Assembly: GCA_002049455.2 (NCBI GenBank)
Contig: KV918869.1
Span: 159,250-223,249 of the forward strand
Direction: 5' to 3'
Source: Porphyra umbilicalis
Taxonomy: Eukaryota > Rhodophyta > Bangiophyceae > Bangiales > Bangiaceae
DNA length: 64,000 nucleotides
The notes beneath the pieces were generated by a model. That model had not been told where the DNA came from. It made no database searches and saw only the letters and a list, made by a program, of their open reading frames with translations. Of this stretch, positions 1 through 64,000 are shown in pieces. The position numbers and the translations under genes are program-made. Every line of letters starts with the position of its first letter. Position 1 is the first letter of the stretch.

Positions 1-2830
1 CCCCCCCGCCGGCAGGCGTGCCCCACCCGGGCGCCCGACGGCCCAGCGCCCGAGGCGGCGGCCACGGGCGCCCCTCCCCCCGCGACGTCGACGGTGGGAG
101 CGCACCCGCCTAACCCGCCGCCGCCACGCCCACCGGCGGGCACGGCGGGCGCCCCCCCCCCCCCCCCCGGCAGCACCGACACCTCACGCAGCCACCGGCC
201 CGGCCGTCACCCCCCACGCCCGCCCTCCCCCCCCCAAACTGCCACCGACGCCACCCCCCGGCGCAAAGCGGGGTCGTTTCCCCCCCCCCCCGTCCCCCAC
301 GACGGCCACAGCAACTGGTCGGCCGCAGAAGCGGCGGCGACCGCAGCCTGTGCCGCCGCCAAGCGCGCGACGGCGGATGCAAGCGCGCGCTCTCGCCGCC
401 CGGCCGCCGCTGCGGCCGCCGCCCGCCGCGCGGCGGCGGCGGCCGCTGCCACTGCCGAGCGGCCGGCAGTCGTGGCCGCCATCACGGGCCGGCGCGTGGC
501 AGTGGCGGTGGCTGGGGTGGCCGCGACGGCAGACGCCGTGGTCGCCGATTCTGCCGCGGCGACGGCGGACTTGGTCGCGGCCGTCGCCGTCACCGTCGCC
601 GTCTATGTTGTCCGCCGCGGCGGGCGCCGCACCAACGGCGCCGACGCCGCCACCGCCGCCGCCACCGCCGCCGCCACTGCCACCGGCGCGCGCAAGGGCA
701 CGCGAGCGGCGACAGGCGCGAGCAGCGCCGCCGCCGCCATCTCGTCACCGGCGACCAGAAACTCGGGCGCCAGCGGCGGATACAAGCCCGCCGCCCCTTC
801 AATCTCTCCCGCTCCACGGCGCAAGCGGCGGCGGCCAACGAAGCCCGCACGCGCGTGGCGCCATACACCGCCGCAACGCCGGCGCGCGTGACGTAACCCC
901 CCGCCCCCGCCGCGGCCGCTGCCCCCACAGGGCGGGCTGCGGCCCTTCCTTGTCGCGGCGGTCGGGTCAGCGACGTGGTGGCGTCCGCCGCTGCGCCAAC
1001 TGGCCCAACGCGTGTGGCGGTAGTGGCGAGGATAGCTACCGCCGCCGCCGCCCGCGCCGCCGCCAGCGCCGAGGCCGCCGTCGTCCCCGGCGGTGGTGCA
1101 TCTACAGCCCGACGCGCGGTGGCGGTGCGTCGACAGACCGAAGCGCGGTGGCCGCGGCTGCCGCCGCCGCGGCAAACACGCCGAGCCCCGACACGGCGGC
1201 GACTTCGACCGACGCCGCCGACGGGGTCCACGGGCCACGCGGCCCACTCCGCCTTGAGCAGACCGCGAGCACCACCACCACCAGCCCCGCGGCCCCCAGC
1301 ACGGCTTCCACGGCCGGCGCCGCCATCATCAGAACCGTGGCGGCGGCGGCGGCGACCACCAGCGACACGCTCGCCGCCGCCGCCGCTACTTCGACGACCG
1401 CCCACGTGCGGATGACGTCGGGGGCGGCGGCCGCCGCCGCCGCCGCCGCTGCCGCCACCAGCCGCCCTGCGGCACGCGGCGGGAGGGGTGGGGGCTGCGG
1501 CAGGGGTGGTGGGGCCTTGCCGCCGCCCACCGCCTCCGCAGCGGCGGCGACGGCCACAGCGGCCATGTCCGCGGCACCCCCCGCGCCCTCGACACGTCCC
1601 CCTCCAACGACAGCGAGCGGAGGGTCACGGCAGTTAGGCAGCGGGTGGTAAGGCCATCGGCGGCGCCTTCCCCCTTTTCGCCCGCATTCTTCCCCCCCCC
1701 GCCAGCCACACGGCGGCCGCCGCGGAGTTTGACTTTGTTGGCGATGCGCCGCGCTTGCGCGCGCGACACGGCGCCGCGGAGGCGCTCGGCGTCGGCCGAC
1801 GGTGCCCACCGAGAGCCCCACCTCTGTGTGTGCGGCGGGGGCGGCGAGGCGGTCATCGACGGTGGTGGCGGCGGTGGCAGCCAGCCCCCGCCACACCGGC
1901 GAGCGGGGGGGGAGTGGCCCCCGCTGCTGGCGGCGGTGGGCGTCGACGGAGAGTGCCACGGGGAGGGGGAGCCCCGGTGCGAGGGGGACAGCGGGGTTCC
2001 CGTCCAGCCCGACTGGGTTCGTGTCGGCCCGCACCGAGGCAGTGAGCAGGTCGGCGTGCGGCGGGGGGATGGCCGCCGCTGTTTATGCAGGCAGAGGCGG
2101 TGGGTCATCCGCAGTCCCCGCTGCCGCCGACGCTGCCGTCTCTGCGGCCACCGCGGCGACCGCCTCGGCAGCTTACACGCCCAGAGCGCGGCTGTCTGAT
2201 TGTAGCCGCGCGTCTATCATGCCGGCCGCCACCACCCCCCCCGAAGCGGGGACACCCCCCCCCCCAGCCGCGCAGCCGCCCAGTGACCCAGCACCCCGCG
2301 GATCGTCGCCATGACGGCCGCCGTGAGGAGGTGGCCCACCACCACGGCAATGGCGGCAGCGCCCGCTCATCGGCCGCGATTCGTCTTGCCGCCTCCGTCG
2401 CCACCCGTGGTGGCAGATGGGGAGGGGGGGGAGCGACCCCACCGCGTTTTTCAAACGTCCCGAATGCAAGAAAAGGGGGATGGGGGTGTTGGGGGGGGGG
2501 GGGCGTCACCGGCGGCGGCGACCGCTTGCCGCGACTTGACCTCCGCCTTAGCCGCCCGACCCGTGGCGGGCGTCTCTCCTCGGGGGAGAGACGACGGAGG
2601 ACAAAAGAGGGCGAAAAAGAAAAAGAAGAGGGGGCGGCAAGGAAGCGCGAAAGTAGGTGGCCACAGACGCGGCGGGGCGGGTCGCAAGTCAGCAGCAACT
2701 GGAAGGAAACAGAAGGGGACGGAGACAGACGAGCTCGGGCACGCTCCGTGCGGCGCCCCACGGCGGATAAGGGATATCCGCTGCGCCGACACCTGCCTTA
2801 ACGGCGTTTCCCGGGCATGCTTCCCGGGCT
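1..2830. other. GC-rich low-complexity region without a recognisable gene
   Basis: This stretch is dominated by GCC/GCG/CCG-type triplets and C or G runs, and it is open in several frames on both strands at once (for example 350-1651 on plus and 1102-2034 on minus). The translations are Ala/Pro/Arg/Gly-rich and contain no domain I recognise. In DNA this GC-rich, stop codons are rare, so long open frames carry little weight. It could be part of a host gene with low-complexity protein or simply intergenic DNA. Sequence composition becomes ordinary after about 2830. Confidence 0.5.
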
Positions 2831-3022
2831 GCAGTGACCAGTTCCCGTTTCTGTGCACACGGCGAACCCGAGGTCCTCAGTTCCTCTGTGACGGGAAACT
2901 TTTCCCGAGAAACAGCGTCGAGGCCGGATAACCTTGTACTTGACAGGAGCGCGACCAGGGCTTGCTGGTGGCGCTTTATTAGGCTGCGGTCCCGTAATAT
3001 ATGTAGTCCCACTATCTCCTCC

Positions 3023-3994
3023 TATGGTGCTTTGCTGAGAAATGGAGCATGCACGTTTGCGAGTGCAAACGTTTGCCGATGTGGACCGATGTCAGGATGT
3101 CCATCAGATCGTCTCTCACCTGGCTTCAGGGGACCGATAGCGTCCCAAGCGCAAGTGCTCCTGGCATGACCGGAGAAAGCCACAGCCACCCACTGGCACA
3201 TGGTAAGACATGGGACTGAAGGCTCTTCATGCAGCCAATGACTTCTCATGATTCAATGTCAAGAACACTGCCCAAACCCTGTCAGATTGCCGGTTCAATG
3301 AATGTGACCACGTGCCCATTGGCTGCGTCAGGCGGCCTAGTTTCACAGTATTTGAGCCGGGTCTCTACAGTTCACAAGACAGAGACTGCGCACCTCTGCC
3401 ATCTGGTGCCCCAGAAGAAACGCGAGTGGGCTGGATCCAGTCACTGCTGTACCCTTCATCGATGGTGATTGGTCAAAATAATGTCAGTGACACGTCTCGA
3501 TGTCAATAAACAAAGGCGATCTACTGGTCACGGAGCTCACGTGTTCGGAGGGCCAATGAACGGCCCGAACGGAGAGAAAAGAATTGCAAGAACTCCTCAA
3601 TCGTCATGCATGTTCGGAGGCCGATTCAGCCTCTGCGAGCAAACATGAGGGGCCGGTTAGGGGGGACGCTCCTGACGGCACCGCTGTGGCCGGTGGCTTA
3701 AGAAGTCTTGTCCTGATTAGGCTTTCAGCGTGCATGTTCTGGCATCGTTTCACAAAGACCACCGCGGGTGTCAGCAGGTACTTGCCACCGGGTCACTCAG
3801 AGTGGAGTTTTCCAGCTACTGTCAGCCGTTGTCGGCCCAAGGGCCCGGCGAACCTGGTCGGGATGCTTGACGTGTCACACATCACCCGGAAATATCATGG
3901 GTCTCCCCACAGCACGGGTCAATGCTCGCAGTGGTCGGGTGTGCATGTTTGTTTGCGCAAACGTGCATGCTCCATTTCTCAGCAAAGCACCATA
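3023..3994. mobile_element. Non-autonomous TIR element (972 bp, 39-bp inverted repeats)
   Basis: Positions 3023-3061 and 3956-3994 are reverse complements over 39 bases, both beginning TATGGTGCTTTGCTGAG when read inward. No open frame inside resembles a transposase, so it would need an enzyme supplied in trans. The outermost bases are TA at both ends, which is what a TA target duplication would look like (Tc1/mariner type); because TA is palindromic it cannot be told apart from the repeat itself. The class is therefore inference, while the inverted repeats are seen directly. Confidence 0.8.
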
Positions 3995-5260
3995 ATGCGG
4001 ATGTTTCCCGCGACGAAGAACTGAGGGCGTGTCAGCGTTCGAAGGGTCGCGATGACGCTAAATGCGAATAGAGTTACGTGGCTGAGAAGGACTGTCCTGC
4101 CAAAAGGGTTTCAAGGCCCGGACGGCGTCTGCCGCCCCGAGTTGCGCTCGGCGACCACGCGCAGCGTCTTCCGGGGTTCGAAGCGCCCACGATGACCCGC
4201 GGGTGATCGTGGTTGCGCGCCGGCTTTTGCTGCGGCGGCGCGTTGGCGGTTGCTGACGCCATCTACCGGCGCGGTTCGAGGCGCCCCGTCGCACGGCGGT
4301 CGATCTCAACCGCCCGCCCGTGCGCCGTCTCGGCCGCGCACAGGTGCGCTGCGCGGCAGGGTGACGGCCCCGCCGGTGGGCGTTGCGCCACGGCGGCGGG
4401 CCGCAGCCGATGCAGTGGCGGCAGCGGCACCCCATTTCCCGCCCCACGCCACCCCCACCACTGCAACGTTGCTGTCCGTGCCCCCGTGCGTCCTCGCGCC
4501 CATGGACCCGTCCGGCTTGCCCGATGTCGATGCGTCGCCGAGCGCGCCACCGCCCTGAAGGCGAGGGTATTGCACGCGCGTGCCTGAAATGATACTCCTG
4601 TAATGCATATTAAAGACGTAAACTGTCCAGGTCAGGGTCGTGCACGGGCCTGGATGCCTCGTGCCCATCACGATGCGGTGCACAAAAAGTGGACGCCAAG
4701 TAGGGTTTCCCAACTGGTTTATCGTAATTGGTTAAAACTGATTTACATTGGGTAAAAATCGGACATGGAACGTGAACTGGTTTAAATGCGAAATATGGGA
4801 CGAACTGGTTATTTTCAATACGAGAGCGTTCCTGACGTGTGACCATAACTGCCTGCGTTCCTCGGCTTTAATTGCGAGACATATCCAACTCAATGACCTG
4901 TGCACGACCTGAACCGACGACTGGTCTCTTCGTCTCTCACATACCCCCACGGTGGGAAGTGATTCGAAACTTTTCTATTGGCTGGGAAGTGGTCATTTCC
5001 CAGGGTACCCCTTCTTGACGGAATGCCTTGTATCTCCCATTCCGAGAACATTCTAGATAGAAATTTCTATGGTGTTAGTTGATGCAAGTAGTGATTCTTC
5101 GTCAAATGCCAGGTTTTGGGCAAGTCTCATCGTGCCATGTTTGCAGGGCTGCTCGTGTCCGTGGCGGGCTATAGCGGGCATGCATGTGGCGCTTCGGGCA
5201 GGACAGGAGCGCCAGCGACTAAAAGTGTTTTGTAGCTTGGATTTCGCGTGAATGACTGCA
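3995..5260. other. Intergenic DNA, no gene seen
   Basis: No open frame here has a recognisable domain. The part from about 4100 to 4560 is GC-rich and open in several frames. From about 4600 to 5060 the sequence is more AT-rich, with several loose ACTGGTT-type repeats between about 4710 and 4815. I find no RNA gene or clear repeat structure. Confidence 0.4.
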
Positions 5261-5330
5261 GATCAACTCTAGTTGGGCTTTGTGACGTGACACCATGATG
5301 TCACGTCACACAGCCCAACCAGAGTTGATC
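5261..5330. repeat. 70-bp near-perfect hairpin with TGACGTGA arms
   Basis: The arms 5261-5292 and 5299-5330 pair over 32 bases with two mismatches around a 6-base loop (CCATGA). Each arm contains one TGACGTGA/TCACGTCA core facing the loop, which resembles a CRE/bZIP-type site. It could be a tiny fold-back element, a recombination product or a regulatory palindrome. No gene starts clearly beside it. Confidence 0.75.
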
Positions 5331-5945
5331 AGCTCCCCATTATATATTGCAATAAGGCGAGTGAGGTTGGCGGCGGTGGAACACGCAGTCCCCGGATCTT
5401 GATCAACTCAAGCATAGCAGCACAAGAGGGGTTAAGCGGAAGCTCATTGGGGTCCGGCGTTGCGAGTACGCCGCTGGTGGGGGGGGGCATGGTGCCAGTG
5501 CGTCCGGACCAAGAAGGCCAGATCGGCGGGCGGCACAGCAAGCACTGAAGGGGTGGTGGAAAGCACGCAAGTGGCGGCAAACCCTCGACGAGGCTACAGT
5601 CTGCTCTTGGCGCGGCAAACACGGGTACGAGCCATTTCGGCTGAGAATGACGGGAACACTACCGAAGACTTTGGCGCAAGAGAAACGCGGGTGAAGAATG
5701 AAGCAGTCGAAGGACGATAAGTGGTGTTAAAATCTGGTTTCGCAAGTAGCATCACGACTGTGGTAGACTTGGAGACTTCCGATGGAGTAAAAATACGCAG
5801 CTTCCCAGTGTCTGCTGAGATCTGGCACGTGGACTTCCCAGGATACAACGGTACATCACATCGCACCAGGGTTGTCAGCGTTTAGTTGGGTTTGCCAAAC
5901 ATGAACGGAGGTCAACCTGATTCACTTGAACGCTGGAGCGTTCAG
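5331..5945. other. Flank upstream of gypsy copy A, no gene seen
   Basis: No coding region or repeat is recognised. The sequence stops being unique at 5946, where homology to the gypsy LTRs begins partway into the LTR. The first 113 bases of the LTR are therefore missing at this end. Confidence 0.4.
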
Positions 5946-6330
5946 GTCCAGATCTCGGGGAGATCGGATTCGGCCCGGGGCGGGGCTTTTCCCCAGTGGT
6001 TTTCCCAACCCCCCTACTACTTGATTGAACTTTTCGCTTTGGAGGGATTTATCGGATTGGCGTATTTCAGGTGGCTACTTTGGCCATCGGCGTTCGGGTT
6101 TGGGAGGGGTTTATTGAGAGCGGGCACGCCGTCCCCGTCGCAGTTTGATAAAACCAACTGTGCTTTGGATTACGATTCCCCCCTGGGCTTTGCCGTGATT
6201 CTCTCCTCCCGTTTGGCGAAGGCTGGGCTGTGGGTCGACTTCCGAGGCAGATCCTTCGACGGACCGAGATGATCAAGAGGTCACTTCAGCAACACGACGA
6301 ACCAACCTGGTGGTGCTTACAACCGCTACA
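5946..6330 (+). repeat. Gypsy copy A 5' LTR, truncated
   Basis: It aligns with the complete 498-bp LTRs at 21934-22431 and 41601-42098 but starts at their base 114, at GTCCAGATCTCGGGGAG. It ends in CCGCTACA like the others. The loss of the 5' part removes the LTR start, so no target duplication can be defined on this side. Confidence 0.85.
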
Positions 6331-6335
6331 ATTTC

Positions 6336-6352
6336 TGGTGGAGCAGCAGGGG
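6336..6352 (+). promoter_or_regulatory. Gypsy primer-binding site (candidate)
   Basis: Five bases after the LTR lies TGGTGGAGCAGCAGGGG. Its complement ends in CCA and could be the last 17 bases of a tRNA whose acceptor starts GGAGCAG. Copy B has the same site at 42105-42120 with the first bases altered. The specific tRNA is not identified. Confidence 0.5.
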
Positions 6353-6473
6353 ATTTCGGCCGTTGCCACGCCCGTACCGGGTCGCCGGTTCCCCGATCTT
6401 CTGTTGGTTTGTGGAATGAAGGCGACGTGGATCCCCGCGTCGGTCTGTTGTCGATTACCGCCCGGCCACTACG

Positions 6474-8150
6474 ATGGCGTCACCGCCGGACATCCCCAAG
6501 TCAGACGCGATCGCTAGCGGCATGCCGGCGGGTACATCCGCGGTGACCCCAGCGGTCGCTGCAACAGGGGGATCCGCGGCTGGATCAAGGATCCTCTTCA
6601 TTCCGCCTCGGCCATTGGCAGACCGCGTGGGCGAAACGGTACGGCGGGTCCCGCCGGGGGCCGATGCCTTTCTCCCTCGACGTCACGACGAATGGACGGG
6701 ACTGGTGGATCAAGATCGTGGTTCGGCGACGCCTCTGGCGATGGCAGATCTGGACACGGCGCTGTCGACTGTCCGCGAATGGCTACTGGCCGACGTTTCT
6801 CGGGTAATGGCAGCGCGCCCCGCTGGCTCTGCTCAAGATGCCCCCCGCCGAGATTCTCCAGTGGACACGCGGAAGAGCCGCAGCAAAGGGAAGTCACGGC
6901 GTCACCGTAGTCCCTCGTCGTCATCGTCATCTTCATCTGCCTCGCCGTCGCCGGCGACAACCGACAACGACGACGACCACGTGAGGCGCAAGGTGGGGTC
7001 CGGCAAGATGGCGGTCCTCGAGTGCCCGGACGATCGCTTCGCGGGCGTCCGGGACTACCGATCGTACCGCCTACGGAACCGTCACTCGACCTACGGGGCG
7101 TCGCAGGCCCGCAAGATGGGACGGACTGCCAAGAACATGAAGTTCTTCTTCGGGGATTCCCCGATGTTCAACGGGAAGAATCCCCTCAAGGTCTTCTCGT
7201 GGCTGCGGAATTTCGTCAAGGCCTGCCATGACAACGACGTATCCGAGGGGATGAGTTTGTACCTAATTCCCAACTTTCTCGCGGGCGACGCTGAGGAGCG
7301 GTTCATTCGGAACCTACCGGGGTCGGATATCGCAGGTGGACAGGGCTCGCTTCGATCCTTTCCCACGGCGGTGAACTGGCTGTTGTCGACCTACGAGGAG
7401 CCGCACGCTTTGGGGCTGGCGCAGGACAAGTTCAGTCGTGCGGCGCTCGTGGACAACGAGGGGGTGGACGCCTTCGCAGAACATCTACGGAGTCTCGCTG
7501 AGCTTTGCGGCAACATCCACTTCGAGGGGACGATGAAACAGCAGCTGATCCAAGGCCTACCGGAGTACCTGCGGACCGACGCCTTCGTGTACAACTTGGC
7601 GCAACGCAGCTACCAGCCAATGTTGACCTACGTGGCGGGGAAGTATCGGGCCGCCAAGGACGTCATGGCGCTGGCCAGCCGGGGGTCACCCGGGGGATCA
7701 TCGTGGAAGGGACAGACGTCGACAGGGCCCCGAGGCCTCTCGGTCAATCAACTCCACTCCCCGTGGGAGGAGGACGACACGGCGACGTACGACACGGTCA
7801 CGGTGCTGCCGTCGGGTACTTTGTGGTTCCTCACGGCTGGAGGAGCGCCCTTCGCTCGGCGGGAGGCCCCGACGGGCCCCCCTCTGTGCTAACAGTGTTG
7901 GACGCGCGGACACCGGGTCTCTGATTGCAAGATTCTGACGGACAAACAGCGGGACCTTGTGAAAGCCGCGCGGAGCACCTTCCTTAGACAGAGGAACGCG
8001 GGGGCGGGCGCCGTCGCTAATCGCACCTCCGTCGTGGCCCTGGTGTGGGACGACCTGTTACGCGGCGCGGAGTCAACGAAGACGGAAGCGAGGGACGCCC
8101 CGCCCGTGGCAACCCGGGCCAAGGGGCGTCGCGCGGCGGGAAACGCCTAG
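6474..8150 (+). pseudogene. gag: Gypsy copy A gag (nucleocapsid polyprotein), one internal stop
   Basis: This frame encodes the structural Gag protein that packages element RNA. It starts at ATG 6474 (MASPPDIPKS) and would be 558 codons, the same length as in copy B. The N-terminal part is Ala/Pro-rich, a Ser-rich basic stretch follows, and the middle holds the conserved capsid-like segment with LKVFSWLRNF and QLIQGLPEYL. A zinc knuckle near the C-terminus reads CxQCWTRGHRVSDC, but a TAA at 7890-7892 falls between its first two cysteines; copy B has a sense codon there. The frame ends at TAG 8148-8150, just after a slippery heptamer. The single stop suggests recent inactivation. Confidence 0.85.
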
Positions 8151-8172
8151 GGGGGGTGGCATCGCCATCCCC
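8138..8172 (+). promoter_or_regulatory. -1 ribosomal frameshift signal between gag and pol (copy A)
   Basis: The heptamer GGGAAAC at 8138-8144 lies in the right phase (G GGA AAC in the gag frame), with one codon between it and the gag stop. Eight bases downstream, GGGGTGGC (8153-8160) and GCCATCCCC (8164-8172) form a stem of eight pairs with one bulge and a three-base loop. Shifting back one base continues as GKRLGGVAS into the protease frame. Copy B has the same heptamer, spacing and stem. GGGAAAC is a known -1 slippery heptamer in retroviral frameshifting. Confidence 0.8.
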
Positions 8173-8662
8173 GTTCATCCCCCCTGTCCGCTTCAACTCC
8201 CCGGTCGCCCCCCGTCACGTCACGTTTGCCTCCCCGGGCGTATCCGCGACGTGGCCTGTCCCGGCCCGATGCCCCCGCCGTCGTGGGCGATACCGCCCGC
8301 GGTTCAAGGGGACGCTATTGCTACTACGGAAACAGAATTTTGAGAACAGCGCGTCGTACAAGTTGGCGCCGTGGCAAGCCCCCGTCCGCACAAGGGCGGT
8401 GGTCGACACTGGCGCCGGGCCAAGCGTGATCCGCGCGGATATGTTGTCCGAGGGGTGGACCGAATTTGCATGGCGGGCGCCGCCCCGAACCCAAGTGAGT
8501 GACGCCTCGGGGCAGCTGCTCAAGGTGAACGCGGAGGTGTCGCTGACGATCTACGTCGGGGGTGCCGCTATGGTGTATGAGTTCCTCGTGGTCAAGGCCT
8601 TTTCGGTACCGCTCATCCTCGGGTGGGACTTCCAGCACAACTACGTAGACACTGTCTCCCCA
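8138..8662 (+). pseudogene. pol: Gypsy copy A protease region of pol
   Basis: Entered by -1 frameshifting, this frame encodes the aspartic protease that processes Gag-Pol. The active-site motif is VVDTGAGPSVI and the C-terminal ILGWDF segment is typical of retropepsins. Compared with copy B, one base is missing near 8660 (CTCCCCAACACG against CTCCCCCAAGACG). This shifts the rest of pol into another frame, so the protease is not joined to RT as it stands. Confidence 0.8.
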
Positions 8663-9708
8663 ACACGCAGACGATCAAGTGAGACGACGGCACGTCCACG
8701 GTGGCGATGCGGAGCTGGAAGGGGAACACGCGGCCCGCACGCCCCCGCCGAGGAAACAAACCGAAGGCCCAAGCTGGGGCTATCCGGCTCCGGCAAGGGG
8801 TAACAGTGGGCCTGCGTTGCATCCAGGCGGTCCAAGTGTGCTGCAACGTCAAGGGGGTCCACCTGATACGGGAACGCCCCTTCATAATGAGCCGACGGAA
8901 GGTACTATTGCACAACGCCGTTGCGGAGTTTTTACCCAACACCCCGCGGTCCCTCTACCTGACGGACATCGGAGACGTGCCGGTGCACCTCACTAAGGGG
9001 TACGTCATCGGAGCCGCGACGGCCTACAGTGGACCGCTGCACGTCGTCGAGGAGGAGGAGGAACCGGGGGCGGTCCTAACGATGGGGGCGTATCCCCGTG
9101 ACAAGCCCGACAAGGAGGTCAAGACGGGGCGGCAAGCCGAAGAGGGGATCGACGAGGGCCAACCCCCGCCCCGCCCGCCGGAAAATACGTGTCGCAAGCC
9201 GGAGGTCCACTGGGAGGGTGTCCCTGGTACGCTCCGCGGTTCCATGGACGACCTTCTAGAGGAATACAAGGCGCTATGGGCGGGGCAACTCGGAAAGGTC
9301 GACGTCACCCCGCACCGGACCGAGGTGATCCCCGGGGAACGGCCACGGCGGGCCGAACCCTATCGGGCGAGCCACACTTCGAGGGACATCATCGCCAACA
9401 ATGTGCAACGCGAACGGGACCTCGGAGTTATCGAGCCCTCAAGTGCCGAGTGGGCCTTTCCTGTGGTTCTCGTCCCAAACCCCGACGGGACGATGCGGTT
9501 CTGCGTGGATTACCGCCGACTTCACGAGGTCACGGTGCGGGATGTGTACCCGCTGCCACGTATGGACGATTGTATTGACTTTCTCGGGGACGCCAAGGTG
9601 TTTTCGACGCTCGACTGCAACTCGGGATAGTGGCAGATCCCCGTGGCGAACGAGCTCCGGGACAAGACGACCTTCGTTTGCCACGAGGGGGTCTATCGCT
9701 ACATCCGC
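8663..9708 (+). pseudogene. pol: Gypsy copy A reverse transcriptase, N-terminal half
   Basis: This part holds the linker and the first half of the reverse transcriptase. RT motifs include EWAFPVVLV, PDGTMRFCVDYR and FSTLDCNSG, where the LD is the first catalytic aspartate. A TAG at 9628-9630 follows that motif. The reading then continues to YRYIR, where copia-1 has inserted at 9708/9709. Skipping copia-1 and one copy of its TCCGC duplication rejoins the frame exactly with 15364 onward. Confidence 0.85.
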
Positions 9709-10130
9709 TGTTGAGCTCTGCTCGGGAATTCCATTGGAGCTATACTTACACGCGGGCTCTTGGTGCCTCAAGCTCGTGTACTTGTTGGCATTTCATTGTT
9801 GTATGACTTGTACTTGTTTGTACTTGATTTGTGTATCTCTTGGTGAGCCCCCTCCCTTCTTGTGGTGAGCTCGGGGAGATTGTGCGTGGCGTGGTGACTG
9901 GATTGTGCGGCGGTGGGCGGCTTAGCACAGGGGAGGTGCATGCTCCGCTTTGGGAGGTGCGCCGCAGGCCCTGCACACGCGGAGAGTGGAACTGCCTGGG
10001 GAAGCACTGAGAGGGGGTCTTCCCTGCGACTGGCAGAGGGGTCGCCTGGGGTATATCAGGCGGTCCTAGTGGGCCCAAGACCGCCATCCAAGTAAACCAA
10101 CGCATCCACCTATCTACCTCCCGCTTCACA
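9709..10130 (+). repeat. Copia-1 5' LTR
   Basis: This 422-bp direct repeat of 14942-15363 runs from TGTTGAGCTC to CCGCTTCACA. I see no difference between the two copies. GGTATATCAGG near 10050 is a TATA-like candidate, and copia-3 has a related GATATCAGGG in its LTR. The promoter call is inference. Confidence 0.95.
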
Positions 10131-10145
10131 GGTTATTGGCCCAGC
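10131..10145 (+). promoter_or_regulatory. Copia-1 primer-binding site (half initiator tRNA-Met)
   Basis: Directly after the LTR, GGTTATTGGCCCAGC matches, with one mismatch, the complement of the anticodon arm of eukaryotic initiator tRNA-Met (GCTGGGCCCATAACC). This is the site type used by Drosophila copia, where a cleaved half-tRNA primes reverse transcription. The other three copia elements in the window carry the same site. Confidence 0.8.
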
Positions 10146-10287
10146 TGTCGCTGGTGGTAATCGTCGTCTTCCGTGCGGTCGCTGGTCGGACGACGTTGCT
10201 CGGGTTGCGGTGTGTTCCGGCGTCGCGCGGGCCGATACCGCCGTCGACGTCGTCAGTGCGGTGCTTGGTCGCGCCGCTGTCGTCAAC

Positions 10288-11655
10288 ATGTCGGACTACG
10301 GCCGCCTTAGCGGCCCACGGTTCGCGCAGCTGGACGACGATTACAAGGTGTGGGCGGCGTCCCAGCGTGCGCAGCTCAAGAAAGAGAAGCTGTGGACGGC
10401 CGTCGTGACGGACCGCCCTGCTTCTGGTTCGGACGACAAGAAGTCCGACCCGGTGGTCGAAGCGTGGGACGCCATGAACGAGGCGGCGCTGGCGACCATC
10501 CAGATGTCGGTCAAGCCCGTGCATCTCAACACGGTCACGTCGGTTGACACGGCCAAGAAGGCGTGGGACGCGCTCAAGGTCATGTTCGAGGCACGTGACA
10601 ATGCGCAGCTGCTGCGGCTCATAGACGAGCTGAGCAGCCTGAAGAAGGGCGACGACGAAAACATCATCAAGTTTGCGTCGCGCGCCAAGATGATCCGGGA
10701 CGAGCTTGCCATGCTCGGAAACCCGGTGGACGACAACACGCTCGCACTGCGTGTCTTGTCGGGGCTTCCGTCAGAGTACGGGATGCTCAGGACGGTCTTG
10801 GAGAACAAGGACACCAAGCTCGTCATGTCGGACGTGACGGCTAAGCTGCTGCAAGTGGAGCAGCGGAGCATTACCGTCGCCGCGTCGAAGCCTTCTGGCA
10901 GTGTCAAGTCACAAGCCTTTGCGGCAGCGGCGCACAAGAAGTCGTCTGACAAGAAGTCGATCGTGTGCTTCTACTGCAACAAGAAAGGGCACATGCAGCG
11001 CGACTGCTACAAGAAGAAGGCGGACGAGGCCAAGGGCAAGGGCAAGCCCGGCGGTGGTGGTCGTGAAGGCGGCCACGGCGGCGGGCCCCACGCGGGTGCC
11101 GCTCTGGCCTACACTGCTTCCACCGGCAATGCCGGGAGCAGCAAGGCTCACGGGAGCACACGCGGGTTATCAACCTGGGTGCTTGACTCTGGCGCAACCA
11201 ACCACATGGCCGCCGGGGATAAAGGCTTCACCGTCCGGACGGCGGGAAGCGGGGCCGAGGTCACCTTGGCCAACGGCGAAAAGGTGCCCATCAAGGGGCA
11301 CGGCCACGTCTCAATGGACGTTGGCAAAGGAAACACCAAGACGCGCATGGTTCTTTGGGATGCTATGCTCGTTCCGGACCTGACTAGCAACCTGCTGTCG
11401 GTTCGAGCAGTCGACCGCAATCGAGGTGCGGTGGTGTTTGTCGACGACGCCTGCTACATTCTTAGCGACGGGGATGCTGTACGCTTGAGCGGGGTGCTCG
11501 ACAAGGCGTCGGTGGTCGGCAAGGTGAACGACCTGGAGCAGTATGTGCTCAAGGTGACGCCAGTCCAGGCGTCAGCTAACGCGTCATCCACGCGCATAGC
11601 TGGGAGGGCGGAGCTGTGGCACCGTCGGTTCAACCACTTGGGGTTGGAGAACCTC
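10288..11655 (+). pseudogene. gag-pol: Copia-1 gag and protease
   Basis: The start chosen is ATG 10288 (MSDYGRLSGPRFAQL), because copia-2 has the aligned ATG at 33021 and upstream sequence is not shared as protein. The Gag segment resembles the UBN2/Ty1-copia Gag family (KPVHLNTVTSVDTAKKAWDA). A CCHC zinc knuckle reads CFYCNKKGHMQRDC. The protease motif is WVLDSGATNHM, and the GAG-pre-integrase motif is LWHRRFNHLGLENL. At about 11656 four bases present in copia-2 (AAGC) are missing, shifting the frame before the integrase. Confidence 0.9.
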
Positions 11656-13835
11656 GGGCGGCCACTATGGTCGACGGCATGCCGTCGTCAGTGGCAGACG
11701 CCAAGCGCGTCATTGGCACTGTGTGTGTGCCGTGTGTGGACGGCAAGATGGTTCAGGCGCCGAGCCCCCGCTCGTCGACAGCGACGACCAAGTGCGAACT
11801 GGTGCACACCGACATTGGTGGCCCACTCACTGAGTCGCTGGGTGGTTCCATCTACTTTATGACGGCGCTGGAGGACTCCACGGGGTTCATCACGGCTACG
11901 CCTATCAAGAAAAAAGGGATGGCACCGGACGTGCTCAAGACGCGTATCAAGCAGCTTGAGACGCTGACGGGGGTCAAGGTCAAGCGCGTCCGTCATGACG
12001 GTGCCAAGGAGTACGTCACCAACGACCTCAAGGCGTGGTACGAGGACAAGGGCATCACGTCGGAGATGACGGCGCCGTACAAGTCACAGCAGAACGGTAA
12101 AGCGGAGCGGGTGAACCGCACGCTGATGGAGCGCGTGCGTGCTGCTCTGCTCGATGCCGGGGCGGAGGAGGAGCTGTGGGCTGAGGCGTTGGCCTCCGTC
12201 GTCCATGTGCTCAACCGGTCCCCCAAAGCGGGGCTGGACGTGACACCGCTGGAAGCTCTAACGGGTCGACGCCCCAACGTCGCGGGATTCCGCGTTTGGG
12301 GGAGTCGGGCGTGGGCGCTCAAGCCCAAGAAGCAGCAACGCAAGCTGGAGCCAAGGACCGACGTCAGCCGCTTTGTCGGCTACACGGTCGGTAACAAGGC
12401 CTACCGCATCCTCGACGACGAGACGAACCAAGTCTTCGAGCGTCGAGACGTGCTGATGGAGGAGGACCCGGCTAAGGTCAAGGCGTCGGCAGTCGGGTCA
12501 AGCGCTGGTCCCCGACTGACGGCGGGAAATGACGGCGGCAAGGATGACGCCACGGAAGGGGCAATGGACATGCTCGACGCTGAACGCGGGCGAGAGGACG
12601 AGTACGCCCCCGACGACACCTCTGACAGCGACGAAGAAGTCGGTCCTCCCTCCCTTGCTGAAGATAGCGGGGAGGACGTCGAGGATTGCTCCGATGGCTC
12701 GACACCGGCGGGCGGTCAAGGACCTGCTACCTGTGACAGCGCAGCACCTGGGCCTCGTCGCTCAAAGCGAAAGCCAGCTCCCAAGGTAACATGGTGGGAG
12801 AAGGAGCCCAAGGCGTACTTGGCAAGCGGTACAAAGAGTGCGGCTGAGTCGGGCTGCGACCTACACAAGCCCCCGGCAAGCGAGAAAGAGGCACGTGCTC
12901 GTTCTGATTGGCCGCGTTGGAAGCAGGCCATCAAGGAGGAGGTGGCAGCGCACAAGAAGCTTGGCACCTGGTCCAAGATTAAGGTGAACAACAAGAAGCA
13001 CAAGGCCATCAAGACGCGTTTTGTGTTCGACATCAAACACGACGCGGAGGGCAAGATGACGCGCTACAAGGCTCGCCTCGTGGCCCAAGGTTTCAACCAA
13101 GTGCCGGGGCGGGACTTTGACGAGACGTGCGCGCCTGTGCCCAGCGCGACTACCACACGGGCCCTCTTTGCTGTGGCTGCAGCCTCGGGCTGGGAGGTTC
13201 ACCATGTCGACGTCAAGACAGCCTTCCTCAACGCCAAGATGGACAAGGAGATGTACATCAAACTCCCCGACGGTATCGAGCCGGAGTACGTGGAGGAGAT
13301 GTGTCGGCTTAACCTGGCGCTCTACGGGACAAAGCAGGCTGGGCGGCTGTGGGGCATCAAGCGCGACAAGGAGCTCAAGGAGATCGGTGCACTGCGATCC
13401 AAGGTAGACCCGTGCCTCTACGAGTGGTGCCACCCTGTGCATGGGCGCGTCTTCATCCTCGTGTACGTCGACGACCTTATCGTGGCGGGCGAGAAGCTGT
13501 CTGGAGTTGCTGCCGTCAAGCGCTCTGTGTCGGCAAAGTTCGAAGTACGTGACATGGGGGAGGTTAACGACTTCATTGGCATGAAGGTCATGCGTGACCG
13601 TGAGTCAAAGACGCTCACTCTGAGCAACCCGGGGCACACGGTGACGCTGCTGGAGGCGTTTGGAATGGAGACCTCCACCCCGAACAAGGCACCAATGGCG
13701 TCAGGGGTCAAGCTGACTAAGACGGGCGAGGACCTGCTGCCGGAGGGTAACCGGTACGCCGAGTTGGTCGGCTCCCTCCTCTACCTGTCCACCACGACAA
13801 GGCCGGACATCGCCTTTGCCGTGGGGGTGCTGTAG
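11656..13835 (+). pseudogene. pol: Copia-1 integrase and reverse transcriptase
   Basis: The DDE integrase core shows the first D in LVHTDIGGP, the second in VRHDGAKEYV and the E in NGKAERVNRTL. The RT core has RYKARLVAQGF, VDVKTAFLNA, LALYGTKQAG and the catalytic YVDD in ILVYVDDLIV. The frame ends at TAG 13833-13835, inside the conserved segment leading into RNase H, where copia-3 reads TCG. The Asp/Glu-rich linker between integrase and RT is typical of copia elements. Confidence 0.9.
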
Positions 13836-14462
13836 CGCTTCATGTTGTGCCCTGAGCAGGACCACATGCGCGCAGCAAAGGGGGTATTGCGCTACCTGCG
13901 CGGGACAACCCGCCTTGGAGTGGTCTACGGCGGCAGCGAGCCGCTGCAGGGGTTTGTCGACGCCGACTGGGCGGGCGACGTTGACGGCCGTCGGTCGACG
14001 ACAGGCTTCGTCTTCACCCTCAATGGCTGGCCCATCGCGTGGGCAAGCAAACGCCAGTCGACGGTGGCAACCTCGACGGCCGAAGCGGAGTACGTGGCCG
14101 CCGCGATGGCAACCAAGGAGGCGCTGTGGCTACGCAAGCTGCTGTCAGCGCTGGAGGTCGATGGCGGGGCCGTGCCGATGGGGGAAGACAACCAGGCTTG
14201 CCTCGCCTTGGTCAACAACCCCGAAGCCACCGGGCGTACCAAGCACGTGGACGTCGCGTACCATATGGTGCGTGACTACGTGGCGCGCGGGGAGGTGACG
14301 TTCTACTTCCTCCCTAGCGTGGACATGCCGGCAGATGGGCTGACGAAGCCGCTGCCGGCCCCGGCGTTCATCCTGTTTCGCCGCGTCATCGGCGTTGGCT
14401 CGGATCTGGGCACCTTGGGGCTTGGCGCTACGCCGGCCCCACGTCCTGTTTCCACGTGCTGA
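13836..14462 (+). pseudogene. pol: Copia-1 RNase H
   Basis: This continues in the same frame after TAG 13833-13835. RNase H motifs are GFVDADWAGD, STAEAEYVAA, MGEDNQACL and RTKHVDVAYH, followed by the terminal PADGLTKPLP. The natural stop is TGA 14460-14462. The segment has no further stop or shift, so the TAG is the only break between RT and RNase H. Confidence 0.9.
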
Positions 14463-14549
14463 GCCCCTCCGTGGTCGGCGGAGGTCTGTGGCGGAGCCAC
14501 ACAGGTGACAGGCCGCGTGCCCTTTGCGTTTGGCATCGGCTTTGCGGCG

Positions 14550-14885
14550 GTTTGGGCCGGTTGTGGTGGCCGGACGGTCCGCTGGGGTATGTCATGTTGC
14601 TGTGCGAGTCGGCGGTGGTCGACTGAGCCCCTTTTCTGTTTTGCACTAACGGCGATTTTTTCTAGTGGATGGTATCGTTACCGTCCCGAAGAAAAATTGC
14701 GCGGAGTGCTTGGGGCGGTTTGGGCCGGTTGTGGTGGCCGGACGGTCGGCTGCGGTATGTCATGTTGCTGTGCGAGTCGGCGGTGGTCGACTGAGCCCCT
14801 TTTGTTTTTTTCACTAACGGCGATTTTTTCTTGTGGACGGTAACGGTACCGTCCCGAAGAAAAATCGCGCAGAGTGCTTGGGACG
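14550..14885 (+). repeat. 168-bp tandem duplication in the copia-1 3' region
   Basis: Two units of 168 bp (14550-14717 and 14718-14885) lie between the RNase H stop and the 3' LTR. Each contains GTTTGGGCCGGTTGTGGTGG near its start and a short palindrome related to GGTATCGATACC near its end. No open frame continues through them. Confidence 0.85.
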
Positions 14886-14941
14886 GTATCGATACCGTCC
14901 GTTCCGGTGCACTTACATTAACTCCAATGGAATTGGGAGAG

Positions 14942-15363
14942 TGTTGAGCTCTGCTCGGGAATTCCATTGGAGCTATACTTACACGCGGGCTCTTGGTGCC
15001 TCAAGCTCGTGTACTTGTTGGCATTTCATTGTTGTATGACTTGTACTTGTTTGTACTTGATTTGTGTATCTCTTGGTGAGCCCCCTCCCTTCTTGTGGTG
15101 AGCTCGGGGAGATTGTGCGTGGCGTGGTGACTGGATTGTGCGGCGGTGGGCGGCTTAGCACAGGGGAGGTGCATGCTCCGCTTTGGGAGGTGCGCCGCAG
15201 GCCCTGCACACGCGGAGAGTGGAACTGCCTGGGGAAGCACTGAGAGGGGGTCTTCCCTGCGACTGGCAGAGGGGTCGCCTGGGGTATATCAGGCGGTCCT
15301 AGTGGGCCCAAGACCGCCATCCAAGTAAACCAACGCATCCACCTATCTACCTCCCGCTTCACA
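14942..15363 (+). repeat. Copia-1 3' LTR
   Basis: It matches 9709-10130 at every position I compared and is preceded by the purine-rich AATTGGGAGAG (14931-14941), a likely polypurine tract. The second TCCGC duplication follows at once, and gypsy A RT coding resumes. Confidence 0.95.
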
Positions 15364-17041
15364 TCCGCCTTCCCTTCGGTCTGTTTAATGCCCCGGCGAC
15401 CTTCCAACGGGCCATCGACATGATACTCGGGGGACTCCAGGGGAAGAGCTGCCTCGTGAACCTTGAAGACATCATCGTCTTCTCGCAGTCGGCGGGGGAA
15501 CACGTGGAACACCTCCGGGAGGTCTTCACGGCGCTGTGCGGCGTGGGTGTCTCCCTGAAGGCCAAGAAGTGCCACATGTTCCAAAATGAGGTGGAGTATT
15601 TGGGCCATATCGTGGGACGGGGGGAGCTGAAGGTACAAGACAAGAAAATCGGCGGACTCAAGGAGGTGTCTCCCCCGCGGTGCAAGAAGGACCTACGTAG
15701 CTTCCTCGGGATGTGTAACGTCTATCGGAGGTTCGTTAAGGACTACGCCTAAGTGCCGCGGCCGTTGGCCGCCATGAAGAGTTCCAAGAGGCCCGACCGG
15801 TGGGACATGCTGTCCGACGAGGCCCTGCGGGCATTCGAAGAACTCAAGAGGCGACTCACGGAGGCCCCCATCCTGGCCCTACCGCGGCGACAAGGGACCT
15901 TCACGTTGGACACGGACGCAAGCGCGGGGCAGGTCGGCGTGGTCCTTCTACAAGACCAACCCGACCAATCCACGCGGCCCGCTGGCTATTGGAGCCGCTA
16001 GTTCAACGCGACGGAGCGGAAAAACAGCACGACGGAGCGGGAGTGCCTCGCGGTGGTGTGGGCGTCCCTGCTCCTCCGCCCCTTCTTCGAAGGGACCCGC
16101 TTCACGGTACGCACGGACCACGCGGCACTCAAGTGGATGCTGCATATGGACGGGGCCCACGGGAGGCTGATGCGGTGGCGGTTGCGGCTGGTGGAGTTCA
16201 ACTACGTGGTACAGACACGGCCCGGGGCGTCACACCACGCGGTGGACACGATGTCACGCATCTCAACACCCGCGGGAGACAAGGGGGCGATACCCGACGC
16301 GGTGCCGTTTCTGGCTTTGCCCAACTCGTCGGCCGCGTGGCAGTTGCCGCCGGAGACTAAGGGGAGACTCCAAGCCCCCCTGACGCTCGCCGAGCTCTTC
16401 GAGGGGCAGGCGGAGGATGGTCGGTGCAAGGAGGTCCGCGCGGCATTGGACGGCAACGACAAGTCGCGGTTCCACGACGACCCGAATGGCCTGCTGGTGC
16501 GCACGGCGCTGTTGGATGGGGCCGCGCAAGTCTACGTGCCGACCCACATGCGCTACGGGGTGATGATGCGGGAGCACTACCCTCCGCGAGCCGGGCACCC
16601 GGGGGCGAAGAAGATGTACACGTCGATGCGACGGTGGTTTTATTGGGAATCAATGGTGGTGGACGTCTACGCCTTCGTGGCCAACTGCACGCAGTGCGCG
16701 AGGAACGGCGTCGGCAAGCGACGCAAGACAAACTACCTCAATACCTTTCCCCCGACGAAGCCACTGCCGGATCTGTGTATGGACCTGCTCGGCCCGCTCC
16801 TTCGGACGGCGGCGGGAAACGAACACCTGTTGGTCATCGTGGATCGCTTCATCAAGATGACGCGGGCCATCTTCCTCCAGAGGATTGACGCGGAGACCAT
16901 CGCGGCAGCCTTTTTTGACAACCGGGTGGCGGCGTCCGGACCCCCGGCGACGTTGTTATCGGACAATGGCCCCCAGTTCCGCTCCACGTTCTTCCACGGG
17001 GTTTGCTCGCTCCTCGGGATCCCCAACCGGTACTACACGAC
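15364..17041 (+). pseudogene. pol: Gypsy copy A RT C-terminal half, RNase H and integrase core
   Basis: RT resumes at IRLPFGLFNAPATFQRAID. The position of the usual YLDD active site reads NLED (in CLVNLEDIIVFS). RNase H shows LDTDASAGQVG and STTERECLAV. The integrase zinc finger (HMRYG, REHYPPRAGH, CTQC) and the first two catalytic residues (VIVDRF, LLSDNGPQF) follow. TAA 15750-15752 (CAA in copy B) and TAG 15999-16001 (TTC in B) interrupt it. A hAT-type element begins at 17042 just before the third catalytic residue. Confidence 0.9.
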
Positions 17042-19386
17042 CAGGGCCTGAGGTGGATGAAGTAGAGCCAGACATATCCGCACATTATACTCGTAATAAT
17101 CCATAATCCATGCCGCAGCCGCGTATCCATATCGTACTCTGTTCATTTACCGCCGGACATACTGAGCCTGAATGACTCTCCAAAGGCCGGATATAATATA
17201 ATCTCAATCGAATTTCCACCTTGCCTGATCCGGCTCACATATTCTGCGCCGCAGTGCTGGCGCGTTGGGATGCCTCCCCACCCTGTTCAACCGCCATCAT
17301 CTGGCAGTGCCAAGCGGCGATCTTGCCGGAAAACTCCCGAACGGTTCTGTCCCGTGTCTGAAACGGCTTGCCTTATTGTCAACGGCCCGCGCGAGATTCC
17401 GAACGGGCACCCCCGGGTGAGCACACCAGATTTTCAACGATCCCTACTGACGAGGACCGCTGCACTATCCAATTAAAATCCAACAACCAAATGGTACTTG
17501 ACGGCGGTTCATCGCGACTAGGGTTGTGCATCAGAGAATCTCCACCAATGGAGCCAACCGTCCAACCCAACGGCCACGTGTGCACAACGTGTGGTGCTGT
17601 CGCTGGCTCTCCAAACGCAGGGCCAAAACTAAGCAGATCACGTCTCAAACTTGGGCTCGTCTCGACGTCTCTGGCGGTGGGCCTCATTTGTGGCACGCCA
17701 GTATTCCCACAGATGCACTTCAGAGAATCTCCATGACTGCCAGATCGTCTCGCAACTGTCTGCAAGCCACGGGTCACGCTTTCCATTGGCTTTCGTGGTT
17801 CGAACAGGGAGCCAGGGGTTGGCCAAACGACTCGGGGCGTCTCGAAACAGGCCTGTTTGGAGTGGCGCTGCCGTTCAAGCTCCAAAAGAAGGGCGATCCC
17901 GCGAGGCCACCACGAGATGCACTAAGGGATTAGAAAATGTGAACCGGTCTATTTTTGGGCCATCACAGCCCCGTCACACCCGAGTTTTGGAGCGGATCCC
18001 AGCCACCAGTGCTCCAACCGTCCAAACGGCCAAACGGTGCCACGTTTGGCTCTTTGGACGGTTGGAGCCATTGGTGGAGACGCTCTCACGCCCCTTTTTG
18101 GGTGGCGGGGTGGGCGATGCACGCCTGATCACGCCCTTCTGCACGCCCCCAACATTGGCACGCCCCTCTTCACGCCCCCAATGTAGCCCCCATGTTTTGA
18201 CACTTACTTGATAGGCGATTCAAAGTACCCAATATTCTTGCAATTTGGATGCTTCAAAGGACAACAAAAATGCCAGAAAACACGCGATACACTCTCTTGG
18301 CCTCTGCCACTCTGCGTCAAAGATGCATTGCGGCATCACTGGACGTCAGCTCGCCTGGCCTCCTCCGGCTGCCCCACCGCCCGCAGTCCCACCCATCTCA
18401 CCGCGCACAAAGCCAGAGCAGATGGTCATCAAATCATTCTCGGTCATGGCCGCGGGGGCGTCCTCGTCGCCGGGACGACCAACAACCTGTCCAGGGACGC
18501 CGGAGCCAGCCGTGGCGCAACGGGCGACCTCCTCGTTCAGAAGGCGCGTAGCGCGCCGCCGGCGCCCCCTCCATCACTGCCGTCGGCCTGGTCGTGGCTG
18601 GCGCGCGATGCGCCGCATTCAACGTCCTCATTGGCGCCTGTGTCGAGGAGCCCCTCTGCGTCCTCCCTGGCTGATGACAGCAGATGGCCGTTGCTGTGCC
18701 CATCCCGCACAGATGGCGCCCGCGCATCATAGCGTCGAGCACCTTGTTTGTGGGCACAAGACGGAAAACTTTTCCCCACGCCTCATAGCGTCGAGCACCG
18801 TGTTTGTGGACGCTCGACGGTGCAGTAAGACACCGCGCCCTAAATAAGTAACGAAGGTGGCACGGAACTGCACCGAAAAATAACCAATGGACTGGCGCAC
18901 CAAGAGCGCATTTGATATTATCTACTTTTATTTCAAGCACGCCCGAACCTCGCTCCGAAAATTCTGGGCGTGCAGGGCGTGACACGCCCAAAACACGTGA
19001 AACTGCACGCCCCAGGCGTGCAATCTAGCACGCCCCGGGCGTTTTGCGCAACCCTAATCGCGACAAACGCTTGTGAAAAGACACGAGTATGTAAATAGCA
19101 AGTAAGAATGTACCTGGAGAGATGTCTCCTTTCATTTCATTTCGATACAATTTCAGTCTCGTTCCAGATCCATCATCCAAGAGAATATATTCAATCTGTC
19201 TACCCTAACTACATCCAAAATCCTACTAATTGAATATTCGACTAAAATATTGATCCTGACTCGGCCCGTCCCCGCAAGATCTGATTTTGGATATATGACC
19301 TCGTCAAATACTCTATCCAGAGTGCATGTAAGGGGATGTGGATTATATCCTAATGCAACCAAACGTGCCTGATTCCAAAGCCCCTG
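17042..19386. mobile_element. hAT-type non-autonomous element in gypsy A integrase
   Basis: It begins CAGGGCCTGAGG and ends AAAGCCCCTG, flanked by the exact 8-bp duplication TACACGAC (17034-17041 and 19387-19394). Short CAGGG-type termini with 8-bp duplications are the mark of hAT elements. There is no transposase inside. Without the nested insertion at 17519-19056 it would be about 800 bp, like the other family members here. Subterminal ATATCCGCACA-type motifs recur near both ends. Confidence 0.85.
17519..19056. mobile_element. Second hAT-type element nested in the first
   Basis: It starts TAGGGTTGTGCA and ends TGCGCAACCCTA (one mismatch in the inverted repeat) with the exact 8-bp duplication ATCGCGAC (17511-17518 and 19057-19064). 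The 1538-bp interior has no transposase. It contains a 50-60-bp hairpin around 18010-18070 (CTCCAACCGTCCAAA paired with TTTGGACGGTTGGAG), many CACGCCC motifs, and a 58-bp tandem pair near 18724-18840. Confidence 0.85.
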
Positions 19387-20402
19387 TACACGACGTACCA
19401 CCCGCAGACGAATGGCCAAGTGGAAAGGTACAAGCGTACCATCGTGGGGTAGCTGCGGACGTCCGTCGAGGACCACCATGACCGATGGGACGAGCTTGTG
19501 TCGATGCTGACGTTGGCCTACAACAGTCGACCGCAGCAGAGCACCGGGGTGGCTCTTCTCGAGTTCGTCTCCCCCGAGCGGGTACGGAGTCTCTCCGTGG
19601 AACGCCTCGTCGGCTCCCCGGCATCCGAGGAGACGGACGGCAGCCCACAAGTGGTCCGCGAGGGCATCCGAGCGTGGCTGCGGAGCCTAAACCAGAAGGT
19701 GCGGAAGTCCCTCACGCTGGCACAGCTGCGGTACAAGAGGAGTCACGACGCCCTCGTACGACTGGTCAACAAGGACGTACACTCGGGGGACTGGGTGTTC
19801 GTCGATGGCCACGCGCGAACCAAGTATAAGCTCGGGACCCGCGCGGCCGGGCCGTACACGGTGTTGTCCCGCGGAGATCGCACTTTCTCGTTGGACATCG
19901 GTGGGTACCCTGAGACGGTGAGCAGTGACCACGTGACCGCGGCGCCGGGCCCGCCGGGGGATCCAAAGACGCTTCTGCAGAACCTCAGGGTCCCCAAGAC
20001 ATCGTGGTCCCCGATGGGCATCAACACACCGGCAAGGAGTTCGTGTTGGAGGCCTTCGTGGGCCATGAAGTCGTTGACGATGGGACGCTACGCCTGTGGA
20101 CCCGCTGGTGGGAATACCACCCCGAGGAGGACACTCTCGAGTTGGCCAGTCTATTTGACCTACGTCAGATGCACCAGTACATGCGACGTGTGGGCCTACG
20201 AGTCGAAGAAGCCGGGTCGGTCGTCGACTTCCTCGCCTCGGACAATGTCCATGCGGGACACGTGGGTTTTAAGTTCCAAATCGTGGTCGATCTTCGTTTA
20301 CCACACGGTCCCGGTCGGAGCCACGTGGCCGTGGTGGTGACCATTACTGTCGAGCGGCGGGATCGTGGCCCTCCCCGTGGCCGCGCCGTCGGGCAGAATT
20401 GA
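19387..20402 (+). pseudogene. pol: Gypsy copy A integrase C-terminus and chromodomain
   Basis: After the hAT insertion the integrase continues with the third catalytic residue in NGQVERYKRTI. TAG at about 19449 replaces CAG of copy B. A GPY/F-type module follows (AGPYTVLSRGDRTFSL). A one-base deletion near 19985 shifts the frame before a chromodomain-like segment, LWTRWWEYHPEEDTLELAS, whose aromatic spacing fits a chromodomain. A C-terminal chromodomain places the element among chromoviruses, where it tethers integration to marked chromatin. Confidence 0.85.
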
Positions 20403-20691
20403 TCGGGCATAGTGGACGTGTCCTGAGGAAGCGGATCGGGCGGGCTGGCCCGTGCGGATCTGTCAGGAGGCGGATCGCAAGGTGGGATCGGAATTCGGTT
20501 CGGGGTACAAGGGGCGCTCTCGTGTGGAGTATGAAAATGACCTACGAGGGGTTTACTGGTCGCTGACGTGCCGACCGGCACCGTCGACGCAACGACACCT
20601 TCTACACTCTGAGCTTCTACAACCCCGTGGGGTAGTCCCCTCTCTCCCGTCATGCTTCATCCTCCCCTTGCTCAGCGGCGCCTCGAGGCGG

Positions 20692-21326
20692 GCCCACTCG
20701 ATACGGAGGATGGCCCACGGGGTATGCCGCCTCGCGTGGAGGTCGTCCTTCGTGTCCGCGGGGACCCACGGGAGTTCCGCCATGCTGCCGTATGGTAAAT
20801 CCACCCCGTAGCACCACGCGGAGCTCGGCAGGTTCAAGCGCGAGCGGGTCGCCGTGGCACAACTTAGGTACTCAGCTCCATGACGGGCTACGACGTGGCC
20901 TGTGAGCCCGCCCCGGTGATGGTTGCGGGCGGTCGTCGACTGGACCATCGCGGGGTCTTCCTTGTCGGACGCCCCGATGAACGGGGGAGACGATAAGGTG
21001 TAGGCGAAGGTCGGCACCAACGGTGGGTCCGCGGAAGGGTCATCCATGAAGCCGACGTAAGAACGGCGGTACCCCACCTCGCGGCTACGCCGAACCACGG
21101 TGATCGACGAGGCTCGGTCATCAAGAGACGGTACGCCGGCGTGAGGCTTGGCGGCAGTCTGCTTGGCGAACGGGTTGTCGGGGCGCACCGAGTCGATGCC
21201 CAGGAACGACGCGTGGGCCAGCGTGTCCGCTTCGCCCATGCGGGCCTCCTCGCGCTCTCACGCCGGCGCCCACGTCGTCGGGTTGGGCAACACGGGTAGG
21301 GGGCCCACGGCGGTCGAGGATGCCAT
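20692..21326 (-). pseudogene. Remnant of the gypsy antisense ORF (copy A)
   Basis: On the strand opposite to gag-pol, this matches codons of the intact 544-codon frame at 49017-50651. It has the same ATG position (21326), a TGA at 21258-21260 and then about 180 codons of alignable protein such as DRASSITVVRRSREVGYRRS. Homology ends near 20692, and the C-terminal two thirds are deleted. In a 37-codon block, 10 of 14 base differences from copy B lie at third codon positions. The function is unknown. Confidence 0.65.
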
Positions 21327-21933
21327 CTCATCCCATTGTCGGCCACCGCGGAGGACGACGCAGACGCGGACACCTTGTGGTCGGGCGGCCGCCGGGTACT
21401 CGGTCCGACAAGAGTGGTGGGGGCAACCGCGTGGTGGAGGAGGGGGGGGGGGCGTGGGAACCCCCAACGGCCGGCAGAAGCAAGAAGCAAGAAGCGACGG
21501 GCACCATGGGGGGGGCAGTGGACGGCACGTCGTGGAGTGGGAGGAGGAACGAGTCGGCGAACACAGCGTCGCAACCAGCGCGGATGCGTGACGTCGCGGG
21601 TTGGTGTGGAGGGGCCGCGGAGTTGCACGTGATGGAGGGGGGTAAGACCGGGGTGTGCGTGTGGGCCCACGGGGGGGGGGTGGTGCCAACGTGCGTCACG
21701 AGGGGTATTGGGGCCGCGAGACACCGGTGCATCTCGCACGCCACGCCACGCCGGTGGGGCGGGGGGCAGATCCCGTCCGCGGACCGACCTCGACAATCTC
21801 TCTGGAGAGGGGATCGGGGGGAGGGGGGGTGGCGGTTGTGGCCGACACGCGGCCAGGGGGCCGGGCCGGAACCCCCTCCTCAGAGTTCGTCGCGGGACGG
21901 GCACGGACGCCACGTCACGCGACGAGTGGGCTG
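21327..21933 (+). other. Gypsy copy A region between antisense ORF and 3' LTR
   Basis: This G-rich segment is shared with copy B (50652-51137 and 52102-52162) and ends in the purine-rich GAGTGGGCTG before the LTR. On the minus strand it is Pro/His-rich and open in parts, which could be an N-terminal extension or a leader of the antisense frame. It has no recognised domain. Confidence 0.5.
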
Positions 21934-22431
21934 TGTGGAGGTCGGGGGGTTAACAGTTGGAAGGGGCGTTGCCGCTCAGCTGTGGACAGCACATCCCTGG
22001 GGGCCATCCCAAAATATTCCGATCCGGGCCAGCAAAGAAATGATCTGTCCAAATCTCGGGGAGATATGATTTGGTCGGGGGCGAGGCTTTTACCCAGTGG
22101 TTTTCCCAACCCCCCTTTGACTTGATTGAACTTTTCGCTTTGGAGGGATTTATCGGTTTGGCGCATTTGGGGTGGCTACTTTGGCCATCGGCGTTCGGGT
22201 TTGGGAGGGGTTTATTGAGAGCGGGCACGCCGTCCCCGTCGCAGTTTGATAACACCAACTGTGCTTTCGACTACGATTCCCCCCTGGGCTTTGCCGTGAT
22301 TCTCTCCTCCCGTTGGGGGAAGGCTGGGCTGTGGGTCGACTTCCGAGGCAGTTCCTTCGACGGACCGAGCTGATCAAGAAGTCACTTCGGTAAGACGACG
22401 AACCAACGTGGTGGTGCTTAGAACCGCTACA
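21934..22431 (+). repeat. Gypsy copy A 3' LTR
   Basis: The complete 498-bp LTR runs from TGTGGAGGTCGG to CCGCTACA, the same length as 41601-42098. Over the shared 385 bp it differs from the truncated 5' LTR at a modest number of positions. This indicates an older insertion than copia-1, which lies inside the element. Confidence 0.9.
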
Positions 22432-22848
22432 GCGGTCAGTGGTTCTGTGTTTTTGTCCCTCCGCCCCGCGCTTCAAGGTTCCTCTGCAGGCACACGCCTG
22501 CGCGCCACCCTTGGGCGTTACCCCCCCCCCTCCCCACGCGGAACGCTTCACACCCAACCGTCGGACCGTCCTACATCAATGTATATCAGCAAGAATCACG
22601 GGGTGAACCCCACCGTTGAGCGGAAATCAGCGTCGAACTTTGGTTTTTTTTTGAACAAGGCCATGGCTCGTCGTACCCACAAGGCGGTCCTTCTTACATT
22701 TCGTAAACGCCTCCTTGGTTTCTCCGTCCTGCTCGCTGCGGTGGAGGTCGGGGCCATCGACAAGAGGGACCTGATTCCGGGGGGGGGGCGGCTCAGCAAA
22801 TTGTAACTCCACCTGTACTGCGGACTGTCGTGGCAAGCTCTGCACCAG

Positions 22849-23907
22849 ATGCACACGCAGCGGTACCGACAGCGCGAGCGGGGCGGGGTGCCAAAGACAG
22901 AGGCGTGGTTCAAGCGGGTGTTCTACAGCGCGTCTGAGAAGCAGTTCCGCACCGCCTTCCGTGTCAACCGCTCAAAAGCGTCCTTCTGGTGCGCGCGCGC
23001 GCCGCTTTCTGTCGCCGCCGGAGTGGGGGGCCAGCCCAGCTTGGACCTGCAGCTCGCCGTCACCCTGTTCCGTGTGGGCCATTACGGAAACGCGTGCTCA
23101 GTGTACGCTGTGTCAGACCTGTTCGCGGTTCCAGTCGGGGGCGTCATCAAGAGCACGCGGCGAGTGGTGAACGCGCTTACTGGTGTCGCCCCGCAGCACA
23201 TCCGCTGGCAGAACACGCAGCGACGTGCCGGTCTGTCAATGTATGCCGCCGAAACGTTCGGCTTTGCCGGCTGCATTGGTGCTACGGACGGAGCAACTTT
23301 CCTGCTTGCCTACCAGCCAGCGCTGCATCCCTGGGCGTACTACGACAGAAAGCAGCGCTACAGCTTGAATGGGCTCATCACCTGTGACTGGGATTGCCGT
23401 ATCACCAACTGCGTGCTTGGTTGTACGGGGGCAGCGCCCGACACCTACGTGCAGTCAACCGCGGCGTGGCATCGCCGCCCAAATGTCTACTTCACGAATG
23501 GGCAATACCTATTGGGCGACATGGGAATGCTATATTCGCGGCATGTGATTGGGCCTTTCAAGGAACCAGAATGTACTTTTGCGGAGCATCGGAACTACGA
23601 TCACCAACTGGCGCGGCTGCAGGTCAAGTCCGAGCACGCGATCGGCATCCTCAAAGGGCGATGGGGAAGCTTGAAAGAGCTCCGCCTCACGCTGGCCACA
23701 GACCGCCAATTCTCTTTTTCTATGACGTGGATTACGGCGTGTATCTTGATACACAACATATGCGTTGATGAGGGCGAAGACTTCCCCATCCCGCCTGTGC
23801 CGGAGTTCTCCCCTGCGTCCGCTGTCGAGCTCTTTGTGGAAGCGCGTCTGCGTCGGTTGCGGATCTCGGCGAGGGTGTGTGCTTTTATGCGAGAGAAGAA
23901 GGTGTAG
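22849..23907 (+). CDS. PIF/Harbinger-type transposase (DDE superfamily 4)
   Basis: The 352-residue protein would cut and join element ends in the nucleus. An N-terminal FRVNRSKASFW and LAVTLFRVGHYGN segment matches the region before the catalytic core in this family. Catalytic residues are likely D147 (GATDGATF), D224 (LLGDMGML) and E262 (SEHAIGILKGRWGSLKELR), with typical spacing. The same frame is open upstream from ATG 22664 to a TAA at 22804-22806, so the original protein may have been longer with one nonsense change. It is convergent with the minus-strand gene ending at 23952, the layout of two-gene Harbinger elements. Terminal repeats were not found. Confidence 0.85.
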   Translation: MHTQRYRQRERGGVPKTEAWFKRVFYSASEKQFRTAFRVNRSKASFWCARAPLSVAAGVGGQPSLDLQLAVTLFRVGHYGNACSVYAVSDLFAVPVGGVIKSTRRVVNALTGVAPQHIRWQNTQRRAGLSMYAAETFGFAGCIGATDGATFLLAYQPALHPWAYYDRKQRYSLNGLITCDWDCRITNCVLGCTGAAPDTYVQSTAAWHRRPNVYFTNGQYLLGDMGMLYSRHVIGPFKEPECTFAEHRNYDHQLARLQVKSEHAIGILKGRWGSLKELRLTLATDRQFSFSMTWITACILIHNICVDEGEDFPIPPVPEFSPASAVELFVEARLRRLRISARVCAFMREKKV

Positions 23908-23951
23908 AGAGAGAACGTGTGACAAGAGAGGAAGAGAGAGAAGGCCGGACA

Positions 23952-25250
23952 TCAAACGAGGAGATCAGGACGAGTCCCCCGCCATTGCAGCCTTAAGCAT
24001 ATCACGGAATGTTCATTGTCAGGGCGCTTCTCAATGGCGGCCGTGAGCATGGCCACCCGCTTGGTGCGCTCAGCCTCCAACGCCACCAGACGCTTGGTTT
24101 TCTGGTTTTCATCGAATCGGCGGGAGCCATCCGACAGCGACGCGGCCAAGGACCACAGAAAATCCCCGCCGCCCGGCAGCTTCGCCTCACCTGCCGCATC
24201 CGCCACGGCCGCGCGACGCGCCCGCCCACTCGCTCCGCCACTGTTGAGACCAGTGGCGGACACGGAAGAGGCATGAGCAGTAGCCCTCCCGCCTGACGGG
24301 CGAGTGCCGCCTCCGGGCGTTATCTCACCGCTGCCGCCGAAGGAGCCGCTGGCGCCATCGTCGAAACTGTTAGCATCGCCACCGTCCGCGTTATTGCCAC
24401 GTCCGTCGTTGTGCACCAAATCCCCGTCCGCATCGTCAGCGCCGTGGGCATCGCTGAGAAAGAGCTCGTTCGCCGCCCCACGGTCGCCACCCCCCCCCAC
24501 CCCTCCACCCCCCGCCCTATCACCTCCACCACCCTCCCCTCCAGTAAGGGCCTCATGTGACTCGCCGGCATCTTCCCCCGCCACACCCTGCCGCCCACTG
24601 CCGCCTGTCGTGCCTGCGAGCCCGTCGTCAGGGGGTGAACCACCAAAAGGGGGGTGACACGTTGCACCCCACCGACCAATGGCTTGCGTGTCAATCACAA
24701 AGCTCAAAATACTTTTGATGTCCGCGTACTCCATGCGGCAGGCCTTTCCCTGCTCGCGGATGACCTCATTGACGCGGCCTTCAATGTAACCCGCCGCCTT
24801 GCCCGTGTTATGCGCCGTGATAGTGTAAGTCGCGTTGTACAGCGTCACAGCTTCGGAGATGAGGCGGGACACCGCGGCCTTGTTTATGGGCTTGCCCTCG
24901 ATTCACAGACGCTTCACCCACGAATCGGTAGCCACCAGGTGCGCGGAGATGGACGACACTTGGAGGCGCTTCGACACGCCGTGACTGTGGTGACGCCGGG
25001 CACGCGCATGCATCGTGTCGTGCCACAGCTTATCAATACAGAGTCGGACGAAGAAAAAGAAGATCGTGAAGGAGCTTTTAGCATTGATAGTGCCCCCCGT
25101 CATGTCTCTGCCTGACGCCCCACCCGCACCATGCACCCCGGCCACGCCGGAGGGAGCATCGCTGGCCCCCGAGATACCGACCGCGTCTTGAGCGGCACGA
25201 GAGACGGCGTCGGCCGAAGGGATCGGGGCAGCCGGCGCGCCGGCCGCCAT
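23952..25250 (-). pseudogene. Putative Harbinger partner protein, one in-frame stop
   Basis: The start chosen is ATG 25250 (MAAGAPAAPIPSAD). The frame runs to 23952 with one TGA at 24903-24905, after WVKRL. The N-terminal half has an aromatic and basic segment that could be a SANT/Myb-like DNA-binding region, though I cannot name a family. The middle is Gly/Asp/Ala-rich and probably disordered. The C-terminus has a charged helical stretch (TKRLVALEAERTKRVAML) likely to be a coiled coil. Its convergence with the transposase 44 bases away suggests the accessory DNA-binding protein these transposons need. The role is inferred from context. Confidence 0.5.
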
Positions 25251-27040
25251 GACGAACGACAGAAGGGTAGTTGGGAAAAAATGGAGGGAGGGGGGCGTGC
25301 GTGCAAACTGCCACAGCCGGCCAGCTACGGCTCGTGGGGAACAGGTGAGAGGAAACGCGGCGGAGAGTTTGCAAGAGGTGCGCCATCGAACGCGCAGGAC
25401 CTTCGAACCACGCAGCCCTACTGCGCGCTCACATGCACGTGTGCGCGTATCCGTCCAAGTAGTGTGCAGGCGCGTGCTGATGTGCGACGCACGCACCGCG
25501 GACACTGGAAAAATGCAGTCGCGCACGCTGCTGCCTGCCTGCACAGCTGTGCAGCTACTTTGCCGTAATTTTTCTGTTACTCGACTGGAGCTCCAGAAGA
25601 GCCCATGTGAAAATTGAGTTCCGAGTGTTAATATTTTGTCCCGGGCAACGCGTCCAACGCAGAATCGCCTGCGTTTCCAACGTGTGAGTCAACCTATTGG
25701 CAACAGTTGAGATGAATGAGGGTCTGGGAGAAGAACTCTCAGCGAGACTGACCTGCAGGGGGTATGGCAACGTGGCAGTCAGAGCAGCGGCACAGCGCCG
25801 AACCACCTGGCTGACCAGTTTGAAGTGGTCAAAGAAAGCTCCTGTCTGCCCGGGCAATAAATCGTAAATACAACCAAGTCATTTGTCATTTGGTTTGGTT
25901 CGTTTCTTGAAATCAACCTGATTAATCGAACCATCTCTAGATTCAACATGAACTTACAACCCTGCATCGCACACGACGCGCGTAGCTACATACCGCACAC
26001 GAGTCGTGTAAAAGCAAACCCTGCAACGTCGATCCCATTCTCAAATTGGGGAATCTAGAGGTGCAACGTGTGGCATGATGAATGGAAACCCCATTCTGGG
26101 GGCCCTGTTTGGGGCCAGGCGCGATGAAGTTGAGTTGAAACGAGCCACGAGATGTTCCGAAAGGGGTCATTTTTGCTGAGTTGAGCCCAGCCCCATTCTG
26201 CGACATGTAATTTCAGTGAAACCGAAGAAGCGCTAAATGATCTCCATCGGCGTTTAATGAAACGAAGCCACCGAAAAAATGGCCTGACAGCCTGTGAAGC
26301 AGTCGCGGTGAGATCGCCACGTCCCTATCAAGCGCCAGATGTGCCGCCACAATCGACAAAACCGAAGACAACGTCGAAGAAAAAAAAATTTGAAGGGACT
26401 ATCGGGCCGACACCTGGCACGGCCACGACATGAACAGGGCACCCAAAGGATGCGACGGGCCCTGGGCACTGTGCGATCATCTCGTGTGCAGTCTCTTCGT
26501 TGGCAATTGGATCGGTTCGGGGCACCCAAGAAGCGTTAAGCGGCTGGGCGGGCGAACAGGCCAACGGGCGTCGTCACTTGTGCGATCCGCATCGAGCGGC
26601 AGGATCGTCGCGAGATGCCAACAGGTCAGATACATCACCAGCGACACTCTCGGGTGTTGTTTTCAAACCGCCCAGCCTGGGGGGAAGCGTTGTGCTTTGC
26701 CGAAGCAGTAAACCGAACCAATTTAATGCCTGGATTGCATCACTTTTGCCAAAAACTGTACTTTTGGAATCTGGTCGACGCCACAAACTGTCCGTTTCGG
26801 TCCCACATGCCCGATGCTCGGTGTAACCCGGCCCGCGTCATGGGATGAGACCGTGCAAGAGGGGGCCACTAAAAACGGGGCGAAGCGATTTGCGCAATTT
26901 GTGGACACAGCGACGGCACAGAACGGATGGCCAGCCAGTCACGTGACAAGCTCGTCATCCGTTGACGTTGGAAGGACCCCCACGCTAACGCCCTCTCTGG
27001 CTCTGGAGGCGTGACAGCATTCAGCGCCGCGACTCGACAG
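25251..27040. other. Intergenic DNA, no gene seen
   Basis: No recognisable coding region. From about 25560 to 26900 the base composition is ordinary and open frames are short. I looked for Harbinger-type inverted repeats here and beside 22432 and found no convincing pair. GGGGGCCCTGTTTGGGGCC at about 26097 resembles a Harbinger terminus but lacks a partner. Confidence 0.4.
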
Positions 27041-27190
27041 GGGCCGCCTCGCGGCCTCTCAGCTCTGCGACGCATGTCGCGCTGTCCCTCAGGCGTCTGA
27101 CGTGGCCCGCGCGGCCCCTCAGCCGTCCGATGGGGGCCGCGCGGCCTCTCAGCCGTCTTACGTGGCCCGCGCGGCCCCCAAGCCGTCCTA
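27041..27190. repeat. 30-bp tandem repeat, five units
   Basis: GCGGCC(T/C)CTCAG-type units begin at 27051, 27081, 27111, 27141 and 27171, giving a strict 30-bp period. Being a multiple of three, it reads as ten-residue repeats on either strand. No gene is established around it. Confidence 0.8.
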
Positions 27191-28036
27191 CGTGGGTGGC
27201 GTGCATGCTTGCGGTTCCCGCTTTCAAACAGGTCGGCGTGAACAGGCTTTGGTGGCGGGTCCCACTGGCTCGTCCCTCCGGATCGGCCCAGATTGTGTTG
27301 CGTGGACAGTGGGGCGCTGTGGACGCGCTCCACGTGTGTCATCCGCCTGCCTGCGCGCTGTTTGGTCCCCGTGGGTGTCCTTTCGTCGTGTGCCCGGGCT
27401 TCTGCAAAGCGGGCCCGGCTGAGGGCTGGGCGCTCGCACGCCGTCGGACGGGAGGTGGCAGTGGGCGTGACGCGGCGAGGCGCCTCCTTCGTTTGGCACG
27501 CACGCGGACGTGCTCTCTCGCCCGCTTCTCTTCCACCCTCGTGCGCCGTGTGCGAACCCGCCTTCAGTCACTCTTCCCGCCCACCCCAACCGTTCGCATG
27601 ACGCGTGTCAAGGGCGCCGGGGACACGCGACGGCGCCGTTCACAATGGCTCCGCACTGGTCGCCTGGCCACCCCGCCCTCTCCGCCCTCCGCGCCCTGGA
27701 CCACAACGGTGCGCGCTACTCAGCCACTGCTCCCGCCCCCGGTCCTGTCGCTGTGTAGGTCCCTGTGACCCTGACGCATTGGACGCTCCCCCCCCCCCCG
27801 GCCGCGCGCCATGCAGCCGCGCCTGCCATCCCGCCCTGACCCCCGCCCCCCTCCACTGGGGCGGCGGGACAATCCGCCGCTTTTGGACGGCGGCCGGCCT
27901 CCCGTACAAGAGCGTCGCGCTCGTGCACGGCTGGACGACGGGAGCGACGGCCATCCGCTCTCACCTGGCGCACGGCGGTTTGCGCACCCGCACGGCGGTC
28001 GTGACTACCCCTGTTGGCCAAGCCCCCCGCGAGGAC

Positions 28037-28228
28037 CGGCGGGCCCTCCTCACGGTCCCCCTCAGTGGGACCTTCTTTGAGGGCCGGCGGGTCTCCCAAA
28101 AGCCCCCCCTCGGTGGTGCCCTCTTCGCGGGCCGGCGGGTCCCTCACAAGGCCCCCCTCGGTGGAGCCCCCCTCGCGGGCCAACGGGTCCCCCACAAGGC
28201 CGTCCCCGGTGAAACTCTCCTCGACGGC
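28037..28228 (+). repeat. 48-bp tandem repeat, four units
   Basis: Four units of 48 bp encode 16-residue repeats such as RRVSQKPPLGGALFAG in the plus frame open from 27605 to 28408. That frame is not in phase with the SANT-type exon starting near 28308. It could be an upstream exon or non-coding. Confidence 0.75.
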
Positions 28229-28307
28229 CGTCGGACGACCATCGGTGCGCGTACGGCGGCCCCCCCCCCTGTGACGGACCCGCCGCTGGGCATCTTCCAC
28301 CAAGCAC

Positions 28308-29147
28308 GTGGGCTCCCGCCTGGCGGCCGCCGTTCATCCCTCCGACGCTCTGGAGCGGCGCGTCACCCGGCAATCCGCACGGCGGGCACGCCTACGAGTG
28401 AACGCTGACGCCCGCCCAACAGCCGAGCACATCCTCGCCGGTGACCTTGATGCCCGCGCCGCCGCCACCGTTGCCGCAGCTTACGCTGGCGGAGGCGGCG
28501 GGGAAACCGCTGTTCGTCATCGGCGGCAACCAAGTCCCGCCCCAGCAGCAGACGATGCAGGCGGCGACGCTCCGACCACTTTTCGCACTCAGTGGGGGCC
28601 AAGCCCCGCCCTCGCAGCAAACGACGCAGACAGCGGCGCCCCAACCACTGAATGTACTCGTGGGGAGCCACGCCCTGCCCTTGCAGCAGACCTCGCCGGA
28701 GGTTGCGCCCCAACAGCTGTACGTTATCGGCGGGAGCCAAGCCCCGCCCCCGTCGTCGTACATGCTGATGCCTGCTCGCGTACAGCCTCCCCACCGAGAC
28801 CTCCTTCACCCTTCCATGCCGTAACGGCAGTAAACTACAACTTGTTTAAGTCGATGGGGTCTAGCCTAGGCTGGACTGATGAGGACCGCGTGCCGCTGTG
28901 CCGCGCGCTTCTCGAGGTGAGCGGTGATCCGGTGATGGCTACCGGGCGGTCAAAAGACGAGCTGTGGGCGGCTGTGCACAAAAAGTGGACGGACTTGATG
29001 GACTGGAAGGATCCTCTGCGCGTCAAGCGCAACGTGAGCGCAATCGCGAAGCAGTTCAAAAAGATTCGAAAGGGGGTGAGCACCTTTACCTCTCACTACC
29101 TGGCGGTCAAGACCACGAAAACTACAGTCGTTCCACAAAAAACCTAG
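28308..29147 (+). CDS. SANT/Myb-like exon of a NAM-associated-type gene (first exon)
   Basis: The C-terminal part of this frame, from about 28854, holds a trihelix/SANT-like domain: LGWTDEDRVPLCRALLEVS, DELWAAVHKKW and VSAIAKQFKKIRKGVSTF. This arrangement is known from SANT/NAM-associated proteins found as large families in algae and oomycetes. The upstream 180 codons are low-complexity with a 23-residue repeat. No ATG is clear for the long form; ATG 28854 lies just before the domain. A GT at about 29106 after SHYLA could be the splice donor. The second half of the protein lies at 32054-38849. Confidence 0.6.
   Translation: MGSRLAAAVHPSDALERRVTRQSARRARLRVNADARPTAEHILAGDLDARAAATVAAAYAGGGGGETAVRHRRQPSPAPAADDAGGDAPTTFRTQWGPSPALAANDADSGAPTTECTRGEPRPALAADLAGGCAPTAVRYRREPSPAPVVVHADACSRTASPPRPPSPFHAVTAVNYNLFKSMGSSLGWTDEDRVPLCRALLEVSGDPVMATGRSKDELWAAVHKKWTDLMDWKDPLRVKRNVSAIAKQFKKIRKGVSTFTSHYLAVKTTKTTVVPQKT
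28527..28775 (+). repeat. 69-bp coding tandem repeat
   Basis: Three and a half units of 23 residues (for example GPSPALAANDADSGAPTTE) precede the SANT-like domain in the same frame. The protein-level repeat suggests a disordered linker. Confidence 0.7.
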
Positions 29148-29206
29148 CTCACCCGCGGGACCAATAGTTCCATCGACATCTCACATGTGCCTCTTTTGCT
29201 CTCCAA

Positions 29207-29961
29207 CAGGGGTTGTCATGGATATATCCCTGAGAAATATATCCATGCATTATATCCGTATCCTCTTCGGATACGCGCCGGGGACGCATATTCTAAATGC
29301 ATTCTGAGAAAGAGAGGAGAGGATATATCTATCCTGTCCGACAAAAAATTGCAAGCTTATATCAGATCCGTTTTCCAGATATGAAAGGGCAGGATACTGG
29401 GATATACAAGATTATTAAACTTCTCGGGCCGACGGAATTCTGGTACAACGCAGTCCACCTATCTTTTCCCTATCCGACCATCGGGAGATACATGTGCAAG
29501 CATGTTGCAGCGACAAGCGGCAATCCCGACCGACCCGGAAGAAGCCGTTCAAGCACGCGACGCGGCCCGCTTGCGATATCAGCAAAGCGTGCCACGAGTT
29601 TCAGAACGGTCTATCTGACGACCGTTTGCAAAAACGACGGGGAACTGCCTGGACCGCGCCCGTTGGGGCGCACACATCAAATGTGAATATCACGTCGTAC
29701 TTGACGTCCATTTAGCACTCAACAAGTGTCTGAATGGCGTCTTTCTCTGACCCTAATTGTGCGGACTGACGGACTTGCAGGATTGTAATCGGATACGATA
29801 ATCGTACTCAGATACGGATATAATCTACGTGATAATCCGGTTTCGGAGGCAGATATCCGCATCCGTATCTTAATTAAGCGATTTTTCCGTAATCAGATAC
29901 ACCGCATCGGCGTGTATCCGTATTCTATTTCGCCTCGAAATGCATATCCTGACAACCCCTG
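29207..29961. mobile_element. hAT-type element in the intron
   Basis: The termini CAGGGGTTGTCATGGATAT and ATATCCTGACAACCCCTG are inverted repeats, and the exact 8-bp duplication CTCTCCAA flanks them (29199-29206 and 29962-29969). Without the insertion the flank reads CTCTTTTGCTCTCCAATGCTGTCTCTTTTAG, a pyrimidine-rich tract ending in AG. The 755-bp interior has many GGATAC/GTATCC motifs, as expected for subterminal transposase sites, and no transposase. Confidence 0.85.
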
Positions 29962-29969
29962 CTCTCCAA

Positions 29970-30498
29970 TGCTGTCTCTTTTAGACATGCACTGTTCAAT
30001 CTCCCTCGAACATGACCAATCCACGATTACAGCGAAGGCCCGGCGGGCCTGAGGGACCTTCTCAAGAGGGACACGGGCTTTCTGAAGCAATATTTCCAAG
30101 ACAGCTGAAGCTGCGCCGGAATTTTGAACTCGTGGCGGGTCCATTGCAAGCGTGGCGCGAGAATGTTGCCCACGTTTACACGTGCTGGGCACTATCACGC
30201 AGGGCAGCAAAATGTTCCCATGATAGATCCTCCGTCCCTGCGCTCTCATAGGCGCGGGAGTCCACGAGGCACTGTCCACATTCTCTCAGATGTGGTGGAC
30301 CAATGAGAGAGCACCAAATGGCCTCTATTGAGAACGGGCCCTGTAATTGATGCCTTATTTGCTACCGGCTCACACGCAGCGGGAGGGCACGTTAAGAATC
30401 ACTGAGATTGCTCCATTGGAAGCCGTTGCCTTTTTCGAAATGGGCTCAGCACACGCAAGCAGGACTGACACACGAGGTAGCAAAAACAGCAAGTTCTT
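29970..30498. other. Intron segment between hAT element and fold-back
   Basis: No coding domain or repeat is recognised. It probably belongs to the intron of the SANT/NAM-type gene or to further unrecognised insertions. Confidence 0.35.
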
Positions 30499-31898
30499 CT
30501 CGAGGGCTTTCTCAGGCCCCCCACGTCGGGAGGCCAGGCCCGTCGACCAATATCGCTGTTCCGCCCGTGGCGCGCGTGCCAGGCGTCACACGTCCAGTAT
30601 CGATGATCAGAGCGCGGCCCCGGCCGTGTCGCCCACTTCAGCTGACAGCCCAGTGCGAGCAGGACAGGAGCCAGTAGATCTCGTCCTCCGCGCCATTTCG
30701 AACCGCTGGCAAGTCCATTGCGAAATCATAGGGAAGCGCAGCATCTTTTGACCCTATCTTCATGCCTGACCGATGGCCAGACGGTCCAGATCACAGGCCC
30801 GTTCTGGGTCGGTCGAGGTCACATGATCAAATTTGTGACGATCAGAACGCAGATGTCAACCGGACGCCGGCGTCGTCGATTCGGACCACGTGGCCGCCGC
30901 GATCCACAGCCCCCCCACCCCCCCCCCCACCGCCGACGTCGCTGTCGCCGCGGCTTCGGCCGCCGCGTCCTCCCCACCCCCCCCCCCTGCCGCCCCACGC
31001 TCCCCCCCGCCCCACCGCCATTCCTGTTCCGATCAGTTCTGTTTCTCGTGTCGTGTTGCATTCGTTTTTCTTGCTTTCTTTTTCGTGGGTCATGTGCATT
31101 GTTCTTTTGGCTGTTCCATTGTGTCGTTTAGATAAAAACATGCTGATGCTTTCTATTGTCGTCCCTACCACTGCCGCCCTCATCGATCTCCGTTGTTGGT
31201 GCTGATCACCGCCGGCGGTTCTGTTGCGTCGTGTTTTTTTTTTTTGAAGAAGGAATCAGGGTCATGGTGGTGGGTTTGTGCACTCTGTGTTTGAGGCCGC
31301 TTGTCCCTCCAAGACTTGAAACAGCAATGAACGAACTGTGGACGGGCGAGAACATCTGATGCTGACAGTAAAGAGGTGCAACAAACTGCAGCGACCGCAA
31401 ATTCAGTCCCGCAGCGACGAAGGAAAAATCAATCCAAAAAAGCGCAGAAGCAGCGTGTGTTTATATCTACGACACAAAGGAACAGCCAAAAGAACAAGGC
31501 ACATGACCCACGAAAAAGAAAGCAAGAAAAACGACATCAGACATCTGCGTTCTGATCGTCACAAATTTGATCATGTGACCTCGACCGACCCAGAACGGGC
31601 CTGTGATCTGGACCGTCTGGCCATCGGTCAGGCATCAAGATAGGGTCAAAAGATGCTGCGCTTCCCTATGATCTCGCAATGGACTTGCCAGCGGTTCGAA
31701 ATGGCGCGGAGGACGAGATCTACTGGCTCCTGTCCTGCTCGCACTGGGCTGTCAGCTGAAGTGGGCGACACGGCCGGGGCCGCGCTCTGATCATCGATAC
31801 TGGACGTGTGACGCCTGGCACGCGCGCCACGGGCGGAACAGCGATATTGGTCGACGGGCCTGGCCCCCCGACGTGGGGGGCCAGTGAAGTCCCTCGAG
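30499..31898. repeat. 1.4-kb fold-back (long inverted repeat)
   Basis: The outer arms 30499-30857 and 31540-31898 are near-complete reverse complements, starting at CTCGAGGG. The pairing resumes inside between 31062-31140 and 31459-31537. The left arm has an extra GC-rich stretch of about 204 bp (30858-31061) that the right arm lacks. The loop is about 320 bp. A transcript would form a long double-stranded hairpin. It could be a fold-back or Mutator-like element; no flanking duplication was found. Confidence 0.85.
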
Positions 31899-32053
31899 TG
31901 CTCTGCGATGTCATGCGTTGCCGCGTGTGAAGGAGCACTCAAAATCCATTGAGCACAGAAGTGGGTTTGAGACTTTCGCTGGGACACGTCATTTCATTTT
32001 AGCCGCGCTTGCAAGAAACCAGCAACATATTTGATGCACTTTTGATGTCTGCC

Positions 32054-32465
32054 AAGTGCTATGTTTTTTTTGGAACGACTGTACTGGCAACATGTCGGAC
32101 GAGGACATCATCAGTGGGGCCATCGCACGGTACTGCTCGCTGGACATCTACCAGGCCATACTCCAAGACCGGGAGCAGGACAAGCGCAAGGGCAAGGTGG
32201 CAAAGCGGAAGGCCAAGCTCGCGCATTGCAAGTGGATGGCATGCTGGCGCGTGCTGCGCATATCAGACAAGTTCAGCGGCGCTGCCAGCACGACGGACGA
32301 CCAGAGCGTGGACCCGGATGACTTGTTGGACGAGGACGCCGACAGCGGCAGTACGAGCAGCCTCAGTACGCGCAACAGGGGCTACATGCCCCGACCGTGT
32401 GGCATTACGGCTGCCAAGCTGATGAGGTCCGAGGACGTGGGCATGGAGAGGAAGGTCAAGGCGAG
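32054..32465 (+). pseudogene. NAM-associated-type gene, second exon, part before copia-2
   Basis: The segment TGNMSDEDIISGAIARY, then KLAHCKWMACWRVLR and SDKFSGAA, follows the order of SANT/NAM-associated proteins downstream of the SANT domain. RPCGITAAKLM matches the conserved start of the NAM-associated C-terminal region. A splice acceptor AG at about 32053 would open the exon. Copia-2 cuts the frame after KVKAS, with the target GCGAG duplicated. The continuation at 38384 is in frame once copia-2 and one duplication are ignored. Confidence 0.7.
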
Positions 32466-32866
32466 TGTTGAGGCAGCCCCCCAAGCCCACGCAGGTTAGT
32501 CGGAGTTAAATCGGACTGCATGGCTAATTCTGGGAGTACTTATGCGGTCATCGGCTTGTTTGGCTGTGCCATTGTCATGCATTGCTGCATGTGTGTGATG
32601 TAATTACTTGTACTTGTGTGTTGAGGGCAGCTCCTTTTGGAGCTGAGCTCGGGCAGATTCTCGTGGGGTCATCGAGGGGCGTTGCGGTTTTTGGGGTGAT
32701 GAGAGCACGTACCCTCCAAGGGAGGTAGCACTGCACTGGCGGAGGAGTGCGCCGGCAGAACGTGGCGAGAGATGCACAAGGAGGGTTTCAGAGCCTGCTG
32801 GCCTCGCGCCTCAGACCGCTCTCGAGTAAAGCAACGCACCCACCCAACTACCGCTCACTTCACAGG
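32466..32866 (+). repeat. Copia-2 5' LTR
   Basis: It runs from TGTTGAGGCAGC to CACTTCACA and carries GTAATTACTTGTACTTGTGT, which resembles a part of the copia-1 LTR. It differs from the 3' LTR at about 30 positions. Confidence 0.9.
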
Positions 32867-32881
32867 TTATGGTCCCAGCTG
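32867..32881 (+). promoter_or_regulatory. Copia-2 primer-binding site (half initiator tRNA-Met)
   Basis: GGTTATGGTCCCAGC abuts the LTR and matches the anticodon arm of initiator tRNA-Met with one mismatch, as in the other copia elements here. Confidence 0.8.
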
Positions 32882-33020
32882 TCGCTAGTGGTAACCGTCG
32901 TTTTCCCTGCGGTCGCTGGTAAGACGACGTCGCTGAGATCGCGGTGTGTTCCGGCGTCGGGCGGGCGTGTTCTGCTCCCTACGTCGTTTTACGGTGCTGT
33001 GCGGCGCGGAGGTCGTCAAC

Positions 33021-33780
33021 ATGGCAGACCACGGCCGCTATGGCGGCCCGCGGTTTGCGCAGCTGGACGAGGACTACAAGGTGTGAGCAGCGTACCAGCG
33101 TGCGCAGCTTAAGAAGGAGAAGCTCTGGGCGGCGGTCGTGACGGACCGACCGGCATCTTCGTCCGACGACAAAAGTCCGACCCATTGGTCGACGCGTGGG
33201 ACGCAATAAACGAGTTGGCGCTGGAATCCATCCATATGTTAGTCAAGCCCGTGCACCTCAACACGGTGGCGCCGGTGGACACGGCCAAAGAGGCGTGGGA
33301 CGCGCTCAAGGTCATGTTTGAGGCGCGAGACAACGCGCAGCTGCTTCGGCTCATGGACGAGCTGAGCAGCCTCAAGAAGGGCGGAGACGAGAACATCATC
33401 AAGTTTGCGTCGCGTGCCAAGATGCTCCGGGACGAGCTCGCCATGCTCAACAACCCGGTAGACGACAACGCGCTTGCGCTGCGTGTCCTTTCAGGGCTCC
33501 GGCAGAGTACGGGATGCTCAGGACGGTGTTGGAAAACAACAGCACTAAGCTCGTCATGTCGAACATGACGGCTCAGCTGCTTCAAGTCGAGCAGCGGAGC
33601 ATTTCTGTCGGCACTTCCAAGCCTTCTGGCAGTATCAAGTCACAAACCTTTGCGGCAGCGGCGCTTAAGAGGCCGTGTGACAAGAAGTAGGTCGTGTGCT
33701 TTCACTGCAACGAGAAGGGACAAATGCAGCGCGACTGCCACAAGAAGGCGGAAGAGGCCAAGGGCAAGAGCAAGTGGTGG
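33021..33780 (+). pseudogene. gag: Copia-2 gag, heavily broken
   Basis: The start is ATG 33021 (MADHGRYGGPRFAQL). TGA at 33084-33086 replaces the tryptophan codon seen in copia-1. One-base deletions near 33174 and 33500 change frame, and TAG at 33688-33690 replaces TCG before the zinc knuckle (CFHCNEKGQMQRDC, with its histidine changed to glutamine). Gag is therefore not functional as it stands. Confidence 0.85.
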
Positions 33781-36559
33781 CCGTGAAGGCGGCCACGGCG
33801 GCAGGCCCCACGCGGGCGCCGCTCTGGCCTACACTGCTTCTACTGGTAATACCGGGAGCAGCAAGGCTCGCGGCAGCTCCCTGTGTTCATCAACTTGGGT
33901 GCTCGACTCTGGCGCAACCAACCACATGGCCGCCGGGGATAAGGGCTTCACCGTCCGGACGGCGGGATTCGGGGCCGAGATCACCTTGGCCAACGGCGAA
34001 AAGGTACCCATCAAGGGGCACGGTCACGCCTCCATGCACGTTGGGAAGGGCCAAACCAAGACGCGCAGGGTGCTCGGGGAGGCCATGCTCGTGCCGGAGC
34101 TGACCAGCAACCTGCTCTTGGTTCGAGCGGTTGACCGCAATCGTGGTGCGGTAGTGTTCGTCGGAAACGCCTGTTACATCCTCCGCGACGGGGATGCGGT
34201 CCATTCGAGCGGAGTGCTCGACAAGGCGTCCGTTGTCGGCAAGGTCAACGACCTGAAGCAGTTGGTGCTCAAGGTCACGACGGTCAAGGACTCGGCGTGC
34301 GCGGCATCGACGCGCATCACTGGGCAGGCGGAGCTGTGGCATCGTCGGTTCATCGACTTGGGGTTGGAGAACCTCAAGCGGGCGGCCACAATGGTCGACG
34401 GCATGCCGTCTTCAGTGGCAGACGCCAAGCGCGTCATTGGCACGGTGTGTGTGCCGAGTGTGGACGGCAAGATGGTTCAGTCGCCCAGCCCCCGCTCGTC
34501 GACAGCGACAACAAAGTGCGAACTGGTGCACACCGACATTAATGACGCACTCACTGAGTCGTTGGGTGGCTTCCTCTACTTTATGACGGCGCCGGAGGAC
34601 TCAACGGGGTTCATCACGGCTACGCCTATCAAGAAAAAAAGGATGGCGCCGGAGGTGCTCAAGACGCGCATCAAGCGGCTTGGGACGCTGACGGGCGTGA
34701 TAGTGAAGCGTGTCCGTCACGACGGTGCAAAGGAGTACGTCATAAACGATCTGAAGGCGTGTTACGAGGATAAGGGCATCACGTCTGAGATGACGGCGCC
34801 GTACAAGTCGCAGCAGAACGGCAAGGCGGAGCGGGTGAGCCGCACGCTGATGGAGCGCGTGCGTGCTGCCCTGCTTGACGCCGGTGCGGAGGAAGAGCTG
34901 TGTGCCGAGGCGTTGGCCTCCGTCTTCCATGTGCTCAACCGATCTCTTAAGGAGGGGCTCGATGTGACGCCGCTCGAGGCGCTGACGGGTCGACGCCCCA
35001 ACATTGCGGGATTTCGCGTTTGGGGGAGTCGGGCGAGGGCGCTAATGCCGAAGAAGCAGCAGCGCAAGCTGGAGCCGAGGACCGACGTTGGCCGCTTGGT
35101 CGGCTACACTGTCGGTGGCAAGGCCTACCGCATTCTCGAGGACAAGACAAACCAGGTCTTCGAGCGTCGGAGCGTTCTGATGGAGGAGAACCCGGCGAAG
35201 GTCGAGACGTCAGCAGTCGGGTCAAGCGCTGGTCCCCGGCTGACTGCGGAATATGACGGCGACAAAGATGGCGCCACGGAAGGGGCAATGCACATGCTAC
35301 GCGCAGAAGATGGGCGAGAGGACGAGTACTCTCCCGACGACACCTCTGACAGCGACAACGAGGTCGGTCCTCCTTCCGTCGCTGGCGATAGCAAGGAGGA
35401 GGACGACGACGGCGTCGGTGGCTCGACACCCACAGCTGCTCAAGCGCCTGCGGCTAGTGACAGCGTTACTCCGGGGCCTCCTCGCTCGAAGCGCAAGCCA
35501 GCCTCCAAGGTAACATGGTGGGAGAAGGAACCCAAGGCATACTTGGCAAGCGGTAATGCTTCCGTGGCTGAGGCGGGCTGGGACTTGCACAATCCGCCTT
35601 CAAACGAGAAGGAGGCGCGCGCTCGTCCTGACTGGCCGCTGTGGAAGCTGGCCATTAAGGAGGAGGTGGCGGCACACAAGCACCTTGGCACCTGGTCGAA
35701 GACCAAGGGGAACGACAAGAATCACAAAGCCATCCAGAAGCAATTCGTGTTCGACATCAAACACGACGCGGAGGGCAAGCTCACGCGCTACAAGGCTCCA
35801 CTCGTGGCCCAAGGGTTCAACCAGGTGCCCGGAAGAGACTTTGACGAGACGTGGGCACCGGTACCCAACGCGGCCACGAATGGTGCTTTCTTTGCTTTGG
35901 CGGTAGCCATGGGCTGGAAGACTCACCATGTCGACGTCAAGACAGCCTTTCTCAACGCCAAGATGGGCAAGGAGATTTACGTCAAACTCCCCGACGGTGT
36001 CGAACCGGAGGGGCTGAGGGAGATGTGTCGGCTTAACCTGGCGCTCTACGGGACAAAGCAGGCGGGGCAGCTGTGGGGCATCAAGCTCGACAAAGAGCTC
36101 AAAGAGATGGGGGCGGTCCGGTCCACGGTGTACCCGTGCCTCTATGAGTGGCACCACCCCGTGCACGGGTGCATCTTCATCCTCGTGTACGTCGACGACC
36201 TTATCGTGGCAGGGGAGAAGCTGGCTGTGGTCGAGGCCGTCAAGCGCTCCGTGTCTGCCAAGTTTGAGGTGCGCGAAATGGGGGAGGTCAAGGACTTTAT
36301 CGGCATGAAGGTCATGCGCAACAGGGCGGCCAAGACTCTGACGTTGAGCAACCCGGGGCACACCGCGACGCTGCTGGAGGCGTTCGGGATGGACAAGGCG
36401 ACGCCAAACAAGACGCCGATGGCGTCGGAAGTCAAGCTGATCAAGACAGGGGAGGGCCTGCTGCAGAACGGGAACCATTACGCCGAGTTGGTGGGCTCTC
36501 TCCTCTACCTGTCTACCACAAAGAGGCCAGACATCGCCTTTGCCGTAGGTGTGCTGTAG
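33781..36559 (+). pseudogene. pol: Copia-2 protease, integrase and reverse transcriptase
   Basis: From GREGGHGG onward the frame is long and open. It holds the protease motif WVLDSGATNHM, the GAG-pre-integrase LWHRRFIDLG and the integrase core (LVHTDIND, VRHDGAKEYV, NGKAERVSRTL). RT follows with YVDD in ILVYVDDLIV. It ends at TAG 36557-36559, the same codon that is TAG in copia-1. The preserved 900-codon frame contrasts with the ruined gag. Confidence 0.9.
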
Positions 36560-37186
36560 CGCTTCATGTCCGGCCCTGAGGAGGACCACATGCACGCGGC
36601 CAAAGGGGTTCTGCGGTACCTGCGCGGGACGACTCGCCTGGGTGTGGTCTACAGCGGCAGCAAGCCGCTGCAAGGGTTTGTCGACGCCGACTGGGCCGGC
36701 GAAATCGACGGTCGTCGGTCGGCAACCGGTTTCATCTTCACCTGCAATGGAGGGGCAATTGCGTGGGCAAGTGAGCGCCAGTCGACCGCGGCCACCTCGA
36801 CAGCCGAGGCCGAATACGTGGCCGCCGCAATGGCGACCAAGAAGGCGCTGTGGCTACGCAAGCTGCTGTCGGCTCTGGGCGTCGACGATGGAGCCGTGGC
36901 GATGGGGGAGGACAACCAGTCCTGCCTGGCGCTGGTCAACAACCCCGAGGCGACAAGGCGGACCAAGCATGTCGACGTCGCCTACCACATGGTCCGCGAC
37001 TACCAGGCACGCGGGGATGTGGCCTTCTACTTCCTTTCGAGTGCCGACGTGCCGGCGGATGGGCTCACCAAGCCGTTGCCGTCGCCGGCGTTCACAGATT
37101 TCCGGGCTGCCGTCGGGGTTAGCAAAGACCTGGCCGCGGCTGAGCGGGGCGGTGGGCCTGGCGACCGCCTGTTGGATGAGTGCTGA
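36560..37186 (+). pseudogene. pol: Copia-2 RNase H
   Basis: It continues in phase after the TAG, with GFVDADWAGEID, STAEAEYVAA, MGEDNQSCL and PADGLTKPLP. It stops at TGA 37184-37186 without other breaks. Confidence 0.9.
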
Positions 37187-37443
37187 GACGCCATGGCGCC
37201 ACTCGAGGCGTCCATTGGCGCGGCCTCGGATTCGCGGCAGAGTCCTCCGTCGACCTTGCCGCGAGCTGGTGCCAGTCGTGGACGGTTGCGCTACCATCCA
37301 CTTGTCTGGGGCCGGCAATGAGGCGCTGTTGCCTTGGGGGGACGGCCGGTTGGGACCGTCCTGGGGCACTGTGGCGCCACTGGGGGCGACCAGTGGCGCA
37401 GCCGCGGTTTCCCGGCGATCGCCCGACTCGATTTGGCCGAAGT

Positions 37444-37675
37444 CGATTTTGGGCCGTTTGGCCGGGAGCAGTAGGCCTGCTGCTCCCGACGGGCACGAGT
37501 CGATTTTAGTGCAAGTCGATTTCGGTCGATTTTGGCCAACAGTAGGAGGCCTACTGCTCCCGACGGGCCCGAATCGATTTTGGTGCAAGTCGAATTTGGT
37601 CGATTTTGGCCGACAGTAGGAGGCCCCGATTTTGGCCGCGAGCAGTGGGCCTACTGCTCCGAGAGAGCAGACTTT
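37444..37675 (+). repeat. 74-83-bp tandem repeat in the copia-2 3' region
   Basis: Three units beginning CGATTTTGG at 37444, 37527 and 37601 each carry GTAGG(A)GGCCTACTGCTCC-type sequence. They lie between the RNase H stop and the 3' LTR, the same place as the copia-1 tandem duplication. Confidence 0.75.
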
Positions 37676-37979
37676 GACGGGCCGCCGATGCGCCGGATCG
37701 TCTCCGTTCGAGACGCACCCGGGTGCGCTGTACTCACCTTGACGTCTGCATCACGTCGATGGTCATTTTGGCGATTTCGGCGGTGGTCGATTTTACTTCG
37801 CCGAAATCGGCTCGACTCGCTGGAAGCTGTAGTCCTACTGCTCCCAGCAAGTGGAGCCGATTTCGGCCAAGTCGAGAAGATCGACTTCGCCGCTTTCTCG
37901 ATCGCGGATGTTTGCGGAAGATCTCGCACTGTGGCCGTGACGGAGCGTCCATGGCGCGGACCGTGGGGCGCTGGGGGAG

Positions 37980-38378
37980 TGTTGAGGCAGCCCCCAAAGC
38001 CCGCGCAGGTAAGTCGGTATTACCGTGCACTGCCCGGCTAATTCCGGGAGTACTTATGCGATCATCGGCTTGTTTGGCTGTGCCATTGTCATACATTGCT
38101 GTATGTGTGTGATGTAATTACTTGTACTTGTGTATTGAGGGCAGCTCCTTTTGGAGCTGAGCTCGGGGAGATTCTCGTGGGGTCATCGAAGGGCGTTGCG
38201 ATTTTTGGGGTGATGAGAGCACGTACCCTCCAAGGGAGGAAGCACTGCGCTGGCGGAGGAGTGCGCCGGCAGAACGTGGCGAGAGAGGCACACAGAGGGT
38301 TCAAGAGCCTGCTGGCCTCGCGCCTCAGACCGCTCTCGAGTAAAGCCACGCATCCAGCTAACTTTTGCTTACGTCACA
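37980..38378 (+). repeat. Copia-2 3' LTR
   Basis: The 399-bp LTR is preceded by the purine-rich GGGGCGCTGGGGGAG (37965-37979), a likely polypurine tract, and followed by the second GCGAG. Exon coding resumes at 38384. Confidence 0.9.
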
Positions 38379-38383
38379 GCGAG

Positions 38384-38849
38384 CACGGCGGCTGTGGACA
38401 ATCTGACGGCGGCGCAGCAAAAGCTCACCGCGTTGTGCTTTTTCGTCTTTCCTGCGATGTGCCACACCCCGGAGGCGGTCAAGTATCGCCGAGCTGTGAT
38501 GCAGAAGATGATGCCAAGTGCGGGCCTGGCCGAGAAACCTGCGCCGCTTGCCCCATCTAAGCCGGTCAAGACCAAACCTGTGACGGACATCCTCCTTTTC
38601 GAGTTCGACGACGTCGTGGCCGCCTTGGAAGTCTCCTCCATCCCTGCCGTTGCGACTTCGTCGGCGCCGCCGGCGCCCGCCTCAGCCGCAGGAGCCAAAT
38701 CGCCGCCGGGGGAGGACCGACCGGCGGCGTGCGTGGCAGCAGATACCACTGCAGCTGCAACGGCTCCGACGGACAAGGCGTCGACGCCGGCAGCGCCAGC
38801 GAACAAGCGCAGCGGGAAGGGCGACAACAAGCGCGGCCGCAAGGCCTAA
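38384..38849 (+). pseudogene. NAM-associated-type gene, second exon, part after copia-2
   Basis: The frame resumes as STAAVDNLTAAQQKL, then ALCFFVFP and PEAVKYRRAVMQKM, consistent with the helical end of the NAM-associated C-terminal domain. An Ala/Pro-rich, then Lys/Arg-rich tail ends at TAA 38847-38849. With the first part it would make a 300-residue second exon, now split by copia-2. Whether the gene belonged to the host or to a DNA transposon that uses SANT-type partners is open. Confidence 0.65.
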
Positions 38850-40440
38850 GCCGCAAAGCAGCTGGCCACCTCTGCGTCTCTCCGCAAACCGCTAGAAACC
38901 ACCCGCGGTCTCGAGCACGGCAGCGGGTTTGAAGCGACGACCACGACCACCACGTCGTCTGAGTAGTGTATCGAGTGTGTTGCTCTTTTCTTTGTGCCGT
39001 GGCTCCATGTGACAGCAGTCCGATACCACGAAAGGGTTTTTTTTCATCCCTCTTGGGGTTTTTGTTTTCCTACACTTGCGTCCACGCCCACCTCGGTGCA
39101 CACCGTTGCCAATGACGCAGCGCACGCAGCGGGGCGGCGGCGTCAGAGCTATCCGCAGCCGTGTCCCCCACTAGCTTCACGCCGAGCGCGTCATAGAGTT
39201 GGTCCCTCATGTTCCCCCTAACCCACCATTGCCCGCCTCTCTCCCCTCCGCACGTGGCACCCCGTCCGCCTTGCCGCCGACAGCGTCACCACAGCAACGA
39301 TGGCGCCAACAAATGCTGTTGCTGCAGCGGCGGCAGCCCACGCAGTCCTCGCCGCCAGTACTACAAGAGTTCCCAACAGGGCGGTAAAAACCGCTGTGCC
39401 GCAGAACAGCAGTCGAAAGACCATCACCCCCCCCGCTTGTCCGTCCGACGAGCGCCTGCCGGCTGCCACGGCCGCTCAGCCCGGCGGCACCAGCCAGGCT
39501 GCCCGCCGTGCCAAGGGCACGCCGGCCAGCCAGGCTGCCCGCCGCGAAAGCGGTTCGCCCAGCCAAGGCGGCCGCCGCGGAAGGGCGTCGCCCAGCCAGG
39601 GCGCCCGCTTAGGGAGCGCGCCGCCTAGCCAGGCTGCCCGCCGTTCCTGGGGTGCGCCGTCAAGCCAGGGCGCCTGCCCTGCGGACCGGCACCGTCGCCG
39701 ACGGTAACCGAAGCTGTTGCCGCTGGTGTGGCCGTGCGCCGCCAGTAGCCCGCGTGCCGCATCGAAACGCATTTGTGCCGCATCGGAACGCGTTTTGTTT
39801 GGCCAGCGTAGAATCCCAAAGATCGAAGATCATTTATCAGCGTGGGCTTTCGACTTTGAACCAAATTGAATCCGCATTCTTTGAGCGCAACGCTTCTTGT
39901 TTCGGGGGTCTGGGAATCAGTCGAACGATGTGTTTAATTAATGGCCGCGCATGACCCATGCCAGGCCTGTGTCGTGTGCACGGAGCTCAAAGTGTCAGAA
40001 TACATACATATCCCTACACATCTCACATCCCACTTTTCGAGCGGGAGGCACCAAGCAAGAATGTCGATTGTGCCCAGAATGCCAACGTTCATGCATCACT
40101 TATTGGAATAAAAGACCACCCAACAATATTCATTTCGAAAATTTGCGAGTTTGCTATTGCGTGTCTTGTGATCATGTTGTGTGCCTGTCGCGTGCTCATT
40201 TCCTGAGTCTCGAGTGGATTCTGGCATGGCACGAGATCCGTTTTTTGACACCGAACTTGCATATCTGTTAAGCCTAACAGAAAGGGACGCAAGAAAACAG
40301 GCTGATGCTGGCATTACGCACTGTCCAATCGCATGCAAGAATCGTACGCTGCAGCCAATAGAGTGCGGAAATTCTAAAGCGTACACTTCCTGGGCAGACC
40401 AATCAGGTAGGCTATGCCGCCCGTCCCCGCTGCGACACGG
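38850..40440. other. Intergenic DNA with a short tandem repeat
   Basis: No domain-bearing gene is recognised. Positions 39300-39707 on plus are open and Ala/Ser/Arg-rich, largely because of the tandem repeat at 39488-39680. The stretch 39850-40440 is of ordinary composition with nothing recognised. Confidence 0.4.
39488..39680 (+). repeat. 33-36-bp tandem repeat (GCCAGCCAGGCTGCCCGCCG-like)
   Basis: Five to six units start with CAGCCAGG or CAGCCAAGG at 39491, 39527 and 39560 and onward. The units read as SQAARR-type repeats in the plus frame. Confidence 0.7.
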
Positions 40441-41595
40441 GCCAACTAGAGGGGCGGCGCGGAGGAGATTTGATCCCCTGTACGCCGTCCGTTCTCGGTG
40501 CGGCCACCACCACCACCCCGTGTCTGATGGCGCCGTCGCCTCTCGCTGGCGGTCCCAACTCCACCAATGGCCTTCCACCAACGCCATTCCCCTCCCCACC
40601 GCCACACCCCGTACCAGCACGACCCCCTCCGTCGTGACCACCGCCATGCCGGCAAGTTCTCTGCTGCTACCCTGCCCCAAACGGCGGTACCCTCTGCATC
40701 CGCGGTGCCTTTGGCCGCCGCACATTTGGCGGCGGCGGCGGCGCCCGCCGCCGTCGTCCCGACCATGGCGCCGGTGATGAGGGCACCGGCGAGAAGCAGC
40801 TCGGCGGCGGCGGCGGTGGCAGCGGATGCGGCGGTCGCGGCACCGGCAGCGCCGCCCAAGGCGATGCCGTTGTACGGGTTTCCGCTGCCGTCGGACACTG
40901 CTGCCGGCATCTCAAACGCCGACCCCGCATCATCGGTGGCGGTGACGGCGGCGGCGGCGGCGGCGCCGTTCCCGCCTATGAGCCGTTCCTCGCGCCGCAT
41001 CGCGTGTTCGTGGGGTCGCCGTGGCTGGTGGGGTGGCCGCAGTCGTGGGCGCAGCGGCGGCGGCACGTCGTCGAGCCCGTGTAGGGTAAGAGCTCTCTCA
41101 GGGGTGGGAGGACCCCCCCCTGCCCCCCCAATGTGCCCCACTGGTGCCGCCTCCTCTGCATCATCCGCCGCCACCGCCGCCGACGCCACCACGACCGCTG
41201 CCTCAGCCACCCGCACCGCCTGCCGCGTTGAAAACGCCCGGTGACAGAGGCGGGCACGCAAGCGGCCTCCCCCCCCCCCCCTACTCCTTCCCGACCCCCA
41301 CCTCGCCGGCAGCGCCGCCCACCTCCGACGCAACCCCCGACCAACCGCCGCCGCGGAACGCCGCCGACACGGCACGCCCGCAGCCGCGGCGGCGGCGAGC
41401 ACCCCCCATGCCGCCCGCCAGCTAGCCACCGGGCGCTCGCGGAGGCCGCCTTCCGCACCGCCGTCCTTGCGGAGCCAGTCGGCGGGCCGTTGCGGCAGCG
41501 GGCAGCCGCTGTCCTGCGCACAGCCGTTGGGCTGCTGCCGGCGCCGGGAAGGGCCGCCGCCGCCCTCGCCGCCGAGGCGGTCTTCCAAGTAGTGC
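40441..41595. other. GC-rich low-complexity flank of gypsy copy B
   Basis: It is similar in character to 1-2830, open on both strands (for example 40446-41588 minus and 40567-41244 plus) with Ala/Arg/Gly-rich translations and no domain. Gypsy copy B interrupts it at the CGCTC target, and the same kind of sequence continues at 57628. Confidence 0.45.
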
Positions 41596-41600
41596 CGCTC

Positions 41601-42098
41601 TGTGGCGGCCGGGGGTCTTACAGTTGGAAGGGGCGTGGCCCCTCAGCTGTGTACAGCATACCCCCGAGGGCCGTCTCAAAATATCCCGATCCGGGCCAGC
41701 AAGGGAATGACCTGTCCAGATCTGGGGGAGATTGGATTCGGTCGGGGGCGGGGCTTTTTCGCCAGTGGTTTTCCCAATCCCCCTACTACTTGTTTGAACT
41801 TTTCGCTTTGGAGGGATCTATCTGTTTGGCGCAATGGGGTGGCTACTTTGGCCACCGGCGTTCGGGTTGGGGAGGGGTTTATTGACAGCGGGGACGCCGT
41901 CCCCGTCGCCGTTTGATAAAACCAACTGTGCTTTGGACTACGATTCTCCCCTGGGCTTTGCCGTGATCCTCTCCTCCCGTTGGGGGAAGGCTGGGCTGTG
42001 GGTCGATTTCCGGGGCAGTTCCTTCGACGGACCGAGCTGATCAAGAGGTCACTTCGGCAACACGACGAACCAACGTGGTGGTGCTTAGAACCGCTACA
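41601..42098 (+). repeat. Gypsy copy B 5' LTR
   Basis: It is 498 bp, TGTGGCGG to CGCTACA. The first 170 bp differ from the 3' LTR at roughly eight positions. A candidate primer-binding site (ATGGAGCAGCAGGGG) follows at about 42106. Confidence 0.9.
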
Positions 42099-42241
42099 AT
42101 TTTTGATGGAGCAGCAGGGGATTCCGGCCGTTGCCACGCCCGCACCGGGTAGCCGGTTCCGCGATCGTCTGTTGGTTTGTGAGTTCAAGGCGACGTGGAT
42201 CTTCGCGTCGGTCTGTCGTCGATTACCGCCCGGCTACTACG

Positions 42242-43918
42242 ATGGCGTCGCCGTCCGACATCCCCAAGTCGAACGCGATCGCTAGCGGTATGCCGGCGGG
42301 TACATCCGCGGTGACCCCAGCGGTCGCTGCAACAGGGGGATCCGCGCCTGGATCAGGGATTTCCTTCACTCCGCCTCGGCCATTGGCGGACCTCTTGGGC
42401 GAAACGGTGCGTCGGGTCCTGCTGGGGGCCGGCGCCTTCCTCCCTCGACGTCGCGACGAACGGACGGGATGGGTGGATCAAGATCGTGATCCGGCGACGC
42501 CTTTAGCAATGGCCGATCTGGACACGGCGCTGTTGACGTTCCGCGAGTCGTTTTTGGCCGACGTTTCTCGGGTCATCGCGGCGAGCCCCGCGGGTTCTGC
42601 TCAAGATGCCCCTCGCCGAGATTCTCCCGTGGACACGCGGAAGAGCCGCACCAAAGAGAAGTCACGGCGTCACCGTAGTCCGTCGTCGTCATCGTCATCT
42701 TCATCTGCCTGGCCGTCTCCGGCGACAACCGACAACGACGACGACCAGGTGGGGCGCAAGGTGGGGTCCGGCAAGTTGGCGGTCCTCGAGTGCCCGGACG
42801 ATCGCTTCGCGGGCGTCCGGGACTACCGATCGTACCGCCTACGGAACCGTCACTCGACCTACGGGGCGTCGCAGGCCCGCAAGATGGGACGGACGGCCAA
42901 GAATATGAAGTTCTCAGTAGGGGGCACCCCGGTGTTCAACGGGAAGGAACCCCTCAAGGTCTTCTCGTGGCTCCGCAAGTTCGTCAAGGCCTGCGATGAC
43001 AACGACATGTCCGAGAGGATGGGTTTGTACCTGATTCCCAACCTCCTCGCGGGCGACCCTGAGACGCGGTTCACTCGGAACGTACCGCGGTCGGATATCG
43101 CGGGCGGACGGGGCTCGCTTGGATCTTTTCCCGCGGCGGTCAATTGGCTGTTGTCGACCTACGCGGAGCCGCACGCTTTGGGGCTGGCGCACGACAAGTT
43201 TAGCCGGGCTGCGCTCGTGGACAACGAGGGGGTGGATGCCTTTGCGGCACGTCTACGGAGTCTCGCTGAGCTTTGCGACAACATCCACTCCGAGGGGACG
43301 ATGAAACAGCAGCTGATCCAAGGCCTACCGGAGTACCTATGGACTGACGCCTTCTTGTACAACTCGGCGCAGCGAAGCTACCAGCAGTTATCGACGTATG
43401 TGGCGGGGAAATATCGGGCCGACAAGGACGTCATGGCGTTGCCCAGCCGGGGGGCACCCGAAGGATCATCGCGAAAGGGACAGACGTCGACGGGGCCCCG
43501 AGGCCTCTCGGTCAATTAACTCCACTCCCCGTGGGAGGAGGACGACACGGCGACGTACGACACGGTCACGGTGCTGCCGTCGGGTACTTCGGGGTTCCGC
43601 ACGGCTGGAGGAGCGCCCTACGCTCGGCGGGAGGCCCCGACGGGCCCCCCTCTGCGCCTACAGTGTTGGACGCGCAGACACCGGGTCCCTGATTGCAAGA
43701 TTCTGACGTACAAACAGCGGGACCTTGTGAAAGCCGGGCGGAGAACCTTCCTTAGACAGAGGAACGCGGGGGCGGGCGCCGTCGCTGATCGCACCACCGT
43801 CGTGGCCCTGGTGTGGGACGACCTGTTGGGCGGTGCGGAGTCAACGAGGACGGATGGGGGGGACGCCCCGCCCGTAGCAACCTCGGCCAAGGGGCGCCGC
43901 GGGGCGGGAAACGCCTAG
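42242..43918 (+). pseudogene. gag: Gypsy copy B gag, one internal stop
   Basis: ATG 42242 (MASPSDIPKS) opens a 558-codon Gag colinear with copy A. TAA at 43517-43519 replaces CAA of copy A. The zinc knuckle is degenerate: LRLQCWTRRHRVPDC lacks the first cysteine seen in A. The frame ends at TAG 43916-43918 after the slippery heptamer. Confidence 0.85.
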
Positions 43919-43940
43919 AGGGGGTGGCATCGCCATCCCC
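43906..43940 (+). promoter_or_regulatory. -1 ribosomal frameshift signal between gag and pol (copy B)
   Basis: GGGAAAC at 43906-43912 has the same phase as in copy A. After eight bases, the stem GGGGTGGC (43921-43928) with GCCATCCCC (43932-43940) has the same loop ATC. The spacer sequence differs by one base from copy A (TAGAG against TAGGG), so the signal is kept while neighbouring bases drift. Confidence 0.8.
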
Positions 43941-44870
43941 CTCCATCCCCCCTGTCCGCCCCATTTCCCCGGTCGCCCCCCGCCACGTCACGTTTGCCTC
44001 CCCTGGGGAACCGCAACGTGGCCTGTCCCGGCCCGATGCCCCTGCCGTCGCGGGCGATATCGCCGGCGGTTCAGGGGGACGCTGTTGCTACTACGGAAAG
44101 AGAATTATGAGATTTGCGCGTCGTACCAGTTGGCGCCGTGGCAGACCCCCGTCCGCACGAGGGCGGTGGTGGACACTGGCGCCCGGCCAAGTGTGATCCG
44201 CGCGGATGTGTTGCCCGAAGGGTTGACCGAGTATGCATCGCGGGCGCCGCCCCGGACCCAAGTGAGTGACGCCTCGGGGCAGCTGCTCAAGGTGAACGCG
44301 GAGGTATCGCTGACGATCTACGTCGGGGGTGCCGCTATGGAGTATGAGTTCCTCGTGGTCAAGGCATTGTCGGTACCGCTCATACTCGGGTGGGACTTCC
44401 AGCGCAACTACGTGGACACCATCTCCCCCAAGACGCAGACGATCAAGTGGGACGACGGCACGTTCACGGTGGCGCCGCGGAGCTTGACGAAGAACACGCG
44501 GCCCGCGCCCCCTCGCCGAGGAAGCAAACCGAAGGCCCAAGCTGGGGCTATCCGGCTCCGGCAAGGGGTAACAGTGGGACCGCGGTGCATCCAGGTGGTC
44601 CAAGTGTGCTTCAACGTCAAGAAAGTCCACCTGGTACGGGAACGCCCCGTCAAAATGAGCCGACAGAAGTTGCTGTTGCACAACGCCGTCGCGGAGTTCT
44701 CCTCCAACACCCCGCGGTCCCTCAACCTGATGGACATCGGGGACGTGCCGGTGCACCTCACTAAGGGGTACGTCATCGGAACCGCGACGGCCTACAGTGG
44801 ACCGCTGCACGTCGTCGAGGAGGAGGAGGAACCGGAGGCGGTCCGAACGATGGGGGGCGGACCCCCGTGA
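43906..44870 (+). pseudogene. pol: Gypsy copy B protease
   Basis: The -1 frame starts as GKRLEGVASPS. A one-base loss near 44003 shifts it, and the protease continues from about 44085 with VVDTGARPSVI (the usual Gly/Ala after DTG altered to Arg) and ILGWDFQRNY. The frame then runs through the RT leader to TGA 44868-44870, where an extra G relative to copy A causes another shift. Confidence 0.8.
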
Positions 44871-46392
44871 CAAGCCCGACAAGGAGGTCAAGACGGGGCG
44901 GCAAGCCGAAGAGGGGATCGACGAGGGCCAACCTCCCCCTCACCCGCCGGACAAGACGTATCCCAAGCCGGAGGTCCACTGGGAGGGCGTCCCCGACACG
45001 CTTCGTGGTGACGTGGACGACCTGCTCGAGGAATACAGGGCGCTATGGGCGGGACAACTCGGCAAGGTTGACGTCACCCCGCACCAAATCGAGGTGACCC
45101 CCGAGGCACGGCCACGGCGGGCCCAACCCTTTCGTGAGAGCCACCTGTCGAGGGACATCATCGCCAAGGAGGTGCAACGCCGGCGGGACCTCGGGGTTAT
45201 CGAACCCCCAAGTGCCGAGTGGGCCTTCCCTGTGGTTCTGGTTCCGAAACCCGACGGAACAGTGCGGTTCTGTGTGGATTACCGCCGGTTTCACGAGGTC
45301 ACGGTGCGGGATGTGTACCCGTTGCCATGTATGGACGATTGTATTGACTTCCTCGGGGACGCCAAGGTGTTTTCGACGCTCGACTGCAACTCGGGGTATT
45401 GACAGATCCCCGTGGCGGACGAGGACCGGGACAAGACGACCTTCGTTTGCCACGAGAGGGCCTATCGCTACATCCGCCTTCCCTTCGGTCTGTCCAATGC
45501 CCCGGCGACCTGCCAACGGGCCATCGACATGATCCTCGGGGGACTCAAGTGGAAGAGCTGCCTAGTGAACCTCGAAGATATCATCGTCTTCTCGCAGACG
45601 GCGGGGGAACACGTGGAACATCTCCGGGAGGTCTGCACGGCGCTGCGCGGCGCGGGTGTCTCCCTGAAGGCCAAGAAGTGCCACTTGTTCCAAGAGGATG
45701 TGAAGTATTTTGGCCATATCGTGGGACGGGGGGAGCTGAAGGTACAAGGCAAGAACATCCGCGGACTCAAGGAGGCGTCTCCCCCGCGGTGCAAGAAGGA
45801 CCTACGTAGCTTCCTCGGGATGTGTAACGTGTATCGGAAGTTCGTCAAGGACTACGCCCAAGTGGCACGGCCGTTGGCCGCCATGACAAGTTCCAAGAGG
45901 CCCGACCGGTGGGGGGCGCTGTCCGACGAGGCCCTGGGGGCATTCGAGGAACTCAAGAGGCGACTCACGGAGGCCCCCATCCTCGACCTGCCGAGGCGAT
46001 AAGGGACCTACACGTTAGACACGGACGCAGTTGCGGGGCAGGTCGGCGCGGTCCTTTTACAAGAACAAGCCGACCAATCCACGCGGCCCGTTGGCTATTG
46101 GAGCCGCTTCCTCAACGCGGCGGAGCGAAACTACAGTACGACTGAGCGGGCATGCCTCACGGTTGTGTTGGCGTCCCTGCTCCTCCGCCTCTTCTTCGAG
46201 GGGACCCACTTCACGGTGCGCACGGACCACGCGGCGCTCAAGTGGATGCTGCGTATGGACGGGGCTCACGGGAGGCTGGCGCAATGGCGGTTGCGACTGG
46301 CGGAGTTCGACTACGCGGTACAGACGCGCCCCGGGGCGTCACACCATGCGGTGGACACGATGTCACGCATCTCAACACCCGCGGGAGACTAA
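44871..46392 (+). pseudogene. pol: Gypsy copy B reverse transcriptase and RNase H
   Basis: RT motifs are EWAFPVVLV, PDGTVRFCVDYR, FSTLDCNSGY, LPFGLSNAPATCQRAID and the active-site segment CLVNLEDIIVFS, with NLED instead of YLDD as in copy A. RNase H shows LDTDAVAGQVGAVL and RTDHAALKWM. Stops are TGA 45400-45402 (TGG in A), TAA 46000-46002 (CAA in A) and TAA 46390-46392 (AAG in A). Apart from these, the frame is continuous. Confidence 0.9.
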
Positions 46393-47263
46393 GGGGCGAT
46401 ACCTGACGCGGTACCTTGTATGGCGTTGCCCAACTCGTCGGCCGCGTGGCAGTCACCGCCGGAGACCAAGGGGGGACTCCTAAGCCCCCTGACGCTCGCC
46501 GAGCTCCTCGAGGGGCAGGCGGAAGACGGACGGTGCAAGGCGGTCCGCGCGGCGATGGACAGCAACGAAAAGTCGCGGTTCCGCGAGGACCCGAACGGCC
46601 TGTTGGTGCGCACGGCGCTGTTGGATGGGGCCGCGCAAGTCTACGTGCCGACCCACATGCGCTACGGGGTGATGATGCGGGAGCACTACCCTTCGCAAGC
46701 CGGGCACCCGGGGGTGAACAAGATGTACACGTCGATGCGACGGTGGTTTTATTGGGAATCAATGGTGGTGGACGTCCACGCCTTCGTGGCTAACTGTACG
46801 CAGTGCGCGAGGAACGGCGTCGGCAAGCGACGCAAGACAAACTACCTCAATAGCTTTCCCCCGACGAAACCGCTGCCGGATCTGTGTATGGACCTGCTCA
46901 GCCCCCTCCTTCGGACGGCGGCGGGAAACGAACACCTGTTGGTCATCGTGGATCGCTTCTCCAAGATGGCGCGGGCCATCTTCCTCCAGAGGATTGACGC
47001 GGAGACCATCGCGGCAGCCTTTTTGGACAACCGGGTGGCGGCGTACGGACCCCCGGCGACGTTGTTATCGGACAATGGCCCCCAGTTCCGCTCCACGTTC
47101 TTCCACGGGGTTTGCTCGCTCCTCGGGATCTCCAACCGGTACTCCACGACGCACCACTCGCAGACGAACGGCCAAGTGGAACGGTACAACCGGACCATCG
47201 TGGGCCAGTTGCGGACGTACGTCGAGGACCACCAAGACCGATGGGACGAGTTGGTGTCGATGC
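46393..47263 (+). pseudogene. pol: Gypsy copy B integrase core
   Basis: The zinc-binding HHCC region (HMRYG, REHYPSQAGH, CTQC) precedes the catalytic D in VIVDRFSKM, D in LLSDNGPQF and E in NGQVERYNRTI. The hAT-type element at 47264 interrupts after WDELVSM. Ignoring it and one 8-bp duplication restores phase with 47853 onward. Confidence 0.9.
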
Positions 47264-47845
47264 CAGGCCCTACCATACGTATATTGTGAGTAGGTGTTTT
47301 TACAGGTGTAAGTGTCTGAACTCTCGTACCCGTAGGCAGCAAGGCGGCTGGCACCCACACCCATATCAACAATTGAGTAGGTAGCCGTGGGTATTTATCA
47401 ATTCCGACCGACAGCGGAGTTAAACCCAAAAGAGCGCGCCAATCGAAGGCAATAATGTCCTTTCACCTCCGCTAAGTACCAATTGATATTTGGACTTGAT
47501 TTGAATTCTACAACGGTTCTAGTTGGGGTGGATTTACCGTACCGTGGTGTGCTCGCCAAAGGGCGCCCGTTAGAATTCTCACGCGAGCCGTTGACAACGC
47601 CGCAATCAGGATGACTCACGTGACGGAACGGATCCGACATGCTCGGGAAAAATAGGCGCTTGGCGCTGCGAAAGATCGGTAGCTGTTCCAAATCAATGAA
47701 TTTCGGAATTGATTCGTACTCGTGTTTTTAAGGTATGTTTCGTATTGATACACGTGAGGATATACGTGGCCAGTACTCGTACTCGAATTCAACGATTTGT
47801 ATATACCGTACCCGAAGCTGAAAACGATACTTATGACAGGGCCTG
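47264..47845. mobile_element. hAT-type element in gypsy B integrase (582 bp)
   Basis: Termini CAGGCCCT and AGGGCCTG are perfect inverted repeats with the exact 8-bp duplication GTCGATGC (47256-47263 and 47846-47853). The interior has GTACCCGTAGG, GTGGGTA and TACCGTACCCG motifs near both ends and no transposase. Confidence 0.85.
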
Positions 47846-48728
47846 GTCGATGCTGACGTTGGCCTACAACAGCCGACCGCAGCAGAGTACCGGGGTGGCG
47901 CCCCTAGAGTTTGTCACCCCCGAGCGGGTACGGAGTCTCTCCGTGGAACGCCTCGTCGGCTCTTCGGCACCCGAGGAGACGGACGGCAGCCCACGAGCTG
48001 TCCGCGGGGGCATCCGAGCGCGGCAGCGGAATCTGATCCACAAGGTGCGGAAGTCCCTCACGCTGGCACAGCGGCGGTAAAAGAGGAACTACGACGCCCG
48101 CGTACGACCAGTCAACAAGGACGTCCACGCGGGGGACTGCGTGTTTGTCGATGGCCACGCGCGGACCAAGTATAAGCTCGGGACCCGCACGGTAGGACCG
48201 TACAAGGTGTTGTCCCGCGGGGAGGGCACGTTCTCGCTGGAAATCGGCGGGTACCCTGAGACGGTAAGCAGCGACCATGGGCCGGCGGCGCCGGGCCCAC
48301 CGGGGGATCCGCAGACGCTCCTGCAGAACCTCGGGGTGCCCCAAGACATCGAGGTCCCAAAGGGGCATCAACACATGGGCAAGGAGTTCGTCTGGGAGGC
48401 CTTCGTGGGCCATAAAGTCGCTGACGATGGTACGCTACGCCTGTGGACCCGCTGGTGGGGGTATCACCCCGAGGAGGACACTCTCGAGTTGGCCAGTCGG
48501 TTCGACAAACGTAAGGTGCACGAGTATGGGCGGCGGGTGGGCCTACGAGTCGAAGAAGCCGGGACGGTCGTCGACTTCCTCGCCTCAGGCAATTCCCACG
48601 TGGGACACGTGGTTTTCAAGTTTCGAATCTTGGTATATTTTCGGGTTCGACACGTTTCCCGGTTGGAACCACGTGGCCGTGGTGGCGACCGTCCCGACTG
48701 CGAGACGGGCTGGCCATCTTCTCCGTGA
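47846..48728 (+). pseudogene. pol: Gypsy copy B integrase C-terminus and chromodomain
   Basis: After LTLAYNSRPQQSTGVAPLEF a TAA at 48078-48080 breaks the frame (TAC in copy A). The GPY/F-type VGPYKVLSRGEGTFSLEI and a chromodomain-like LWTRWWGYHPEEDTLELAS follow in one frame to the stop at 48726-48728. Position and aromatic residues fit chromovirus integrases. Confidence 0.85.
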
Positions 48729-49016
48729 CACGGAAGGGGTGGGAGTCAAGGCGATCGGGCGGCGTGGACGGTATCAGGGGGCGGGGTGGTACGTGATGGC
48801 TGACCAACGGGGGCCGATCCAATGATGGACCACGACGGGGGGCCAAGATTCGGCCTGACAAAGAAGAGGCTCTCCCAAGGGTGATACGCAATCGACCCGC
48901 ATGGGGTATATTGGTCGATGACGCGCCGTACGGCACCGTCCACACTACAACACTCCCCCTACACTACTACGCGGTACGACTACCACTCCCAAGGGGGCTG
49001 TTACCCCACCCCCGGG

Positions 49017-50651
49017 TCAGCGGCGGGCCGACGAAGGCCCACCCCACTCGGGACCGGGCGGACCACGGGGACGCTGCGCCGCCGGCTCCTCCTGGTAGGC
49101 GTCGCGGTCGCGGTGATGCTGTTGACGGCGGTTGGCCCCGCCGGCGGCCACGCCGACCTCGCGAATGAGAGCCGCGCGGATTCTACGACGACCAACCAGC
49201 TGAAGCAACTCCTCCAAGTGACGGGGCGGAACTTCGGGGTGGTCGCGGGCCCACTGGGCGATCAATTCGCCAAGGGAGACCACGGTGTGGCTCAAGCCGG
49301 CTACAAGGGTCCCCGTGGTGTAGCCGCGAAGTTCCCCGGGGTCACAAGCCACGACGCGCGCCAAACCCTGCGGGAAACGGTCCGAGGGGATGTGGTCGAG
49401 TTGGTCAAAGGCCACGTCGGGGATGTCACGGTGTTCCACGGGGTCGAACGAGACGATGAGGCTACCCCCGGAGCTACCCCGAGAGGGGGCGGCGGATGCG
49501 GCCGGCGGCGACGGACCCGGAGGGGACAACCCCGCGGCACCAGTCACCACGGAGGTAGCGGGCGGTCCGGCTCCACCCCCGGGGTAACGCGGGCTGCGGG
49601 CAGCCGAGACGGCGGCGGCGCAACCCCCACGAGCAGGGCCGTAGCCACGCGCCTCGAGGATGTCCGCGGTGTACGGAAGGTCGAAGGGGCGAAGGTCCTC
49701 GGCGACCTTGGCGTGAGTGCCGTCGTCGTCCACCTCGAGGGACGCCCAAATCCAACCTTCGAGGTCTCGGCGGTCGGTGCTACGCGCGCGAAGGCGCTGG
49801 CGGAAGGCCTCCGTGTCGGGAAGCTGGTCCACGAGGTCCAGCAAAGCCCCGAGGGTAGCGGCCCCCTCGGCGTCGGGACCCGCGGGGTTGATGCAGATGT
49901 TGGACGCCCCGAGGGAGCGGATCCAATCGAGGAGACGCGGGGGGTAACGCCACAAGACTTGGCGGGTGCGAAACGTCTCTAGGAGAACGACGGCCGCCGC
50001 GAGGGCCCACTCGCTACGGAAGACGGCCCAAGAGGCACGCCGGCCCGCGTAGAGGTCGTCCGTGGCGTACGCGTGCACCCACGGGAGTTCCATCATGCAG
50101 CTGTATGGGACCTCCACCCCGGACCACCACGCGGGAGTCGGCAAGTAGAAGCGCGAACGGGTCTCCGTGGCACAGCTCGAGTACTCCGCCTGCTGCCACG
50201 CCACGAGGTGCCCGGTAAGGCCGCCCCGGTGGTTGCGAGCTGTAGTCAGCTGCAACGTCGTGGGGCCCTCCGCGTCCGACACGCCGATGAAGGGCGGGCA
50301 CGTGAGGATGTACTCGAGGGTCGGCACCAACGGCGGGTCCACCGAAGGGTCGGCCATGAGGCCCACGCAGGACCGGCGGTACCCCACCTCGCGGCTGCGC
50401 CGCACCACGGTCATCGACGAGGCGCGGTCTTCCAAGGAAGGCGCGAGGGCGTGCGGCATCGCCGCAATGTGCTTGACGAATGGGTTGGAGAAGCGCGTCG
50501 GGTCGATGCCCCGGAATGTCGCGTGGGCCAGCGACCCCGCCACCCCCATGCGGGCCTCCTCACGGGCCCACGCGGGCGCCCACGTCGCCGGGTTGGCCAG
50601 GACGGGCAGGGGGCCCACGACGGTCTGGTAGCGCATCTTCTCGTCGGCCAT
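49017..50651 (-). CDS. Antisense open frame of the gypsy element, 544 codons, unknown function
   Basis: This frame lies between the chromodomain stop and the 3' LTR, on the strand opposite gag-pol, and converges with pol. ATG 50651 (MADEKMRYQTV) is chosen because copy A has an aligned ATG at 21326. The longer frame to 51245 begins inside a hAT insertion. The N-terminal 200 codons are conserved in copy A with base changes concentrated at third positions. The middle has ordinary globular composition (LPYTADILEARGYG), then a Gly/Ala/Pro-rich linker, a helical segment (HLEELLQLVGRRRIRAAL) and a basic tail. No membrane segment, zinc finger or known family is visible. It is intact although gag and pol are broken. 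Confidence 0.65.
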   Translation of the reverse strand: MADEKMRYQTVVGPLPVLANPATWAPAWAREEARMGVAGSLAHATFRGIDPTRFSNPFVKHIAAMPHALAPSLEDRASSMTVVRRSREVGYRRSCVGLMADPSVDPPLVPTLEYILTCPPFIGVSDAEGPTTLQLTTARNHRGGLTGHLVAWQQAEYSSCATETRSRFYLPTPAWWSGVEVPYSCMMELPWVHAYATDDLYAGRRASWAVFRSEWALAAAVVLLETFRTRQVLWRYPPRLLDWIRSLGASNICINPAGPDAEGAATLGALLDLVDQLPDTEAFRQRLRARSTDRRDLEGWIWASLEVDDDGTHAKVAEDLRPFDLPYTADILEARGYGPARGGCAAAVSAARSPRYPGGGAGPPATSVVTGAAGLSPPGPSPPAASAAPSRGSSGGSLIVSFDPVEHRDIPDVAFDQLDHIPSDRFPQGLARVVACDPGELRGYTTGTLVAGLSHTVVSLGELIAQWARDHPEVPPRHLEELLQLVGRRRIRAALIREVGVAAGGANRRQQHHRDRDAYQEEPAAQRPRGPPGPEWGGPSSARR

Positions 50652-51137
50652 CGCGGAGGACGACGCGGGCACGGGCGTCCCGTCGTCGGGCGGCCGCCGG
50701 GTCCTCGGTCCGACAAGGAGGGGGGGAGGACGGGAACCCCCAAGTGCCGACAGAAGCAAAAAGCAGCGGGCACCACGGGGGGGGTCGACGGCACGTCGTG
50801 GCGTGGGCGGAGGAACGAGTCGGCGAACACCGCGTCGCAGCGAGCGCGGAGGGTTACGTCGTGGGGTGGCGCGGGGGAGGTGTGGAGTCGCCTGTGTAGG
50901 TGGGGGGGGGTGAGCCCGGGGTGTGCGTGTGGGCCCACGGGGAGGGGTGGGGCCAACGTGCGTTACGGGGGGTGTGGGGGCCGCAAGACACCGGTGCGGG
51001 CCGCGCGACACGCCACGCCGGTGTGGCGTGGGGCCGATACAGTCCTCGGACGGAACTCGACAACCCCTCTGGGGCGAGCATCGGGGAAGGGGGGGGACGG
51101 TTGTGGCCGGCACCCGGCCAGGGGGCCGGGCCGGAAC

Positions 51138-52093
51138 CAGGGGCTGAGGTGGAGAAAGTTGAGCTAAATATATCCGCACAGTATACTCGGATATATCCAT
51201 ATTCATGCCGTAGCTGCGTATTCTTAATGTACTCTGTCCATGCACCGACGATTATAATGTGCCTTGATAATTCTCTGTGGTCAGGATATAATGTAACCAG
51301 AGTGGAGATACTTTGCCTGAGTTTATCCGACTCCCGGAATCGGCTGTGCGCTACAACAACAGTCTGGGGCAGCCCTTGCGACGCCGCAGGCGAAAAAGAT
51401 GCTAATGTTGGCTACCAGATATGCGATAGGAGCTGGACCTTCGCAAATAAGAGAGAAATGTGTCTGGCACACCTGAGCCGGATGCCCGGACCACGACGTG
51501 AAGGTATTTGGGTAACCGCAGCATGATCCTATCCCCTTCGCGTGAGGAGCAGCCCTGCCGCCCTGCTTCTCGTCGCATAAAAACTGCGCCTCTTTGCTGT
51601 CACAACACCCTCCAGCGTCGACCACTGTTGCACCCCGACGAGCACTTGTCTTGACTTGGGGAGCACTGCCCGCAGCACCACAAATCTTTCTGTGTCCGAC
51701 GACGAGATTGTAGCTTTTAGTTTGCACGCTGGAATTGTGCCGGTACACCATACCACTCCAGTTTCCCAGGAGATTGAGACCACCTCAAAACGTACGTTGG
51801 CTGGCGCCAGACTGTGTTGGCGGCGTCGTCGGACAACCTCTCGTTGGTACATGCGTCGATCCCTATTTGCGCAGAAGTGTCCTTGGACGGAATATACTCA
51901 CTCTAGGTACACAGATTATAATCGAAATCGGAGCGATAACCTATCCGAATATAATGCTGATCCTGAATCCGACCGACGAGGTCAGATCCGAGTCCAGATA
52001 CATGATATCATCAAAAACTCAAATCTGAGTGCATGCCAGCGCAACTGGAGTATATTCAGATTCTATGAAAAGTGACAGATTCAAAAGCCCCTG
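51138..52093. mobile_element. hAT-type element near the gypsy B 3' end (956 bp)
   Basis: It runs from CAGGGGCTGAGG to AAAAGCCCCTG with the exact 8-bp duplication GCCGGAAC (51130-51137 and 52094-52101). Its left end matches that of the element at 17042 (CTGAGGTGG, ATATCCGCACA), so the two are one family. No transposase is present. Confidence 0.85.
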
Positions 52094-52162
52094 GCCGGAA
52101 CCCACTCCTCAGGGGTCGTCGCGGGACGGGCAGGGACGCCACGTCAAGCGCCGAGGGGGCTG

Positions 52163-52332
52163 TGTGGCGGTCGGGGGTCTTACAGTTGGAAGGGGCGTGG
52201 CCCCTCAGCTGTATACAGCACACCCCCGGGGGCCGTCCCAAAATATCCCGATCCGGGCCAGCAAGGGAATGACCTGTCCAGATCTCGGGGAGATTGGATT
52301 CGGTCGGGGGCGGGTCTTTTTCCCCAGTGTTT
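52163..52332 (+). repeat. Gypsy copy B 3' LTR, left part
   Basis: The first 170 bp of the LTR, preceded by the purine-rich GAGGGGGCTG, end where copia-4 inserted. The duplicated target reads TGTTT here and TGGTT at 57289-57293, and an intact LTR has TGGTT. Confidence 0.85.
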
Positions 52333-52750
52333 TGTTGAATCGCAGTGGATATAGGGGTTGGGGGACCACGGTGAAGTGGTTGAGTGGCTTGAGCTTGTGT
52401 GTGTGTGTGCGAACGTGCTTTGTTGGTTGTCCTAAGGTTCGCCCGCCTCTCCCAACCGAGAGCACCTCTCAAATAGTCCCCACCGGCCCAAGTGCTCCCC
52501 CCTCTCGCGCCCACACCGACGCCCACGCCCTCGCATCAAATCGAATCACTCACCAAATCAAAAGCCACTGGAGCAAAGCGAAGATCAAATCCAAAACATG
52601 CCAAAAGTAACGCCCCAAGATGACCCAACACAAATGTGTGCAACTTGACCACGTCTTGCAAATGTACCATGTGGGGTACCATAAGGGTCACCGACCATCA
52701 TCCATCCGCGAACCGCCAGTGGAGTCGGCGACGAGCATCACAGTCCAACA
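52333..52750 (-). repeat. Copia-4 3' LTR
   Basis: Read on minus, it runs TGTTGGACT to GATTCAACA. AAGGAGGAG just upstream on minus (52751-52759) is a likely polypurine tract. Confidence 0.9.
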
Positions 52751-52785
52751 CTCCTCCTTGCTTGTTGCCGCGGCGGTTGTTTTTT

Positions 52786-55700
52786 TCAGCAAAGCCCCAT
52801 GGCCTTGACATGCTTGTCGTGCGTGGTCTTGCCGAGCTCATTCGTCATCGGTTCCGCCACCATGTCGTCCGTTGCACAATGCTTCAGTGTCACCTTGCCC
52901 GTCATGATGGCCTCGCGCACAAAGTGGTAGCGAATGTCGATGTGCTTAGTGCGCTTGTGCTCGACGGGGCTCTTGGAGAAGACAATGCACCCGCTGTTGT
53001 CGACCTTGATGTTGATTGGCCCGCCCCAGATCGCTGTCCGCAGCCCTTGAGTTGCCACGCTTTGCACGAGCTTGTTGAGTCAAACAGCTTCCTTGCTGGC
53101 CTCACATAGAGCCATGTACTCGGCTTCCATCGTCGACAGCGCCACCGTCTTCTGCAACTTAGAACCCCAGCTGACGGCTGCTCCGCCAAAGATGAAGGTG
53201 AAGCCCGTCGTTGAACGTCGCGTCTCGTGGTCACCCGCCCAGTCGGCATCACTAAAGCCTTGTAGAACACAGGAAGAGTTCTTGTCGAAGACCAGCCCCT
53301 TATCCATCGCACCCTTGACGTACCGTAGAACGCGCTTGATCGCCGCCCAATGCTCCTTGCCGTAGCACGAAACAAACCGACTCAGCTTCCCGATAGCGAA
53401 GGCGAGGTCAGAACGTGTCCCGACCATCAGGTACATTAGACTGCCGACGGCTTCGCGGTAGGGCAGCGCGTCGTCGCTCTCGTCGGCCTGGACCAGCTGC
53501 AGGCCCACTTCCAGCGGCGTTCCGATCGGGTTGCACTCCGCCATCCCGTACTTTTTCAGCACTTGCGCCGCGTACTTGCCCTGCGACAGCTTTAGGGTGC
53601 CCAACGCCTTGTCACGCCGAATCTCTAGCCCGAGGATGTCCTTCGCCTCGCGCTGATCCTTCATCTCAAAACGCTGGTGCAGAGCGTCCTTAATCTTCTA
53701 GATCGCCGCCAGGCTTGATGCCATAAACAGGAGATCGTCGACGTACACCAGGACGATGATGATTTCGCCGTCATCCATGAGGAGGTAGAGGCATGCATCC
53801 GGGTCAATGTTGTCAAAACCCTGCGACTGGAGGAAGTCGTCGAGCTTGGCGTACCACATCTTGGGAGCTTGCTTCAGCCCATACAGCGCTCGGAGGAGAC
53901 GACACACGTTTTCAGGATACGTCGGATCGACATAGCCGTCTGGCTGCTCCATGTAGACCTCCTCGTCAAGGTCGCCGTTGAGGAATGCCGTCTTGACGTC
54001 CATCTGATGTAGCTCCCACCCGTTTGCCGCCGTCATCGCCAGGATCCATCGAATGGTGGTGAACTTGGCCACCGGCGCGAGCGTCTCGTTGAAGTCGAGC
54101 CCCTTGATCTGCCGGTTCCCCATGAAGCACAGGAGCGCCTTGTGACGCGTCATGTTGTTCCCGTTCTTGTCAACCTCGTTCTTGACCTTGTAAACCCACT
54201 TGCCCTTCAGCACGCGTCGACTGGCCGGGCGATCCGTCAAGCGCCAAGTCTTGTTCTTGCGGATGGTCTCCATCTCCTCGTCCATGGCAATCTGCCACTT
54301 AGCCGATTCCTGCCCGTGAACGGCTTGCACGTACGTCGTGGGCGCCTCGTGAGCAACCAGGATCACCGGGCGCCAGTACTCCACATGGGGTCGCCGCGCT
54401 CTGCCGCTCCGACGCAGCGTGTCTTGAGAGCCGCCACTACCTTGATTGTCGTCCGCGGACTTGTCAGATCCACCGCCTTCCTTGTCATCCTTGTCGTCAT
54501 TGTCAGCATCCATATCTTCGCCGTCGCTTGCAGAGCGCAAACCCGTCTCGACTCCGACGTTTTCGTCTCCGGGAAGCTCCTCTGCTAATTCTGCCACCTC
54601 GCTTACGTTCGACTCGGCGAACACGACGCTTCGTGCCTTGACGACCTTGCCGTCGTCGAGGATGACCTTGTACGCCTTGCTGCCGTCGGGATAGCCTAAG
54701 AAGACGCCCTTCGCCGCTTTGTCGCCAAACTTGCCGTCGATGTGACTCTTGTGCAGCACCACCCAGCATGTCGACCCAAACACCCGCATGTGGCTTACGT
54801 CGGGCTTATTTCCGGTCCACAGCTCAAAAGGCGTCTTGCCGACGGGAAGCGCCCGGCTGGTGGCGCGGTTCTTGATGTAGACCGCCGTCTTGATGGCTTC
54901 CGCCCAAAGATCTTGATCCACATCCTTGTGTCGCATCATGGTGCGAGCCATCACCACGAGAACTCGGTTGAGCCGCTCAGCAACCCCGTTCTGCTGCGGC
55001 GTGTCGGGCACCGTGGTCTGGTGCGTCGTGCCGTTCTCATCGTGAAGAGCCTTGAATGCATTCGACACATACTCGCCGCCATTATCGGAGCGTAGGATCT
55101 TGATCTTGGTTCCTGTGTGCAGCTGGGCCTTCGTCCGCCACTTCTCGTACTCAGAGAGCAGATCGCTCTTCTTCTGAAGGAAGACCACGTCTGTCCAGCG
55201 GGAGAAGTCGTCGGTGAAGGTGCCAAAGTAGAGCGCACCGCCACGCGACGGCTCCGACATTGGCCCGCCCAGGTCCGAGTGCACGAGCTGCAGGCGCTTG
55301 CTGACTCGACCTCCTCCTGCATTAGGGATACGCGTCATAGCCGCCTTCCCATACACGCACGGCTCGCAGACGTCCTTGACCGCCATGGAAGAGCACTTGA
55401 GTCCATCGATGTCCTTGTTCTTGATCATCCGCTTAACGCCAGCCACGTTGACGTGCCCAAGGCGCTCATGCCAGAGCTGAAGAGAGACCAACGCAGCAAT
55501 ATCCAACAGTGGGGCCGTGTCCAGGTGGTAGAGCCCACTCTTCCGCGTGCCGCACGCAGCGACCTTGTCGCTAATCATGATGATCGTCTTACCGCCCTTG
55601 AATGACACTTCCGCACCACGCTCCTCCATCATGCCGACCGACATGAGGTTGAAACCCATGGTAGGCACATGGAGTACCTTCTTCAACTTGATCTTTCGCG

Positions 55701-56709
55701 TCTTGCCGTGAACGATGACATTGAGCACGACGGTTCCGACGCCCACTGTGGCTACGGACCCCTTGGCACCCATCGTGACGCTCCGTCCCGTGGTCGTATG
55801 GTAGTCGTCAAAGCACCCGCGCATCCAGCGCATGTGTGCAGACGCCGCAGAGTCCACAAGCCACGACTTGGAGATGTCATTGGTGTCAGCTGCATTGCCC
55901 ACCAGACGGATGGCGTCGTCGCTGTCGCTACCATCGTCAGCCGCAATCGCGGCCACCTTGTCCTGTCTCTGCTTCTTGGCCTTGAGCTCTGGGAAATCGC
56001 GAGAGAGGTGCCCAAGCGTATGGCAGTATTAGAACTCGATCTTGGAGAGGTCATTACGGCGGCCTTGACCTCGATAGTTGGCGCCGACGAGTGCCATGTC
56101 CCCAATGCGCTTCGTCGCCGGTGACTTGTCCGCCTGCCGCCGCTCCTCCTGAAGAAAGCGGCTCTTGACAAAGTCGAGACTCCGCTCGTCCTCGCCCTTG
56201 GCGACGAGAGCCACCAGCAGGTTCTCGTACTTGGACGTCAGCCTGTTGAGGACGCTCATGGCAACGTCCATCTCCGTCACCGCGCCACCCATGGTCTTGA
56301 GGTTCTCTCCGAGGTTGCGCACGCGGTTGATGTAGCCCAGCATGCCCTCGCCGACGGTCATTTCGACGGTGTAGAACTCGCGTCGCGCCTTCATCTTGTT
56401 CATCAAACTCTTGCGCTGGAAGACACCTTGCAGCGTCGACCACATTTCCGCCGTCGTCTTGCAGCCCGCCACGTGCTCGAGCTGCTCATATCCAAGGGTG
56501 AGCCCGATGATGGCGCTCGCCTTCGTGTCTCGACGCTTCCACACCGCCAACTCGCGGGCATTCGCGTCCGTCGGCTTGCCGTCTTCGTCAAGCATATCGT
56601 CCAGGTCGCGCAGCGCGAGGACCATCTTAATGCGCTGACGCCACTCGTGGAAGTTCGTCTCCGTCAACTTGTAGTTGATGCCGCCCATGCCGGCATCGCC
56701 TCCGTCCAT
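52786..56709 (-). pseudogene. gag-pol: Copia-4 gag-pol, single frame with three stops
   Basis: The frame from ATG 56709 (MDGGDAGMGGINYKL) to 52786 is continuous over about 1308 codons, except for TAA 56029-56031, TAG 53698-53700 and TGA 53080-53082. Gag belongs to the UBN2-type family (NFHEWRQRIKMVL). The zinc knuckle is degraded around the TAA (YCHTLGHLSRDF). Protease has WLVDSAASAHM; integrase has CEPCVYGK, LVHSDLGGP, RSDNGGEYV and NGVAERLNRVL. RT has MDVKTAFLNGDL and YVDD in VLVYVDDLLF. RNase H has FSDADWAGD and VDNSGCIVF. No frameshift is needed. Confidence 0.9.
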
Positions 56710-56852
56710 GATGTCTTCTTGTCGTAGCGTCCGACCTTGCCGAGCCGTGCGCCTTGACCGTCACGTCCTTCAACCACCTTGACCTCGTCTTCTTCGCACT
56801 TGCCGCGACCGTCGCGACACCAGCTTGCACACCTTGCTCTTGTCACAGCCCC

Positions 56853-56870
56853 GGCTCTGGGCCCATAACC
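56853..56870 (-). promoter_or_regulatory. Copia-4 primer-binding site (half initiator tRNA-Met)
   Basis: On minus, GGTTATGGGCCCAGAGCC follows the 5' LTR directly and matches the initiator tRNA-Met anticodon arm without mismatch over GGTTATGGGCCCAG. Confidence 0.85.
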
Positions 56871-57288
56871 TGTTGAATCGCAGTGGATATAGGGGTTGGG
56901 GGACCACGGTGAAGTGGTTGAGTGGCTTGAGCTTGTGTGTGTGTGTGCGAACGTGCTTTGTTGGTTGTCCTAAGGTTCGCCCGCCTCTCCCAACCGAGAG
57001 CGCCTCTCAAATAGTCCCCACCGGCCCAAGTGCTCCCCCCTCTCGCGCCCACACCGACGCCCACGCCCTCGCATCAAATCGAATCACTCACCAAATCAAA
57101 AGCCACTGGAGCAAAGCGAAGATCAAATCCAAAACATGCCAAAAGTAACGCCCCAAGATGACCCAACACAAATGTGTGCAACTTGACCACGTCTTGCAAA
57201 TGTACCATGTGGGGTACCATAAGGGTCACCGACCATCATCCATCCGCGAACCGCCAGTGGAGCCGGCGACGAGCATCATAGTCCAACA
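56871..57288 (-). repeat. Copia-4 5' LTR
   Basis: It is 418 bp, almost identical to 52333-52750, with TGTTG/CAACA ends. The gypsy LTR sequence resumes at 57289. Confidence 0.9.
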
Positions 57289-57622
57289 TGGTTTTCGTTA
57301 CCCCCCTACTACTTGTTTGAAATTTTCGCTTTGGAGGGATCTATCTGTTTGGCGCATTTGGGGTGGCTACTTTGGCCACCGGCGTTCGGGTCGGGGAGGG
57401 GTTTATTGACAGCGGGGACGCCGTCCCCGTCGCCGTTTGATAAAACCAACTGTGCTTTGGACTACGATTCTCCCCTGGGCTTTGCCGTGATGCTCTCCTC
57501 CCGTTGGGGGAAGGCTGGGCTGTGAGTCGATTTCCGGGGCAGTTCCTTCGACGGACCGAGCTGATTAAGAGGTCACTTCGGCCAGACGACGAACCAATGT
57601 GGTGGTCCTTGGAAACGCTACA
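57289..57622 (+). repeat. Gypsy copy B 3' LTR, right part
   Basis: It continues TGGTTTTCGTTACCCCCC to CGCTACA and is followed by the CGCTC duplication. With 52163-52332 it gives a full-length LTR. Confidence 0.9.
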
Positions 57623-57816
57623 CGCTCGTGGGCGGGGGCGGGAGGGGCGGGGGGCACCGTAACCCCGCCGCCCCCTACCCCCCTCGCGTGGACGTCGGCG
57701 GCTGGCGGCAGTGGCGGCAGCGGGGGTGCCAGCGGCGGTCTTTCAGCGGCCGCGGCGGTGGCGGTCGCGCCCCCGCCGCCGGTGACGCCACCGGCGGTGA
57801 CGCCGTCGGGCCTCGC

Positions 57817-58197
57817 TGTTGGCACGCCGGTGTGTCGTGTACTTCCGCAGTCCCCCAGGGTCAATTGGCCCTTGAGTAAGTCGTAAGTCTCTGTATTTGT
57901 GTGGTGACACTGCATGTTCTTGAATGTAGATCTTTCAGCGGGGATCCAATTACGGGTTGAGCTCCGGGAGACATTTGTGTGGGGAGAGGCGCCTGGAGTG
58001 TGAGGCTGTGGGCGCCTTCCGGAGATGCGGAAGCTGTTCTGCGGGGGGCCGTTCGGGCCTTGTCGGCAGCGCCATTGAGGGTGCCTGGGAAGGCCCTGCG
58101 GCTGAGGTGGCCCAGGGGATATCAGGGACGCCTTCACAGGCCTGGGAACACCGTGCCTAGTAAAACAACGCACCCACTCAACATCATCGACTTCACA
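57817..58197 (+). repeat. Copia-3 5' LTR (start uncertain)
   Basis: The end is fixed by the primer site that follows. It shares GATATCAGGG and AACAACGCACCCAC-type sequence with the other copia LTRs. The left boundary is a guess from TGTTGG. Confidence 0.6.
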
Positions 58198-58211
58198 TGT
58201 TATGGGCCCAG
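58198..58211 (+). promoter_or_regulatory. Copia-3 primer-binding site (half initiator tRNA-Met)
   Basis: TGTTATGGGCCCAG matches the initiator tRNA-Met anticodon arm complement except for its first base. Confidence 0.8.
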
Positions 58212-58352
58212 TGTCGCTGGTGGTGATCGTCGTCTTCCGCTCTGTCGTTGCGAGACGGCGCTTGTTGGGCTGCTGTGTGTTTCGGCGTCGGGCGGGCGGG
58301 CTTAGCCTCCCACGTCGTCAGTGTCGCGCCGTGGGGCGCGATTGTTGTCGTC

Positions 58353-59570
58353 ATATCGGAGTACGCGCGCTACGGTGGCCCTCACTTTGCGCAGCTGGAC
58401 GATGATTACAAGGTCTGGGCCGTGTACTGCCGTGCACAGCTCATTAAGGAAAAAGTGTGGTCGGCGGTCGTGATGGACCGCCCCGCTTCCGCGATAGATT
58501 CCAAGGGCAACTTGGTGGCGGACGCGTGGGACATCATGAACGAGTCAGCGTTGGGGACCATCCAGATGTCGGTCAAGCCGGTTCATTTCAATTCGGTGAC
58601 GGTGGTCATTACGGCCAAGGACGCGTGGGACGCGCTCAAGGAAATCTTTGTGGCGCGTGACAACGCACGGCTGCTGCAGCTCATGCACGAGCTGAGAAAC
58701 CTCAAGAAGGACGGCGACGAGAACATCATCAAGTACACGTCGCGCGCCAAGGGCCTCCGCCAAGAACTTGCCATGCTGGGCAACCAGGTGGACGAGAACA
58801 AACTCGTGCTGGAGATCCTGTCGGGTCTTCCAGCAGAGTACGAAATGATCAAGACTGTCCTGAAGAACATGGACGGGAAGCGCAACCTCGCCGAAGTTAG
58901 CGCCAAGCTTCTCACGGTGGAGCAGTGGGCCATCCGAGGGCGTTCGTCGTCGTCGACTGGCGTCAAGTCGCAAGCGTTTGCGGCATCGGCTACCAAAAAG
59001 CCGTGGGACAAGAAGGCGGGCGTGTGCTACTACTGCAACAAGAAAGGGCATATGAAGCGCCACTGCCTCAAGAAGAAGGCCGACGACGCCAATGGCAACA
59101 AGAAGCCAGGCGGCGTGGGTCGGGATGGTGGCGTGGGCGGTGGTGCAACTCCCCGTGCCGCATTGGCCTACGCCGCGTCGGCAGGCCTGGCCGGGGAGCA
59201 CAAGACTCCCGATAGTCCCAGTGGGATGTCGCCCTGGGTGCTGGACTCCGGCGCGACCAACCATATGGCCGCCGGGGGGAAGGGCTTCATCTTCAAGACG
59301 TCGGGAAGCGGGGCCAAGGTCACTCTGGCTGACGGTCAAAAGGTGTCCATGAAGGGGCGCGGATGCACTTCCATGGACGTGATGGCGGGAAACACCAAGG
59401 TACGAATGGTCCTCGGTGAGGCCATGCTCGTGCCAGGCCTGACGGACAACCTGTTGTCTGTGCGTGCGGTCGCCCGCCGCGGCGGAGCGGTGGTGTTTGT
59501 CCGAGACGCCTGCAACATCCTCAGCGATAGAGAGGCGGTACTCGCAAGCGGGGTCGGAGCAACGCGTCTG
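58353..59570 (+). pseudogene. gag-pol: Copia-3 gag and protease
   Basis: The codon aligned with the copia-1 start is ATA (58353-58355), so the start is lost. Gag then runs as SEYARYGGPHFAQLDDDY with an intact zinc knuckle CYYCNKKGHMKRHC and protease WVLDSGATNHM. A frameshift near 59560 ends the open stretch before the integrase. Confidence 0.85.
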
Positions 59571-62524
59571 TCATCGGTTCGGTCAACGAGTCCGAGAACT
59601 ACGTGCTCAAGGTGACGCCGGTCAAGGCGTCGGCAAGCGGCGCCTCAACACGCATGGACGGCGAGGCGGAGCTGCTGCACCGCAGGTTCAACCACTTGGG
59701 CTTTGAGAACCTCAAGCGGTTGGTCGGGATGGTTGACGGGATTCAAGCTTCGGTGGCGGACGCCTAGCGCATCCTTGGCACGGTGTGCGTCCCATGTGTT
59801 GACGGCAAGATGGCGCGTTCTTCGCATCATCGTTCCACTGAAACGAGTACAAAATGCTTGTTGGTTCACACCGACGTCGCTGGCCCCTTGACGAAGTCGT
59901 TGGGCGGTTCAGTATACTCCATGACGCTGATGGTGGACTCTACTGGCTTTATCACGGCGACCCCCATCAAGACTAAGGCGATGGTACAGGACATCTGCAA
60001 GATGTGAATGAAGACACTTGAAACCCTCACCGGGCTCAAAGTGAAGCGGGTGCGCCACGACGGCGCGATGGAGTACGTCAGCCACGACCTCAAGGCGTGG
60101 TATGACAACAAGGGCATCACGTCGGAGAATACGGCGCCGTATGCATCACAGAAGAACGGCAAGGCGGAGCGCTCCAACCGCTTCATCATGGAGCGCGTTC
60201 GCGCGGCACTGCTGGACGCCGGAGCGGAGGAGGAGTTGTAGGCTGAGGCGCTCTCCTCGGTCATCCACGTGCTCAACCAGTCCCCTAAAGGCCGGTCAAG
60301 ATGTGGCCCCCTTGAGGCGCTCACGGGGCGACGCCCCGACGTGAAGGGATTTCGCGTCCGCGGGAGCCGGGCCTGGGCTCTCAAGCAAAAGCAGCAGCAG
60401 CGCAAGCTGGAACCAAGGACCGATGTTGGCCGTTTTGTTGGCTACACCGTTGGTGGAAAGGCCTACCGCATCCTCGAGGATGATTCAAACAAGATCGTCG
60501 AGCGCCGAGACGTGTCCATGGAGGATATCCGAAGCAAGACCATGAACAAGACGTCTGCTTCTGGTTCAAGCGCCAGTACTCGCCTGACGGCGTGGACGGA
60601 TGGTGAGAAGGAGGATGGTGCGATGAACATGCTGGACGCGGAAGTCGCCAGCGGCGACGAGTATGCTCTGCAGCAGTTTTCAGAGAGCGACCGCTCGCCG
60701 AACAAGGAGGCCGTCCATGACGCGGACGACGGCGATGATGATGACGAAAACGAGGACGCAGCGGCTCAAGAGGGGCACCAAGTGCTGCCTGACTCCACAA
60801 CAAAGAGTGATGACGACGGGGCGTAAGCACCCCGGCGGTCCAAGCGCAAGCCGGCACCAAAGGTTACCTGGTAGGAGAGCAACCCGAAGGCTGACGTGGC
60901 AGCGGGGCCCGTTGGTGGCGCTGAGTCTGCCTGGGACCTGAGCAAACCACCGACCAAGGCGAAGGAGGCGCGTGCACGCTCGGACTGGCCGCTAAGGAAG
61001 GGGGCATAAAAGGAAGAGTACCTGGCGCACAAGAAGCTGGGTACCTGGCGAAAGACCAAGAACAAGAACAAGCGCAAGGCTGTCAAGACTCGGTACGTTT
61101 ACGACATCAAGCGCGACTCGGAAGGCAACGTGTGGAAGTACAAGGTGCGCCTGGTCGCGCAAGGCGTAAACCAAGTACCGTCGCGTGATTTTGACGAGAC
61201 GTGCGCGCCAGGGCCCAGCTCGGCAACGACACGCGCACTCTTCGCGGTGGTCGCGACCAAGGACTGGGAGGTTCACCACGTGGACTTGAAGACGGCTTTC
61301 CTCAACGCCAAGATGGACAAGGAGATGTACATCAACCTTTCGGACGGCACCGAGCCGGGGGAGGCACATGAGGTCTTCCCTCTCAACCTTGCTCTGTATG
61401 GGACAAAGCAGGCGGGGCCCCTGTTGGGCATCAAGCTCGACAAATAGCTCAAGGCTATGGGGGCAGTCCGGTCCAACGTGTACCCGGGCCTCTACTCGTG
61501 GTGATAACCGGTGCACGGGCTGGTTTACATCCTCGTCTATGTGGACGATCTCATCGTTGCGGGCAAGAGCCTCGACGGGGCTCAAGCGGTCAAGAACTCG
61601 GTGTCGGCGACGTTCGACATGCGCAACACGGGGGAGGTCAAAAACTTCATCGGAATGAACGTAATGCAAGACAGGGCGGCCAAAATGCTCACACTCAGCA
61701 ACCCGGGGCATGTTTTTGCACTCCTTGAGGCGTTTGGAATGTCCAACTCCACTCCCAACAAGACGCCAATGGTGTCGGGGGCCGAGCTGGCCAAGACGGG
61801 GCAGAACCTTTTGCCCGCCGGCAATCGATATGCCGAACTTGTCGGCTCCCTGCTCTATCACTCCACAACGACGAGGCCGGACATTGCTTTTGCCGTGGGC
61901 GTGCTGTCGCGCTACATGGCCTGCCCCGAGGAGGACCACATGCGCGCGGCCAAGGGGGTGCTTCGGTACCTTCGCGGGGCTGCGCGCCTCGGGGTCGCGT
62001 ACGGCACCTGTAAGCCTTTCCAAGGGTACGTCGACGCCGTCTCGGCCGGCGACGTTGACGCTCGTCGGCCGACGACGGGTTTCATCTTCACCCTCAACGG
62101 CGGGCCGGTCTCGTGGCCGAGCAAGCGCCAGTCGACGGTGGCAACTTCGACGTCTGAGGCCGAGTACGTGGCCGCCGCGATGGCGACCAAGGAGGCCTTT
62201 TGGCTCCGAAAGCTATTATCAGCGCTGGGCGTCGTCGGCGGTGCCGTTCCTATGGGGGAAGACAACCAGGCGTGCCTTGCGCCCGTCAACAACCCAGAGG
62301 CAACGGGGCGCACCAAGCACGTGGACGTCGCGTACCACATGGTGCGCGATGACGTGGCGCGCGGAGACGGGACCTTTTGATTCCTGCCGAGCGCTGAGAT
62401 GCCCGCGGACGGGCTCACCAAGGCGCTGCCGGAACCGGCGTTCAAGGCCTACCGTGACGCAGCGGGTGTCGGGCCCGACTTGGACGCGGCGGCGGGCGCG
62501 CTTGAGCCGGACCCGACGTGCTAA
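59571..62524 (+). pseudogene. pol: Copia-3 integrase, RT and RNase H, many stops
   Basis: Stops at 59764, 60007, 60238, 60822, 60871, 61008, 61446, 61503 and 62378 interrupt an otherwise colinear pol. Integrase shows VRHDGAMEYV and NGKAERSNRF; RT shows VDLKTAFLNA and YVDD in ILVYVDDLIV. The codon that is TAG in copia-1 and -2 reads TCG here (61905-61915), so RT runs into RNase H. The final stop is TAA at 62522-62524. Confidence 0.85.
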
Positions 62525-63736
62525 CGCACGTCGTCACACTGCCCGGCTTTGTGGCTCTAAAGGGCTTTAGCGCATCCGGCTGGGCGGGCCCGGGCGCCGA
62601 TTTCAAGAATTTAGGCCCGAATGTCGCGGCCTGGAAGATCGTTCCGGGACCGACACGTGGCGCTCTTGCAACACGTCGCGCTGCTGCAACACGTGGCGTC
62701 GTTGCAACACGTTGTGTCCGTGCAACACGTGGCGATGGGACTAAAGTGCTTTGGGCCCTCTTATGGTGGTTCCCGACGGGCCTGATGTGGTCGTACGGGC
62801 ACCCAGACTCGTCGGACGTGGTCAGGGCACCTGCCCGGTCCTTCCTGGGCCCTTTTTGAGGTCGGTTGAAAACCCTTGTTTTGGAAGGGGTCGTAAGGGC
62901 TTTAGCCCCGCCGTGAGAACTGTCATTGTGGGGGTGATGCCCGATGTACCGGATGGGGACCTGCGGGCACCACGAAGGCCCGGAGATGCCTCCGGCATTC
63001 TCGTGGGCCTGTTTTGGTCCCATCGGAGGTCGGTTGAAAACCCGACTTCTCGACATGGGGCAAAAGGGCTTGTAGTACCACAATCTAGGGGGCTACCTCG
63101 GAAGGAGGGAAGTAACGGCCGTCTCAGCCGCTCGCGCGACACCCGCTATGGGACTCCAGGTCCGGGAAGTCGTGCCGATCGAACCGCCAAGACATCGAGA
63201 CACGGTTTACTTGCCGGCGACGACGGTGCCTCCCACCGTCGTCGCCCTTCGTCCTAAAAGGGCGGAAACCGTCGCCCGGGCCCAATTTCCCCAAATGGGA
63301 ATTGACCCGGGCCGTCATCAACCAATGCAGATAATTCCCTCCATGCATGTCAAGTCCCCCGAGGCGATCATTACAGACGAGGGGGAGAAACCGTCCCGCG
63401 CGCAACGCGCTGCACCCGCCGTGTGGCGCCCGGTCGGCCGTCGCCTGCCGCGCCCTCTCGGGCGCGCCAGCGCCCGCTCGGGCGCGCCAACCCGGCCTCT
63501 CGCGGGGCCCGCGTGCCGGGCGCGGCGGATCGGGTGCGCTCCCTCAAGTGGCACGAGCCGGGCAGCGGGGCCGCCCCCTCGCCCCGCCATCCCGCGTCGC
63601 CAACCGGTCGGCCACCACCGCCGCTGGCGTCGCCACCACGCGTCGGGGACCGACGTCCCCCGCCGCCGCCGTCGTCCCCGCAGTGGCCCACTGGCGCATA
63701 GGGGGGCCCCGTAGTACTACATCCCCTTCGGCTGAG
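62525..63736. other. Copia-3 3' region and unassigned GC-rich DNA
   Basis: It includes the 18-bp repeat below and a second pair about 168 bp apart, marked by GGTCGGTTGAAAACCC at 62860 and 63028. After about 63145 the sequence is GC-rich with several open frames and no domain. No LTR is seen. Confidence 0.45.
62653..62742 (+). repeat. 18-bp tandem repeat, five units
   Basis: Units of the form ACACGTGGCGTCGTTGCA repeat five times without spacers. They lie in the copia-3 3' region, where copia-1 and copia-2 also have tandem repeats. Confidence 0.85.
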
Positions 63737-64000
63737 ATGGAGCCGTCCCCGGCGACGCCTCCCGATAGCCCCGTCGGGGCTCCGTCCTCCGCGCTTCTGG
63801 CGTGCCCGCCCCCGGTGGCCGCCGCCCCGGGGCCGGCGCCGGCGGCAGCCGCGCCGCCCGCGACGGGACCGCCCGGGCGCCGCCCAACCGTCCCCGCCTG
63901 CCCGTCGGTGCCGCCGGGTATGCGGCTCCCGTACGACCCGAACGGCCGGGAGTGGCGGAAGCCGCCCCGCCCTGTGGGCGCCGCCGCCGCGACCAGCGCC
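63737..64000 (+). CDS. Proline-rich open frame running off the window
   Basis: ATG 63737 opens 88 codons without a stop: an Ala/Pro-rich start, then GMRLPYDPNGREWRKPPRP. The second part looks less random than the first and might be the start of a retroelement Gag or a host protein. No family is recognised, and GC-rich DNA gives such frames by chance. Confidence 0.25.
   Translation, partial: MEPSPATPPDSPVGAPSSALLACPPPVAAAPGPAPAAAAPPATGPPGRRPTVPACPSVPPGMRLPYDPNGREWRKPPRPVGAAAATSA

Follow-up and report, generated by a model that had tools for sequence, protein, structure and literature searches.

Purifying selection on an antisense accessory gene of Ty3/gypsy elements in the red alga Porphyra umbilicalis and its truncation in one element lineage

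Additional open reading frames in antisense orientation (aORF-3R) have been described in plant Ty3/gypsy elements of the Tat/Retand type, and examples are Grande gene23, RIRE2, and Retand ORF4 (PMC7264820, PMC11963269). Grande gene23 is reported to have its own promoter and to encode a nuclear protein, and an antisense ORF between pol and the 3' LTR is also named for Boty of Botrytis and PvRetro13 of bean (PMC7264820). Most antisense accessory genes of LTR elements described so far come from plants, and a function is not known for them (PMC7264820). In REM1 of Chlamydomonas, a truncated integrase is encoded in reverse frame, with only the GPY/F module and the chromodomain being kept (PMC2774666).

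Here we report on an antisense gene in a Ty3/gypsy element of the red alga Porphyra umbilicalis, located in a window of 64,000 nucleotides (contig KV918869.1, positions 159,250 to 223,249), the whole stretch of DNA that was analysed. Antisense accessory genes as such are not new; compared with the systems named, it is the protein family, the host group, and the natural loss lineage that differ here. The position of the antisense ORF is the same as in Boty and PvRetro13, which were likened to our element by description only. The green-algal chromovirus REM1 is similar in being an algal Ty3/gypsy element with a reverse-frame coding unit. However, the chromodomain of REM1 is part of this reverse unit, which reportedly also contains a PHD finger, whereas the integrase tail of our element is read in the sense direction and Pfam gave no match of weight for the antisense protein. 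In contrast to the Retand type, which is non-chromoviral and has been studied in plants, our element is red-algal, is accompanied by a truncated lineage that serves as an internal control for selection, and encodes a different protein. TRP28 (Transposase_28, PF04195) is absent from this protein and had no match in the genome at E values up to 10.

The host element and its antisense frame

The gene resides in copy B, a Ty3/gypsy LTR element extending from 41601 to 57622 with the 5-bp target duplication CGCTC on both sides (Table 1). LTRs of the form TG...CA and a target-site duplication, as in LTR retrotransposons, are thereby present. The 3' LTR is interrupted by a copia element (52333-57288). 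With 25 differences between its two LTRs among 498 sites, copy B is not young. Stops in its pol, which an earlier note on this DNA had claimed from the letters alone, were located at 45400, 46000, and 46390 in the RT-to-integrase stretch and at 48078 in the pol tail. In the C14 copy, on which the domains were named, RVP in one frame is followed by RVT_1, RT_RNaseH, Integrase_H2C2, and rve in the next frame. A chromodomain-like motif in the integrase tail was noticed by eye; Pfam Chromo gave no score there at E values up to 10, and, judged by eye, the elements studied coincide with none of the 150 Chromo matches listed for the whole genome. The label chromovirus given in the earlier note depends on this motif and is tentative. 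In the genome as a whole there are at least 150 Chromo matches (148 above the cut-off), many of them in frames of 1505-1541 codons with near-identical scores. The relative C22, which lacks the insertions of copy B, measures 9533 bp. Its antisense gene starts about 565 bp inward of the 3' LTR, and 379 bp separate the gene stop from the pol stop.

The intact antisense frame of 544 codons reported in the earlier note was confirmed on the minus strand, running from an ATG through 544 codons to a TGA. It was also placed correctly between the pol stop and the start of the 3' LTR, where its 3' end faces that of pol on the opposite strand. From stop to stop, 744 open codons were observed at this locus. 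A chance open frame or shadow frame might be suspected in DNA of this composition, the region having 65% G+C and the elements 64-67%, all the more so as frame -1 on the opposite strand contains hardly any stops either (0-5 per copy). Against this, none of 500 simulated sequences with the dinucleotide content of 48901-52090 contained 544 or more open codons in any frame, the maximum being 483. Together with the selection on the antisense frame and its conservation in far relatives (see below), this makes a chance frame extremely improbable.

Table 1. Features of copy B and of the copy A remnant in the window
Feature	Position	Strand	Evidence or remark
Antisense gene remnant in copy A (truncated lineage), residues 5-220	20679..21329	-	tblastn match
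5' LTR of copy B, TGTGGC...GCTACA	41601..42098	+	target duplication CGCTC at 41596-41600
Copy B pol with RT, RNase H, and beginning of integrase; stops in frame at three sites	45142..46821	+	match C109:204391-206070; domains named on C14 copy
Insertion of about 580 bp inside copy B pol	47264..47845	.	absent from 7 of 7 other elements aligned (five B-family, C19, and C154)
pol 3' end with integrase tail, chromodomain-like by eye	47847..48728	+	stop 48726-48728
Antisense accessory gene, 544 codons, ATG to TGA	49017..50651	-	intact frame; dN/dS 0.30, 29 copies
Core domain (antisense protein residues 180-335)	49647..50114	-	AlphaFold2
5' region of the antisense gene, ATG to copy B insertion; candidate promoter or leader	50652..51138	-	
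Insertion of about 950 bp between gene and 3' LTR, copy B	51139..52089	.	absent from 5 of 5 B-family elements aligning there
Purine-rich tract GAGGGGGCTG adjoining the 3' LTR, putative PPT	52153..52162	+	read from sequence
3' LTR of copy B, first part	52163..52333	+	
3' LTR of copy B, second part	57289..57622	+	target duplication CGCTC at 57623-57627

The window harbors further mobile DNA. Three copia (RVT_2) LTR elements at 9709-15363, 32460-38379, and 52333-57288 have LTR pairs that are 100%, 90.9%, and 99.3% identical, respectively. Two of them are nested in copies A and B, and two of the three show 71-76% similarity to a fourth stretch at 58156-62444. A 352-codon ORF with a DDE_Tnp_4 domain at 22849-23907 represents the transposase of a DNA transposon. 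An inverted repeat (30499-30857 and 31540-31898) consists of 359 nt with 98% complementarity and an inner 89-nt pair.

Selection on the antisense protein and its relatives

A search of the 83.8-Mb genome yielded at least 84 matches to the antisense protein (80 of 288 candidates scored). Each of the best 29 matches spans 532 or more of the 544 residues, and an internal stop is absent from 14 of them. For the comparison of reading frames, pooled dN/dS values were calculated by the Nei-Gojobori method from 29 of 30 loci out of the 84 matches, the partial locus L030 being left out. The antisense frame showed a dN/dS of 0.30 (bootstrap 0.26-0.35), as compared to 1.40, 1.66, 1.27, 0.41, and 1.72 in the other five frames of the same 29 copies. 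The frame with the value of 0.41 has its third positions in common with the antisense frame and contains 10-18 stops per copy, and the value of 1.27 belongs to the opposite-strand frame -1 mentioned above.

Windows of 300 bp were analysed in 6 C22-type and 12 B-type copies of the 30 loci. In both types the coding signal starts at the ATG and stops at the gene stop. All windows inside the gene ranged from 0.23 to 0.44 in the 12 B-type copies; in the 6 C22-type copies, codons from about 301 to 450 were weakly constrained (0.87-0.91). Outside the gene, no consistent signal was found (single windows down to 0.48) until the opposite-strand pol was reached in C22-type copies. The B-type pol flank gave no coding signal in these windows because indels shift the frame, and it was re-aligned for the comparison with pol. 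This comparison included 20 of the 30 loci, ten being left out for cut or interrupted flanks. Gene and pol end of the same 13 B-type copies gave dN/dS values of 0.32 and 0.33; in 5 C22-type copies the gene was less constrained than the pol end (0.31 versus 0.21). Intergenic, upstream, and LTR segments read in six frames resulted in 0.67-1.03 for the B-type and, from fewer copies, 0.49-1.28 for the C22-type. Purifying selection on the antisense protein is about at the level of that on the pol end, and a conservation comparable to pol, as seen in the B-type copies, is one of the criteria for antisense aORFs.

The claim that selection acts on an antisense protein, and that the frame is not a product of chance, is supported by this low ratio over 29 copies and by a signal found only between ATG and stop. 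A dN/dS near 1, named beforehand as the result that would speak against the claim, was not seen. Nor do young copies carry stops: the frame is free of them in two near-full-length copies with LTR identities of 99.4% and 99.8%. The antisense frame is almost certainly a real protein-coding gene under selection.

In 20 copies, divergence was also low from about 142 to 565 bp upstream of the ATG, which would be in keeping with a promoter. This segment is, however, about equally conserved in truncated copies of the element, so its conservation does not point specifically to an antisense promoter.

The gene occurs in at least three element families of the genome, in the other two of which it is 36-41% identical and likewise antisense. 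One of these families comprises C19 and C154 (LTR identity 98.8% and 98.1%), where the gene is found at the same antisense place, has no stop, and shares 36-37% identity with that of copy B over 542 columns. Their LTRs did not match those of copy B, and at the DNA level the similarity of their two long pol stretches to copy B is 66-69%. Between C19 and C154, the dN/dS of the gene is 0.38. In the third family, represented by C70, the gene lies opposite in strand to pol, 1351 bp downstream of the pol match, and carries one TGA. Another pol relative, C70:84354-86015, is 60% identical with an open frame of 1363 codons; among the matches listed it has no antisense relative up to 5 kb downstream.

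Database searches resulted in 41 related proteins (sources jgi and ena). A profile search gave 33 proteins, two of which were already among the 41, and two are hypothetical proteins of Pyropia vietnamensis, a bangialean red alga. The gene model of P0049 (Pyropia vietnamensis MMPV_002403) places a different N-terminal part ahead of the antisense-family protein and may be an annotation fusion.

The truncated lineage

The aligned remnant that the earlier note had placed in copy A (20692-21326) is real, with a tblastn match of slightly different borders (Table 1). An excess of third-position differences (10 of 14) had been claimed for a 37-codon block common to copies A and B. The direction of this excess holds over the whole alignment, whereas the exact block was not found and had been a favourable one. 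Among 659 aligned bases, 43, 39, and 68 differences fall on antisense positions 1, 2, and 3, and the dN/dS is 0.45. This pair is a weak test, because copy A belongs to a truncated, relaxed lineage, and it is the many-copy tests that decide.

Searching with the remnant gave at least 40 matches of 90-100% identity (40 scored of 117 candidates), and the truncation itself was checked in 16 copies, 13 of which were used for dN/dS. In these 16 copies the gene extends only to about codon 216, its last 60% being lost. The alignment breakpoint, with an 8-base overlap, is identical in fourteen of them and slightly different in the remaining two. A nonsense codon at codon 17 of their own frame is common to 5 of the 16 copies, which indicates that elements spread after the frame had been broken.

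In 13 truncated copies the remnant shows a dN/dS of 0.67 (0.52-0.86) as opposed to 0.36 (0.30-0.44) for pol. For comparison, the first 217 codons of the gene in 20 B-type copies gave 0.36 (0.27-0.47). The closest pairs are consistent with this: 0.18-0.23 for pol (6-44 pairs, 13 copies) versus 0.60-0.68 for the remnant (11-103 pairs, 16 copies). As the remnant is relaxed while pol is constrained, the low dN/dS in intact elements is no quirk of base composition. A value of 0.67 is still below 1 and may reflect some past or residual constraint on the remnant. Moreover, pS in the truncated lineage was 0.193 for pol and 0.105 for the linked remnant (L037, L039, L054-L077, and copy A of the window), opposite to the long-gene elements with 0.157 for pol and 0.225 for the gene. 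The higher divergence of pol than of the remnant suggests recombination between lineages, and the dN/dS values of remnant and pol may reflect different time spans.

These data also bear on the idea that the antisense RNA is what matters, through a dsRNA-based control, and that the open frame is incidental. A possible function at the RNA level is discussed for antisense transcripts of LTR elements in PMC7264820. In our elements, however, the constraint follows codons, is confined to the region from ATG to stop, and weakens in copies with a truncated protein, which leaves this explanation very little probability.

The multiplication of the truncated lineage with a constrained pol indicates that spread does not depend on the protein being supplied in cis. 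Its success fits a dispensable or self-limiting gene as well. Downstream of 78 pol loci, the long form was found in 30 cases (decayed fragments included), the truncated form in 33 (including three loci added beyond the matches of the remnant search), and neither in 15, these gene counts being lower bounds. Hence, with part of the candidates scored, most pol loci are followed by the antisense frame or a derivative of it, as is characteristic of antisense aORFs. When the count is limited to loci with a stop-free match and an open pol frame of 1300 codons or more, 4 have the long form and 6 the truncated form, and neither was found in 3.

If the protein restrained the copy number of its own element, the truncated lineage would have escaped this restraint, and its abundance, about equal to that of the long form and with at least 40 remnant matches, agrees with such a self-limiting factor. 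Yet the copy numbers are lower bounds from only part of the candidates, and self-restraint could hardly be maintained by single-copy selection over the depth that the 36-41% identity between families represents. We regard a self-limiting factor as improbable.

The protein and its possible role

A core of 156 residues (residues 180-335) was predicted by AlphaFold2 from 38 sequences with a pLDDT of 87.9 and a pTM of 0.82; the C-terminal part is predicted to be helical with low confidence. No fold match was found for the core, and in four family members no Pfam match of weight was obtained, with a single TerB_N hit below threshold. Profile and structure searches hence revealed no recognisable similarity, as had been noted at the outset. 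Ideas on function are thus derived from position and evolution.

A structural or nucleic-acid-binding protein of the particle, such as a second Gag-like or an Env-like protein, would agree with a constraint similar to that on pol and with a folded core followed by a presumably helical C-terminal part. On the other hand, there is no similarity to the gag frame of the element (best BLASTP E value 2.8, one copy) and no weighty Pfam match. The sense orientation and transmembrane segment by which Env-like proteins are recognized are not found in the antisense frame: no transmembrane-like stretch was detected in four members, with Kyte-Doolittle 19-mer maxima of 1.38-1.51. Given the antisense orientation, a particle protein would also need a transcript of its own. 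It is doubtful that the protein belongs to the particle rather than being a regulator. A chromodomain was not found in the four members scanned.

Taking all evidence together, we consider it likely that the gene encodes an accessory protein that is kept by selection and able to act in trans, perhaps in the control of expression or in escape from silencing. A separate antisense transcript would originate from the segment between the gene and the 3' LTR. The soluble two-part protein translated from it would act on the spread of the element and could be supplied in trans, and truncated elements would use protein made by intact ones. Control of element expression or escape from host silencing would be the most likely role in trans. 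Judged separately and from sequence evidence, a helper role that can be exerted in trans seems rather probable, and a regulatory or counter-silencing role in particular can be proposed tentatively. Grande gene23 offers the best analogy for the mode of action. The most specific version, a counter-silencing or expression-control protein acting in trans, with a core fold unseen in solved structures and with the truncated lineage as a cheater living on the protein of intact elements, is speculative and, as a whole, rather unlikely.

With this red-algal case, a different protein is added to those encoded by antisense accessory genes. Selection on this protein is directly evident, its conservation is deep, and a lineage that has lost most of the gene exists in the same genome. 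Intact and truncated elements side by side make it a testable question which role the antisense protein plays, and for whom.
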